Assembly: GCA_022749755.1 (NCBI GenBank)
Contig: CM040447.1
Coordinates: 1,172,033 to 1,236,032, forward strand
DNA length: 64,000 nt
Reading direction: 5' to 3'
Source: Azadirachta indica
Taxonomy: Eukaryota > Streptophyta > Magnoliopsida > Sapindales > Meliaceae
A model generated the notes under the pieces. That model saw nothing but the letters and a program-made list of their open reading frames with translations. It did not search any database and was not told the origin of the DNA. The position numbers and the translations under genes are program-made. This document shows, one piece after another, positions 1 to 64,000 of this stretch; the stretch's first letter is position 1; every line of letters begins with the position of its first letter.

Positions 1-601
1 AATTAAGTTAAATTTTAAGTTGAAATTACATTAAAGAAATTCATATTGTATATAATATCATTCATTATTTTTATATATAAATGGAAAAATTAAACATGAT
101 TAATAAATAAATTATATTCAAATTTAAAATTTTAATTCATAAATTAGTTAGATTCATGTTGGCCTAAAATTCTATTATCTACCACGAATTGTGTCTAAGA
201 CTAAGACTGACTTATTTAACATAAATAAATTAAAATATAATATTATCTATTATTTGCTAAACTTTGAGAACCTATTTTATTATTAAAAGTATTGTAACAA
301 TACAAATAACTAAAAATACACAATAAATAGTGATAAATAAAAATTATTTTAAGTGTTTGATACAATATAATATGATATGTATAATATAATAATAATAGAA
401 TAGAATATAACGTAATGTAATATAATATAAATATGCTTATTTAAAATAATTCATAGAAAAATATATATATTATAACTAAAAATGAAAGAAAAAAAGTAAT
501 GAAAAGAAAAAATTTTTATTTTAACAATTTTATTTTTGAATTAAAGTTAAAATTTTAAAATTATTTGTAAAGTTAATTTTGGGTTTTATAATTTTAAATG
601 G
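1..601. other. AT-rich intergenic sequence
   Basis: Very AT-rich sequence with runs of A or T and short AT repeats. No open frame of useful length, RNA gene or element boundary could be seen on either strand. It is the only part of the left flank that lies outside the duplicated block. Confidence 0.6.
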
Positions 602-3600
602 ATTTATTTAATATTATACTTAACAATAAAACTGCTTTTGAAAATTAGATTTAAAACTTAACTCTTTTTCTATTTCTTAAAATCTGTTATAAAATGATGT
701 GATTTTACTAAAACTGATTTTAAAAAAATTTTACCAAACACTTAAAATGACTTTTGACGGTTTAAAATCACTTTTATCTTTACCAACAATAATCTCAAAT
801 GGGCTCTAAATGACTTTTTAAGCGCTCTCCGCTTAGTTTTGAGTCTAAAATATATAAAAGATAAAAATTATATGTTTTGAATTTTGTCTAGCTCTTATAT
901 TTTATGAACAGTGTTATACTATCTCATCTACTCACTCTCAATAAATTTTTCATCTAGTAGGTTTTAAATTATTTCTTTCGGTGCTTGAATTTTTAGATTC
1001 AAATTTAATCAAATCTATCTACATATTTTATTTAATTGGAATAAAACCTATATTTTTATGGAATATAGAGTGAGTTAGTTTACAAAAATTGAGCAAATTT
1101 TAAAGATATAAATGTATATTTTTATTAAATAAAAATTAAAAAATTAACATTTAAACAAGCATTTGACTACCGGCCTAAGTGCAAAACATTAAAAAGACAA
1201 ATTTTTGCCTGATTAAATTAACCTAAAAGCATTAGTCTCAGTGGTGAAAAGACACATTTCTTCCTTTATAGAAATCGTGTTCATATCCTATCAAATGTAG
1301 AATTATCCACAATATTGTGAGTTTTTCATTCTATTAATGATGTGGGTAGATTTTCCTTTGAGTTAAGGGCGAACTAAAGTTCCCTTCAAGTTAAAATCAA
1401 ACACTACTTAAATTAGATGCAGTAATTAAATTTCTCTTTAAAAGGGTAAATTAAGTTTTCTTCAAGTTGAGAGTAAACATTATTCAAAATAAGTGTAAAT
1501 TCTCAAACGTTATTAAACTAAATTCAATTTTAGGATAGACAAAACTTCTCTTCAAATTAAGGATTAATATCACCTAATTAGGTACGGTAGATAATTTTCT
1601 TTCAAGTTAAGGAGAGATTAAATTTTTCTTCAAGTTGAAAATAAATATCACCAAAATTAGGTATAAACTTTTGATCGATATTAGAATAGATTCGATCAAA
1701 ATTATCAATTTTTGATAGATTTTTAATTTAATATTGTTATATTATAAATATAAAGTGTGATATTAAAAAAATTTAAATTTTAAAATTAAAAATATTCTAA
1801 ATTGACACAAATCTAATATCAATATTTAAAAAATCAGCCATTTGATAAAAGATAAAGCAAAATATTAAGAAAGCGGTACGATCGTTGGTTGGTGGAGTGG
1901 GAGTAGACAGACAGAATATTTTTCATTTACGAGGAACATTTAACGCACGTGATTATTCATTAATCTTATTTATTTATTTAAAGACAATTTAGATTTTATA
2001 ATATAAAGTTTAAAAATAGATTTACATTTTAAAAAACTTTTTATAAGGTAATTTGCATTGTGTAATATCAAGTAAAGGATAAGGTTCGGATAAAAGAACA
2101 TGAATATATTATTAGATTTCGTATAATTATTCATTTTTTGTTTGAAATATAAATTTAAATAAATTTAAATAATTTATTTATTTATCATTTATCATGTCTA
2201 AGATAGTTTTTTTTAATCTGAAATTTAAATATAATTTAAACTTGAATTTGATTGAAATCTAAATTTAATTGATATATTTATTTTTTTACCTGAAACGTCT
2301 AAATATAAATATTAAATTTTTTATTTTTATAAAAGTAAAAAATTTAAAACTATGATGTTAACATATATGTTCTTAAAAATCTTAAACTAATATGTTAAAT
2401 TGTTAAAATATATGAATATTAAGTAATAAACTAAAGGTATTATTGAAAAATAAAATATTTAATTTATTTAGACATTTAGTTATTTAAATTTAAATTAAAA
2501 TTTTTAACATAATTATATTCAAACATTTTTAACAAATTTTTAGATATAAAATAAAAAATAAATAGTTTTTAAATATAGAATAAAATTATTAAGATTTAAA
2601 TAAAAAAGAGCCTTTAAATATGAGTATTTGAAAAACAAACATTTTAAAACATGTGAACTATATCAAGTAGGCACTAATTAGATTCATCAATTTTATAATC
2701 AATTACATAGACTTCTATTCGTTCAAAAATTTTGCTAATTTAGATTTTTTTTTATTTTTTATTTATAGATACAATAATATTCTATTAATTATAATTATTT
2801 TAATAGTTAAATAGATAATATTAATTTTTATTTTTGTCTAAATTTATGAATTAAACTAATAAAAAGAGTTTCTGTCAAGATTTTCAAAGTTAGTAAAATT
2901 AAAACATAAATTTAATCAAATTTTAAAAGTATATACATCCTTTTCTCTCTTAGGAGTCGTTTATTTTTTTGACCAAAGTCTTAATATAATTGTTTAAATA
3001 TTTAAAAGTCATTTATTTTTTAACTTATATATGAATATTTATTAAAAACATCTGAATATGATTAAATTAAAATTTTTGACTTAAATTTAAATAAGTAAAT
3101 GTTTGAATAATTTAATTTTTTATTTTTAAAAAAATTCTTACTTTATTAATTTATTTACTGACAAACTTAAAATTTTAGTTAATTATTTTTAACATATCTC
3201 TTATCTATTATGCGTCTCCTCTACTTAACTTCTCAATTTTACCTATTTATACTTTAATTATTATAATAAATTTGTATGTTTACATAATTACAATTATATT
3301 ATAATATGACTTATTATTTTTATTTAATTTTTATTAATATTTATATCATAGAAATATTTTTTTTAAAAAAATTATATATCAAACAAATAAATAATGTACA
3401 TACTAATATAATTTATTAATTTTTTATATATTATTATACATATAAATATATTATTTAAAAAAAATATATATGTTAAACTATTAATTTTTAAATTTTTTAT
3501 TTTATCAAAACAAACAACTTAATATTTGTTTTTAAATGTTTTAAAATAAAATATAAATATATCATTTAGATTTATATTTCAATTAAATTTAAATTTCAAT

Positions 3601-4750
3601 TATGTTTAGAATTCAAATAAAAAAATAGATGCTATCTTAATATTACTATCTTGTATTAGTGTAAAATTATTTTTATGGTAATATTCAATTTATTTATAAA
3701 TTTTGCATTTAATTGACCTATTATGATGTTTTGTGTTTATACTATATTTACAAAAGAAGGGAAAAAAAAAAATCATAGTCCTTATCAACAAGTCTTACAT
3801 AAAGGACAATTTCGCTGAGTCAGCATGTTCCATCTAAGATTCTTTTTCTTTGATATCTTTATGGGCAAAAGAAAAAGCTAAATATGATATTATATATATA
3901 CAGGTACATATAATACAGGCGGGATTTGATGAATTTCGAAATTCTTTATTATAAAATAGTATGTAATAAAATATTCATAAATTTTATAATATGCTCAATA
4001 CAATTAGGGATTGTTTGTTTTTTCAATAATTAATTGTTTAATTTATTTACTTTTAAGTAATTAGACATATATATATATCTTAATAATATATTTGAGTTTA
4101 TTAAGAATTCAGACTAGTTTATAAATTTAATTAAAAATTTAATAAAGAAAAAACAAACGTTACTTCACTCTAACTACAGCACACATGAAAACCTAAAAAT
4201 TATATATATACATCATTTACCATGCATTTATTTGTTTATATCATCAATAATTATGTATAAAAGTAATACTACGCGGCTTAAATTTTAATTAAAAATTCTC
4301 GTCACAAATAATGTAGAATTTATTGAATACATGGTAACAATGTGACACATAATTTAAAAAATTATGAAAATATATTGTCCACTTCATATTATTTGGAGTA
4401 AAAATTTAATAGCTTGTTAACCCTTTTTATTGAAAAAAGTTTAATTCAATACTCACTAAATCATGAGCTTTCCAAATAGCTCATGAGTACTTCGAATTTA
4501 AGATATTAAGAATTTAAACTCACGTTCACTTGAGAATTAAACTAAAACTACACGATTATTGAAAAAATAAACCCTACTCAAAAGTTGGCAAGTACCAATA
4601 TTTTTCAGCTTTATTTTGAAAATTAAGTAAAACCAAAAACTAACACTACCAAATACACACTATTATGTCTGCCAATACCGTTGATTTGTTTTGCTACAAT
4701 ATATTATTAGGCAAAATTTAAGAACCTATAACAACAAACTAGCATACTGT

Positions 4751-4830
4751 CACGTGCCGTCAATTCAGAAGCGCACCGAAATTTCACTTCAATTTTCAGC
4801 ACGTGACAATACTTCAATTTCCAGCACGTG
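4751..4830. promoter_or_regulatory. Cluster of three CACGTG G-boxes (copy 1)
   Basis: Three palindromic CACGTG motifs lie at 4751-4756, 4800-4805 and 4825-4830. The last two sit in a repeated context (CAGCACGTGACAATAC). In plants such motifs bind bZIP and bHLH factors. No downstream gene is visible, so a promoter role is only a possibility. Confidence 0.4.
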
Positions 4831-5107
4831 ACAATACGCCTACTTTAAAACCTTAAAATAAAATAAATGCAAACTGCACCTAATAAATGCAATAATTCTA
4901 TACATCCCATCAAAAGAAAATCATATATAAACTTATAATGTATAGCTGTAGATCCATAAGTAAGACCATTTAGAGTGTGGAGTGTGTCACAAATACACAT
5001 TTCCTATAGAAAAGACGTCTACACAAACTCCGCAGATTAGCTCCAACTTTCTCTACAGTAAGCAGCTGCTGCTGCCCCTGCTCATTTAAATCCTGAGAAC
5101 GAAATTG

Positions 5108-5179
5108 ATGGTGGTGGTGAGGTGACTACAGTGGCGGTGGTGGTGCGGTGACTGCATTGGCTGTGATGGTGATGGTGGT
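5108..5179. repeat. GGT-rich low-complexity tract (copy 1)
   Basis: Imperfect run of GGTGGTGGTGA-like triplets, the most GC-rich stretch in the duplicated block. The same tract occurs at 10028-10099 in copy 2. No open reading frame uses it convincingly. Confidence 0.7.
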
Positions 5180-5414
5180 AAATTAATAAATTAGATGTTG
5201 AAACATCATTAAGGTTAGATGTAGGTGCTCATCTCCTGTACAAAAACTAACTATTTCCTACCTAAAAATCTATATAAGTAACGATGCTTTGTCTAAAACA
5301 GGAGGGATTAATATATATTTAAGATGAAAGTAAAATCCTATCTATCCTATCCTATCATTTCTATCTTCATAGCTTAAAAAAGTCATAAGGGCCTCAAGGA
5401 AGTCAGTCTATAGC

Positions 5415-5514
5415 NNNNNNNNNNNNNNNNNNNNNNNNNNNNNNNNNNNNNNNNNNNNNNNNNNNNNNNNNNNNNNNNNNNNNNNNNNNNNNNNNNNNNN
5501 NNNNNNNNNNNNNN
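5415..5514. other. Assembly gap of 100 N
   Basis: Exactly 100 ambiguous bases, the conventional size for a gap of unknown length. The two flanking edges belong to the two copies of the same duplicated block, which makes the local assembly doubtful. Confidence 0.99.
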
Positions 5515-8500
5515 ATTTATTTAATATTATACTTAACAATAAAACTGCTTTTGAAAATTAGATTTTAAAACTTAACTCTTTTTCTATTTCTTAAAATCTG
5601 TTATAAAATGATGTGATTTACTAAAACTGATTTTAAAAAAATTTTACCAAACACTTAAAATGACTTTTGACGGTTTAAAATCACTTTTATCTTTACCAAC
5701 AATAATCTCAAATGGGCTCTAAATGACTTTTTAAGCGCTCTCCGCTTAGTTTTGAGTCTAAAATATATAAAAGATAAAAATTATATGTTTTGAATTTTGT
5801 CTAGCTCTTATATTTTATGAACAGTGTTATACTATCTCATCTACTCACTCTCAATAAATTTTTCATCTAGTAGGTTTTAAATTATTTCTTTCGGTGCTTG
5901 AATTTTTAGATTCAAATTTAATCAAATCTATCTACATATTTTATTTAATTGGAATAAAACCTATATTTTTTATGGAATATAGAGTGAGTTAGTTTACAAA
6001 AATTGAGCAAATTTTAAAGATATAAATGTATATTTTTATTAAATAAAAATTAAAAAATTAACATTTAAACAAGCATTTGACTACCGGCCTAAGTGCAAAA
6101 CATTAAAAAGACAAATTTTTGCCTGATTAAATTAACCTAAAAGCATTAGTCTCAGTGGTGAAAAGACACATTTCTTCCTTTATAGAAATCGTGTTCATAT
6201 CCTATCAAATGTAGAATTATCCACAATATTGTGAGTTTTTCATTCTATTAATGATGTGGGTAGATTTTCCTTTGAGTTAAGGGCGAACTAAAGTTCCCTT
6301 CAAGTTAAAATCAAACACTACTTAAATTAGATGCAGTAATTAAATTTCTCTTTAAAAGGGTAAATTAAGTTTTCTTCAAGTTGAGAGTAAACATTATTCA
6401 AAATAAGTGTAAATTCTCAAACGTTATTAAACTAAATTCAATTTTAGGATAGACAAAACTTCTCTTCAAATTAAGGATTAATATCACCTAATTAGGTACG
6501 GTAGATAATTTTCTTTCAAGTTAAGGAGAGATTAAATTTTTCTTCAAGTTGAAAATAAATATCACCAAAATTAGGTATAAACTTTTGATCGATATTAGAA
6601 TAGATTCGATCAAAATTATCAATTTTTGATAGATTTTTAATTTAATATTGTTATATTATAAATATAAAGTGTGATATTAAAAAAATTTAAATTTTAAAAT
6701 TAAAAATATTCTAAATTGACACAAATCTAATATCAATATTTAAAAAATCAGCCATTTGATAAAAGATAAAGCAAAATATTAAGAAAGCGGTACGATCGTT
6801 GGTTGGTGGAGTGGGAGTAGACAGACAGAATATTTTTCATTTACGAGGAACATTTAACGCACGTGATTATTCATTAATCTTATTTATTTATTTAAAGACA
6901 ATTTAGATTTTATAATATAAAGTTTAAAAATAGATTTACATTTTAAAAAACTTTTTATAAGGTAATTTGCATTGTGTAATATCAAGTAAAGGATAAGGTT
7001 CGGATAAAAGAACATGAATATATTATTAGATTTCGTATAATTATTCATTTTTTGTTTGAAATATAAATTTAAATAAATTTAAATAATTTATTTATTTATC
7101 ATTTATCATGTCTAAGATAGTTTTTTTTAATCTGAAATTTAAATATAATTTAAACTTGAATTTAATTGAAATCTAAATTTAATTGATATATTTATTTTTT
7201 TACCTGAAACGTCTAAATATAAATATTAAATTTTTTATTTTTATAAAAGTAAAAAATTTAAAACTATGATGTTAACATATATGTTCTTAAAAATCTTAAA
7301 CTAATATGTTAAATTGTTAAAATATATGAATATTAAGTAATAAACTAAAGGTATTATTGAAAAATAAAATATTTAATTTATTTAGACATTTAGTTATTTA
7401 AATTTAAATTAAAATTTTTAACATAATTATATTCAAACATTTTTAACAAATTTTTAGATATAAAATAAAAAATAAATAGTTTTTAAATATAGAATAAAAT
7501 TATTAAGATTTAAATAAAAAAGAGCCTTTAAATATGAGTATTTGAAAAACAAACATTTTAAAACATGTGAACTATATCAAGTAGGCACTAATTAGATTCA
7601 TCAATTTTATAATCAATTACATAGACTTCTATTCGTTCAAAAATTTTGCTAATTTAGATTTTTTTTTATTTTTTATTTATAGATACAATAATATTCTATT
7701 AATTATAATTATTTTAATAGTTAAATAGATAATATTAATTTTTATTTTTGTCTAAATTTATGAATTAAACTAATAAAAAGAGTTTCTGTCAAGATTTTCA
7801 AAGTTAGTAAAATTAAAACATAAATTTAATCAAATTTTAAAAGTATATACATCCTTTTCTCTCTTAGGAGTCGTTTATTTTTTTGACCAAAGTCTTAATA
7901 TAATTGTTTAAATATTTAAAAGTCATTTATTTTTTAACTTATATATGAATATTTATTAAAAACATCTGAATATGATTAAATTAAAATTTTTGACTTAAAT
8001 TTAAATAAGTAAATGTTTGAATAATTTAATTTTTTATTTTTAAAAAAATTCTTACTTTATTAATTTATTTATTTACTGACAAACTTAAAATTTTAGTTAA
8101 TTATTTTTAACATATCTCTTATCTATTATGTGTCTCCTCTACTTATCTTCTCAATTTTACCTATTTTATACTTTAATTATTATAATAAATTTGTATGTTT
8201 ACATAATTACAATTATATTATAATATGACTTATTATTTTTATTTAATTTTTATTAATATTTATATCATAGAAATAATTTTTTTAAAAAAATTATATATCA
8301 AACAAATAAATAATGTACATACTAATATAATTTATTAATTTTTTATATATTATTATACATATAAATATATTATTTAAAAAAATATATATGTTAAACTATT
8401 AATTTTTAAATTTTTTATTTTATCAAAACAAACAACTTAATATTTGTTTTTAAATGTTTTAAAATAAAATATAAATATATCATTTAGATTTATATTTCAA

Positions 8501-9671
8501 TTAAATTTAAATTTCAATTATGTTTAGAATTCAAATAAAAAAATAGATGCTATCTTAATATTACTATCTTGTATTAGTGTAAAATTATTTTTATGGTAAT
8601 ATTCAATTTATTTATAAAAAATTTTGCATTTAATTGACCTATTATGATGTTTTGTGTTTATACTATATTTACAAAAGAAGGGAAAAAAAAAATCATAGTC
8701 CTTCTCAACAAGTCTTACATAAAGGACAATTTCGCTGAGTCAGCATGTTCCATCTAAGATTCTTTTTCTTTGATATCTTTATGGGCAAAAGAAAAAGCTA
8801 AATATGATATTATATATATACAGGTACATATAATACAGGCGGGATTTGATGAATTTCGAAATTCTTTATTATAAAATAGTATGTAATAAAATATTCATAA
8901 ATTTTATAATATGCTCAATACAATTAGGGATTGTTTGTTTTTTCAATAATTAATTGTTTAATTTATTTACTTTTAAGTAATTAGACATATATATATATCT
9001 TAATAATATATTTGAGTTTATTAAGAATTCAGACTAGTTTATAAATTTAATTAAAAATTTAATAAAGAAAAAACAAACGTTACTTCACTCTAACTACAGC
9101 ACACATGAAAACCTAAAAATTATATATATACATCATTTACCATGCATTTATTTGTTTATATCATCAATAATTATGTATAAAAGTAATACTACGCGCGCTT
9201 AAATTTTAATTAAAAATTCTCGTCACAAATAATGTAGAATTTATTGAATACATGGTAACAATGTGACACATAATTTAAAAAATTATGAAAATATATTGTC
9301 CACTTCATATTATTTGGAGTAAAAATTTAATAGCTTGTTAACCCTTTTTATTGAAAAAAGTTTAATTCAATACTCACTAAATCATGAGCTTTCCAAATAG
9401 CTCATGAGTACTTCGAATTTAAGATATTAAGAATTTAAACTCACGTTCACTTGAGAATTAAACTAAAACTACACGATTATTGAAAAAATAAACCCTACTC
9501 AAAAGTTGGCAAGTACCAATATTTTTCAGCTTTATTTTGAAAATTAAGTAAAACCAAAAACTAACACTACCAAATACACACCTATTATGTCTGCCAATAC
9601 CGTTGATTTGTTTTGCTACAATAATTATTAGGCAAAATTTAAGAACCTATAACAACAAACTAGCATACTGT

Positions 9672-9750
9672 CACGTGCCGTCAATTCAGAAGCGCACCGA
9701 AATTTCACTTCAATTTTCAGCACGTGACGTACTTCAATTTCCAGCACGTG
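9672..9750. promoter_or_regulatory. Cluster of three CACGTG G-boxes (copy 2)
   Basis: CACGTG at 9672-9677, 9721-9726 and 9745-9750. Compared with copy 1, the bases just after the second and third boxes differ (CACGTGACGT here, CACGTGACAA there), which makes an extra ACGT core next to each box. Confidence 0.4.
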
Positions 9751-10027
9751 ACGTTACGCTGACTTTAAAACCTTAAAATAAAATAAATGCAAACTGCACC
9801 TAATAAATGCAATAATTCTATACATCCCATCAAAAGAAAATCATATATAAACTTATAATGTATAGCTGTAGATCCACAAGTAAGACCATTTAGAGTGTGG
9901 AGTGTGTCACAAATAAACATTTCCTATAGAAAAGACGTCTACACAAACTCCGCAGATTAGCTCCAACTTTCTCTACAGTAAGCAGCTGCTGCTGCCCCTG
10001 CTCATTTAAATCCTGAGAACGAAATTG

Positions 10028-10099
10028 ATGGTGGTGGTGAGGTGACTACAGTGGCGGTGGTGGTGCGGTGACTGCATTGGCTGTGATGGTGATGGTGGT
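10028..10099. repeat. GGT-rich low-complexity tract (copy 2)
   Basis: Same imperfect GGT-triplet run as at 5108-5179, in the 3' flank of the DYAD-like gene. Confidence 0.7.
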
Positions 10100-10327
10100 A
10101 AATTAATAAATTAGATGTTGAAACATCATTAAGGTTAGATGTAGGTGCTCATCTCCTGTACAAAAACTAACTATTTCCTACCTAAAAATCTATATAAGTA
10201 ACGATGCTTTGTCTAAAACAGGAGGGATTAATATATATTTAAGATGAAAGTAAAATCCTATCTATCCTATCCTATCATTTCTATCTTCATAGCTTAAAAA
10301 AGTCATAAGGGCCTCAAGGAAGTCAGT

Positions 10328-13300
10328 CTATAGCTTTGAAGCCTGCATAGCACTAACAGTATTTGATATCTCCATAAGCTGTTCCTCCATCTTAGCTTTC
10401 CATTTCATCAACTCCTTACACATTTCCTGCCAAAGAAAGACCACTCCCACATGGAGTTTTGTTGAGACGGTGAAATGACAATATTATCTATCATCTATTG
10501 ATGCGTCAATCACAATGAAGCATAACTTATCAAACAACATTACCTGAAAAATAATTAATGAATTATCAATGTCTAATTTCGAGTTGCTGGTAAGAGAAGA
10601 ATCTGGGGTCACATTGGCATTTTCCTCCTCTTGCCTCCTGGGTACTAGCTCCAGCACATCCCTGCTCACACAAAAATATATAAAGAGAGAGAATGCCTAA
10701 CATCAACCAACAGGTAACAATGTTTTCTTACAAATCCGGCTCAGCCAGCTCAAATACCTCTTCATTTTGGTCATTTCTTCCTTAGGTAGCTCCAGCTCTC
10801 TTGTGCAAACAGGATCCTGAGAAGGGCTATCCCCAGACTTCAACTGAGGTGGTGGGGCTGAGTAGGGATCTCGCACAGCCACCTCTCCACTAACATTAAC
10901 TGGTTCATTACTTCCAAAGAGAGGTCCAAAATCTTCTGGCTGAATATCATCCAGGTTGGTGCTATCCAACCAATCTTCCCATCTTCCGGCAGGATCTGAA
11001 GGACTGAAGGTAGTGCAATTCTTTGATGCCAGCATACTGCTCAATGAATTTGAAACTTCAATCAGCTGTTGCTCAATTTTAGCTTTCCATTTTACTAACT
11101 CCCTGTACATGTCCTGTTAAACAATCAATTGTCAGATATGACTTGATTGATCTAAAATTGACACACAGTTGAAGACAAAGATCATATCATCCTAGCCTTA
11201 GATAATAAATTTTACAGAAACTAAACGCAATCATTGACATCTTATCTTTCTACTTCAAAATATCAGAACTCAAATGGGGCTTGAGGTGGAATGTTGCTTT
11301 GCTACCTGCATGCCACTCAAAGAACTAGAGATCTCCAGCAAGTGTTGGTCGGTTTTAGCTTTCCATTTCACCAGTTCCTTGTGCATATCCTGTCATAAGG
11401 AAAATACCCCAGTGAGGCTCTACAAAGCAACAATCACATTATCTTTGAGCATAGTGATGTTAAACAGTTACCTCAATTGGATTGTGCTGCTCTTGCTCTC
11501 GCTGCTTGCACATTACCTCATGCATATCTCTTTGTTGGTATATCACATGGAACAGCATAGATCAATCAGAACAAGTTACAGGGCATGCCAAACATCAACT
11601 ATAAAAAGAATATCTTTCAAGTCCCTACCTCTTCATTTTCTCCATTTCTGCTTTAAGTAGCTTAAGCTCTTCAGCACAAGCAGAACCGTCTGTGGGCTCC
11701 TCACCATACTTCCCCAAAGATGGAGAGACATTATTAGGATCTGAAACCCCAGCCTCTTGCTTAATCTTAACTAGGTCAGCACTTTCCAGACAATACTCCA
11801 TCACTCCTTCAGTGTACCTCTTCAGTTTCTCCGTTTCTGCTTTAAGTAGCTTAAGTTCTTGAGCACAAACAGAATCCTGAGAGGGGGCCACACTGGACTT
11901 CCACCAAGATGGAGGAATATAGTTAGGATCTGTCACCCCAGCCTCCTGCTTAATCTTAACTAGGTCAGCACTTTCCAGCCAATATTCCATCACTCCTTCG
12001 GTGTTGTAGCAGCGTCGAAACCTCTCAGTGCCACCTGGTGCCACCTTACCGTCAATGTGCTTCAGTAGATGGTCCAAGAGGCCAGTGTCACCAATTCGTT
12101 TTCGAGCTGCCATTCTCAGAGCTGGTCGAGAGATTGGATTTTCAAATACAGCCCCTTCATCCTTCATGATCTCCAACATACTTTGCTCTGCCAGCTTATA
12201 CCTTCAAAACATGCATTTGATTCTTAAAACACTATAACATTTGTTAACAAGACTGCTAGAAAAACAAGTCAAATTACGTATCCTGTACCTATCTGCAGAC
12301 CATCTCTCTTTGGATTTCTCAATCTTATTCTTCTTAGACTTACAAAAACTACTGTTTTGCTGCTTTAATTTTGCACGTCTCGTAGCTCTTGCTTCTCCAA
12401 TTTGGCTAAGGGGAAGGCACTTTCTTTTGCGAATTTCTGGTATGACAGGAGACTCAGCTGTCACAGCTTCTCCATCATCTCTTTCATCTTCATCCTCCTT
12501 AACAACACTGGATGACATTTGAGACTCATCATTTTTCTGCTGGAATTTAACTAGTCGACAAACACCCCACTGCGACATCCCAGAGCGTTTCAACTCAGAC
12601 CAACACAGCCCTTTCTTTGAGGTTTCATCCAACTTCCCACAGCCTTTTAATGCTTCTGAGGCACCTTCGAACAAAAACAACATTCAGCAACCCAGTGTGG
12701 AGTATCATTTCAGTACCGCTCTTAAAAGCTCAAAATTGATTTATATTAACTTTTGCAAAGAATAAGAGCATACTTTCCTACTGGTGCCATAAACTTAGTA
12801 AAAGGACTGTTTCTAGATGAAAATGAAATCATGGCAGACATTACAAATAATACAGACCTCAAACTATTTTGCCACAAGCTTGATGCCGTCAGCAGGATTC
12901 AAACTCAAATTTGTAATACTCAAGATAACCAGACAAGCTGCTACAATTTTGTACTGGAATTTTGAAAAAGAAAAACTAAATTCCAAATTTCCTTATCTAA
13001 CTCAAGAGAACAAATTTTTCAGAGTCAAGTTACCAAAACCTCCAAATTGAAAGAAAGTTCAAGATAAAATGATTAGTGACTTTATATGGAATTCTGCAAA
13101 AAGAAACCTCTCCTGACTTCTGCAATAGAACGACAGCCATAATAATCACTTTTGCCAGAAAAAGTCATCACCCTTTCTTACAACTTATAGCATAAGCAAG
13201 AATTTTCATGGCCATAACTTTGATGCCTCACAATTTTGAAATGTTGGAAAAAGAAGGAAGAAGAAAATAATAGTGTCATGAACAGTACAATTTGAAAAGT

Positions 13301-14374
13301 AATTGGAAGAATTCTTGTGCAGTGGATTCTTAGTCTATGAACACATTCAGCATAAGAGATTAATGATGAATCGATAAATGAACCAAGTCATCATTCTACA
13401 AAAGTATTGTCTCAATAGAAGTCTGCATACGAGCTGAATGGACAACTATAAATCATGAAGAAGCAAATTTGAACTACATCACATGTAAAACAGCATATAA
13501 GCCCATAACAGTGGAAACAACAAGTATTTATACAACTTCATTTAACAGATCATCATTGCATGGGGAAAAAAAAAAGTGTGATCAACTATTAACCTTCAAC
13601 ATTCCAAAGCATTTAAAATCAGTTGCTTCACAAGGGAAAATAACCAAAAACACCAGAAAACATCCCCGTGTCAACCTTGGAATTTAATTTTCATTCACAT
13701 TCAACAATTGCTCCCACACCTATCTTTTGGATAAGTACAAACGCAACAGCAAAGAAACTGATTATCCAAGTCACACTCAGGTGATTTCAGTTTTTAAGCA
13801 CTATTTCAAACTTTAAGACAATTACCGAACAAAAAAAAAAAAGAAAATATTTCAACCTTCCCTCAAAGAAAAGAAACTTTCACAAACACCATAGCCACCA
13901 TGTTTTGAGCAGTATTTCAGCAGCATCTACATGGGAGAACACAATAACCTTTTCCAAAAACTGGAAACAATTTTAAATGTCTGTAAAACAGTTCCTTGGC
14001 TTTATACCATACCTACTGCTGTACAAAAATTTCACTAATACGCAATCACGCAAAAAACAATCATGAACACCGGTGAAGTAATTCCACAAAGAGACCGCAG
14101 ACTGCGTAAATGACAGAATAAATTAATAAAATAAACTCCACATTGTCCATATTACATTAACATTCCAGCATAAACAAGCATATTTTCCTTCACTTTCTCA
14201 GCAAACAAACAGAAAAAGAAAACCCTAAAACTGTAAAAGGGCAAGAAAACCGGGGTCCGATCTGGGTAGTGACCGATGGTCGTTTCGTTTGAACAAACAT
14301 GCAAAAGAGGGAAAAAAGGAATTAGGGTTTAGGGTTTATTTACCTGGAGCGGAGATAGGTGGCAGCTTCAACAT
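10328..14374 (-). CDS. DYAD/SWI1 (AMEIOTIC1)-family protein with repeated coiled-coil modules, 8 exons
   Basis: My model by splice sites, all phases consistent: 14374-14344, 12664-12289, 12201-11629, 11529-11472, 11389-11306, 11113-10758, 10661-10544, 10426-10328. It gives 1695 nt and 564 residues. The family core spans residues about 110-265: basic linker, SADRYKLAEQSM, IGDTGLLDHLLKH, KVAPGG, and VMEYWLESADL followed by PSQDSVC. Known members (Arabidopsis SWI1/DYAD, maize AM1) act in sister-chromatid cohesion and meiotic entry. Seen: the large N-terminal region of SWI1 is absent, leaving only MLKLPPISAPG from exon 1. The module VMEYWLESADL...ELKLLKAEMEKMKR occurs at 203-264, again at 266-327, and diverged at about 410-493. 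A KELVKWKAK coiled-coil module occurs in exons 5, 6 and 8. Exon 4 looks like a shortened copy of exon 7, and its acceptor is weak. Inference: a DYAD-like paralog, possibly not meiotic. Exon 1 and exon 4 are the least certain parts. Confidence 0.82.
12665..14343 (-). other. Intron 1 of the DYAD-like gene
   Basis: Gap of 1679 bases between the proposed first exon and exon 2, with GT at 14343-14342 and AG at 12666-12665. The acceptor is preceded by a T-rich tract. Near its 5' end it holds telo-box-like AAACCCTAAACCC repeats, which are common close to plant transcription starts. No coding exon that would supply the missing N-terminal SWI1 domain was found in it. Confidence 0.6.
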
Positions 14375-14430
14375 TAAAAAACAAAATAAAACCCTAAACC
14401 AACCACACACATGAATAAAATCACTGCCAT
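14374..14430 (-). other. Upstream ORF in the 5' leader of the DYAD-like gene
   Basis: An 18-codon ORF beginning MAVILFMCVV lies directly upstream of the proposed start. Its TAA stop overlaps the main ATG by one base (TAATG). In plants such an arrangement can lower main-ORF translation or allow reinitiation. This holds only if the first exon is as proposed. Confidence 0.4.
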
Positions 14431-14620
14431 TGGTAAAAAAGTGAAAAAAAATAAAAAAGAAAAAAAGAAAAGAGATAACAGAAGAGAAGAAAGAGAACGA
14501 GAAGAATACCTTCTAAGGCGTTTCACGAAAGGAAAGGAAATAAGAAGAAAATGGCCGACAGTCACTGTAGCACAGCTCCTTCTATTCCTCTATGAGAAAA
14601 TATAATATCCTCCTTTATAC
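14431..14620 (-). promoter_or_regulatory. Promoter and pyrimidine-rich 5' leader of the DYAD-like gene
   Basis: On the minus strand a TATAAA at 14619-14614 lies about 240 bases upstream of the proposed ATG. Between the two is a leader with long CT/T-rich tracts (14455-14500), typical of plant 5' leaders. A telo-box-like GGTTTAGGGTTT lies just upstream of the start codon. The position of the transcript start is inferred. Confidence 0.45.
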
Positions 14621-14638
14621 AAAAATTCCTTTTTATTT

Positions 14639-14663
14639 TAATTAATTAATTAATTAATTAATT
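14639..14663. repeat. (TTAA)n microsatellite
   Basis: Six tandem TTAA units directly upstream of the DYAD-like promoter. Confidence 0.9.
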
Positions 14664-15057
14664 TAATATTTAAATAATTTATTTTTTCACGTTGGTTCTA
14701 AACCCTAAGCGCCAAAATCTGTGCATTAGTTGAATGATGCCGTGTGGATTATGCACTTTAATTTTAATACCTTTTCAAGGTTATGTTATTTAAATACATA
14801 AATAATTAATTAAAAAATACGTATAAATTTCAAAAATTTAAACTACTAAACGACTTAATTTCAATGTCATTAAAAATAATTATTAAAATTTCAATTTGAT
14901 AATATAATAAATCTTATAATTTTGTTAATTTCGAATCTAAAATTTAATAAAATATAATAATTTATTTAAAACATATTAACAAAATAAATAATAATAATTT
15001 TTTATTTATTTTAAATTTGTTTTAATAAATTATTTCTAAGAGAAAACTTTTAGAGAA
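14664..15057. other. AT-rich spacer
   Basis: AT-rich sequence between the DYAD-like promoter and the 3' end of the old LINE. No feature was recognised. Confidence 0.5.
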
Positions 15058-15698
15058 AAAATATCATTAATAAATAAAGAGTATAAAACAAATAGATGCC
15101 AAAAGAATAAAATACATGAAAATATATTTTGCTTATTAGCGGCCAACTAAGGTGAAACCAGAAAAGCTCAGCCCACAATTGACTATAGCAGCAGCTAGCA
15201 AATAGGCTAACCAACGCTGCCTGACAACAAACTTTAGCTTTAAATTGCCAATTATAGCAGGAAATTGGCAATAAGCTACAATAGAAGAACAATAGAAAGA
15301 ATGGCATCAAAGCTAGAACAAGAACATAGTAGCAGAAAAAGTAGTAATAGAGATGCGATAGCAGAGAAATAAGTAGGAAAACAACAGTAGAACACACATC
15401 CTTTACTAATAACAACAACAAAGTTGAGCTACTCGTGACATAATCTTCAAAGCACTGCATGATACAAACTAAACAAAAGTCAGCTAGAACGATAATTTGG
15501 AAAGTCCTATACATCTCTGGATAAGAGGTGGCCAACACCGAAGAAGGGATGATCTCACCATGTAAAATCATTACAAATAAGATCCATATTTGTGAGCTTG
15601 TCAACCACAGCATTGTTCTCATGAAAGGTGTGAGTGTAACAAAAAAAAAAATCATCTTAAATATAAGACTATAGCAATGTTGCAGCGAGAATGTAAAG
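15058..15698 (-). pseudogene. LINE-1 (old) 3' end: rest of RNase H domain plus 3' tail
   Basis: On the minus strand, near 15630-15540, a degenerate peptide (HENNAVVDKLTNMDL, then a stop and Trp-Asp) matches the end of the plant-LINE RNase H domain, usually of the form EGN-x-VAD-x-LAN. It is followed by a tail without frame that ends in TTTATTTATTAATGAT-like sequence, typical of plant L1 3' ends. The upstream half of the same domain lies at 26549-26810, on the far side of the Athila insertion. The 201-codon frame over this stretch is in the wrong frame and is not a gene. Confidence 0.7.
15694..15698. repeat. Target-site duplication TAAAG, left
   Basis: TAAAG directly before the 5' LTR; the same 5 bases follow the 3' LTR at 26544-26548. 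The 5-base size fits Ty3/gypsy integration. Confidence 0.9.
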
Positions 15699-17160
15699 CG
15701 ATAAATGCGTAAAATACGCGCTTATTATTTACTTTTAAACTTGATTTGTTTATTTCTCAAGTCTCATTGGTTTTTGATGTGTCTTGGTTGCATTGTGCAG
15801 AAATTAAGAAAACTAGCTACTTAAAGTGATTTTGACTAGAAAAGGAAGATGTTCAAGGACCAAATTGCAAGAGATTTAAGGGCCAAAATGCAAGGCATAT
15901 GGGGACTAAAGTGCAAAAGAGTGCAAAAGAATTTGGATTGATTTGCAAGGTTTTTAAAACTTGGAAGAAGATAGCATGGCGCGATTGTGCCAAATTTTGG
16001 CGTGTCCACGCCATGCATCTTGCCCTTAGGCAAAATGCGTGGCGCGGCCCCACCACCAAGTGGCACAATTGCGCCATCAACTAGTGCAGCTGCACCATCC
16101 TTGCATCTTGCCTTGCGGCCCCGCGCTTACTACATGCGATTTGGACGTCTTCTGGGCTTAATCTAAGCCCTAAGATCAGCTATGAATGGCTGGATTTAGG
16201 AAAAAATTAGGTTATTTATGTATTTGGGTATTGGATGTTAGGAAGCCATTTTTGGAAGGGTTTGGCTTGCAAGAAAGGGAAAAAGGAGGGAGAAGAGTGG
16301 GATTAGAGGGATTTTGGAAGTTCAAGTCCAGATTTTGAAGATTAAAGCTCTCCTTACCTAGTTTTATCTTTTTCCCTTGTCTTAATTTGTTGTCTTGAAT
16401 TGAAAAATTTTGAGTTTATTGAGATTATGTTATCAATTGTTAAATTCTTAACTTGTGGATTTGAATTTTATCTAATGGTTAGCTAAACTTATATTCTTGA
16501 ATAATGATTTAATCTATTTGAAATATCCAATTTCTGAAATTGTGTGTTTCATTTGGTTTAATATTGAGTGCTGAGTATTTATCATGATGCTTAATGCTTT
16601 TAAATTTTTGACCAGTATTTGAATAGTTTGTGGATGGATATGAACTAAGAGATGATTATTATATTTAGATCGGGTGATAAATACCATAAATTACATGTTA
16701 AACAGAGATGTACTAATATGATTTACGTAATTTTTGAAAATTATGACTAATCGTAATGCACTTCCATTTAACTAGATTCACATAGAGATATAGTGAATTA
16801 TTGAATGCGAAGTAGGTTCGGCTGATATCGAGACAGATAGTCAAATAAAGTAAGATAACTAACTAGTAACATTAAATCAAATCAACATCAATTGAAGAAT
16901 TAGATTTAGCCAAGTACGATGAAATCATTAGCCCTAGGTTTTTTTTTTTCTATTAGTTGAATTCTTTAATTAAGTTGCTTAGTAATCAATTTTAGTTTAT
17001 TCAAAATTCTCAATCAATCCATTTTGAATTCTTTAGATAAATTCACAAATTAATCATCTTCGGTAATTATTGGCTTAACTTTCCTCGTGGGACCGACACT
17101 CTCCCATCACTATATTGCTTATTTACAACACGTGCACTTGCGTTCGTAATATATGTAATA
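15699..17160 (+). repeat. Athila-1 5' LTR
   Basis: 1462 bases aligning from end to end with 25088-26543. Its outer end reads CG where TG is expected and its inner end TA where CA is expected, which are single substitutions relative to the 3' LTR. It contains GC-rich patches (16080-16140) and a T-run near 16930 shared with the other LTR. Confidence 0.93.
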
Positions 17161-17166
17161 AGTTTT

Positions 17167-17184
17167 TGGCACTATTGCCGGGGA
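17167..17184 (+). other. Athila-1 primer-binding site (tRNA-Asp type)
   Basis: TGGCACTATTGCCGGGGA, six bases after the 5' LTR. It differs by two bases from the usual Athila site complementary to the 3' end of tRNA-Asp, and by one base from the site in Athila-2. Confidence 0.85.
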
Positions 17185-17379
17185 ATGTTAAGTCCTTTAG
17201 TATCGATTTGGATTAATATTGAATTTAGTCTAAAGTGTACTTTTTGTTGCTCTTACAGGGATTTTATATAGTGTATGAGAAAAGCCAAAAGTAGTAATTT
17301 ATTGCCTTTCAATTTTGAAATTGAGAGAACTTGTTGAAGGAATAGAAAAGAGAAAAGAGAATCAACAAGATGATCGCAA

Positions 17380-18886
17380 CCTTGCACCATGGAACAAAAT
17401 CTTGGGGATAATGTTGGGGCCGAAGACTAGCGCACTTTGAGAGAATATGTTATCTCGACAATTAATGGAGCTTTGACCAGCATCAGGAGACCAGCAGTAC
17501 AAGCTAACAACTTCGAAATCAAACCAGCCATTATTCAGATGATCTAAATCTTAGTTCAGTTCAGTAGATTAACTCATGAAGATCCGAACGTCCACATTGC
17601 AAATTTTTCTGGAAATTTGTGGGCACTTTTAGACATAATGGCGTGTCAAAGGATGCGGTAAAGTTGAGATTATTTTTGTTCTCACTGAGGGACAAGGTGA
17701 AGAATTAGTTGAATTCATTTTCGCCAAGTACTATTACCACTTGGGATGACTTGGCACAAAAATTCTTGGCGAAATTCTTTCTACTAGTAAAGACAGCAAG
17801 GTTGCGAAATGATATCACCACATTTACCCAATATGAGATGAAGTCACTATATGAAGCTTGGGAAAGGTACAAGGATATGATGAGAAGATGCCCACACCAT
17901 GAGTTACCTAAATGGCTTCGAGTGCAGACTTTCTATAATGGGTTGGGCTGTTCAACATGAACACTTGTCGATGTAGCAGCGAGAGGTGCCCTAATAGGGA
18001 AAACGATTGACGAGGCCTATGACTTGTTAGAGGAGATGGCTATTAATGCTTATCAATGGCCCACAGAACGTTTGACATCAAAAAAGGCCTCAGGAGTTCA
18101 TGAAGTAAACAATATTACTGCACTTATTGCTCAGTTCACCACACTAAACAAGCAACTAGGAGCTACGATAGCAAATTCTATCCAAACTCCTCAGATGGTT
18201 TATGAGTTATGTAGTGGTAATCAACCAGGCATTGATTGTCAAGTTGGTAATCCATTTGCTCTATCGTTGTCTGAATAAGTTTCATATGTTATGAACCATA
18301 ATCAGCAGCAGAACAATTCGTATTTCAACACTTATAATCAAGGATGGTAGAATCATCCTAATTTCTCTTGGAGGGGAAATCAAAATACTGCAGGACCACC
18401 ACCTAAATTCCAACCTCAAGAGAAGAAAGTTAACTTAGAAGAAGCCCTTACATAACTCACCTTGAATAATTCCAAGTTCATGACAAAGACTGAAATAACT
18501 TTGCAAAATTAAGCGGCTTTCATTTGGAATTTAGACGTACAAGTAGGGCAACTTGCGAGTATGATGACAGAAAGACAACAAAGATCATTACCAAGTAATA
18601 CCAAAACAAATCCCGAGGAGCCAGTGAAAGCCATTACACTTAGAAGTGGAAGCAATTTGAAGAACCACAAGGTAAATTGAAAGCACAATTGGAGGAACAA
18701 CCTAAAGCTTCAGCATCAAACCAAGCAAAAACAGAGGATGAGATTGGTGAAGAGTAAATGAAAAGCACCATTAGCACTTCTAAAGAAATAAACTCTTCAA
18801 AGTCACCACAAGAAGCGTCAACTCCTCAGAAGAAAGCTTTGTCACCTCCACCATATGTGTCTCTAATCCCGTTTCCTCAACGTATT
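17380..18886 (+). pseudogene. Athila-1 gag remnant
   Basis: Capsid-type peptides can be read at 17709-17960 (TWDDLAQKFLAKFF, then RRCPHHELPKWL) and 18024-18278 (DLLEEMAINAYQW). An NHPNFSW-type block follows near 18340-18380. Stops and frame changes interrupt the gene, and the usual CCHC zinc knuckle could not be found. It would have formed the virus-like particle. Confidence 0.8.
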
Positions 18887-18889
18887 TAG

Positions 18890-19475
18890 AAGAATAAGCT
18901 AGATAAGCAATTCTTTAAATTCCTTGATGTTTTCAAAAAGTTGCACATTAATATCCCTTTTGCAGATACACTAGAGCAAATGCCAAGTTATGCAAAGTTT
19001 ATGAAGAAGATATTATCCAATAAAAGGAAATTGGAGGAGAATGAAATGGTGATGCTAACGGAAGAATATAGTGCAATTTTGCAAAACAAGTTGCCTTCAA
19101 AATTGAAGGATTTAGGAAGTTTCACCATCCTTTGCACCATTGAAGAGTGTTATTTTGAAAAAGTATTTTGTGATTTGGGTGCAAGTATTAATCTAATGCC
19201 TTTGTCTGTTTTCAAGAAATTGGGTCTTGGTGAAGTTAAGGTTACAACTATTTCACTTCAATTAGCAAAGAGGTTAATCAAGTTTCCAAGAGGAATTATG
19301 GAGGATGTACTAGTTAAGGTTAGCAAATTCATATTTCTGACTAATTTCATTGTGTTGGATATGAAAGAGGATAGGGAGATACCACTCATTTTGGGGAGAC
19401 CATTTTTAGCCACTTGGAGAACACTTATAGATGTTCAGCAAGGAAAATTGATTTTGAGGGTTCAAGATGAGTAAA
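18890..19475 (+). pseudogene. Athila-1 aspartic protease region
   Basis: Open from 18941 to 19474. It shows the family block CDLGASINLMPLSVF, with DLGA in place of the usual DSGA active site, as is common in Athila-type elements, and the flap-side block IPLILGRPFLATW. It is separated from gag by a TAG at 18887-18889. It would process the gag-pol polyprotein. Confidence 0.85.
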
Positions 19476-19659
19476 CAGAGTTTAATGTGTTCAAGGCTAT
19501 CAAGTATCCTTTTGAGACTGATAGTTGTCTTAGGATGGATATTATTGATCGATTGGTGTATGAAACTTTCAAGGAAGAACATCTGAAAGAACCTCTAAAA
19601 GCTTGCATAGTTCATGCTAAATCTACCAATGCGGAAGATGATAGAATTGTTGAATGTGC

Positions 19660-21290
19660 ATAATACTTGGGAGCTGCGCCATCATTTTATCATGAAAAAC
19701 CTAAGTTTGAAGAGCTAATGAGAAATCTGGATCCATCTTCATTAATTAATGCAAGTTCTCCTAAGCTTAAACGTAAACTGCTATCAACTCACTTCCGATA
19801 TGCTTATCTGGGTCTAGAGTCCTCATTTTTGGTAATCATTTTAGCTTCACTAAGTGAATTAGGGGAAGAAAAGTTGCTCCGGGTATTAAGGAACTATAAG
19901 GCATCCTTAGGGTGGTCCATTACTTAAATTAAGGGTATAAGTTTGTCAATTTGTATGTATAAAATCCTTATGAAAGAGAATTTCAAGCCGATAGTGCAAT
20001 AACAGTGTTGTTTGAACCTAAACATGAAGGAAGTGGTGAAATATGAAGTTTGAAAGTTACTTGATGCAAGCATGATATACCCAATATTCAACAGCCCATG
20101 GGTTAGTCCAGTGCAAGTAGTGCCAAAAAAGGGAGGAATGACGGTGGTCCAAAATGATAACAATGATCTCATTTTAACACAGACAGTAACGGGATGGCGG
20201 ATGTGTATTGATTATTGTAAGTTGAACAAAGCTACTCGTAAAGTCTATTTCCCATTTCCGTTCAATAATCAAATGTTGGAAAGACTCGCTGGTCACTCCC
20301 ATTATTGCTTTCTTGATGGGTATTTCGGATACAACCAAGTTCCAATTGCACCCGAGACCAGGAGAAGATGATATTTATGTCTTTACGGCACCTTTGCCTT
20401 TTAAAGAATGCCATTTAGATTGTGTAATGCACAGGCAACCTTCTAACGTTGTATGATGGCCATTTTTTGTGATATGGTGGAGAAGTTCATAAAAGTTTTC
20501 ATGGATAACTTTTTTATTATTGGCTCCTCCTTTGATAATTGCTTGGATAATTTGGCTTTTGTCTTACAACGTTGTGAAGAAACAAATCTTGTTTTGAATT
20601 GGGAAAAATGCCATTTTATGGTTCAAGAGGGAATTATTTTGGGTCATCATATTTTGGCAAAGAGGATTGAGGTTAATAGGGTGAAGATAGAGGTTATTGA
20701 GAAATTGCCTCCATCCACTTCAATGAAAGGAATCAGAAGCTTCTTGAGACATGTTAGCTTTTATTAGCGCTTCATTAAGGATTTCTCTAAAATCTCTAAA
20801 CCTCTTTGCAATCTTCTTAGTAAAGATATACCTTTTAACTTTTCTGTTGATTATTTACAAGCATTTACCACTTTAAAGTAGAAGTTGATTTTAACACCTA
20901 TTATCGTAGCTCCGGATAGGGAATTACCATTTAAGTTGATGTGTGATGTAAGTGACTATGCTGTTAGAGTTGTTTGGGGCAACGAAGAGTGAAAACTTAC
21001 ACGTCATATACTATGTAAGCAAGATTTGAATTGAAACTTAAATGAACTATGCCATTATAGAAAAAAAGTTATTGGATGTTATGTATACATTTGATAAGTT
21101 TCGCTCATACTTGATTGGCTCAAAGGTAATAGTCTCATAGACCATTCAGTCATTAAGTACTTGCTTGCGAAAAAAAAAGCCATACCAAGACTTATTCAGT
21201 GGGTACTATTGCTTCAAGAATTTGATTGAGAGATTAGAGACAAAAAAGGGTCTAAAAATCTTGTAGCTGATCACTTGTCTAGATTGTAAT
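19660..21290 (+). pseudogene. Athila-1 reverse transcriptase and RNase H remnant
   Basis: RT blocks are readable at 20072-20371 (PWVSPVQVVPKKGG, WRMCIDYCKLNKATRK) and 20453-20767 (KVFMDNFFIIGSSFDNC, LNWEKCHFMV). The catalytic FMDD reads FMDN here, so the enzyme would be dead even without the stops. RNase H and its ADHLSRL-like end follow to about 21290 in broken frames. Confidence 0.85.
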
Positions 21291-21339
21291 AAGAGGAGAA
21301 TAAAGATAGTACCACAAGTGCCATTAATGAAGTATTTTC

Positions 21340-22657
21340 AGATGAACAACTCTTTTCTTTCAAAACATGGAATACACCTTAGTATGCTGATATTGTGAAT
21401 TATTTGGCTTGCAGTATTCTTCTTGAAGATTGGTCATTTCAGTAAAAGAAAAAGTTCTTTTCAAAGGTTAAACATTATTATTGGGATGATCTGTTTCTAT
21501 ATAAGCAATGCTCCAACTAAATAATTAGGTGATGCATTCCAAAAGAGGAGATGGTAAATATTTTGAAGCATTGTCACTCATCAAAATACGGGGACACTTT
21601 AGTGGAATTAAAATAGCAGCTAAGTTACTTCAATCTAGATTCTATTAGCCTATGTTGTTTAAAGACTCTTATACATTTGTTGCTGCTTGTGACCAATGCC
21701 AAAGGTCGGGAAATATATCTCGAAGGAACAAATGCCGCTCAACAATATTCTTGAAGTGGAGCTAATTGACTTGTGAGGTATAGGCTTCATAGGAGCTTTT
21801 ACGTCGTCTTTCTCAAATTAATATATTTTGGTAGTAGTGGATTATGTCTCAAAGTACGTAGAAGCGATAGCTTGCTGTACCAATGATGCAAGGGTGGTCT
21901 CAGTTTTTTACGTAACCATATTTTCCCTTGATTTGGCACCCCTCGAGCAATTATTAACAATGGTGGGAAGCATTTTTGCAATAGTCAGTTCAAACTTTTG
22001 CTGAAGAAATATTGTGTAACTTGTCGAGTAGCTACTGCTTATCACCCTAAAATAAGCAATCAAGTGAAAATTTTGAATAGAGAGTTGAAGAGAATTTTGG
22101 CAAAGACCGTTAGCACTTCAAGGAAGGATTGCTCAAAAAAATTGGATGATGCACTGTGGGCTTATTGCATAGCATTCAAAACACCTATTGGAATGTCTCT
22201 ATATAAGCTAGTTTTTGCAAAAGCTTGCTATCTTCCAATTGAGCTTGAACATAAGGCATATTAGGCCATAAAGATGTTGAATTTAGACATGAAGGCCACT
22301 GGGGAGAAGAGGTTGTTACAACTCAATGAAATGGAAGAGTTTAGAAATGAAGCATATGAGAATGCTTGAATTTACAAGGAGCGTGTAAAGAAGTGGCATG
22401 ACAAACACATTTTGAAACGAGAATTTGAGGTTGGTCAAAAGGTGTTACTGTACAATTCTCGTCTTCGACTCTTCCTTGAAAAATTGCATTCTCGATGGTC
22501 AGGTCCTTTTACAGTGGTACGTGTGTTTCCATATGGTGTGGTTGAAATTTGTCATGAAACTAAAGGAACATTCAAAGTGAATGGACAATGGTTGAAGCAT
22601 TATGTGAAAAATGAATTCGAGCAATGCAAGATCATGATTACTTTGGCTAGTGTTTGA
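21340..22657 (+). pseudogene. Athila-1 integrase remnant
   Basis: Integrase pieces at 21998-22264 ([33 protein letters not shown]) and 22412-22657 (FEVGQKVLLYNSRL, then SRWSGPFTVVRVFPYG). The zinc-binding region near 21560-21700 is frame-broken. Several stops make the gene non-functional. Confidence 0.82.
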
Positions 22658-25087
22658 GTGTTTTTTGTTGTGGTCACACTCTGTCCAGTTGAAGACGTTA
22701 AACTTAGCGCTTTTTGGGAGGCAACACAAGCTCTATATTATGTATTTCGTTTGAATTTTTTTTATTATTGTGTTTTCGTTTGCTTATTGTTTAATTGAGT
22801 TTTTGTGTTTTTTCTTTATGGATGTGGAGAATTTGTGCAAAATTAAATTCAAACTAAGGAAGTGGAGGACAAGATGAGAGGTTAAAATTAAAAAAAAAAA
22901 GAAAAACAAAAGAAAAGCAAAAAAAATTGTGGGGGGGGGGCGCAGGCTAATCGCGCGCGCTTGTGCTTACAAAACAAATGGCGCATAGTGGCCGCACAAT
23001 TGGACCGGGCACCCGTGCCACTCCCATCAAAGAAAGGTGTGCGTGCAAGCTGAATGCCTGTCGCATACGCGTGCAACCAAGCGCGCCCGCACTGCACCCC
23101 CCTGCACTTTTTTTTTGCAATTAACTACCCCTCCCCTTCTCTGTTTTTCCTTACCCTTATATTTCTTCCACAATTTTGAGCTACTCCTTCATTGCCACAA
23201 TATATTTTAAATTCCATCCACACTTCCAAATTCAAACCTACCAAACAAAGCACGACCCATCCAACATCAAATTACCAAATTTCTCAACATTGGAGCATGT
23301 GAAAATTTGTGTTCAATGCAAAGAATTCAATCCCAATGTTAAGGATTTTCACAACAAATTCAAATAAGTCTACTTGTCTACAATTTTGTTCTTTGAATTT
23401 AACTTTTGGTGAGAAGTTGAATTTGTGGCACTTTGGTAAAAGGTGGAAGTGTTGGGTTGTTGACTTTTGCAAGATTTGTAGTGGGTGTCATAGATTGATT
23501 GTTATTTTACAAGTGTATGTGTTGATTATGACAAAATTTTGGGGGAAAATTGAAGGATTGAAATAGAAATTGGATGGGTTGATAAAAGTGTGGGGGAACG
23601 AATTGTGGAAATGCTTTGTTGAATGCAATGAGCTTTATTTATCATGTTTTAGGAGTTTTGCTTTGTTTGATTGTTAATTTTGAGTTTGTTTATTTTTAGT
23701 CTTTTCTTTTCTTGGTTCTTGTAAGTATAACACTTCTGTTGAGAGTGGTCTTGTTTTGATGAGCTTGCTTTTATCTTGAATGGAAAGCCAATGATCTTAT
23801 TGTGATTATGAATACTTAAACTGTGAAAAATGATAAATGCTATCCTAAGTCCTTGTGTTTGATTTGTCAACAAATTGATTTTACTAAAGGAGTCCTCTAA
23901 ATTCTTTGAGTACCGAGTCATAATTGCTTGCTATTTAGAAATCTAGATAAAGTTTATGTGATCTAGTAAGGATGTTAAACCTTAGTGAACTCTAGAACTT
24001 AGTTGATGGTCACTTGAGGTGAATTTGTAAAGGATACATCATTAGGGAAATGAATTAGGTTATCTTTGGAGCATTTGAGCCTTTCAAGCCAACTTAGAAA
24101 CAATCAATCTTTAGTTCACCATTTTGAGCATTAATTTTCTTGTTTTATCCTCGTAACAAAAAAAATAAACCAAATTTCATAGCTCTTGGTTTTAGCACCT
24201 TAAAAGCTTTTTTCCTTTTTAGGGCTATTCAATTAAGGGAGGTTGGGTGGAGTACGAAAAATAAGCCAAATTCTTACCAAGTAATCGGGTCTCACACCTA
24301 GGTAAGTATAGAGAACTCGTGTCAAAAGGTAAGAGTAAGGCTAACCAAAAAAAAAAAAATTCTTACTGAGTAACCGGGTCTCACACTTAGATAAGCGTAA
24401 AGAACTCGCATCAAAAGGTAAGATTAGGGTGAAAAAAAATGAATGATGTAATTAAATAAGTGTAGGGTTGAGCAAAATGGAGAGGTGAACAAAGAAAAGA
24501 AGCATGGGATAGAAGAAAGAGTTCTAGGAGGATTAAGGTAATTAATGCTAGAACTTCACTTAAAGAGAGTGATTAGAGAGTGATTTGAAAACTAAGTGTA
24601 TGCAGTTCTTAACCTTAGCTTATCACTATAAGCCATATAAGTCATAAGGATCTTTAATATAATATCCTAATTCATTAGTAGAGAGTGATTTGAAAACTAA
24701 CCTAATTCATTAGTAGAGAGTGATTTGAAAACTAAGTGTATGCAGTTCCCTAGGTGTCCAATTTGAGCTTAATTGTGAGCATAATCTAATCAGAATCGAA
24801 AGACATTCAAGCATGAGTGACAATTTGCACGCACGCAAAAAACCCTTGAGTAAAATGATTTTGTTCTTAAAGTCAAATTATGAGACGAATGACTGCATTT
24901 TGAAAGTTTCCTTAATTTAAGTATAACATTTGATCTATGAGGCTTGATATTGCTTCGACAAAAGGCTTACTCATTCGTTAATTAATCTTAATTGTGAAAT
25001 TTTCTTTTTATTAAATAATTTTCCCCTATCTATTTTCATATTGGTTTAAATTGCTTGAGGACAACATATATTCAATGTGGGGGTATT
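22658..25087 (+). other. Athila-1 3' non-coding region
   Basis: About 2.4 kb between integrase and the 3' LTR with no credible ORF. It has a G-run and a GC-rich patch at 22920-23100, a duplicated ~85-base block (24265-24345 and 24355-24435, with TAATCGGGTCTCACACCTAG-like sequence), and a short repeat of AGAGAGTGATTTGAAAACTA near 24565-24745. It ends in the purine tract GTGGGGGT just before the LTR. The equivalent part of Athila-2 carries the two cargo ORFs. Confidence 0.7.
25077..25084 (+). other. Athila-1 polypurine tract
   Basis: GTGGGGGT three bases before the 3' LTR, the usual place for plus-strand DNA priming. Confidence 0.7.
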
Positions 25088-26543
25088 TGATAAGTGCGTA
25101 AAATGCGCGCTTATTATTCACTCTAAGACTTGATTTGTTTCTTTAATCCTCAAGCCTCATTGGTTTTTGATGTGTTTTGGTTTCATTACATAGAAATTGA
25201 GAAAGCTAGTCATCTAAAGTGATTTCAACTTGAAAAGGAAGATGTTCAGGGACCAAATTGTAAGAGATTTGAGGGCCAAAACACAAGGCATATGGGGATT
25301 AAAGTGCAAAAGAATTGGGATTGATTTGCAAGGTTTTTAAAACTTGGAAGAAGACAGCATGGCACGGCTGAGGCAAAATTTTGGTGCATCGGTGCCATGC
25401 GTTCTGCCTAAGCGCAGAACGCGTACACCATCTTTGCATCCTGCCTCGCGCCCTTGTGCTGTTTTGGCACCCCAGCGCCTACTGCACGCGATTTGGACGT
25501 CTTCTGGGTTTAATCTGAGCCCTAAGATCAGATATGAATGGCTAGATTTAGGAAAGAATTAGGTTATTTATGTATTTGGGTATTGGATATAGGGGAGCCA
25601 TTTTTGGAAGGGTTTGGCTTGCAAGAATAGGAAAAAGAAGAGAAAAGAGAGAAACTTGGAGGAAAAGAGGGGGATGGGAGGTATTTTGTAAGTTGAAGTC
25701 TAGATTTTTGAAGATTAAAGCTCTCTTGACCTAGTTTTATCCCTTTCCCTTGTTTTAATTTGTTGTTTTGAATTGAATAATTTGGAGCTTATTGAGATTA
25801 TGTTATCAATTGTTAAATTCTTAACTTGTGGATTTGAATTTTATCTAATGGCTAGTTAAACTTATATTCTGGGGTGATGATTTAATCTATTTGAAACATC
25901 CGATTTATGAAATTATGTGTTTCATTCGGTTTAATATTGAGTGTTGAGTATCTATCATGACGCTTAATGTTTTTAAATTTGTTGGCCAGTATTTGCATGA
26001 TTTGTGGATAAATATGAACTGAAAAGTAATTATTATATTTAGATCAGGTGATAAATACCGTAAATTGCATGTTAGACAGAAATGTACTAATATGGTTTAC
26101 GTAGTTTTTAAAAATTATCACTAATCGCAATGTACTTTCATTTAACTAGATTCACATACAAATATAGTGAATTATTGAATGCGAAGTAAGTTCGGCTGAT
26201 CTCAAGAGAGATGGTGAAATAAAGTAGGATAATTAACTAGCAGCAAAGGTATTAAACCAGAGCAGCAGTAATTGAAGAATTGGATGTAGCCAAGTATGAT
26301 GAAATTATTAGCCCTAGGTTTTTTTTTTTTTTCCATTAGTTGAATCCTTTAATCAAGTTGCTTAGTAATCAATTTTAGTTTATTCAAATTTCTCAATCAA
26401 TCCATTTTGAATTCTTTAGATAAATTCACAAATTAATCATCTTCAATAATTATTGGCTTAACTTTCCTCGTGGGACTGACACTCTGTTATCATTATATTG
26501 CTTATTTGCGACATGTGCACTTGTGTTCATAATGTACGCAACA
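25088..26543 (+). repeat. Athila-1 3' LTR
   Basis: 1456 bases from TGATAAGTGC to CAACA, aligning with 15699-17160 throughout with many substitutions, so the insertion is not recent. A 72-codon frame inside it is not a gene. Confidence 0.93.
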
Positions 26544-26548
26544 TAAAG
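26544..26548. repeat. Target-site duplication TAAAG, right
   Basis: Matches 15694-15698. Confidence 0.9.
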
Positions 26549-29500
26549 CCCAAAGAGGAGTGAGATTAATGTCTTGCAATAGGTGATTAATCATGAGAGA
26601 GTCATATTCCAACCAAAGCCAACTCTTTGATCGCCATAATTTCTATATAGTAAGCTATTTGACCCCTAAAAGAGTGGCAAAACTACCCTGGAAGAGACCC
26701 TGATCATCTCGAATGATAGCCCCACAAGTAGCAGTACCTGAATTTCCTTTGGAGAGCCTATCAAAGTTAACCTTCACTTATCCCTACAAAGCGGGAGTCC
26801 AAGATAAAATAATAACTGTTGGTACCCAATGAAGGGCAAAAAGAATTCGAAGACTAGATAAGATGTCTTGATCTCAACAAAAAAGAATATAACCTAAACA
26901 AATTTGAGCAAAAAATGTAATGTGAACCTCATAATTTGTCACCACTGATTGCGCTCGCATTTGAATATTATGCCAATGAACTAGATTACGAGCCTTCCAA
27001 ATTATATAAAAAAATAAAGTAACAGATGGTAAGCAAATGTTGTAGAGTTAGGGGCTAAATATCTTATTACAGATATCATTCTAAAGAGACATAACCCCTG
27101 AAGATAAGGGAACAGCAAAGTGAAAATGATTGGCAACCTAAATCTCTCTAGCAAAGGAACTATGAGCAAAAAGATGATTCGTATCCTCCTAGCACATCAG
27201 TGAAGGACATAAAAAGCAAGTGGAAACCATGCAAACACCATGACTTCTAAGTACATCATCAATTGGAATATGATTTTGTGGAAGTCTTTAAGCAAAAGTA
27301 GAAAATTTTGGCAGAATAAAGGAGTGCCAGATTGAAGAACACTAACTAAGGAAAGGGCTTAGAGTGCGAATATAATTATAATAATCTACAAGGGAAAAGG
27401 TTCATCCCTAGAAGAATTCTACACCAACTTATCTTGCAAATTTGTTGGAAAGATAAGATTTTGGGAAGGAATTAAAGTAGGGAGTTTATCAAACATTAAA
27501 AGAGGGAATGCTTTAATCCCCGTCTTGAATCATTTTAGAAACATGACAACTTAACTAAACTGCACCTATCTCACTCCTGGACAATGTAAGGGCCCTCAAG
27601 CCAATTATCAAACCAAAAATTGATATTTGATCCATCTCCCATAATCCACTAGGAAGTTAGAACCCTTCACCATCATCTAGATGACAGACGAAAGCTTAGG
27701 CCATACTGAAGAATTAGGAACTCACCACTTGATATCTAAAATAAAGTGATTTAGAAAATAAGCTAAACATGTAGTGCCTTACATTGAATATCCCATAGAG
27801 TTATAAGTAAACAAGCCTTATTAAGAATACCAAGCCTATAGAGATTAAAACCTTTTTTTGATTGCGAACTATAGATTTGTTGCTAGGAAATTAAAGCCAA
27901 CTTATGTTTACTATAATCACCTGAGAGGATGAAGTTTTTATCACCCTTATGAAGTAAAGCTATAAAAGACTTAGGCCAAAGATAAACTTTAAAACTATGA
28001 AGGAGCAAGCTTTAAGCCTATAGATTCTCTCTTTGGTAGGTCGCGTGGAGTTAGTTAAGCTTTAAGTTTAGAGATTGCTTTGTTAGCCAAACTTTGAAGA
28101 TGTTGAGTTCTTAGACAACCTTTAAAAATTGGTACCTCTAAATAATGCAAAGGAAATTGGCCTTCAGGGTTGCCCAGAATGTATAATATGTCATCTTCTC
28201 TATCAATTGTATGCTTTCCTATGAAAACTCGACTTTTTTCTTTATTGATAAGCCTAAAGAAAAGCCATAAGGTTGGACAAAGACATTTTATCCCTTTTAG
28301 AAAAAATGAAGACATCATCTGTATACAATAGATGAGTAGGCGAGTTACTCCTTCAAGAAGAGAAATTGTCAACATATATATTTTTGTTTGTAGAGCAAAA
28401 ATTCCATGACAAATGACTTTTTCACTAATACAAAATAGGAAAGGTGACAAAGGGTCACCTTATCTAACTCTGCAACTATAAGAAAAGAACCCATAAAGGG
28501 AACCGTTAATTAAAACAAAGTTGCCGGTTAAATTTAGGATGATATAGATCCAATAAATGAAAGTCTTATGAAAGCCAAATTGACGTAGAACTTCACAAAA
28601 AAATTACCAATTTAAGGTGTCAAAAGCTTTTATGATGTTAAGTTTGAGACCAATATTGCCACCCCAAATATGTTTATTCAATATGTTGATACTTTTTGAC
28701 ACTATAAAAATGCAATCATGAATATGTTGATCACGAATAAAAGCTACTTGATTTGTAAAGATAACTTTTGGCAATAAATCATCCAACCTATTAGCCAGAA
28801 GCTTAGCGATAATTTTAAAAAAGAAGTTGGCTAAAGCAATTGGTTGAGAATCCCTTATTTGATCTTCAATAAACACCTTGGGAAGAAGAATAATATAATT
28901 TGAATTCATTAATTAGGTAAAATACGTAACCTTGTAGAAAGAAGTGTCATATTCTCTTAACAACATCACTACCAATCAATTCCCAACAAGCCTGATAAAA
29001 AGCACCAAGAAAACCATCTAGACCTAGTGCATTTAAAGGGTCTAAAGCAAAGATTGTATTTTGAATTTCAATAAAATTTGGAACACTAACGAGCAAATCA
29101 TTATTAGTATTCCATAAAAGAGAAGGGATGTTAGAACAAATCTCCAAATTTCCTCTAAATGTTAGGAGTAAGGATTGCGGTACAATATAATGACTTGTAA
29201 AAATCTGCAATATGACATGAAATTTCCTCAAGAGCCTTCGACAAGACTCTATTAATTTGTAGAGAATAAATTCTTGATTTTACAGAGCTGACTATGGCAT
29301 AAGTGTGAAAAAACTTCATTTCTCATCTTCGTTGTTTAACCATTTGGTTTGAGCTCGATTGCGCCAAAACATAGTTTGGTAATTAACAACATTAAGAACC
29401 TCTAGCTTGGTTTTTGCTTCCAAAGAAAGATTATCTTTAGTAGCATCATTGAGGGCAATAGAAGCTTGGATATCTTCCAACTTATGCCTTGCTTTTGTAT

Positions 29501-29693
29501 TCAGATATGAACATCTCCAAAGATTTCTTTATTTCAAAGTCGAAGTTCTTGCTTGAGAACTTTAAGTTTATGATAAGCATATAACAACCAAACCTAGGAA
29601 TGGAGTGCCAAACTCGACTTATTAAATTCTTGAAATTTGGATGATATAACCACGTAAATTGGAAATGAAAGGTTTAGGCCCACTAAAGCCTAT
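26549..29693 (-). pseudogene. Old L1-type LINE: RT, zinc-binding and RNase H regions
   Basis: Minus-strand remnant of a plant L1 ORF2 with many stops. From its 5' side: an endonuclease-RT linker (about 29690-29240, with FWRNRAQTKWLNNEDEK); reverse transcriptase (29231-28060, with a LDPLNALGLDGF block, then LNIIKAFDTLNW, and FPLHYLEVPIFKG); a zinc-binding RT-associated region (about 27260-27080, IPIDDVLRSHGVC then CFLC); and the start of RNase H (about 26810-26549, VNFDRLSKGNSGTATCGAI). The domain continues at 15698 beyond the Athila-1 insertion. No endonuclease domain is seen upstream. Confidence 0.82.
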
Positions 29694-30142
29694 TGTTAGA
29701 GTCTTAAATCTTGTGGGCCATAACATACTCAATGATGGCCTTGCATCAAGTTGACAAGTTGCAGGATTTCCACAAGGTTGCGCGACAGGTATCGACAAAT
29801 TAAGATAAGGGTATGAGGCTACGTTACCGAGAGTGATGCTGAGCACTCTAAGAAAGATTAGTGTTCTGGGAACGATATGAGGATAGCCAGAATCATTGAT
29901 ATACACCTATTTAACCCGAAACATGGATGTGAACTAAAATGGTACAAGTAGCAACAAGGCAGTATCTGAGCTGTGCAATGGGTGTCAATAATGAACTATA
30001 CGGGTGAATACGGATGCAGGTCGTGAGCTAGAAGACTTAAAGCAGTAGCGGAGGTATTCGGTAAGGCCTTAAATAGGGTGCATTTGCTGGGATTAAGGCA
30101 ACAAAGACTTGGTCTTAATGTGATGTCAAGCAAGGACCAAGT
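29694..30142 (+). repeat. Chromovirus 5' LTR, truncated
   Basis: Begins TGTTAGAGTCTTAAATC and aligns with 34690-35138. Similarity stops at GACCAAGT, while the 3' LTR continues with a TATA-like element and more, so the inner part of this LTR has been lost. Confidence 0.8.
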
Positions 30143-30254
30143 GTATTATGTTTTTTTTTCAAAGTATAGAAAGTTTTGAGAGTTGAACCTCAATTGCAGA
30201 AGTGTAAATTGCCAGCTGAAGTGGTTTGGCACAAGTGCAAGGTTGCCGCATTAA

Positions 30255-31290
30255 TAAAAAGTCCCCTGTGATAATTGATATCAAAGCCCAATTAAAGGAA
30301 AGAGTGGGGCAGCTGGAAAGAATTGTTGGTTCCGTATTAGCTCATGCGAATCTATTAGTAGTACAATCAGAGCTTAACACTTCTGAAATTGTTAGTTTTC
30401 GGTAAAAGTTGAATGATTTTACCAATCTACTTGCGGAGAAGCTGAATGCATCTATAGAGGATGTGGGATCGTTTATAGAAGCATTAAAAGCATGCATCAA
30501 TGATCCTGAAGAAGAGGTTGGATTGCTGAAGTGCGCCTTAGATAACACTTTGACATTGAAGGAGTTGGGTCCTTTCAAGATCAAAGTGCCGGAACTTAAA
30601 AGTTTAAGTACTTTAAAGCTACCCGGATACGCAAAGTGGGGCAAGTTACCATCACAAGCATGTTTTTTGAGGGAGATGCAAAGTTATAGTGGCGCATTCA
30701 ACTATAAGAGAATGCAGAAGTGCAGCACACTACTGTTGATACATGGGATTCACTGAAATGAGAGCTGAAGGCTTAGTTCTTGCTTTGCAATGCGGGATAA
30801 CTTGCGAGGGAAAGTTTATAGGGACTCAAGCATACGGGTTCTATGTGTGAGTATGTAAAAACGTTTAGTTCGTTGATGCTTGACATCAAGAACATGTCAG
30901 ATGAAAACAAGCTTTTCAATTTCATTTCCAGATTGCAGTCGTGGGCATAAATGATGTTACAAAGGCAAGCGGTGAGAGACTTGCCTATTACAATCATAGC
31001 GGCAGATAGCTTAGTGGACTATAAGTTCAGAATCATAACTAAACAAAAGAGAAATTAGGGCAAGAAGAAAAAAGCTGGTATTTTGAAGAGTGATGGCCGA
31101 AAAAAAGAAGGAGAATCCAGTCAATCAAAGCCACCAAAACAGGAAAAGAAGGGCTTTACGTGCTTCATTTGTGATGGTCCCCATAGAGAGAAAGAATCCC
31201 CAAAGCGAAACAAGCTAAATGAGATGGTTGTTGAAGAAGAAAATTCAAAAGCAGAGAAGTTCATTTTGAAGCTCAACCTTTTGTGACAGT
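30255..31290 (+). pseudogene. Chromovirus gag remnant
   Basis: Coiled-coil-like and capsid peptides at 30409-30756 (GPFKIKVPELKSL). At 31083-31286 a zinc knuckle reads CFICDGPHREKESPK; its last cysteine is replaced by serine, so the knuckle is broken. Frame changes separate the parts. Confidence 0.75.
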
Positions 31291-31369
31291 AGCGTTGTAA
31301 CATGTTATGGATTGACAAGAGTTACTAGGTTCTTCCGTACACAAAAATGCATGTAACTAGCATCTAGAT

Positions 31370-33230
31370 TTGATTAATGATGGACATAGGCACGACAAAC
31401 AACTTCTTCATAGCACAGGAGGTACAACGCTTGCGATTGAATGTTAAAGGAGTGTCGTGTGCTGTGTGGGCCATGAATTCGTCAAATATAATTGTTCAAA
31501 AAGTGGCCAATAGCTCTTTTTGAGAGTCAGGGATTAGGAAGATAAGGTATGTTTCTTAGTTTAACCTCTCGAAGATTTTGATTTAATTTTGAGGATCAAA
31601 TTTTTTGTGGGCACTATAGCATATGTGATGCCACAAATGCAGAGTTTGTTGATTACAGGAAAGACTCCACTGCTCATACCTTGCGAGTTTTTAGAGAATG
31701 GCAAATTGAGGCCATCATTGCAATCCACCAGTCAATTTAACAAGGGGCTAAAGAAGCGGGAGATATCATACATTGCAGTGCTTATAAGGATCAAGTTTGA
31801 CTAGGTTATGGAGATGCCTGATGAGTATAATGCGGTCTTAGATGAGTTTGTGAACATCATGCTACCCAAAATCCTTAAAGAGTTACCCCCTAGGCGTGCT
31901 ACTGATCACCACATTAAGTTGGAACTTGGTGCAAGATCCTCTGTACAAGCTCTTTACCGAATCTTGCCATCTGAGTTAGTGGAGTTATGGAGACAACTTA
32001 ACGAGTTGTTGGATGTAGGATACATCCAACCCTCAAAGGCTCCTTATGGCGCATTAGTTTTATTTCAGAAGAAGTAAGATGGATCGTTGTGGATATACGT
32101 AGCTTACCGCGCATTTAATAAGGTCACAGTAAAGAATAAATACCATGTATCTAATGTTATTGATTTGTTCGATCGGTTGGGCAACACTTGTTACTTTATG
32201 AAGCTTGATTTGAGAGTTGGCTATTGGAAAGTAAGGATCGCTGAAGGCAACAAAGTGAAGACAGCGTGTGTAATAAGGTACAGTTCGTATGAATTTCTTG
32301 TAATACCATCGGGACTTACCAATGCACCCGCTGCCTTGTACAACCTTATGAATGACATTCTTTATGAGTTTTGGGACGAGTTTGTAGTTGTCTATCTAGA
32401 TGACATTGTGGCATATAACAAGAGTTTTAGAGATCATCTTGAGCATTTAAGGGGTATATTCACAAAGTTACGAGAACACAAGTTATATGTCAAGAGGGAA
32501 AAATACAAATTCTATAGGCAAGAACTGCTATTTCTCAGCCATTGAGTGAGTAACAGCAGCATTCGCGTGGACAAGAGTAAAGTCAAGGCCATCCTTAGCT
32601 GGACCAAACCTAAAAAAGTACTCGAGCTCTAATCTTTTCTTGGTTTAGCTTACTATTACAAAAAATTTATTGAGAGCTACTCCAAAAGAGTTAGTGAGCT
32701 CACTGATTTGTTGTGAAAAGATCAAAAACGGGAATGGGCCGAGGCAAGCCAATGCGCATTCGATGACATTAATAGTGCTGTAGCTTTCGAGCCCATGCTC
32801 AAGCTACTAGATTTTAGCAAACCCTTTAAGGTTTATATGGATGCGTCGAATAAGGCAATTGGTGGCATGCTAATGCAAGAAAGACACTCGATTGCTTTCG
32901 AAAGTTCAAAGTTGAAGGATGCTAAGTAGCGTTATTCAATCTACGAAAAAGAGATGACAACGGTAATGCATTGGTTAGCAATATGGTGGCATTATCTCTT
33001 TGGGACACTCTTCACGGTAGTGATGGATAATGTGATGAATACATTCTTCCGCTTACAAAAGAAATTGTCCTCAAAATAAGCAAAATGGTAGAAATTTCTT
33101 ACTAAGTTTGACTTTAAATGGGTACACAAGCCGATGAGGTAGAATATGGTTGCGGACACTCTCAGTTGAAAGGAAGTCGAAGGCTATATTACGGCCTTAA
33201 CTTTTGTGGTTTTGGACTTCATTGACAAGT
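31370..33230 (+). pseudogene. Chromovirus protease, reverse transcriptase and RNase H remnant
   Basis: The protease region (31380-31560) reads DIGTTNNFF where DSGATHNF is usual. The RT is best kept: 31808-32077 (LPPRRATDHHIKLE, VGYIQPSKAPYGA) and 32087-32545 (FMKLDLRVGYWKVRI, VVVYLDDIVAYNKS). The YLDD catalytic motif is intact, but a stop splits the domain at 32075-32077. RNase H (FKVYMDASNKAIGGM near 32830) follows in broken frame. Confidence 0.85.
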
Positions 33231-34640
33231 TGCGGTAGCATGTCGATGGTGACTCTACATATTGTTGGCTTCGTGACGAGATTAAGGAAGGGTTAGTGCG
33301 AAGATTTTGGCTTGAGGATGGATGGATCTATGTACGTGGAGGAAGGCTCTATGTTCCAAGTGGTAGAAAACTTAAACGCACATTATTATGAGAGACATAT
33401 AACCATCAATAGGGTGAGTATTCAGGGGTCAATCAGATGATGGCGCTCTTGGAGTGTTTTACTACCAGCCAAAAATAGAAGAAGACATACGCATGTATGT
33501 CAAAACTTGTCTTGTGTGTCAACAAGACAAGTCAGAGAAGCGGAGACCAATAAGCCTATTGTAACCATTACCAAATCTGGAGAGACCATGACAATCAATC
33601 TCAATGGATTTCATCTCAAGCACGGCAAAGGTAAACGGGCAACAATCAATGTTGGTGATAGTGGATTGCTTCACCAAATATATGGTATTCATACCCACAC
33701 CTCATGCATGCATAGCGAACATGGCAGCAGAAAAAGTTCTACAAACATGTGGCGAAATATTTTAGGATTCTAGAAAACACTGTGAGCAATAGAGGCGCTC
33801 ACTTCATAGGTTGATTTCGGACAACACTCTTCAACTTAATGGGAACTGAGTTGAAGTTTTCGATGGCTAATCATCGTCAAACCGATGGGTATATGGAGAA
33901 GGTGAACGCACTACTTGAGGAGAACTTGTGACACTATGTAACAGCCAGCTAGAAGAATTGGGTGGATTTACTAGATGTAGCTAAATTTTGCTACAACATA
34001 CATTATTCCTCAGTAACAAAGATGAGTCCAGTGGAGTTAATCTTGGGGCAGCAGCCACTTACTCCACACGAGGAGGCGAAACAAGCTATTGGAGTGAAGT
34101 GCCCAAAAGCACATAAGTTTGTACGAGACAAGCAAGAGTTGCTAGTGTAAGCATCAAATAGCTTGACCAAAGTGTTTTGATGAATGAAGAAGTATGCGAA
34201 TGCTGGAAGGAGACCGTTAGAGTTTGATGTAGGCGACAAGGTCTTGCTCAAGCTCACGTCCCAAATATGGGAGATAATCAATAGCAAAACTATACATCAA
34301 GGGCTAGTGTTGAAATATAATAAACCTTTTAAGGTTACGAAGAGAGTGGAGAGAGTAGCATATTGGTTGAAGCTACCCAAACAATTGAAGGTTCACCCCA
34401 CATTTCATGTAAGCTTTCTCAAGCCTTTTCACGAAGACTTGATTGATGGTAAGGCTCCTCCGTTAATTCGGAAGCAATTTGATAAGGAAGTAGAGAAAAT
34501 CCTTGATCACCAAACAATGGGCAGAGCAAAAAGAACAATGCACATAATATTAGGTTCAGTGGAAGAACAGTAGTGAAGGAGATGTTAGCTGGGAGCGAGA
34601 TGTCATTTTATAGTAATTCAAAAAAGAGGTTAAGGCATAC
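33230..34640 (+). pseudogene. Chromovirus integrase and chromodomain-side remnant
   Basis: The zinc-binding end of integrase is seen near 33490-33540 (MYVKTCLVCQQDKSEKRRPI). Core pieces follow at 33800-34150 (CYNIHYSSVTKMSPVELILG). The C-terminal part lies at 34184-34573 (VHPTFHVSFLKPFHEDL, then EVEKILDHQTMGRAKR, where chromodomains begin). Multiple stops are present. Confidence 0.82.
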
Positions 34641-34674
34641 TTAAACACCTTTCCGACGAGGGCATCAAACTCTT

Positions 34675-34689
34675 CTGCTGGGGGTGGTT
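34675..34689 (+). other. Chromovirus polypurine tract
   Basis: TGCTGGGGGTGGTTT directly before the 3' LTR. Confidence 0.6.
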
Positions 34690-35440
34690 TATTAGAGCCT
34701 TAAATCTTGTGGCGTGCAAAATACTTGATGATGGCCTTCCATCAAGTTGATAGGTTGAGGGATTTATATAAGGTTGCGTGACAAATTTTGACAAATTAAG
34801 CTAAGGGTACGAGGCAAGGTTGCTGAGAGTGAAGCTAAGCACTCCGATAAAGATTAATGTTCTGGGAACACTATGAGGATAGACAGAACCATTAATATGC
34901 ACCCATCTGACTTGGAACATGGTTATGAGCAGGAATGGTATAGGCAGTAATAAGGGAGCAGTTACGTTGTACAATAGGTGTTAATAATAAACTATACAAA
35001 TGAATACAGATGCGGGCCGTGAGCTAGAAGACTCAAGGCAGTAGCAAGGGTATTCGGTAAAGTCTTAAACGGGGTACACTTTTTGGAATTAAGACAAGGA
35101 AGGCTTGGTCTTGATGAGGTGTTAGGCAAAGACCAAGTTAAGATAACTTGGTTGGGCAATTCCTTAGCTAAAGGGAAGTAGCACACAAACTAGCCTTAAA
35201 ACTAGTTCATTTGACTAGGGAAAATGCACAATGATAGCATGTGTGTGAGACATATGACCCTAGCAACCATGGGTGTTGTTGCCTTTACATGTATTTATAT
35301 AGGATAGTGAGAGTGATAGAGATCATCATGTGAGTTGAGTGAATCTTTAACATAGCAAACCTTGTACATTTGTAATCTTTTTTTTAAGAGAAATAGAAAA
35401 GATTAAAGGAGATAGTAGTTCAGAGAGTGTTTCTAACCCC
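34690..35440 (+). repeat. Chromovirus 3' LTR
   Basis: The first 449 bases align with the 5' LTR. The remainder has a TATA-like TATTTATATAGG near 35293 and reaches about 35440. The exact right end is not fixed, because the matching part of the 5' LTR is missing. The 64-codon minus frame inside it is not a gene. Confidence 0.7.
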
Positions 35441-38400
35441 CATTCTTTAAAGATTCAAGTTGTTTATCATCATTATAAGAATTTTCCTCATCATCCAAAG
35501 AAAGAGCTATTTTAAGCATATTGATTATAATATTATCATTGAAATATAAATTTATATTTTTATACTATATTTTATTTAATCTTTAATATTTAAATAATAT
35601 TATGTTGTAATATATTGTAGAATAAATAAATTTATATTTTTGTTATTGAGAAGAATCGATGACTCATTAAATTTACACAATTTCTTATACCTATTACAAA
35701 TTATTAGATTACGAGTAATGCGTCATAATTAATACACATAGGAGATGCAATCTCAACCTTTAAAATTTATAGATCTAATAGTTTACAAAAAATGTAAAAA
35801 CTTATGTAGAATTAAGTATCAGAATTAAGTATCATTGTTCCCTCTTCTTTAATTATAATATATTAACAAATATTATATTATTAATGTGTTACAAAATGAA
35901 TAATTACTATTATATTATTATATTACCTAGTGGTCTAAGAGTCGCAATATTTTAACTTTTGACACATTTGCTAAACAGGTTGTTTTATGAGGTACAAATA
36001 CAAACTCAAGTTAGAAGTCTATGATATAAAGGCAAGTTTGATCTAGTAACAATGCAAAAGAATATATTATACTTAATATAAATCACAAGTAAGGCTAGAT
36101 TTCTCAAATTTATATAAGGTATGACTTGGTTATATATAATACATTTAAGCAACAACTTTATAAATTGGTAGTTTATGGCTGTGGACAGAGGTGTTTTGGT
36201 GCCTAAGGATTGTAAGACTGGTGCATATAGGTGCCTATAGATGTAGAGAAGATATAAGGCTATTACAGTATGAGCAAAGCTTGACTTCACAACAAAGGTT
36301 TGTTGGGAGAGTAAGATTGCAAAGACTTTGGTGTGCTTATAGGTTGCAAGGTAGTGGTAAACAAGATTATGCTTTCTTGCTTGTGGGAAAGAGAATGATG
36401 ATAATATATATAAGCAAATGTCGAGGTCCTGTTTAACGTTTGAGACGTCCTGCTTTTATAACTTACTTGCATATAATTGTAGTGAAATGCTACTTACTGA
36501 CGTACACCAACTAACGTACACTATTCTAAGTTAAATCTATATTCTTCTAAGATAAATCTTTAACTAAGGAATAAACTTGTATGTGTTTTAATTCTTATCA
36601 GAGATAATTAGAAACTTTTAATGTGAAAAACTTCTCTTATTTTAGTTAATGTAGGATTAATTAAAATAAAATCTTTAGTATAAAATATGTATTTGAAAAG
36701 AATGATTTTAAATAATTTTTTGAGTTTTCTTATTGTGCTTCAAGATTTTTAAACTTTTTATTCTTATTGCATTAGTATAATTATATAATGACTCTCTTTT
36801 GAGTTTAAAGTCCTTTAAGTGAATTTAATATGTATTGTGACTAAATATTTTGAACGTATGTTAATAAAACATATCACTAATAGTAAGTTAATGTCAGTAA
36901 AAGCTAAATTTCTAGTAATGTGTTTATTTTACATATATAATAATATTCAACATATATATATATATATACACACTCTTCTCATTGAATAGTTTTTTTTTTT
37001 TTTAAATTTTCTTAGCATAACTAGAAATTTCTCATATGTGTTGAGATCATATCTTTTAGCCAAAGAATTCTATTCAAATAAATTGGAAAATTCCACCAAA
37101 TAAAAACCGGTGGGAATTGAAGGACATGAGTTCATTTACCACCAGTTAACCAGGTGGCTATAGAATCTTATTTAATTCAACGTTGATTGGAATTAACATA
37201 AATATTATATGATTTTATAATTAATGTCAAGTCCATTGTTGATATGAATGACAGATGGACGAAATTGGATATTCTTAAAAGATAAGATATAATGGTAACG
37301 GAAAGTTTGAATTGTAAATTAAATAAAATTAAATATATTTAAAAACCATGATTTTAGAAGAAATATTACATTGTTCATAAAAAAAATCCATTATAACTAA
37401 AGAATAGTAGTTATTCTAAAAAAATTGTATTGTGAATATAGAATAAAAAATATAGATTAATAATAAATAAAAAAATTAATCCATCCAAATGCTCATCCTG
37501 TACAAATTTTTTAATAAATAATTACGAAGAGCAAATATCAAATATAGAGTTACAATTATTCAAGAAATTACAAGCTTAATTATTTTACTGAGGAACGCGC
37601 AATGATCTATTAACGAACAAGGGAGAAAGATCCTTCTTAATTTGTTTGAATGCATAACAAGAGTTTTCCTTTTCATGATAATTAACTTTAATATACAATT
37701 AACAAAATTTTTTCCTAAAAAAAATTAAGATGATAAATACGTATGTACCCTAAAAAAATACATATGATATGAAGAAATATTTCAATTCAAGGAGAGACAT
37801 AGGACTAAGAGTGACAATTGTTGACATAACATGTCAACTAGACACTAAGTTAAAGGGTTAAAATTGATTTAAGATGACAAGATAAATAAATGGGTGATAT
37901 GAGTATGCTACGATTAATATTTATATCGAGTTTAAGTTTAAAAGTTATGAATATTTCAACTTATTTATGACATAATTAACCATTCAATTAATCATGTCAT
38001 ATTAACTCATTTAATTTTATACTTTTCCTATTTTAAAAGTATTTAGTTATATTTCTTACATTTTAAAGGAATATTCAATTTTATTTAGAATAAAATTTAT
38101 GATTATTTGAGTAAGTGGTATTATAAGTTGTTTAGAAAATATATTAAAAAATATATATTAAGTGGATGAGACAATTATAATGCATTTAACTTTTTTTAAA
38201 TTGTATTGATTTAGGGTTTAAAATTTATGATCCAATTATTAAATAGGTCAGTTTCATGTTAGTTTAAATATGTATATTTGATACGGACGGCATGAATATG
38301 ACACGCCTCCAAATTACATTTTTTATATAAGTGTATGTTAGTAATAGATAAAGGGACAAAAAGGAAAGATATTGACGAAAGAAAGAGATATATTATTGAT

Positions 38401-38654
38401 TGTTGATAAATTTAAAATATAATAAAATAATTATAAATAGATATTATTTTTTGAGTTATTACCTTCAAACTTAAGTTTTTAGGTCTAATAACAATTCAAT
38501 ATAATATCAGAGCAGGCTTGATCTTACAGTTTTAACTTTTACGTTCAAACCTTTATTAACAACAAAAATTAAAACAATTATTTGGGTCCACGTGCAAAAA
38601 CCTATTAAATAAAATCAAACTTGTACATGAGAGGGAATGATAAATAAGATATAA
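35441..38654. other. AT-rich intergenic region
   Basis: Over 3 kb of mainly AT-rich sequence with no supported gene. A less AT-rich island at about 36175-36440 has short overlapping frames on both strands (81 and 94 codons) but no recognisable domain. There is an AT dinucleotide run near 36950-36970, and a primer-site-like TATCAGAGCAGG at about 38505 without recognisable LTRs. Confidence 0.55.
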
Positions 38655-38671
38655 AACAATGCCTTCATTTT
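38655..38671. repeat. LINE-2 target-site duplication, left
   Basis: 17 bases AACAATGCCTTCATTTT, identical to 59987-60003. The two copies flank the whole nested block, which shows that the LINE was the first insertion here. Variable-length duplications of this size are typical of LINE retrotransposition. Confidence 0.93.
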
Positions 38672-41600
38672 TCTTTGTTTGAAGAAAAGAGAAATTCATT
38701 AAAAAGGAGAAAGATTACAGCAGACAAAGAACATTATACGGCAAGTCTTCTAGCCAGATACAAGCTTTCTTATAGGCAAAGCTAGTTTTGCCAGACTATG
38801 GGCTGCATAATTACAAACATGAGGGACTGATTTGAAATTACAAATAAAGTTTCCTGAGACCAAAGCTAATATCTCGTGAATTAGCCATTGAATCTCCCTT
38901 TGCTGGAGGCTTTCCTTGTGACTAAATTAATTACATTTAAAGCATCTGACTCAACTTCAAGAGGCTTGATTCCACACGCTATGGCCAATTTAATACCCTC
39001 AAGCATTGCCTGAGCTTCAGCATATTCCACATCACCAATAAAAGAGTCTGTTTTAATAGAGGCAGCCTTGATCTTCCCTTCGTGGTTTCTGATAATAGCC
39101 CCCAAGCCAACTTTGCAGCCCAAACCATTAACTGCGGAATCAGTAGTTAACTGATAGAAATCTCTGGCTGGGGGGGTAGCTCAAAGTTGGCTTGTGCAGA
39201 GTGCAAACTAGAATTTGTGGAATTGGTGGGATTTTTAAAGGTTTGGAAAATATTCTTTACTCTTGCATAAGTTATCAAAGGATCTGATGCCTCCCCCTTA
39301 TGATTGGATTGATTTCTAGAAGTCCATATAGACCAGGAAACTAAAGCAAAAAGCTCCAGGTCTGATTTAGAGAAGGAATCTTTGAGTTTAAATATCATAT
39401 TGTGAAAAGTTGTGGCACTTTGATTTCTGGTTGGATGATAAAAAGAGGAGTATTTCCAAACCTTTTTGGCCTTGTTGCAGCCAACTAGAGAATGAAAAGA
39501 GTTCTCCTGGAAGTTGCCACAGATTGTGCAATTTTGCTGAGTTGCTACCTTTCTGAGAAACAGCTTTTGCTGTGTGGGAAGGATTTCCTTTAAGGCCCTC
39601 CAAAAGAGAATTTTGGTTTTGGGAGGAATGTTCAAGCTCTATATTTGCTTCCACCAGCTGGATATATTTTTTTGATGTCTTGAGCTATCCCCGGTCTTGT
39701 GTTTGAGTTGACAATTATGGAGGATTTCTCATAATTGAAAAGTTGACCAGAAGCATCAGAGTATCTTTCAAGGATTTGCTTCAATTGGTAACATTGCTCC
39801 AAAGATGCTCTACTGAAGATCAAGCTGTCATCTACAAAGAAAAGATGAGATATTGATGGCCCATGAGAGCTAAATTGTATTCCATGGATTAACTTTAGTT
39901 GCTCGGCTTTTAAGAGAGCAGTTGATAATACTTCAGCACATAGAATGAAAAGATAAGGTGAGAGAGGACAACCTTGCCTTAAACCTCTTTGCGGTGCAAT
40001 GTTTCCTTTTGCTTCTCCATTGATTGAATTGAAAAGGAAGGGGAAGTTATGCATCGCATGGTTAAATTCACCAACCTTTCTGAGAATCCCAGTTTGAGCA
40101 TGACACTTTCCAGGAAAGTCCATTCAACTCTATCAAAAGCCTTGCTGATGTATATATTCATGGCAATCAGTCCTCTACCCCCCAATCTTTTGGTTCTAAG
40201 CTTGTGGAGACATTCAAAGCCAATAATGATGTTGTCTGTAATCAATCTCTGAGGAACAAAGGCACTGTGATTTGGTGAGATGACCTTGTCTAGAATAAAT
40301 TTAAGTTCGTTCGCTACAGCCTTAGAGATAATCTTGTATATGACGTTGCTGAGACTTATAGGCCTGTAGTCAACCACTTTTCTTGGATGTTTGATTTGTG
40401 GCACCAGCACTAAGAGTGTTTTGTTCAGATTGGAAAGATCCTTGTTATAGTTATGAACTTGAAAGCACAGTTTGCAAACAGCTTCTTCAAGGATATCCCA
40501 GTGCTTCTAAAAGAATGAGGCAGAAAGTCCATTAGGGCCTGGAGCCTTACAAGGGCTAATTTGGAAAAGGGCTAACTTTATTTCTTCTCTTGTGAAGTCT
40601 GCATTGAGAAAGTCATTCATAGTGTTGTCGACTCTTTTGTTCACACAAGATATACAATTGTCTATACATTAACTTGAAGTATTAGAAGACTTGAAGAGAT
40701 TGGAAAAGTGAGAGCATATGACATCCTTAATCGCTTTTGGCTCCTTCACCCAAAAGTTATTTTGATCTATAATCCCCTCAATGGTGTTCCTTTTCCTTCT
40801 TGCTGAGGCTTTAGCATGAAAAAATTTTGTGTTCCTATCACCATTTTTAAGCTAATTGGCTTTAGATCTCTGCATCTTGTAAATTTCTTCATCCCGGGGT
40901 AGAATGTCTAGTTCTTTTTCCATCTCTGTTAGCTCACTAGTGTTTATAGAATTTTAGGGGGGCTTTGTACAGAAATGATAATTAGACCCTCAGTACTCAA
41001 TTTGCTTTTTCCTATTGCCCAATTCGAATGAGCTCGATTAGATCAGTTGTTCGAGAGTTTCTGCTACCATACTTTGAAAGAGAAGTATTGGTTCTTTGGC
41101 TTCCTGATTAGAAAATTTTCCCCTAACTTGCTTCACTATCTCCTTACAGTCTTCACAAGAATTCCATAACTCCTCGTAATGGAACCTGGGAGTCTTTCTT
41201 TCCCCCTTAGTTTTACTAAAATTCTTTTTCTTGAACATTTCCATGCATATTGGGAGGTGGTCTGATCCCCAAGCTTCAAGGTGGGTAGCTGCCGTATCAA
41301 TAAAATCATCTCTCCAAGACTGGGAAGAAAAGAATATATCCAGTCTCTCCAACACTAGACTACCACAGGAATGGCGGTTAGACCAAGTATACGGACATCT
41401 ATTCCATTTGATATCATAGAGACTAGTATCCTTTAGAGCATCCCTGAAGTCTTGAATAGCTTATAGGCTTTTAGGAGGACCTCTACACTTCTCATCAACT
41501 CTTAAGATTTCATTAAAGTCACCTCCACATAACCAAGGTAAAGAAAAGAGTTTTGATAATCGTCGAAGTAATTCCCATAAGTGCCTTTTTTGTGCTCTGT

Positions 41601-41958
41601 CTGGATTCCCATAGAAGCCTGTAAATCTCCATGCATTGCTACCTTCTGATTTGACAAGAGAGTCAATGTAGTACTCTTCATAGGATAAAATGTTGACTTC
41701 TATATCAGATGACTAGAGCAAAGCTAGCCCTCCTTTAAAGCCATTGCAATTGACAGAGAAACAGCTTACGTAACTAAGATGGGGACGTAAAATCTTCCAT
41801 TTTCTTTGACTTTAGTTTAGTCTCACACAAAAAAACAATACTGGGGCGATTATTTTGGAGAACATATTTTAGAGCTCGGAATGTTCGGGTGTTCCCCAAT
41901 CCTAGAGCATTCCAACATAAGAGTTTTATGATTCTCGGCAAGGCTGGATACCAGCCAT
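38672..41958 (-). pseudogene. LINE-2 ORF2: endonuclease, reverse transcriptase, zinc-binding and RNase H
   Basis: ORF2 probably begins at the ATG 41958-41956 (MAGIQPC). Endonuclease: GGDFNEI near 41530, YTWSNRHSCG near 41385, LERLDIFF, and GSDHLPICMEMF at 41355-41038. RT: VVDYRPISLSNVIYKIISK and NHSAFVPQRLITDNIIIGFE in 40410-39979, then GLRQGCPLSPYLFILCAEVL and LFFVDDSLIFSRA in 40123-39632. The catalytic pair reads FVDD. The zinc-binding region is at 39635-39147 (CTICGNFQENSFHSL) and RNase H at 39123-38881 (GAIIRNHEGK, AEAQAMLEGI, VESDALNVI). Several stops and frame shifts split it. A short 3' tail ends at 38672. Confidence 0.9.
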
Positions 41959-42044
41959 CGCCGTTGAGTTATCATATGTGAGATGTTAGTAGATAAAGGG
42001 TCCAAATTTGTACCTGAGTGCATGTCATTGGCATTGCTAAAATG

Positions 42045-42049
42045 GTTAT
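42045..42049. repeat. Copia target-site duplication GTTAT, left
   Basis: GTTAT directly before the copia 5' LTR, repeated at 58421-58425. Confidence 0.88.
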
Positions 42050-42290
42050 TGTTAATGATAATTGATTAATGAAATCAAGATGATTTCTTTTCTAATTTTG
42101 TTAGTCAATATTATTAACAAACTTTCGTTATTTACTATGATTCCTTCTCCTTTTATTACTTTGATTTCTTTCCATAAATATTATACATAATTATAGATTA
42201 TTTATTTCCTTATATATTGTTTTGTAAAGCCTATATAAAAACTACTTTTGTACTAAACTAATTCAAGAAATAAGAATTGTTTTCTTCACA
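42050..42290 (+). repeat. Copia 5' LTR
   Basis: TGTTAATGATAATTG to TTCTTCACA, aligning with 58183-58420. It contains TATATAAAA near 42232, a likely promoter TATA element. Confidence 0.92.
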
Positions 42291-42303
42291 TGATATCAGA
42301 GCC
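42291..42303 (+). other. Copia primer-binding site (tRNA-Met type)
   Basis: TGATATCAGAGCC directly after the LTR, one base away from the common TGGTATCAGAGC site. Confidence 0.85.
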
Positions 42304-42940
42304 AGATTTAGCCTGCTCTCAATATCGGTTTTCCTTCCGATCGTAAGTTCAGAATTCTGTCTCTCCACATTATCTGCAAGGAATCAACGTCTGCCACACG
42401 TGGACTTCACAGACCATTGTCTTCTTTTGCGCATGTGACTCACGTGCTGCCACAACCAACCTTCCTTTTGCAGCACCGCCTATTCCCACAGCATTAGAGT
42501 TTGTCGGCCAATCTACTCGTGGTCTCTGTATCCTCACATGTGCCACCATTAGCCTCTACAAAGATAGCCATTTTTCAGTTCTGTCACGCTTCGATCCGGC
42601 GTATTCTCAGCGAATGAAACCTCACCACCACCATCTTTCGACTTAGAACGCATCGGCCATTGTTCCTGTAGTCTCTTTTGTCATTTCTGGCCATTTATTG
42701 TCGCAGTCGACTCTGGATTAGAACTTCACGCGCTGCCTTTGCTTCGCCAACATCTCTGGCAAGTGAATCCTCACTGCCTCCTTTATTTGACTCAGCACGG
42801 GTCGAGCATCTTGCCTGTCGCCTCTGTGCCTTGTTTCTAGCCACTTACTGTAATGGTTAAACCAGAGTCCAAATTGATTCGACTGTTCTTCGATTAGAAA
42901 GTTTTTTTGATTATTTCTGTATTCTTGTTTCTCTCAAATT

Positions 42941-43900
42941 ATGGATAGATCAGATGTATCTCACCCTGTTCATATCTAGTTAAATGGACATAATTATGTA
43001 TTATGGGCTCAGGCAATGTTTAGTTTCCTCAAAGGACGTCGTCTTTGGCGCTATATTACTGGCCATATCATCGAACCTATAAAAACCAATGAAGAAACTG
43101 ATGAAAAGTTCGTTGATCATTTGGAAGAGTGGTAGTAAAAATCATCAGATTATTATGTGGTTTCGCAATACATCTATCTCTTCTATCCATCTACAATTTG
43201 GGAGATTTGAGACAGCCAAAGCACTGTAGAACTTTCTTGCTTATTGGTATACTGCCACTAATTTATCATACTAGTATCAGATCCTATGCAAGCTTCATCA
43301 GATGCACCAAGAGCTTGGTCAGTCTATTTCTGATTTTCACTCTTGGATGCAATTTTTATAGGACCAGTTATCACTTTCAGAACCTAAGTGGATAACCTTT
43401 GGGGATGCAACAAGATTTGCTACTCACAAGGATCAGCAAAGGTTAATGACGTTTCTCATGGCCTTAAAAGATACATTTGAACCTACTCGAGCTTCACTTC
43501 TTTATTAGAAACCTTTATCTACTTTTGATGAAGCTATTGATATGCTTGTCTCCAAAGAAACTCAGCTTGCTCATCTACAACCATCTTGCCTTGACACTTC
43601 TCTGGCTACAACTTCAGCTTCTCAACCTGTCTTTATAGTAAACTGTAACTATTGTCATAAAAATGGTCTCTGAGTTCTTAATTATCCCATCTGAAGATGT
43701 AAAGTTTGTCGCAAAGTTGGTCTTTAGCACTTTGCACGAGACTGTCCACATAAAGGAAGACCGAAGCATCCACCACTAACTACTGCCGTTGCTGATAACA
43801 CCAATGACTGTCCTACCTCTCTATCCCTTACCACCACTGATCTCGCATATCTTCTTTAGCAACTTTTGCAAAAATCCGGTAATCCTCCCATTTCAGCTTC
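42941..43900 (+). pseudogene. Copia gag remnant
   Basis: Starts at ATG 42941 (MDRSDVSHPVHI), with a TAG soon after at 42980. The copia gag blocks LNGHNYVLWAQAMFSFLKGR and WRYITGHIIEP are readable. A zinc-knuckle-like region (CKVCRKVG, then HFARDCPHKGR) lies near 43700-43760. At least five in-frame stops are present. Confidence 0.8.
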
Positions 43901-43919
43901 TTTAATTCCCTTAGGTATA

Positions 43920-44640
43920 TTCTTTTGGTACTTTGATTCTACATGTTGTAATCATATGACTGCAAACACTACTCTCTTTTCGTCTAAATCTCATGTCTAA
44001 CATTTTCCTGCCATTCAAACTGTGAATGGATTTGCTATGCATGTCAGTCACTTAGGACAAATCTCTTTATCTAATCTCTCTTTACCTAACATCTTCTTAA
44101 TTGCCTCTCTTACTCTCAACCTTTTATATGTTGGTTAATTATGTGATCTTGGTTTTCATGTTCTTTTCACTACGTTTGATTGTCATGTGCAGGATCCGAA
44201 GACAAGTCGAACGCTTGGGATAAACTGTAAGGTTGGATGTCTGTTTGAGCTCATCAGTTTTCATCTGCCATCCACATGTCGCTCTATTCCTCTACCTGTT
44301 GCTTCCACAACTTCTTTTCACTACGTCTGATTGTCATATTCTTTTCATGTTCTTTTCACTACGTCTAATTGTCATGTGCAAGATTCGAAGACAGGTCAGA
44401 TGCTTGGGATAGGCCATAAGGTTGGATGTCTGTTTGAGCTCATTAGTCTTCGTCTGCCATCCACATGTCGCTCTGTTCCTCTACCCATTGCTTCCACAAC
44501 TTCTATCTCTTCCTTAAGTCTCTGGCACTCCTGACTAGAGTATATGTCAATCGATCATCTCCGTTCACTAGTTTATAGTGATATTCTGAGTACTGTATCC
44601 CATAATCAAATTGATTGTGTTTCCTGTCAATTAGCAAAAA
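43920..44640 (+). pseudogene. Copia protease and pre-integrase remnant with an internal duplication
   Basis: A protease-like block WYFDSTCCNHMTANTTLF lies near 43930-43980. Two copies of about 155 bases follow, spaced 189 bases apart (from 44157 and from 44346). The pre-integrase histidine-cysteine end (CVSCQLAKNAAL) is at about 44610-44645. Confidence 0.7.
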
Positions 44641-44644
44641 ACGC

Positions 44645-45014
44645 TGCTTTACCTTTTAATAATAATGACTCTATTTCTACTGCTATATTTGATCTCATCC
44701 ATTCTAATATATGGGGACCCTTTCCTAATGCAACTATGGGAGGTTCCAAATACTTTGTTATTTTTGTTGATGATTACTCACGTTATACATGGATTTATCT
44801 TATGAAGCACATATCAGAGTTATCCAAAATTTATCGTGATTTTGTTAAAATAATTCAAACACATTTTTCTTGCTCTATTAAAGTTTTTCGCACTGATAAT
44901 GCTATGGAATACAGAGATTCTGACTTTTTAGAACTCTTGCAAACTAATGGGACTTTTTGTCAACGCTTTGTCTTGGCACATCCCAACAAAATGGTCAGGC
45001 TGAACGTAAACACA
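44645..45014 (+). pseudogene. Copia integrase, 5' part
   Basis: Integrase core with the first catalytic aspartate region (DLIHSNIWGPFPNATMGG, FVIFVDDYSRYTWIYLM) and the second (VFRTDNAMEYRDSDF). It stops at the Athila-2 target site. The coding sequence resumes in the proper frame at 55979. Confidence 0.9.
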
Positions 45015-45019
45015 GACAT
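45015..45019. repeat. Athila-2 target-site duplication GACAT, left
   Basis: GACAT before the 5' LTR, repeated at 55974-55978. Confidence 0.95.
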
Positions 45020-46419
45020 TGATGAATGTTTAAAAGTGTAGGTTTATTAAGAGAAATATTATGATTTACACTTAATAATGTCCTTCTATTCCCCAATAAT
45101 GAAGCATATTCTTTTATATTGAATTGTAAAACATGAATTGGACTAAATAGTTAGTTTTGCGTAGGTTTCGTATAATGAGCGTATCTTTCAATCCAAATTA
45201 TCAATTGATACGATTCTTGGACTAGACAAACATAAACTCATCATTTCACAACTTTGCAAGCCAAAGGTTGGACCAGTTCGAGCAATTAATGGGATGAAAT
45301 TGGGCTTCAACAGAACTCAAGCGCATCTTTGAACCAGCCCAACATGCTTCCGTATTTGGGCCGTATCTCCCTAAATATGTAACAAAAAATTACGTGGTTG
45401 GGTGATCTAGAAAGCTGATAAAGGGATCTAAATTGTTTATGTTTTGTACTTTCTCAAATTTCAACTGGTAGGTTACCAAAAAGAGCTATCATTCTAGAAG
45501 GGCGGTGGAAAAATGCGACTTGAACATCTCTGCCTATTTTCAACACAACTCATGGTATAAAATAGAAATAAGAGCGAGATATAGACCATTAGAAAGATGA
45601 GTCATCCACCTACAACTTTGAAGAAGGATGCTTTACAAAATTCGGTGGTTTTCATGGTCAAAGATATGTTGGAAGTTGGTAAAGCGTGATTAATTGGAAA
45701 TTGACCAAATTATGTTCACACATGTGGAATGTCTTTTGTTTTACCTATATAAAGGGAGACGTGGAAGTGAGGAGGGAGATCAGATTTTGTTTTTCCATTT
45801 CTATTTTATTGTTGTAATTTAAATTTCAATGATGTATTTCTAATTTCGTAACTAGGGCTAAGGGTAAACTTTTGATGATTTTATAGTTTTGTTCTTTGAT
45901 CTTTTGTTTTGCTCTTCATTGTTAATCTTTTTATTGATTGAGTACTATATTTTGCAAGTGATTTTGAATTGTTAGAAACCTTGATTCATTGTTAACAAAT
46001 GGTACATTGAATGCTTGGATATTTTCTACATATCAAGAGCAAGGCAACTTATAGTTTTTCACCATCAACTAAAAGGTAAGTCTTTTGATTTCTTTGTGCT
46101 TAAATGTTTTGTTTTCATCATCCAATTAAGATCAATTCTTTTGGTTCTTAATTGTATTTTTCTTTTAAAAAAAAGGATCAAGAATAAGTTCTATACAAAT
46201 CATTAAAATGGATCCCTAATGCCCTAATATATAATAATATAGAATTTAAATTTGACAATAAGCAAATTCACTCCATTAGAATATTCGGATTTATAATATT
46301 TAGACCTTTGGACTTGTAGACTTAATATAACATATTCCCTGTGGACCGACACTCGGACTTCCGAACTTTATTACTTGAGACAACCTATATTTGGGAGTTA
46401 CAACCTTTAAGTTGTAGCA
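45020..46419 (+). repeat. Athila-2 5' LTR
   Basis: 1400 bases, TGATGAATGT to TTGTAGCA, nearly identical to 54570-55973. A TATATAAAGG at about 45748 is a good TATA box, placing transcript initiation near 45780. Confidence 0.96.
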
Positions 46420-46425
46420 AATTTT

Positions 46426-46443
46426 TGGCGCCATTGCCGGGGA
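46426..46443 (+). other. Athila-2 primer-binding site (tRNA-Asp type)
   Basis: TGGCGCCATTGCCGGGGA, six bases after the LTR; one base differs from a perfect match to the tRNA-Asp 3' end used by Athila elements. Confidence 0.9.
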
Positions 46444-46500
46444 ATACGGTTTGTATAAAGTTTACTAGTTCTTGTTTAATTTTCTTTTACTAACTTCAAC

Positions 46501-46526
46501 CTCTAACTCTAACTCTAACTCTAACT
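46501..46526. repeat. (CTCTAA)n short tandem repeat
   Basis: Four CTCTAA-type units in the Athila-2 leader. Confidence 0.85.
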
Positions 46527-46925
46527 TCAATATATATTTTTTTTAATTTACTTGTTGTTATTTATTTTTATTGGGAGGCTCAGCCGCCTATTTATTTTTA
46601 CATTATGGTTGGTTCTACATATACCACCTAATTTCTGTTCATGGTAGGCTTTGCCACCTTTCTTAATTTTTTCTATTACGTATTATGTTGTTATTTTCAT
46701 TTACAATAATTTTATTAAGAGGAAGGTTATACCACCTCTTTTCTTTTTTTATTTGTTTTATTGTGCTAACATTTTATTGTATTGTGTTTTCTTATTATTA
46801 TTATTGTTATTTTTATGCTTGGATGGTATCGTGATCCTCATTCTCATCGATTGGTGAAAGGTAATTCTGAAACCTCCTTTGGAAATTTGTTTGATTCATC
46901 TTCAAACTCACACACAACTAACACT

Positions 46926-48422
46926 ATGGCTGAAAATGAAAGTATACATGGAGAAAATGAAAATCATCATGTTCGAACTATGCGTGAATATTTGCAACCT
47001 CCTCGAAATTCATCTCCTTCATGCTTTATTTTTCCGCTTAATGCAAATAACTTTAAATTTAAGCCCGGTATGATTCCTTTACTTCCTAATTTCCATGGCT
47101 TAGAGTCTGAGAGTCCTTATTTACATTTGAAAGAATTTGAGGAAGTGTGTGCCACATTTATGGATCAAACATGTAGTGAAGAAATAATTAAGCTAAAATT
47201 GTTTCCTTTTTCTTTAAAAGATAAATCAAAAACATGGCTTAATTCATTAAGACCTAGATCTATAGGCACATGGCAAGAAATGCAAACCAAGTTTTTAAAG
47301 CAATTTTTTCCAATACATAAAACGAATGCTTTCAAGAGACAAATTCAAAATTTTTGTCAAAAAGGAAATGAAACCTATTTTCAATGTTTGGAAAGATTTA
47401 AAGACTTGTTGAATTCATGCCCACACCATGGTTTTGAAAAATGGCGTACGATAAGTTTTTTTTATGAAGGGTTAACACCAGAGACAAAACAATTTGTTGA
47501 AATAATGTGTAATGGTGAATTTTTAGACAAAGACCCAGAAGAAGCTTTAGAGTATTTAGATCATTTAGCTGAGAATTCTCAATCCTGGCAAACCACTAGT
47601 TCCTCTGAAAATTCAATTAGATCTAATATGACTAGTTCTAGTGGGGGTAAATATAATTTGAGTCAAGAAAATGATCTAAGTGCTAGAATTACAAATTTAA
47701 CGAAAAAGATTGAAGCCATGGAATTAAGGAAAGTTAAAGAGGTCAAATCTGTGCATAATGATGAAATTTGTGAAATTTGTGAAGTCATGGGACATTCCAC
47801 TCAAGATTGTCCAAATATTCCTATTTTTAAAGAAGTGTTGCATGACCAAGCAAATTCTATGAATTCCTTCAAAAAGCTTTTTTCCTCTAATTCTCCATAT
47901 TCTGAAACATACAATCCTGGATGGAGAAATCACCCAAATTTTAGTTGGAGAAATGATAATCATGCCCATCCACCACCTCAAAGACCTTCAAATTTTCCAT
48001 CATACCATTCACCACATTTGAAAACTCTTGAGGAAACATTGCAAACATTCATGCAAGGGCAAACAAGCATAAACAATCAAACATCACAAGCCATTGATGA
48101 TATCAAGAATACACTTTCAACATTGACCTCAGCTTTGCGCAGTCAAGAGAAAGGTAAATTTCCTGCTCAACCACAACCAAATCCAGCGGGTCAATTTCAT
48201 GTAAGTGATTCTAACTCAAATGGCACACAGCACGAGAATGCCAACTCCATCACTACTCTCCGAAGTGGTAAGGTCATTGATAAAACCATTTCTTTGAAAG
48301 AGATTGAACCTAAAGAACCATCAAAATTAGTGAGTGAGGAAAATAATGTTGAACCTAAGATGTGTGATGTTAAAAAATGCCCTATCCCTACTCCTTTTCC
48401 TCAAAGATTGCAACCAATTTAA
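46926..48422 (+). CDS. Athila-2 gag
   Basis: Capsid and nucleocapsid protein of the element, 498 residues from the ATG at 46926. I chose this ATG because the frame upstream of it is leader-like and the family N-terminus starts near here (MAENESIHGE, then TMREYLQPPR). It shows the gag helix-rich region (KFLKQFFPIHKTNAFKRQIQ, CPHHGFEKWRTISFFYEGL), a CCHC zinc knuckle (CEICEVMGHSTQDC, spacing C-x2-C-x4-H-x4-C), and the clade block YNPGWRNHPNFSWRND. It ends at a TAA (48420-48422). The protease follows in the same frame, so this stop could be a gag terminator or a nonsense mutation. Confidence 0.9.
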   Translation: MAENESIHGENENHHVRTMREYLQPPRNSSPSCFIFPLNANNFKFKPGMIPLLPNFHGLESESPYLHLKEFEEVCATFMDQTCSEEIIKLKLFPFSLKDKSKTWLNSLRPRSIGTWQEMQTKFLKQFFPIHKTNAFKRQIQNFCQKGNETYFQCLERFKDLLNSCPHHGFEKWRTISFFYEGLTPETKQFVEIMCNGEFLDKDPEEALEYLDHLAENSQSWQTTSSSENSIRSNMTSSSGGKYNLSQENDLSARITNLTKKIEAMELRKVKEVKSVHNDEICEICEVMGHSTQDCPNIPIFKEVLHDQANSMNSFKKLFSSNSPYSETYNPGWRNHPNFSWRNDNHAHPPPQRPSNFPSYHSPHLKTLEETLQTFMQGQTSINNQTSQAIDDIKNTLSTLTSALRSQEKGKFPAQPQPNPAGQFHVSDSNSNGTQHENANSITTLRSGKVIDKTISLKEIEPKEPSKLVSEENNVEPKMCDVKKCPIPTPFPQRLQPI

Positions 48423-49013
48423 AAGTTGAACCAAAATTCTGAAATTTTTGAACTTTTTAAGCAAGTCAAAATTAACATTCCTTTGTTAGATGCAATTAAG
48501 CAAGTTTCTTTTTATGCCAAATTTTTGAAAGATTTATGCACTGTTAAAAGGAAGCTTAATGTTCAAAAGAAAGCATTTTTAACTGAGAATGTTAGTTCGA
48601 TTATTCAACATAACACTCCACCAAAATATAAAGATCCTGGTTGTCCCACCATTTCTTGTGTAATTGGAAACTTTAGGATAAACCATGCTTTACTTGATCT
48701 TGGTGCAAGTGTTAATTTGTTGCCATATTCAGTGTATGAGCAATTAGGTTTAGGTGAGTTTAAACCTACTTCTACAACACTTCAACTTGCTGATCGTTCT
48801 GTGAAAATACCACGAGAAATACTTGAGGATGTGTTAGTCCAAGTAGATAAATTTTATTTTCCTGTAGATTTTATTGTCTTAGACACACAACCTGTTTCTA
48901 ACTCAAGCACCCAAATTCCTGTCATATTAGGACGTCCATTTCTTGCTACATCTAATGCAATAATCAATTGTAGAAATGGAGTTCTAAAATTATCCTTTGG
49001 AAACATGACATAG
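48423..49013 (+). pseudogene. Athila-2 aspartic protease region
   Basis: Continues the gag frame after one stop codon. Blocks LLDLGASVNLLPYSVYEQLG (active site as DLGA) and IPVILGRPFLATSNAIINC are intact. It ends at an in-frame TAG (49011-49013), and another TAG follows at 49239-49241 before the RT. Confidence 0.88.
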
Positions 49014-49283
49014 GAAATGCATGTATTTAATATTTGCAAGCAACCTAGTGAAAATAATGACATGCATGAAGTTAGTTATATCGAGGAACTCGTTCATGAC
49101 TACTTTAATGTTTCGTCTTTCTCTTATCCCTTGGATGCTTGTTTAAATGGTTGCAATGATTTCAATTTTGATAAAAATTTTGAAGTGTCTCATATTTATT
49201 CTCTTTTAAAATCTTCTCAGGTTTTGGAAGTTAATGGATAGAGACCAAAATTTGAAGACTTACCTCAACGAGCTGATAAACCG

Positions 49284-50830
49284 ATGCCATCGAGTGTTCA
49301 ACTACCAAAACTTGAATTGAAACCATTACCATCTGACCTCAAGTATGCTTTCTTGGGTGCTAATGAAACTTTTCCGGCGATAATTTCTTCTAAACTCAGT
49401 ACTCTTCAAGAATGTAAGTTGCTCGAAATTCTAAGATTGCATAAATATGCTTTAGGATGGACAATAGCTGACATAAAAGGAATTAGTCCTTTGATTTGCA
49501 CACATAAGATATATTTGGAAGATAATGCCAAATCATCTAGACAAATGCAACGTAGGCTGAATCCTAATATGAAAGACGTAGTGAGAAATGAAGTTCTCAA
49601 GCTTTTAGATGTAGGGATCATTTATCCTATTTCTGATAGCACATGGGTAAGTCCTACACAAGTTGTACCTAAGAAATCTGGAGTTACTGTAGTCAAAAAT
49701 GAAAATAATGAATTAATTCCAACTAGAACAATTACTAGCTGGAGAATGTGCATTGACTATAGGAAACTCAACTCAATGACTAGGAAAGACCATTTCCCGT
49801 TATCATTCATGGATCAAATGTTAGAAAGGGTAGTTGGACATGCATTTTATTGTTTCCTAGATGGGTATTCTGGGTATAACTAAATTGAAATTGCACCTGA
49901 AGACCAAGAAAAGACCACTTTCACTTGTTCATTTGGAACTTTTACATATAAAAGGATGCCATTTGGATTGTGTAATGCACCAGCTACATTTCAAAGATGC
50001 ATGTTTAGTATTTTTAGTGATATGGTTGAACGATTTCTTGAAATTTTCATGGATGATTTTTCTGTGTTTGGTGATTCATTTGATGATTGTTTATCTAACT
50101 TGGAAAAAGTTTTGATTAGGTGTGAAGAAAAGAATCTTGTGCTTAATTGGGAAAAATGTCATTTCATGGTCACAAATGGTATTGTGCTTGGTCACATTGT
50201 CTCATCAAAAGGAATTGAAGTAGATAAATCTAAAATTGAATTAATTGCCAATTTACCTGTTCCTAAGTCTGTTAAAGATGTTAGATCATTTTTAGGACAT
50301 GCTAGTTTTTATAGAAGATTTATCAAAGACTTTACTGTCATATCAAGACCATTGTGCAATCTCTTATTAAAAGATGCTCTCTTTGAGTGGACTGAGTCAT
50401 GTCAAGAAGCTTTTGTCAAATTTAAAACTATGCTAACATCTGCTCCTATCATACAGCCTCCAAATTGGACTTTACCTTTTGAAATCATGTGCGATGCTAG
50501 CGATTATGCTGTTGGAGCTGTTTTAGGACAACGAAAGGACAAGAAACCCTATGTGATTTACTATGCTAGTAAAACCTTAAATAGTGCTCAAATGAATTAT
50601 TCTACCACTGAAAAGGAATTACTTGCAGTAGTATTTGCATTGGATAAATTTTGATCTTATCTTGTTGGCTCACCCATTGTGATTTTTAGTGATCATGCAG
50701 CATTAAAATATCTTCTTTCAAAAAAGGATGTTAAACCTAGATTGATTAGGTAGATTCTACTACTTCAAGAATTTGATTTCACAATTCAAGATAAAAAGGG
50801 AGTACAAAATGTGGTTGCTGATCATTTGTC
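49284..50830 (+). pseudogene. Athila-2 reverse transcriptase and RNase H, three nonsense codons
   Basis: All in the gag frame. RT blocks: WVSPTQVVPKKSGVTVV, WRMCIDYRKLNSMTRK, FCFLDGYSGYN to a TAA at 49881-49883, then MPFGLCNAPATFQRC and EIFMDDFSVFGDSFDDC (catalytic FMDD intact), LNWEKCHFMV. RNase H: EIMCDASDYAVGAVLGQRKD and YSTTEKELLAVVFALDKF up to a TGA at 50652-50654. A TAG at 50751-50753 precedes the ADHLSRL end. The 49881, 50652 and 50751 stops each look like one transition away from the expected codon (Gln, Arg, Trp). Confidence 0.9.
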
Positions 50831-51661
50831 AAGACTTATGTTTGAAGAATCGACTAAGACAACACCGATTAATGACAATTTCCCTGATGAGCAACTTTTC
50901 AATGTTTCTATTTTACCATCTTCCAAAAATAATGATCATAAAATTGTTTTGAAATTTTTAAAAGAAAACATTTTTTCAAGATTTGGAGTGACTCGAGCCA
51001 TAATAAGTGATGGAGGTTTACATTTTTGTAATAAGTCTTTTGAGAATTTAATGAAAAAATATGGAATTACACATAAAGTGTCAACCCCTTATCACCCACA
51101 AACAAGTGGACAAGTTGAACTTGCCAATAGAGAAATAAAACATATTTTGGAAAAAACGGTAAAACCGAATCGTAAGGATTGGTCTTTAAGACTAACCGAT
51201 GCACTTTGGGCTTATCGAACTGCTTTTAAATCATCACTTGGCATGTCTCCTTATAGACTTGTTTTTGGAAAGGCTTGTCACCTACCGGTGGAATTAGAAC
51301 ATAAAGCTTTTTGGGCCATTAAAATGCTTAATTTTGACGTAGATAAAGCAGGATCATTGAGAAAACTCCAAATAGATGAACTCGAAGAAATTATGAATGA
51401 AGCTTACGAGAATTCTAGAATTTACAAAAAGAAAATGAAGGTGTTTCAAATAAACATATCATTAGAAAATCATTTGAACCTTCACAAAAAGTTCTTTTGT
51501 ATGATTCAAGATTGCATCTATTTCCTGGCAAACTTCGCTCAAAATGGACAGGTCCTTTCATTGTTAAGAAGGTTTACCCACATGGCGCTGTTGAGATTGA
51601 GAACCCAAAAAATGGTAATGTTTTTAAAGTTAATGGACACCGTTTAAAGCTATTCGTTTAG
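50831..51661 (+). pseudogene. Athila-2 integrase, internally deleted and frameshifted
   Basis: After the RNase H end the frame runs [14 protein letters not shown] and then jumps, near 50925, straight to the middle of the integrase core ([63 protein letters not shown]). The zinc-binding domain and the first catalytic aspartate are missing, a loss of very roughly 550 bases judged against Athila-1. A frameshift near 51440 moves the C-terminal part into another frame, which reaches its own stop at 51659-51661. Confidence 0.88.
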
Positions 51662-51920
51662 AATTTTTCAAGTGAGTTAGAGTCTATCACTTTGAATGAA
51701 CCTGTTTACAACACTGGATGATTTTTTTTGTATATACGTTACTTGTTTTCTTGTGTTATTAATTTTTTTTTTTTGATTCCATTGTTTGTTTTCAGTTACT
51801 TTCCCGGTCAAGTGGCGGATAACGGTACTCCGTGACTCTTCAAGTCAGTTCTTTCAGTTGCCCAAAATTACTGATACTCTTTTTTTTCTCTCACTTCTTT
51901 TTCTATTCTTTTCTCTCATT
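51662..51920 (+). promoter_or_regulatory. Spacer between pol and the cargo ORFs with a strong splice-acceptor-like site
   Basis: A T-rich tract with very few A residues from about 51720 leads to TGTTTTCAG ending at 51795, an excellent plant 3' splice site. In Athila-type elements env-like genes are thought to be made from spliced RNA, so this site may allow expression of the ORF at 51921. This is inference from sequence only. Confidence 0.45.
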
Positions 51921-52469
51921 ATGGATGTCATTCTTTCTAGATTGCAAATATATTTTCCTTCTTTTCCTAAAGATGTTCTACGAAAAATGTACCAAGCTAG
52001 GTGTGCAAGATTAAGAATGCTTATGCAAAAAGGTATTCCTGAAGATGTGCGATGGATAATTGAAGCAAAGGTACGTTTAGCAGGTGAGTTTTCTGATTCA
52101 TTTGTTTCACGCATGCCTGGTTTAAGTAAGAGCTCTTTTGCAAAGAAACGAAAAGCGAAAAGGTTACAATTGTGTCACAATTGTGCACGTTCAACCTGTA
52201 ACAAGCGATGTCGTTCTCTAGGCATGGTGTCTACTAATAGAGAAGATAAAATTAAATTCATCAAGGATGGACTGAGTAAGGAGTCTTTAGATAATATCTT
52301 ATTGACTCTTGAGACGCATCCTAGTGGATATGTGCAACGTGAAATTCTCAATTTGTATACATTATTTCAAAAAGAATGTGATCGTTATAGTCTTGGAAAT
52401 CTGACTTTAAAAGACCCTGTTTGCCAATTTGTAAAAAAATTGGATGAGAAGCCAATCCTCGACCCATAG
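51921..52469 (+). CDS. Small basic protein with a C4 cysteine cluster, resembling viral nucleic-acid-binding proteins
   Basis: An intact 182-residue ORF from ATG 51921. An in-frame non-ATG extension upstream is leader sequence with a T-rich tract, so I chose the ATG. Seen: an N-terminal amphipathic stretch (MDVILSRLQIYFPSFPKDV), a basic run KKRKAKR at 75-81 that could be a nuclear signal, then C85-x2-C88-x4-C93-x3-C97, then FIKDGLSKESL and a charged helical end. Known family for comparison: small cysteine-rich proteins of carlaviruses and related filamentous plant viruses have an arginine/lysine-rich run just before a C-x2-C cluster and are RNA-binding silencing suppressors. The layout and order fit; identity is unproven. 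It lies 260 bases after pol and about 300 before the LOG ORF, same strand. It is not recognised as env. Confidence 0.7.
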   Translation: MDVILSRLQIYFPSFPKDVLRKMYQARCARLRMLMQKGIPEDVRWIIEAKVRLAGEFSDSFVSRMPGLSKSSFAKKRKAKRLQLCHNCARSTCNKRCRSLGMVSTNREDKIKFIKDGLSKESLDNILLTLETHPSGYVQREILNLYTLFQKECDRYSLGNLTLKDPVCQFVKKLDEKPILDP

Positions 52470-52766
52470 AGGGCGTTTAAGCCGTTACTGGACGTAAAAC
52501 CAGAAGAAGATGTGAGCCACAATCACAACTATCTATAAATATTTACTTTTAGCTGTCGTTGTTGAAATTTTTATGTTTTAGATTCCTATATTAGCTGTTA
52601 TCTTTGACATTTTTACATTTTTAAATTTTAACTTTTATGACAACAGCTGGCTTACCTCTATTGGTTTCATTAATGCATTCTCTTTAAGTTGTATAAATGC
52701 AGGACCTCACTTCTTTATTTTCATAAGAAATTTGAATCACTGACGAGGGTAAAAGACTGCAAAAAA
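52470..52766 (+). promoter_or_regulatory. Leader of the LOG ORF with an acceptor-like site
   Basis: Non-coding spacer between the two cargo ORFs. A T-rich stretch (52550-52690) leads to AAATGCAG ending at 52702, an acceptor-like site 64 bases before the LOG ATG. A non-ATG in-frame extension covers part of it and is probably untranslated. Confidence 0.4.
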
Positions 52767-53417
52767 ATGAAAGGAGCTTCTGCTCATCAAATTAAAACTA
52801 TTTGTGTTTTTTGTGGGTCAAGTTCTGGGAAAGGTAAAGAGTTTGTAAAAGCAACAGACAACCTGGGTAGAGTTTTAGCTGAGCAAAAATTTAACCTAAT
52901 GTATGGAGGAGGTAGCCTTGGGTTAATGGGGTGTGTGTCAACTACCGCACATATAGGAGGAAGTGAAGTCATAGGTATCATACCAAAGGCTTTATCTGCA
53001 GGTAACATAACTGGCAAAACAATTGGAGAAGAACTAATGGTCTCAACAATGCATGAAAGAATTACTAAAATGCTTGATTCTGCAGATGCTTTTATTGCCT
53101 TACCAGGTGGTTTTGGGACCTTAGAAGAAAATTTTCAAATTGCATCTTGGGCACAATTCACCGTTCATCAAAAACCTATAAGATTGTTAAATGTTAATGG
53201 TTTCTTTAACAAGTTGTTGTCTTTTCTTGATCATGCTGTAGAACAGAATTTTATTTCACAGATGGCTCGCAAACTCCTCATTTCTGCTCCGACTGCTAAT
53301 GACTTGATCAATCAGTTGCAGAACTTTGTCTATGAACCAGATTCAACAATGGCACGATTAGAATGGTCAAGTGAAAGCAGTAAAAAGCGAAAGCTAGATT
53401 TGTCGCTTCATTTGTAA
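52767..53417 (+). CDS. LONELY GUY (LOG)-type cytokinin riboside 5'-monophosphate phosphoribohydrolase, captured by the retrotransposon
   Basis: LOG enzymes remove ribose 5-phosphate from cytokinin nucleotides and release the active hormone; in plants they are cytosolic and nuclear. This intact, intronless ORF of 216 residues has full family length. Seen: ICVFCGSSSGKGKEF (12-26), NLMYGGGSLGLMG (43-55), EVIGIIPKAL (67-76), MHER with catalytic Arg98, PGGFGTLEEN with Glu121 (motif PGGxGTxxE), LLNVNGFFNKLLSFLDHAVE (140-159) and SAPTAND. ATG 52767 is chosen because the family N-terminus begins within a few residues of it. Oddities: isoleucine follows Arg98 where plant LOGs mostly have lysine, and the tail SSKKRKLD looks like a nuclear signal. 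Host LOG genes have several introns, so the lack of any points to capture from an mRNA. It lies between pol and the 3' LTR of Athila-2. Confidence 0.93.
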   Translation: MKGASAHQIKTICVFCGSSSGKGKEFVKATDNLGRVLAEQKFNLMYGGGSLGLMGCVSTTAHIGGSEVIGIIPKALSAGNITGKTIGEELMVSTMHERITKMLDSADAFIALPGGFGTLEENFQIASWAQFTVHQKPIRLLNVNGFFNKLLSFLDHAVEQNFISQMARKLLISAPTANDLINQLQNFVYEPDSTMARLEWSSESSKKRKLDLSLHL

Positions 53418-54557
53418 CTTTTCTTATCTCTTTTTTCTTTTACTCATTGCATTTTGTTATTTTTTTTGTTATTTTTGCTTAAGTTTGTTTCAGGTTTTAC
53501 TTGTGTTTCAATAACTACTATCTCAGGTAATATTCTTTATACTGTACCTCTTTACGTTTAAACATTGGGGACAATGTTGCAATCTGGTTGGGGGGAGTGT
53601 AGTCGACATAAGTAACCATTTTTTTAATATACGATTAAAAAAAAAAGAAATTATTAGATTCATAATTTGTAAGGATGGTAGAGTAAGGAGTAATCTTACT
53701 CCTGAGACACATCTTAGTAGGTATACATTATCATTTGTTTTGATTTTTGAATTTCATAACAAAGAATTTATCATTCACTTTCTTTTGAATTGATCAAATA
53801 TACAAATTCTCACATCATCATCACATAATAAATTATGCTCAAATACTCAATCAGTAAAATATTTATAAACCATCTTTCACACACATACTTTGATACATGA
53901 TTGTGGATGACATATTGAAATTTTACAATATTTGAGCTCTTTAATTTTGTCAAAGGTAGCAACTAAGGGTTCAAAAAAAAAAATCTCCAAAAAAAAAAAT
54001 AATAATAATAAAAAATTAAAAACAAAATAAATAAATAAATAAAAATTCTAATCAAAACTTTTACTTAGTAACTGGGTTTCTTGCCTAATCAGCAGTGAAT
54101 GTTCGGGTAAAACGGTAAAGTTTTGATATGAATAAGTTCATAACCTTAACTCGAGTAATTAAGGCCGTAGGGGTGTTTTAATACCTAATACCCTAAGGCC
54201 AACTGGTCTGGGAGTTATTGGCCCAAAGCTCGCTACATGGGTTAGGTTATGCAAAAAAAAAAAAAATGGAGATAGAAATAATCTTTACCCAAAGAAGTTT
54301 ACCTTGACAAAATTTAGAACCAATGTTGTTTGATTCTAATTAAGTCCCATAACATGTATTAGTTATAAAAGCACAAAAAGAAGGTTTATTAATAATTCGA
54401 CTGATGAGTATTTGGCACATATATAGTAAATTTTTAAGTGAGAGTTTGTTTATTTTGAGAAGATGAAAAGGAAAAGAATGATTTTTACTTTGAATGTAAA
54501 TTCTATAAATCAACTCTAAATGATATTGCTTATATTACTAGGGACTAGAAATAAGCT
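53418..54557 (+). other. Athila-2 3' non-coding region
   Basis: No ORF of interest. It contains ACATTGGGGACAATGTT near 53561, a near-palindrome of a kind frequent near the 3' end of plant gypsy elements, then GGTTGGGGGGAGTG, A-rich low-complexity runs (53970-54040), and a block near 54060-54130 with TTAGTAACTGGGTTTC that resembles the duplicated block in Athila-1 (24265-24435). Confidence 0.65.
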
Positions 54558-54569
54558 GGTTGGGGGGTG
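54558..54569 (+). other. Athila-2 polypurine tract
   Basis: GGTTGGGGGGTG immediately before the 3' LTR. Confidence 0.75.
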
Positions 54570-55973
54570 TGATGAATGTTTAAAAGTGTAAGTTTATCAA
54601 GAGAAATATTATGATTTACACTTAATAATGTCCTTCTATTCCCCAATAATGAAGCATATTCCTTTATATTGAATTGTAAAACATGAATTGGACTAAATAG
54701 TTGGTTTTGCGCAGGTTTCGTATAATGAGCGTATCTTTCAATCTAAATTATCAATTGATACGATTCTTGAACTAGACAAACATAAACTCATCATTTCTCA
54801 ACTTTGCAAGCCAAAGGTTGGACCAGTTCGAGCAATTAATGGGACGAAATTGGGCTTCAACAGAACTCAAGCGCATCTTTGAACCAGCCCAACATGCTTC
54901 CGTATTTGGGCCGTATCTCCCTAAATATGTAACGACAAATTACGTGGTTGGGTGATCTAGAAAGCTGAGAAAGGGATCTAAATTGTTTATGTTTTGTACT
55001 TTCTCAAATTTCAACTAGTAGGTTGCCAAAAAGAGCTATCATTCTAGAAGGACGGTAGAAAAATGCGACTTGAACATCTCTGCCTATTTTCAACACAACT
55101 CATGGTATAAAATAGAAATAAGAGCGAGTTATAGACCATTAGAAAGATGAGTCATCCACCTACAACTTTGAAGAAGGATGCTTTACGAAATTCGGTGGTT
55201 TTCATGGTCAAAAATATGTTGGAAGTTGGTAAAGCGTGATTAATTGGAAATTGACCAAATTATGTTCACACATGTGGAATGTCTTTTGTTTTGCCTATAT
55301 AAAGGGAGACGTGGAAGTGAGGAGGGAGATCAGATTTTGTTTTTCCATTTCTATTTTATTGTTGTAATTTAAATTTCAATGATGTATTTCTAATTTCGTA
55401 ATTAGGGCTAAGGGTGAACTTTTGATGATTTTATAGTTTTGTTCTTTGATCTTTTGTTTTGCTCTTCATTGTTAATCTTTTTATTGATTGAGTACTATAT
55501 TTTGCAAGTGATTTTGAATTGTTAGAAACCTTGATTCATTGTTAACAAATGGTACATTGAATGCTTGGATATTTTCTACATATCAAGAGCAAGGCAACTT
55601 ATAGTTTTTCACCATCAACTAAAAGGTAAGTCTTTTGATTTCTTTCTTTGTGCTTAAATGTTTTGTTTTCATCATCCAATTAAAATCAATTCTTTTGGTT
55701 CTTAATTGTATTTTTCTTTAAAAAAAAAGGATCAAGAATAAGTTCTATACAAATCATTAAAATGGATCCCTAATGCCTTAATATATAATAATATAGAATT
55801 TAAATTTGACAATAAGCAAATTCACTCCATTAGAATATTCGGATTTATAATATTTAGACCTTTGGACTTGTAGACTTAATATAACATATTCCCTGTGGAC
55901 CGACACTCGGACTTCCGAACTTTATTACTTGAGACAACCTATACTTAGGAGTTACAACCTTTAAGTTGTAGCA
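54570..55973 (+). repeat. Athila-2 3' LTR
   Basis: 1404 bases, nearly identical to 45020-46419. The largest difference is an extra TTTC unit near 55645. Confidence 0.96.
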
Positions 55974-55978
55974 GACAT
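55974..55978. repeat. Athila-2 target-site duplication GACAT, right
   Basis: Matches 45015-45019. Confidence 0.95.
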
Positions 55979-56600
55979 ATCCTTAAAACTGTCTATGCTC
56001 TTCTCATCTCTGCCTTTTGTCCAAAACGTTTTTAGGCAGAAGCTGCTTTTTATAACTATATACATTATCAATTAACTTCCTTCTCCACTCTTTGAAAATC
56101 AATCTCCTTATGACCGAATGTATGGGACTCCTCCTGACTATAATCTATTTAAAGTTTTTGGTTATGCCTGCTTTGTTTTTCTACAACCTCATGAATATAC
56201 CAAATTAGAACCACGTGCTCGTCTATGTTGTTTTTTGGGATATAACATTGAACATAAAGGGTAAAGATGTTGGGATTCTATATCCAATTGACTATGTATA
56301 TCTAGATATGTAGTCTTCTGGGACCACAAAATATTCTTGTCCATTTCCAGTTTTCGTTCAAAGTTTAATCTTCCTTCTTTCTTTACTCACAATTCTATAG
56401 ATTTGTTTCCAGGTGACACTGATGTAAGTAATTCAAATGAGCCGTCAGCAGATATATCCACTGCACCACTGCCTGCTCTTAAGCTGACGACTTTGTCTTC
56501 TACGTCCACATTTGACGTCTCTGTTGTCCCTCTGTCTCATTCTTCTGATCTTCCTTCTCCACCTCATCAATCCGATCGAGTAAAAACACTTCCTATTTGA
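55979..56600 (+). pseudogene. Copia integrase, 3' part, and linker
   Basis: Continues the integrase core from 45014: readable peptides include LKTVYALLISAFCPK and, after frame changes, YNLFKVFGYACFVF and EPRARLCCFLGYN. A serine/proline-rich linker (56337-56600) leads to the RT. Stops and frame shifts are present. Confidence 0.85.
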
Positions 56601-57716
56601 CTTCGAGATTATCACTGTTTTTCTGCTACTCTTTCCTTGTATGAGCATCAATTCTATTTCGAGGCCAGTTCTAATCCTGTTTGGCAGCAAGCAAAGGCAG
56701 AAGAACTGCATGCACTTGAAAAATCTCATACATGGGACCTAGTTGATCTACTACCTCAAAAATCAGCATTTGGTTGTAAATAGGTTTACAAAATCAAAAC
56801 TAAAGCTGATGGTTCTATTGAACGGTACAAAGCTAGACTAGTTGCTAAAAAATTCAATCAGGAGTATGGTATTGATTATGAAGAAAGCTTTGCCCCTGTT
56901 GCCCGAATGATATCAGTACGAAGCCTTTTGGCTGTGGCTGCTGTACGATGATGGACACTGTTTCAGATAGATGTTAAAAATGCTTTCCTCAATGGTGATC
57001 TCACTGAAGATGTTTATATGAAGCCTCCTCCAGAATATTCCCATCCACCACACAAAGTCTGCAAGTTTCGTCGTGCCTTGTACGGTCTCAAACAGACTCC
57101 TAAAGCTTGGTTTGCCAAGTTTATCACTACTATTCAGCAACTTGGGTTTCACTCTAGCTCTTATGATATAGTTTTCTTTATTTGCAACATAAATCATGGC
57201 TGTATTTTTCTCTTACTTTATGTGGATGATATGATTATTACTGGTGATGATATTAATGGAATATTTACTCTCAAGACTTTACTTCAACAGTATTTTGAGA
57301 TGAAGGATGTTGGTTATCTTAACTACTTTCTTGATTTGAAAGTACTTTCTGACTATAATGCCTACTATCTTTCTCAGACCAAGTATGCATCTGATCTCCT
57401 TGCTCAAGCTGGGTTGATCGATAATAAAATTGTTTCTACTTCTCTAGAGCTCAATGCCAAACTCACATCTCTTGACGGGGTTCCACGTAAAGATGCCATC
57501 CTTTATCGACAGTTGGTTGGTAGTTTAATTTATCTCACAGTTACTCGACCTGACATCTCTCATGCTATTCATATTGTGAGTCAGTACATGTCAGCTCCCG
57601 CTCTCCTCATTATGAAGCTGTTCTTCATATTCTTCGCTATATCAAGAACACTTTATTTCATGGACTTCATTTCTCTGCCCATTCGTCTCTACAGTTACGC
57701 GCCTTTTTTGATGTAG
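56601..57716 (+). pseudogene. Copia reverse transcriptase remnant
   Basis: RT blocks: [59 protein letters not shown], then the open stretch 57018-57716 with CKFRRALYGLKQTPKAWF, LLYVDDMIITGDD (catalytic YVDD intact), DLLAQAGL and LVGSLIYLTVTRPDISHAIH. Two stops precede the open stretch and a frame change follows near 57600. Confidence 0.9.
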
Positions 57717-58182
57717 ACTGAGTTAGTGATCCTATTGACCGACACTCTACCACAGGTATTTGTATTTTTTTGGGTGACTCTTATTTCTTGGCATTGTAAG
57801 AAGCAGATTGTTGTTGCAAGATCTAGCACGGAGACAGAATACTGTGCTCTTGTAGATACTACTTAGGAGATTATTTAGCTTCGTTGGCTTCTCAATAATA
57901 TAGGTATTCATCATTCTAGTCCTACTTCTTTGGCCTGTGATAATAATATTGTTATTCAGATTGCCCACAATGATGTCTTTCATGAGCGCACAAAACATAT
58001 TGAAGTTAACTATCATTTCATTCGTCAATATATCACTCAAGGCACCATTATCCTTCGTTTGATCCTTTCTTTGAACCAACTAGCAAATATATTTATCAAA
58101 AGTCATTATCCTGGGCGTTTTCATGATCTGGTGTCTAAAATTAAGATAACTTTTATTAAACCATATTGAGTTTGAGGAAAAC
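57717..58182 (+). pseudogene. Copia RNase H remnant and 3' end
   Basis: RNase H pieces: SWHCKKQIVVARSSTETEYCAL near 57785-57850 (shown by its central motif ARSSTETEYCAL) and RTKHIEVNYHFIRQYI near 57985. The frame ends before the 3' LTR. A weak purine stretch GAGGAAAAC precedes the LTR. Confidence 0.82.
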
Positions 58183-58420
58183 TGTTAATGATAATTGATT
58201 AATGAAATCAAGATAATTTCTTTCCTGATTTTGTTAGTCAATATTGTTAACCTTTTCTTATTTGCTATGATTCCTTCTCTTTTTATTATTTTGATTTCTT
58301 TTCATAAATATTGTACATAATTATATATTATTTATTTCCTTATATATTATTTTGTAAAGTCTATATAAAGGCTATTTTTGTATTAAACTAATTCAAGAAA
58401 TAAGAATTGTTTTCTTTACT
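58183..58420 (+). repeat. Copia 3' LTR
   Basis: 238 bases aligning with 42050-42290, including the TATATAAAG region. Confidence 0.92.
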
Positions 58421-58425
58421 GTTAT
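58421..58425. repeat. Copia target-site duplication GTTAT, right
   Basis: Matches 42045-42049. Confidence 0.88.
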
Positions 58426-59727
58426 TAAAAGAAGACCTATTTTTCTTTGACTTGGGGTTCTCTGGTTTTCATTTCAGTGTAGATCCTTTTTGGGTTTTTA
58501 TTGGCTGAAAATTGGGCTTTTGTGTGGTTAGGAGAATTTCCGGCCCGAGCTTTTAAGCTCCTTTTCGATACTTTCCTTGGCTGTGATTTCTGCGGAAGAT
58601 TTGTAGTAGGCCTTGCTGGGGTTTGTAAAAGGCCTTGATTTTGCTCTTGATTTTGGGCTTTGGCATGGTCCAAAATGTGTGCCCCAGCTGCAAATCTTTC
58701 AATTTCTTGAGGTAGATTTTTGCTCGTACACATTTGATGTAATCTTTGCAGATGAGGTATTAATGTCTGTCACAGGATCTCTGCACGATGGCGTCTCATG
58801 ATTACGATTCTTTAATGTCGCCGCCTCTTTCTCTTTCTTTATCTGCTGCTTGTTCATCGGGTCTATGTTGGAACAATCTAGAGATGTTGGTGGTGGTTCT
58901 GGTCTACTATTGCGTGGCTGCACCTTGGTTTTGCTGCCCTCTTCGCCTCCGTGCTTTTGGTGTTTACCTCTTTAATTTCTTGGGGTAGCTCGCATCCATA
59001 ACCCGTAGTTGAATTTTCTAGTGCTTAATTCCGATGCTGCAACATTTGACAAATCTGGACATTCTGCGAGAGTGTGACCAATAAGACCACAATTAAACCA
59101 GAATTCTCGGAGTCTTTCATATGATAGGGGGAGAAGTGTGGATTGGTCTGGTTCTGAGAATCGCACTCTTAACACTCTTTTGAGGGGGCCGGTTGTGTTG
59201 ACTTTAACTCGTACTCTTAAGGTATTTTCCCAGGCAGTCTCCTGTTGCCCCCAAGTCTATGTCTTGACTTCACCTGTCAAATTTCCCAAATATAGTGCTA
59301 CTTCTTTATTCATACTAATGATGGGGATGTTATGAACTTGGATCCAGAATGATGCATGGGCGAACTTTAAGTCAAATATATCGCCAATTCCATGTGGATC
59401 TTCAAGGATGAGCAACGCCTTGTCAAAACTCCGTGGACCATTATTGCTTACTCTTTTACGCTCGATGCTGGAAGAGAAGTGGAAGATGAATTTGTTCCCA
59501 CCAAGGCTTTCCACCTTCACTTCGTTAACAGTTTTCCACATTTTCTAGATCATGTACCTGAAGCCTTCCCGATTAATGAGTTTGTTGGATAAGACTTTAC
59601 CAACGAAGCAGTGTGCCATTTTTACTTCAGTATTTTTGGCATGAGCTTCCAGTGCAACTACTGTTCCATCTAAATCATCACTAAGAGAAAGTGAATGACA
59701 AAATCTGATGAGTTCCTCAGGGTCCAT
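58426..59727 (-). pseudogene. LINE-2 ORF1: nucleic-acid-binding protein (DUF4283 plus zinc knuckle)
   Basis: ORF1 of a plant L1, from ATG 59727 (MDPEELIRFCHSLSL). The DUF4283-like region spans 59727-59257 in two pieces around a stop (ALEAHAKNTEVKMAHCFVGK, then FIFHFSSSIERKRV, FDLKFAHASFWIQVHNIPI). A zinc-knuckle region follows at 59175-58972 (LSYERLREFWFNCGLIGHT, with Trp-Phe-Asn where Cys-x2-Cys usually begins, so one cysteine is lost). A basic, low-complexity tail runs to the copia insertion. It binds LINE RNA in the retrotransposition complex; this copy is broken. Confidence 0.85.
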
Positions 59728-59986
59728 GTTGAATAACAGGAGACGTTAAAAGGGTGGAGGCAGAAAAGGACAATCTGATAATTAAGAGTAAAGGTGGAGG
59801 AAAGGTTAAAGAGGTAGGCATGGGTGAGCTAATGGTGTAGATGATAAGAGTTGAAGGTGTGAGTGAAAAGGAAATTTGTTGAAAAAAACTGGAGTGAAAG
59901 ACTGCAGGCCTAATAGGCGATTGAGAACTGCTTCTACGTAGAGACTCTAGGGAGAGCTACACCAGAAGATATGAAACTGGAATGTT
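59728..59986 (-). other. LINE-2 5' untranslated region
   Basis: About 260 bases between the right target duplication and the ORF1 ATG, presumably carrying the internal promoter. It begins TTAACATTCCAG on the minus strand only if one overlapping base is counted with the duplication. Confidence 0.6.
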
Positions 59987-60003
59987 AACAATGCCTTCAT
60001 TTT
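59987..60003. repeat. LINE-2 target-site duplication, right
   Basis: 17 bases identical to 38655-38671, over 21 kb away. Confidence 0.93.
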
Positions 60004-61090
60004 GATTAATCTTTTTCACTAATTATAATTATGATGTTGTATTGTAAATCAATTTCAATTATCAACCAAATAATATTAATAAAGTATGTTCCTTAATTTA
60101 TTCTTACGATAGAAATATTTATTAATTTTATTTTATTCATTAAATGATAAATTTGATTTCCTATAAAAGGATAGTAAAAACTGTCTATTAAAGTTTCAAA
60201 AAATACATATTAATTGTCCAAAAATTGTTTATTGTGAACAAGCTCTCCTAAGTTTGAGGAAATAATAGATAATTTAGGTCTTAACGATCATCTTGAATTA
60301 AATAATATTATATTAATTACCATATGCCATAGAATTTGGAGTCTTCCCTAACTTCCAATGTGGAAGCTTAATCAAGTTTATGACATACTTTTTTGAGTGC
60401 TTTAGCGTTATTTCTTCTCATATCCAACATCTTTTTTTATGTCTACTCACCTGTTTTCAAAACAATTAAAACATTTAGAAAACACCCTTTATAAATATAA
60501 TTTTATAGTTTAAAAAATCAGACTAAATTCAATTAAAATTCTCAATTTTTGATAGGTTTTTAATATAACACTAATAAATTTTAAATATAATTTATATTTT
60601 AAAAACTGTTTAAAAACCCACCATGTGAACATTACATCTCATTTTTACTAACCACCATTTTTACCCAACCAAAAAATAAGGTACGGGCCATGCTCTATGC
60701 TTTACTATTGTAACAGTGAATACCAAAGATTTTGTATAGTTGTATAATCTTTTATTCTTTTTAGAGGACGAATATGATGTATTAATTGTCGGAACTATTG
60801 GAGAGAATGCAAAACTATAGCTAGCAAAACAAAGTTAAAGGAATGCTTAGTAGGAAAGGATTTGATTCAAGCTACTATCCAACACATTTATCATACAATT
60901 CATGGTGTGAAACTTGAAAGTCTAGGCCATAACAAATTTGTTTCTTAATTCGCGTTCGTTACAGATAGATTAAGGATCATTACGGGAGGTTCATAGAGTT
61001 TTGACAATATCTTTACATCCCAAATAGACTTTACAATACTATCTTTATTGGTTCATTTCGTACAAAATTCCAATAACATGTATGTATAAT
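60004..61090. other. AT-rich intergenic region
   Basis: No gene, RNA or element boundary recognised. Confidence 0.55.
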
Positions 61091-61567
61091 TAGGAGTAGA
61101 CACAGTTCGGTTCAGTCCGAATTTTTAAAAAACTAGACCGGACCCAAAAATTTCATGTTTCAAATTTTTTAGATCAGATTAAATTGAATTGGAAGAAGAA
61201 TCCGGATCGGACCGAACCGATTGTACGTCAGAACCGAATTAAAACCGAATCGATCGGTTCGATTTTCGGTTCGGTTCGATTTTTAAATAAATTTATTATT
61301 TTTTTAAAGTTTTTTGTATCATTAAACGATGTCATTTTACAAAAATACAATAAAAAGATGTTGTTTGGATGAAAAAATATTAAAAAATAATATTTTCAGT
61401 CCGATCTAGATTTTTTGGATTAAAACCGAAATCGGACCGAAAATTTTTGGTTTTTTATTTTAAGACCCAAAACTGGACCAAATTGCATAAAATACCAAAC
61501 CAAATCCATAAATTTCAGTCCGGTTCTGCTCCGGTCCGGTTCGAGTCGATTTTTCTACCCACCCCTA
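61091..61567. mobile_element. hAT-like MITE with GGTTCGGTTCG-rich ends
   Basis: A 477-base element without coding capacity. Its ends are imperfect inverted repeats (TAGGAGTAGACA at the left; the right end reads TAGGGGTGGGTA on the other strand). Just inside both ends are many GGTTCGGTTC or CCGAACCGAA units, which could fold into a long hairpin. The flanking 8-mers TGTATAAT and CGTGTAAT agree at 6 of 8 positions, fitting a worn hAT-type duplication. The family is common in plants. Confidence 0.6.
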
Positions 61568-63773
61568 CGTGTAATGAAATGGAGTATTTTGTAGGTAACT
61601 TCATTAGCAAATGTTAGAATTAAAACACAGGATATAGAAGCGCAGCCAATAAAAACATAAAGTTTGGAAACATAAATTTTGTTATAATTAAAAAGAGTAT
61701 GTAATTGGTAGATTAGCGAAAACACAAATTTGAATATAAACAAAATAAACCTTCCCATTTTTCTCATGTCATTTGCTTTTAGTCCAATTGCTTTCTTATA
61801 TATGTTCCATAGATTAAATACATTTCATAACCATAAATAACATATTAAAGTAGCTAATTTTAATTTCCTATTGTATGATATAAAAAATGATAATTAAGGA
61901 CATTTTCTAATTTATTTGTAACAACTTACATAGTAAAAAAAGTAAAGATATATTTTCATTTTTCTAATTGGTCAAATTAAACACATGTTGTATGAATCAC
62001 ATGTTACAACAATTTTTTTCTAGAAGAAATACACATGTAACTATTATTGTACAAATCTTAGCTTACTCGCTATCTTAACGCCAACATTGAATTCTCAAAT
62101 GCTTCTTTTTCCAATAATAAATTAAAATCTCATATTTGGCTATAATCAAATCATCATGATAGTAAATTATTGTGCTCAATTCTATATCAAATAAATCTTA
62201 TCTTTACCTAGTTAAGGTAATGCACTTTTATAATATAAGCTCCAAATATTGTTAGTGTCTCATCTGACCTTGTTTCAATTAGCAATTTAGGAGATGATTA
62301 GTTGGTAAGCAAGTTGATTTTAGATGTGATGATATATCACTGGGGTTAAAATATGTGTCATTATGCAATACACTATAAAGAAATAAATAAAAGAACAAAA
62401 AAAAAGTTCATTTATTCATAGAACATATGAAAATAACATCTCAATTCAATTAAAAATAGAACCTAAATAATCCTAAAGATCGAGTGTGTGATGAATAAAC
62501 ATTTCTAATAATTGTTTTAGTCAATAGATTAGTCATCATGTGAACTAATTCAATAAAATAATTGATAACTTACAAACAAGTGAAAAAAACAAACGCATAA
62601 ACTCAAGTAATAAACCTAATAAAAATTCATTGATCAAAACTTGATAATATTTGTTAAAAATAATGAGAAAGTTTGATATTTTAGTTTATTGGACAAATTC
62701 AATAAAATAATTCATATGAATTATTACTCCCCAACGTCATTTGAGAAATTGTTGTCAATTTAAGCTAAACTTCGAGACACATACGATGTGATTTTTTTTT
62801 TCTTGCCTTGAATAATCTGAAAACGTTTTCATAATTAAAAGTATTGTGCACTAATGGGATTTTTTTCTGCACAAGAGGCCCATTTCGATCAGCTTAAATG
62901 AAGCCATATCCTATTGTGAAAAAGGTAAAAGCATTGGAAAATTAAACAAGAGAAAAGGCAACAGCCATCAGAGTATGAAATTTTAAGAAAGAAATGGGAA
63001 CATGGGCAACGTAATTAGTCCAATCAAGTGACTCACATATTAAAATTAGAGCTTTTTTTTTTTTTCATTTCGGAAAAAAATTCTGTACGGGTCAAGCCGA
63101 GACCAAGCCTCAGATATTTTTAAATTAAGCAAAGTTTCGCATTGACCTTACGTTTTCAAGACTAGTGGGTCTACTATTTCCGTGTTGAACGAGAAGCCTC
63201 GTATAATTTGCGATGAAACTTCCTTGTTTGAAAGACCTCTATAATTAAAATTTTCCGCAAATGACTCGTCAATATTGTCTCCAATAATTTTTTCTTTCTT
63301 AATTTTCATTATCAATTTCATGTGTAGCTGGGCTGTTGGGTAATGATCAAATATCTGGAATTTCAAATTTTATGTTTTCATAAATAACTAATAATACTTA
63401 TTGGTATAAAACAAGTTTATAATCTCCATTGGGATGCTTAAATTATTATTAGCCATCATCTCTAGTTAACATAAAAAGAAATTAGGGATCCTAAATACTC
63501 AAATCTTATTCTCTAAACAGCGCCTTTGTCTACCAGTGCAGAATCTACGGGTGCGTATTTATCTACCGTATTAGATGTTACAGGACACAACATTATATGG
63601 TAGTATCTATCCTCATATTCCTATAAAGCAGTCTGGCATGAGGCAGCAATCCAGCGTACTCATTCCTACTCTTACCAATGTTTTAGTAGAAGAGTACTTG
63701 AAGTTTCTCCAGAAATCCAAATTAAGCAAGTAAAGCTGAAAATATATCAGCGAGAGAAAGTTTACTTTCCTCA
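61568..63773. other. Intergenic region upstream of the lectin kinase gene
   Basis: AT-rich, with no supported coding sequence; short frames at 61555-61767 and 63148-63366 show no domain. A TATAAA at 63622-63627 lies about 150 bases before the lectin kinase ATG and is its likely TATA box. Confidence 0.55.
63622..63627 (+). promoter_or_regulatory. TATA box of the lectin receptor kinase gene
   Basis: TATAAA in CCTATAAAGCAG, 147 bases before the ATG; transcription would start near 63655. Confidence 0.5.
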
Positions 63774-64000
63774 ATGGGTTCTGCTCTTAGATCAATTTAC
63801 TTCCGTATAGTTTTCTCTGTATCGTTGATTTGCTTAGCCTTGTCTCAAGATGAGGAGGAGTTCGTGTACCACGGCTTCTACCAAGATCCCCAACTGCGTC
63901 GAGATGGACTCGCAGCAGTACAAGGCAGCGGTCTATTGCAGCTAACCAACATCGTCGATGCTAAGCAAAAAGCAGGGCATGCTTTCTATCCATTCGCAAT
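63774..64000 (+). CDS. L-type lectin-domain receptor kinase, N-terminal part, cut by the window end
   Basis: 75 residues from ATG 63774, open to the window edge. A signal peptide (MGSALRSIYFRIVFSVSLIC, then LALSQ) is followed by the start of a legume-lectin domain: FVYHGFYQDPQLRRDGLAAV, GSGLLQLTN and KQKAGHAFYPF. This order is the typical opening of plant L-type LecRKs, plasma-membrane kinases with an extracellular lectin domain that act in defence and development. These genes are usually intronless and about 2 kb. The kinase part lies outside, so a lectin-only protein cannot be excluded. It reads as intact. Confidence 0.85.
   Translation, partial: MGSALRSIYFRIVFSVSLICLALSQDEEEFVYHGFYQDPQLRRDGLAAVQGSGLLQLTNIVDAKQKAGHAFYPFA

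Follow-up and report, generated by a model that had tools for sequence, protein, structure and literature searches.

The 64,000-nucleotide stretch of Azadirachta indica DNA analysed here (hereafter the window) raises the question of why a plant LTR retrotransposon would carry a gene for a LOG-family enzyme, and of what that gene might do for the element. The earlier note on this DNA had claimed an intact LOG ORF with both catalytic residues, in sense orientation inside the element, between pol and the 3' LTR. All of this is borne out: the ORF encodes 216 amino acids, matches Pfam family PF03641 with an E-value of 3.3e-39, has both Arg98 and Glu121, and is enclosed by the LTRs and by GACAT duplications. 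The features of the element are as follows.

45015..45019, no strand: left target-site duplication, GACAT
45020..46419, + strand: 5' LTR (TG...CA), with a TATA-like CTATATAAA near 45745 and a candidate splice donor AAAAG/GTAAGT at 46075/46076
46420..46445, + strand: primer-binding site TGGCGCCATTGCCGGGGA, directly after the 5' LTR
46782..48422, + strand: gag ORF, open (PF03732)
48426..51647, + strand: remnants of protease, RT/RNase H and integrase, interrupted by in-frame stops
51787..51795, + strand: candidate splice acceptor (pyrimidine tract and CAG) ahead of the virus-like ORF
51921..52469, + strand: virus-like ORF for a cysteine-rich/nucleic-acid-binding protein of 182 aa (NABP-like; relatives in PF05515 and PF01623)
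52684..52702, + strand: best-conserved part of the spacer between the NABP-like and LOG ORFs, TTAAGTTGTATAAATGCAG, a possible TATA box or splice acceptor
52767..53417, + strand: LOG-family ORF, 216 aa, with R98 and E121
53382..53414, + strand: C-terminal tail of LOG, KKRK-LDLSLHL, a basic stretch and an LxLxL EAR-type motif
54550..54569, + strand: polypurine tract region ending in TTGGGGGGTG, with a GGGGGG tract ahead of the 3' LTR
54570..55973, + strand: 3' LTR
55974..55978, no strand: right target-site duplication, GACAT

The element is 10.95 kb long and has the hallmarks of Ty3/gypsy retrotransposons, namely TG..CA LTRs, a target-site duplication, a primer-binding site, a polypurine tract and the order PR-RT-RH-INT. 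Both LTRs have the termini TGATGAATG...TTGTAGCA, and they are 97.8% identical by blastn (K2P 0.0196). We take the primer-binding site to be of the tRNA-Asp type. Nonsense codons had been reported in gag-pol; they do interrupt the rest of the frame, but gag itself (46782-48419) is open. The stops lie at 48420, 49011, 49881 and 50652, and the first of these may simply be where gag normally ends. Approximately 490 nt of the integrase are missing near 50918-50924 relative to L072, a contig from another source described below, in which this region is open. The element is probably of the Athila type, an assignment based on the earlier note and on the 2011 work of Steinbauerova et al., who reportedly found LOGL4-like ORFs in two Athila-like elements. 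No match to ATHILA ORF-1 (PF03078) was obtained among the seven window ORFs scanned; as that ORF is reported in only 16% of Athila elements, it is not required for membership.

The LOG-bearing element seems to be nested inside a Copia element (region 42050-58425). Copia traces flank it, in the form of an interrupted integrase-like ORF (44544-45041) and an RT-like ORF (57018-57716), and a repeat with 90% identity is present on both sides (42050-42296/58183-58425), which may represent the LTRs of the enclosing element. The window also contains a second, older gypsy element (16119-26533; LTR-like repeats 87% alike, RT 59% identical), in which we found neither a LOG nor an NABP-like ORF.

The LOG ORF belongs to the regular gene set of a multi-copy Ty3/gypsy family and lies 3' of pol, next to another extra ORF (51921-52469) that the earlier note had missed. 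The host genome (280.8 Mb in 21 contigs) harbours at least 150 relatives of LOG (152 matches; 394 candidates, 150 scored) and at least 150 of the NABP-like ORF (332 candidates, 150 scored), which disposes of the one-off capture envisaged before. An NABP-like ORF lies within 2.5 kb upstream, on the same strand, of 118 of the 150 LOGs listed, for an expectation of 0.12 under random placement; the other 32 have none among the matches listed. Within the 30 best LOG loci, which include the window copy (L001), the NABP-like ORF is present in 29 (L027 is the exception), and LTR sequence follows LOG in all 30, reversed in L019 and in the same orientation in the others. Each step of the order NABP-LOG-LTR thus holds for all but one of these 30 loci, contrary to the misassembly that had been considered. 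LTRs are found on both sides in all 11 copies checked, i.e. the window copy and ten others, with K2P values of 0.005-0.047; for the ten further copies, the 5' boundary fell within the fetched stretch in three, and duplications matching at four of five bases were seen by eye in two of these three. The copy at C8:8987713 (C8 ~8985k-8996k; L002, L032 and L047) has an interrupted 5' LTR and shares the flanks of the window copy. It is therefore a duplicate of the window locus rather than an independent insertion, either a duplicated locus or an uncollapsed haplotype. No stop is listed in LOG for 13 of the 30 best copies, and many copies carry stops. The pairing of LOG with the NABP-like ORF is not universal, since no LOG was found within the 986 nt that follow the NABP-like ORF of L072, and the other gypsy element in the window lacks both ORFs.

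Once inserted in the host genome, the copies decay neutrally. Pairwise dN/dS of LOG ranges from 1.2 to 1.35 where dS is below 0.05 and lies at ~0.67-0.69 where dS is 0.2-0.4, the tree of the copies is star-like, and third codon positions are no more variable than first or second ones. Purifying selection on LOG within the genome was looked for in pairwise dN/dS, in singleton versus shared variants and in near-fixed differences, and we make no claim of it, these approaches indicating neutrality or having no power; near-fixed differences in particular were too few (7 nonsynonymous, 5 synonymous). The dN/dS comparison among element-borne copies proposed in the earlier note thus yields about 1, as expected of neutral decay. 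The same note had read the open LOG frame as a hint of selection. Chance suffices here: 0.26 nonsense mutations are expected in the window LOG since insertion, and with a probability of none of 0.77, frameshifts left out, an open frame is the expected outcome.

On a longer timescale, in a comparison between species, the NABP-like ORF of the window differs from that of L072 with dN 0.095 and dS 0.436, a ratio of 0.22. The median ratio relative to L072 is 0.24 over 45 rows (range 0.19-0.79, the highest value belonging to a poorly aligned row), and that of the integrase is 0.07. Scans of viral contigs with LOG or NABP yielded no match, and the scan of genome contigs with NABP yielded a single contig, L072, without LOG, so that NABP and the integrase are the comparable parts. 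L072 (DAIEQH010000041.1) is a Candidatus Nomurabacteria MAG contig with a plant-type retrotransposon integrase and an NABP-like ORF, and LOG is absent from the 986 nt that follow the latter; plant contamination is the probable origin of this contig. As for LOG, its long-term maintenance is suggested by the conservation of the protein across plant orders.

That conservation extends to the fold. The window LOG scores 170.7 bits against NCBIfam TIGR00730, its closest solved relative is AtLOG3 (structure 2a33, E 5.5e-62), and its model (pLDDT 87) lies within 0.7 Å of that structure, with a confident core and a tail of low confidence. It combines the fold, PGGxGTxxE motif, Arg98 and Glu121 of LOG phosphoribohydrolases. 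In an alignment of 42 chosen LOG rows, Arg98 is invariant and Glu121 is present in at least 90%. Among the 120 listed relatives of the window LOG, GTLEE or PGGxGTxxE is found in 109 and absent from 11, and the pattern M/I-[HSQ]-x-R is found in 103 and missing in 17, some of these rows deviating merely in the first residues; the catalytic Arg is lost in P0028, which has Cys instead, and in P0004. The MHxRK motif, with a Lys after the catalytic Arg, is intact in all of the 120 best AtLOG3 relatives but survives in just 6 of these 120 proteins. The window LOG has MHERI and thus lacks it, and the six proteins with Lys (P0001, P0003, P0048, P0092, P0108 and P0112) all belong to a basal or Xanthoceras-like group. 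The element LOG clade has therefore retained the fold and mostly the catalytic Arg and Glu, and has mostly lost the adjacent conserved Lys. A cytokinin-activating function is plausible. The window LOG reaches 118.7 bits with the NCBIfam cytokinin-LOG model, whose cut-off is 300; we dropped this failure as an argument against enzyme function because three ordinary plant LOGs, with 131.9-133.7 bits, also fall below the cut-off.

We built a tree of 64 LOG proteins, with set members clustered at 80% and with 30 AtLOG3 relatives and AtLOG8 included; its root is determined by two bacterial sequences as well as by long branches. The window LOG and 29 set members form one clade (support 0.96), and the plant LOG clade, made up of the AtLOG3 relatives and AtLOG8 (support 0.79), excludes the element LOGs, from which it is separated by a long branch. 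The search for a donor by means of such a tree, as advocated before, succeeded in placing the element clade outside the plant LOGs but pointed to no donor gene, the root being set by the two bacterial sequences. An intronless LOG-like ORF at C7:771342 was rejected as a donor, as it groups with canonical LOGs outside the element clade. The listed sources of clade relatives are Xanthoceras, Melia, Diplodiscus, Reevesia, Populus and Parasponia; the clade spans Sapindales, Malvales and Rosales along with Populus-type members, and identities to the window LOG are ~56-81% in aligned rows. Given a single clade on a long branch, with members in several plant orders, we infer that the capture of LOG is not recent; the earlier suggestion of a recent capture also fits poorly with a gene common to a multi-copy family.

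The LTR context of LOG was established in the host genome; for other species it is suggested by gene models in which LOG is fused to element parts, namely P0232 of Rhamnella (LOG and NABP) and, by eye, P0001, in which a gag-protease-like sequence lies between two LOG domains. Gene models of Reevesia pubescens account for 38 of the 120 listed LOG relatives, and their tags, read as chromosome names, correspond to 16 chromosomes, which fits a dispersed repeat. If the reading favoured below is true, some rosid 'LOG' models, such as Populus 'LOGL10' and many of those in Reevesia and Diplodiscus, may be retrotransposon genes.

The C-terminal tail is an unusual feature of most element LOGs. LxLxL occurs within the last 30 residues of 102 of the 120 listed relatives of the window LOG, a set retrieved with the tailed protein as query, which may slightly favour tailed matches. 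It occurs in none of the 120 best AtLOG3 matches, a comparison set outside which LOG8-type proteins and other paralogues fall, and extending the search to their last 60 residues did not reveal any. The corresponding figures are 1 of 120 for NABP-like proteins and 10.1 of 120 for shuffled tails. After clustering at 75%, 17 of 20 LOGs have the motif; in all 17, Leu occupies positions -5, -3 and -1, the residues in between vary, and Lys or Arg dominates from -11 to -8. In the host genome, 42 of 47 LOG copies have kept the tail. The definition of EAR motifs as LxLxL or DLNxxP applies to the LDLSLHL of the window LOG, LxLxL being reported as the commonest form and C-terminal LxLxLxL forms being known (PMC9956375). 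The motif is missing in 18 of the 120 listed relatives, including the basal P0092 and P0112. As the basal element-like LOGs (P0112, P0092, P0001 and P0003) keep MHERK and are devoid of LxLxL, gain of the tail and loss of the Lys were probably derived within the element LOG clade. We found no report of an EAR-type tail on a retrotransposon LOG among the titles and abstract beginnings of the open-licence papers listed for these topics, and the tail and Lys loss look new.

The NABP-like ORF has 345 relatives at E<=0.001, and the 120 listed include proteins from Xanthoceras, Acer, Populus and Rhamnella. A Pfam scan of 45 members (E<=0.01) detected Carla_C4 in 41 and Viral_NABP in 38, and two other families in three and one members. 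The window protein scores 25.2 bits against PF05515, above the curated cut-off of 23, and 15.8 against PF01623, below the cut-off of 20.9 that P0126, P0134 and P0139 exceed. Judging from these profile matches, the ORF is related to the cysteine-rich/nucleic-acid-binding proteins of carlaviruses and betaflexiviruses, which are known to suppress RNA silencing. Compared with predicted viral structures, its weak model (pLDDT 62) gave a best E-value of 0.061, with all values above 0.05; within these limits, 15 of the 16 named proteins among the top 18 matches are of betaflexivirus type, a family to which we assigned them ourselves, and eight of the 15 are named RNA silencing suppressors. No solved relative was found (best E 0.49). 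Among the titles and abstract beginnings of the open-licence papers listed, we found no report of a carlavirus-type partner in retrotransposons either, and this partner of the element LOG likewise looks new.

The earlier note knew of no described case of a retrotransposon with LOG. However, the LOG (YgdH) domain has been published in LTR-element consensuses of Citrus sinensis, C. clementina and Populus trichocarpa (PMC9289625, citing Steinbauerova et al. 2011); like the window element, these are gypsy elements of plants that encode a LOG domain. Section 12 of that article, in which they are treated, mentions no EAR-type tail, lost Lys, virus-like ORF or copy number. Populus LOGs are represented by P0036 in the element clade of our 80%-clustered tree. 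The retrotransposon LOG is thus already known, and what may be new is its tail and its virus-like partner. Athila elements reported with env-like or other 3' ORFs similarly have a sense extra ORF between pol and the 3' LTR (PMC7264820, PMC6317226, PMC11728184); theirs are env-like or ATHILA ORF-1, unlike the LOG and carlavirus-type protein found here. The latter shares with PF01623 and PF05515 proteins, such as the p12 protein of chrysanthemum virus B (CVB), Pfam matches and a Cys cluster after a basic stretch, and with p12 a possible role as a suppressor or transcription factor (PMC12172455). It differs from the carlavirus proteins in its 182 residues, its long conserved N- and C-terminal parts and its being encoded by a retroelement rather than an RNA virus. 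CVB p12 is described as suppressing silencing weakly and as acting as a transcription factor, with hyperplasia as a consequence (PMC12172455).

How might such a gene pair be expressed and used? The strong candidate splice donor GTAAGT of the LTR is kept in all seven other 5' LTRs that cover the site, the AG of the candidate acceptor ahead of the NABP-like ORF in 19 of 30 covering rows, the window included, and the AG of the TATA/AG-like stretch ahead of LOG in 43 of 48 rows; these stretches are AT-rich and the copies young, which makes such conservation weak evidence. Both proteins could be produced from subgenomic transcripts, by splicing from the LTR donor or from an internal promoter. The virus-like protein might then blunt RNA silencing, act as a transcription factor, or both, and the LOG protein would enter the nucleus, where its LxLxL tail would recruit TOPLESS-type corepressors, with or without release of cytokinin. 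Cells would be kept permissive for both expression and transposition of the element. Each inserted copy would decay neutrally, constraint being confined to the source lineage. We therefore favour, tentatively and with not quite even confidence, the explanation that the two genes are an old host-manipulation cargo in which LOG has been retargeted to the nucleus and to corepressors. The more specific proposal of a conserved, effector-like module of two proteins, an RNA-virus-type suppressor or transcription factor and a nuclear EAR-tailed LOG recruiting TOPLESS, kept across rosids for very long, is one in which we have somewhat less confidence. EAR-type motifs are short, and TOPLESS binding by the element LOG is a motif-based prediction.

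The main competitor to retargeting, a possible yet rather doubtful one, is an ordinary LOG enzyme that raises active cytokinin wherever the element is expressed and thus favours division, the tail being neutral or minor. The retained fold, the frequency of GTLEE or PGGxGTxxE, the invariant Arg98 and a cytokinin-LOG score close to those of ordinary plant LOGs all speak for it, and cell proliferation is likewise driven by carlavirus p12 (PMC12172455). Against it stand the near-general loss of the MHxRK Lys and the gain of a tail with strictly spaced Leu residues. The tail might instead be used for nuclear import or packaging. If so, the LOG fold and the basic tail could serve the element's own cycle, by hydrolysing nucleotides and by carrying the particle or cDNA into the nucleus, rather than regulation of the host, and most tails do contain a KKRK-like stretch. 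We consider this unlikely: LxLxL spacing is not a known import signal, and neither LOG nor NABP was found in the window's other gypsy element. Extra ORFs with nuclear signals are nevertheless reported in sunflower elements (PMC11728184).

Neutral dN/dS among copies and the stops in many of them would also be consistent with a host gene captured once and without function for the element. Such a passive passenger is very improbable given its single clade, the level of identity and conserved tail across several plant orders, and the NABP-like ORF upstream of most listed LOGs. Finally, we give practically no credence to a host LOG gene adjoining the element or to a misassembly, which is refuted by the enclosing LTRs and duplications and by the repeated NABP-LOG-LTR order; the element LOG also lies outside the plant LOG clade.

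The proposed host manipulation would have counterparts elsewhere. The anti-silencing protein of Vandal transposons is VANC. The anti-silencing ORFs reported for Vandal (PMC11728184) similarly exemplify protection from silencing encoded by a transposon, although Vandal is a DNA transposon and the protein is a different one. Insect LINEs with a plant-virus-type helicase (PMC4686597, PMC5563155, PMC6338049) are another case of an RNA-virus gene in a retroelement that may suppress silencing; they differ in being LINEs, with a helicase and no hormone enzyme in the accounts given. The pathogen effectors HaRxL21 and Jsi1 (PMC7446885, PMC8126959) resemble the window LOG as potential host manipulators with an EAR-type motif; interaction with TOPLESS is reported for them, whereas the window LOG has the motif alone. 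What extra ORFs do for plant LTR retrotransposons is described as largely unknown (PMC11728184). The LOG and NABP-like ORFs have recognisable relatives, in cytokinin activation, corepressor recruitment and silencing suppression. If our reading is true, a genomic parasite would be exploiting its host by the very means that plant pathogens and viruses use.

Two further observations concern the window at large. Rfam snoR71 has two matches, at 17799-17905 and 47326-47434 (minus strand), with 47.2 and 40.9 bits for a cut-off of 40; one of them lies antisense within the gag ORF, and the snoR71 family may derive in part from retrotransposons. Lastly, positions 602-10334 consist of tandem 4.8-kb copies (602-5414 and 5515-10334) that are 99.4% alike, with a GC content of ~15-27%.
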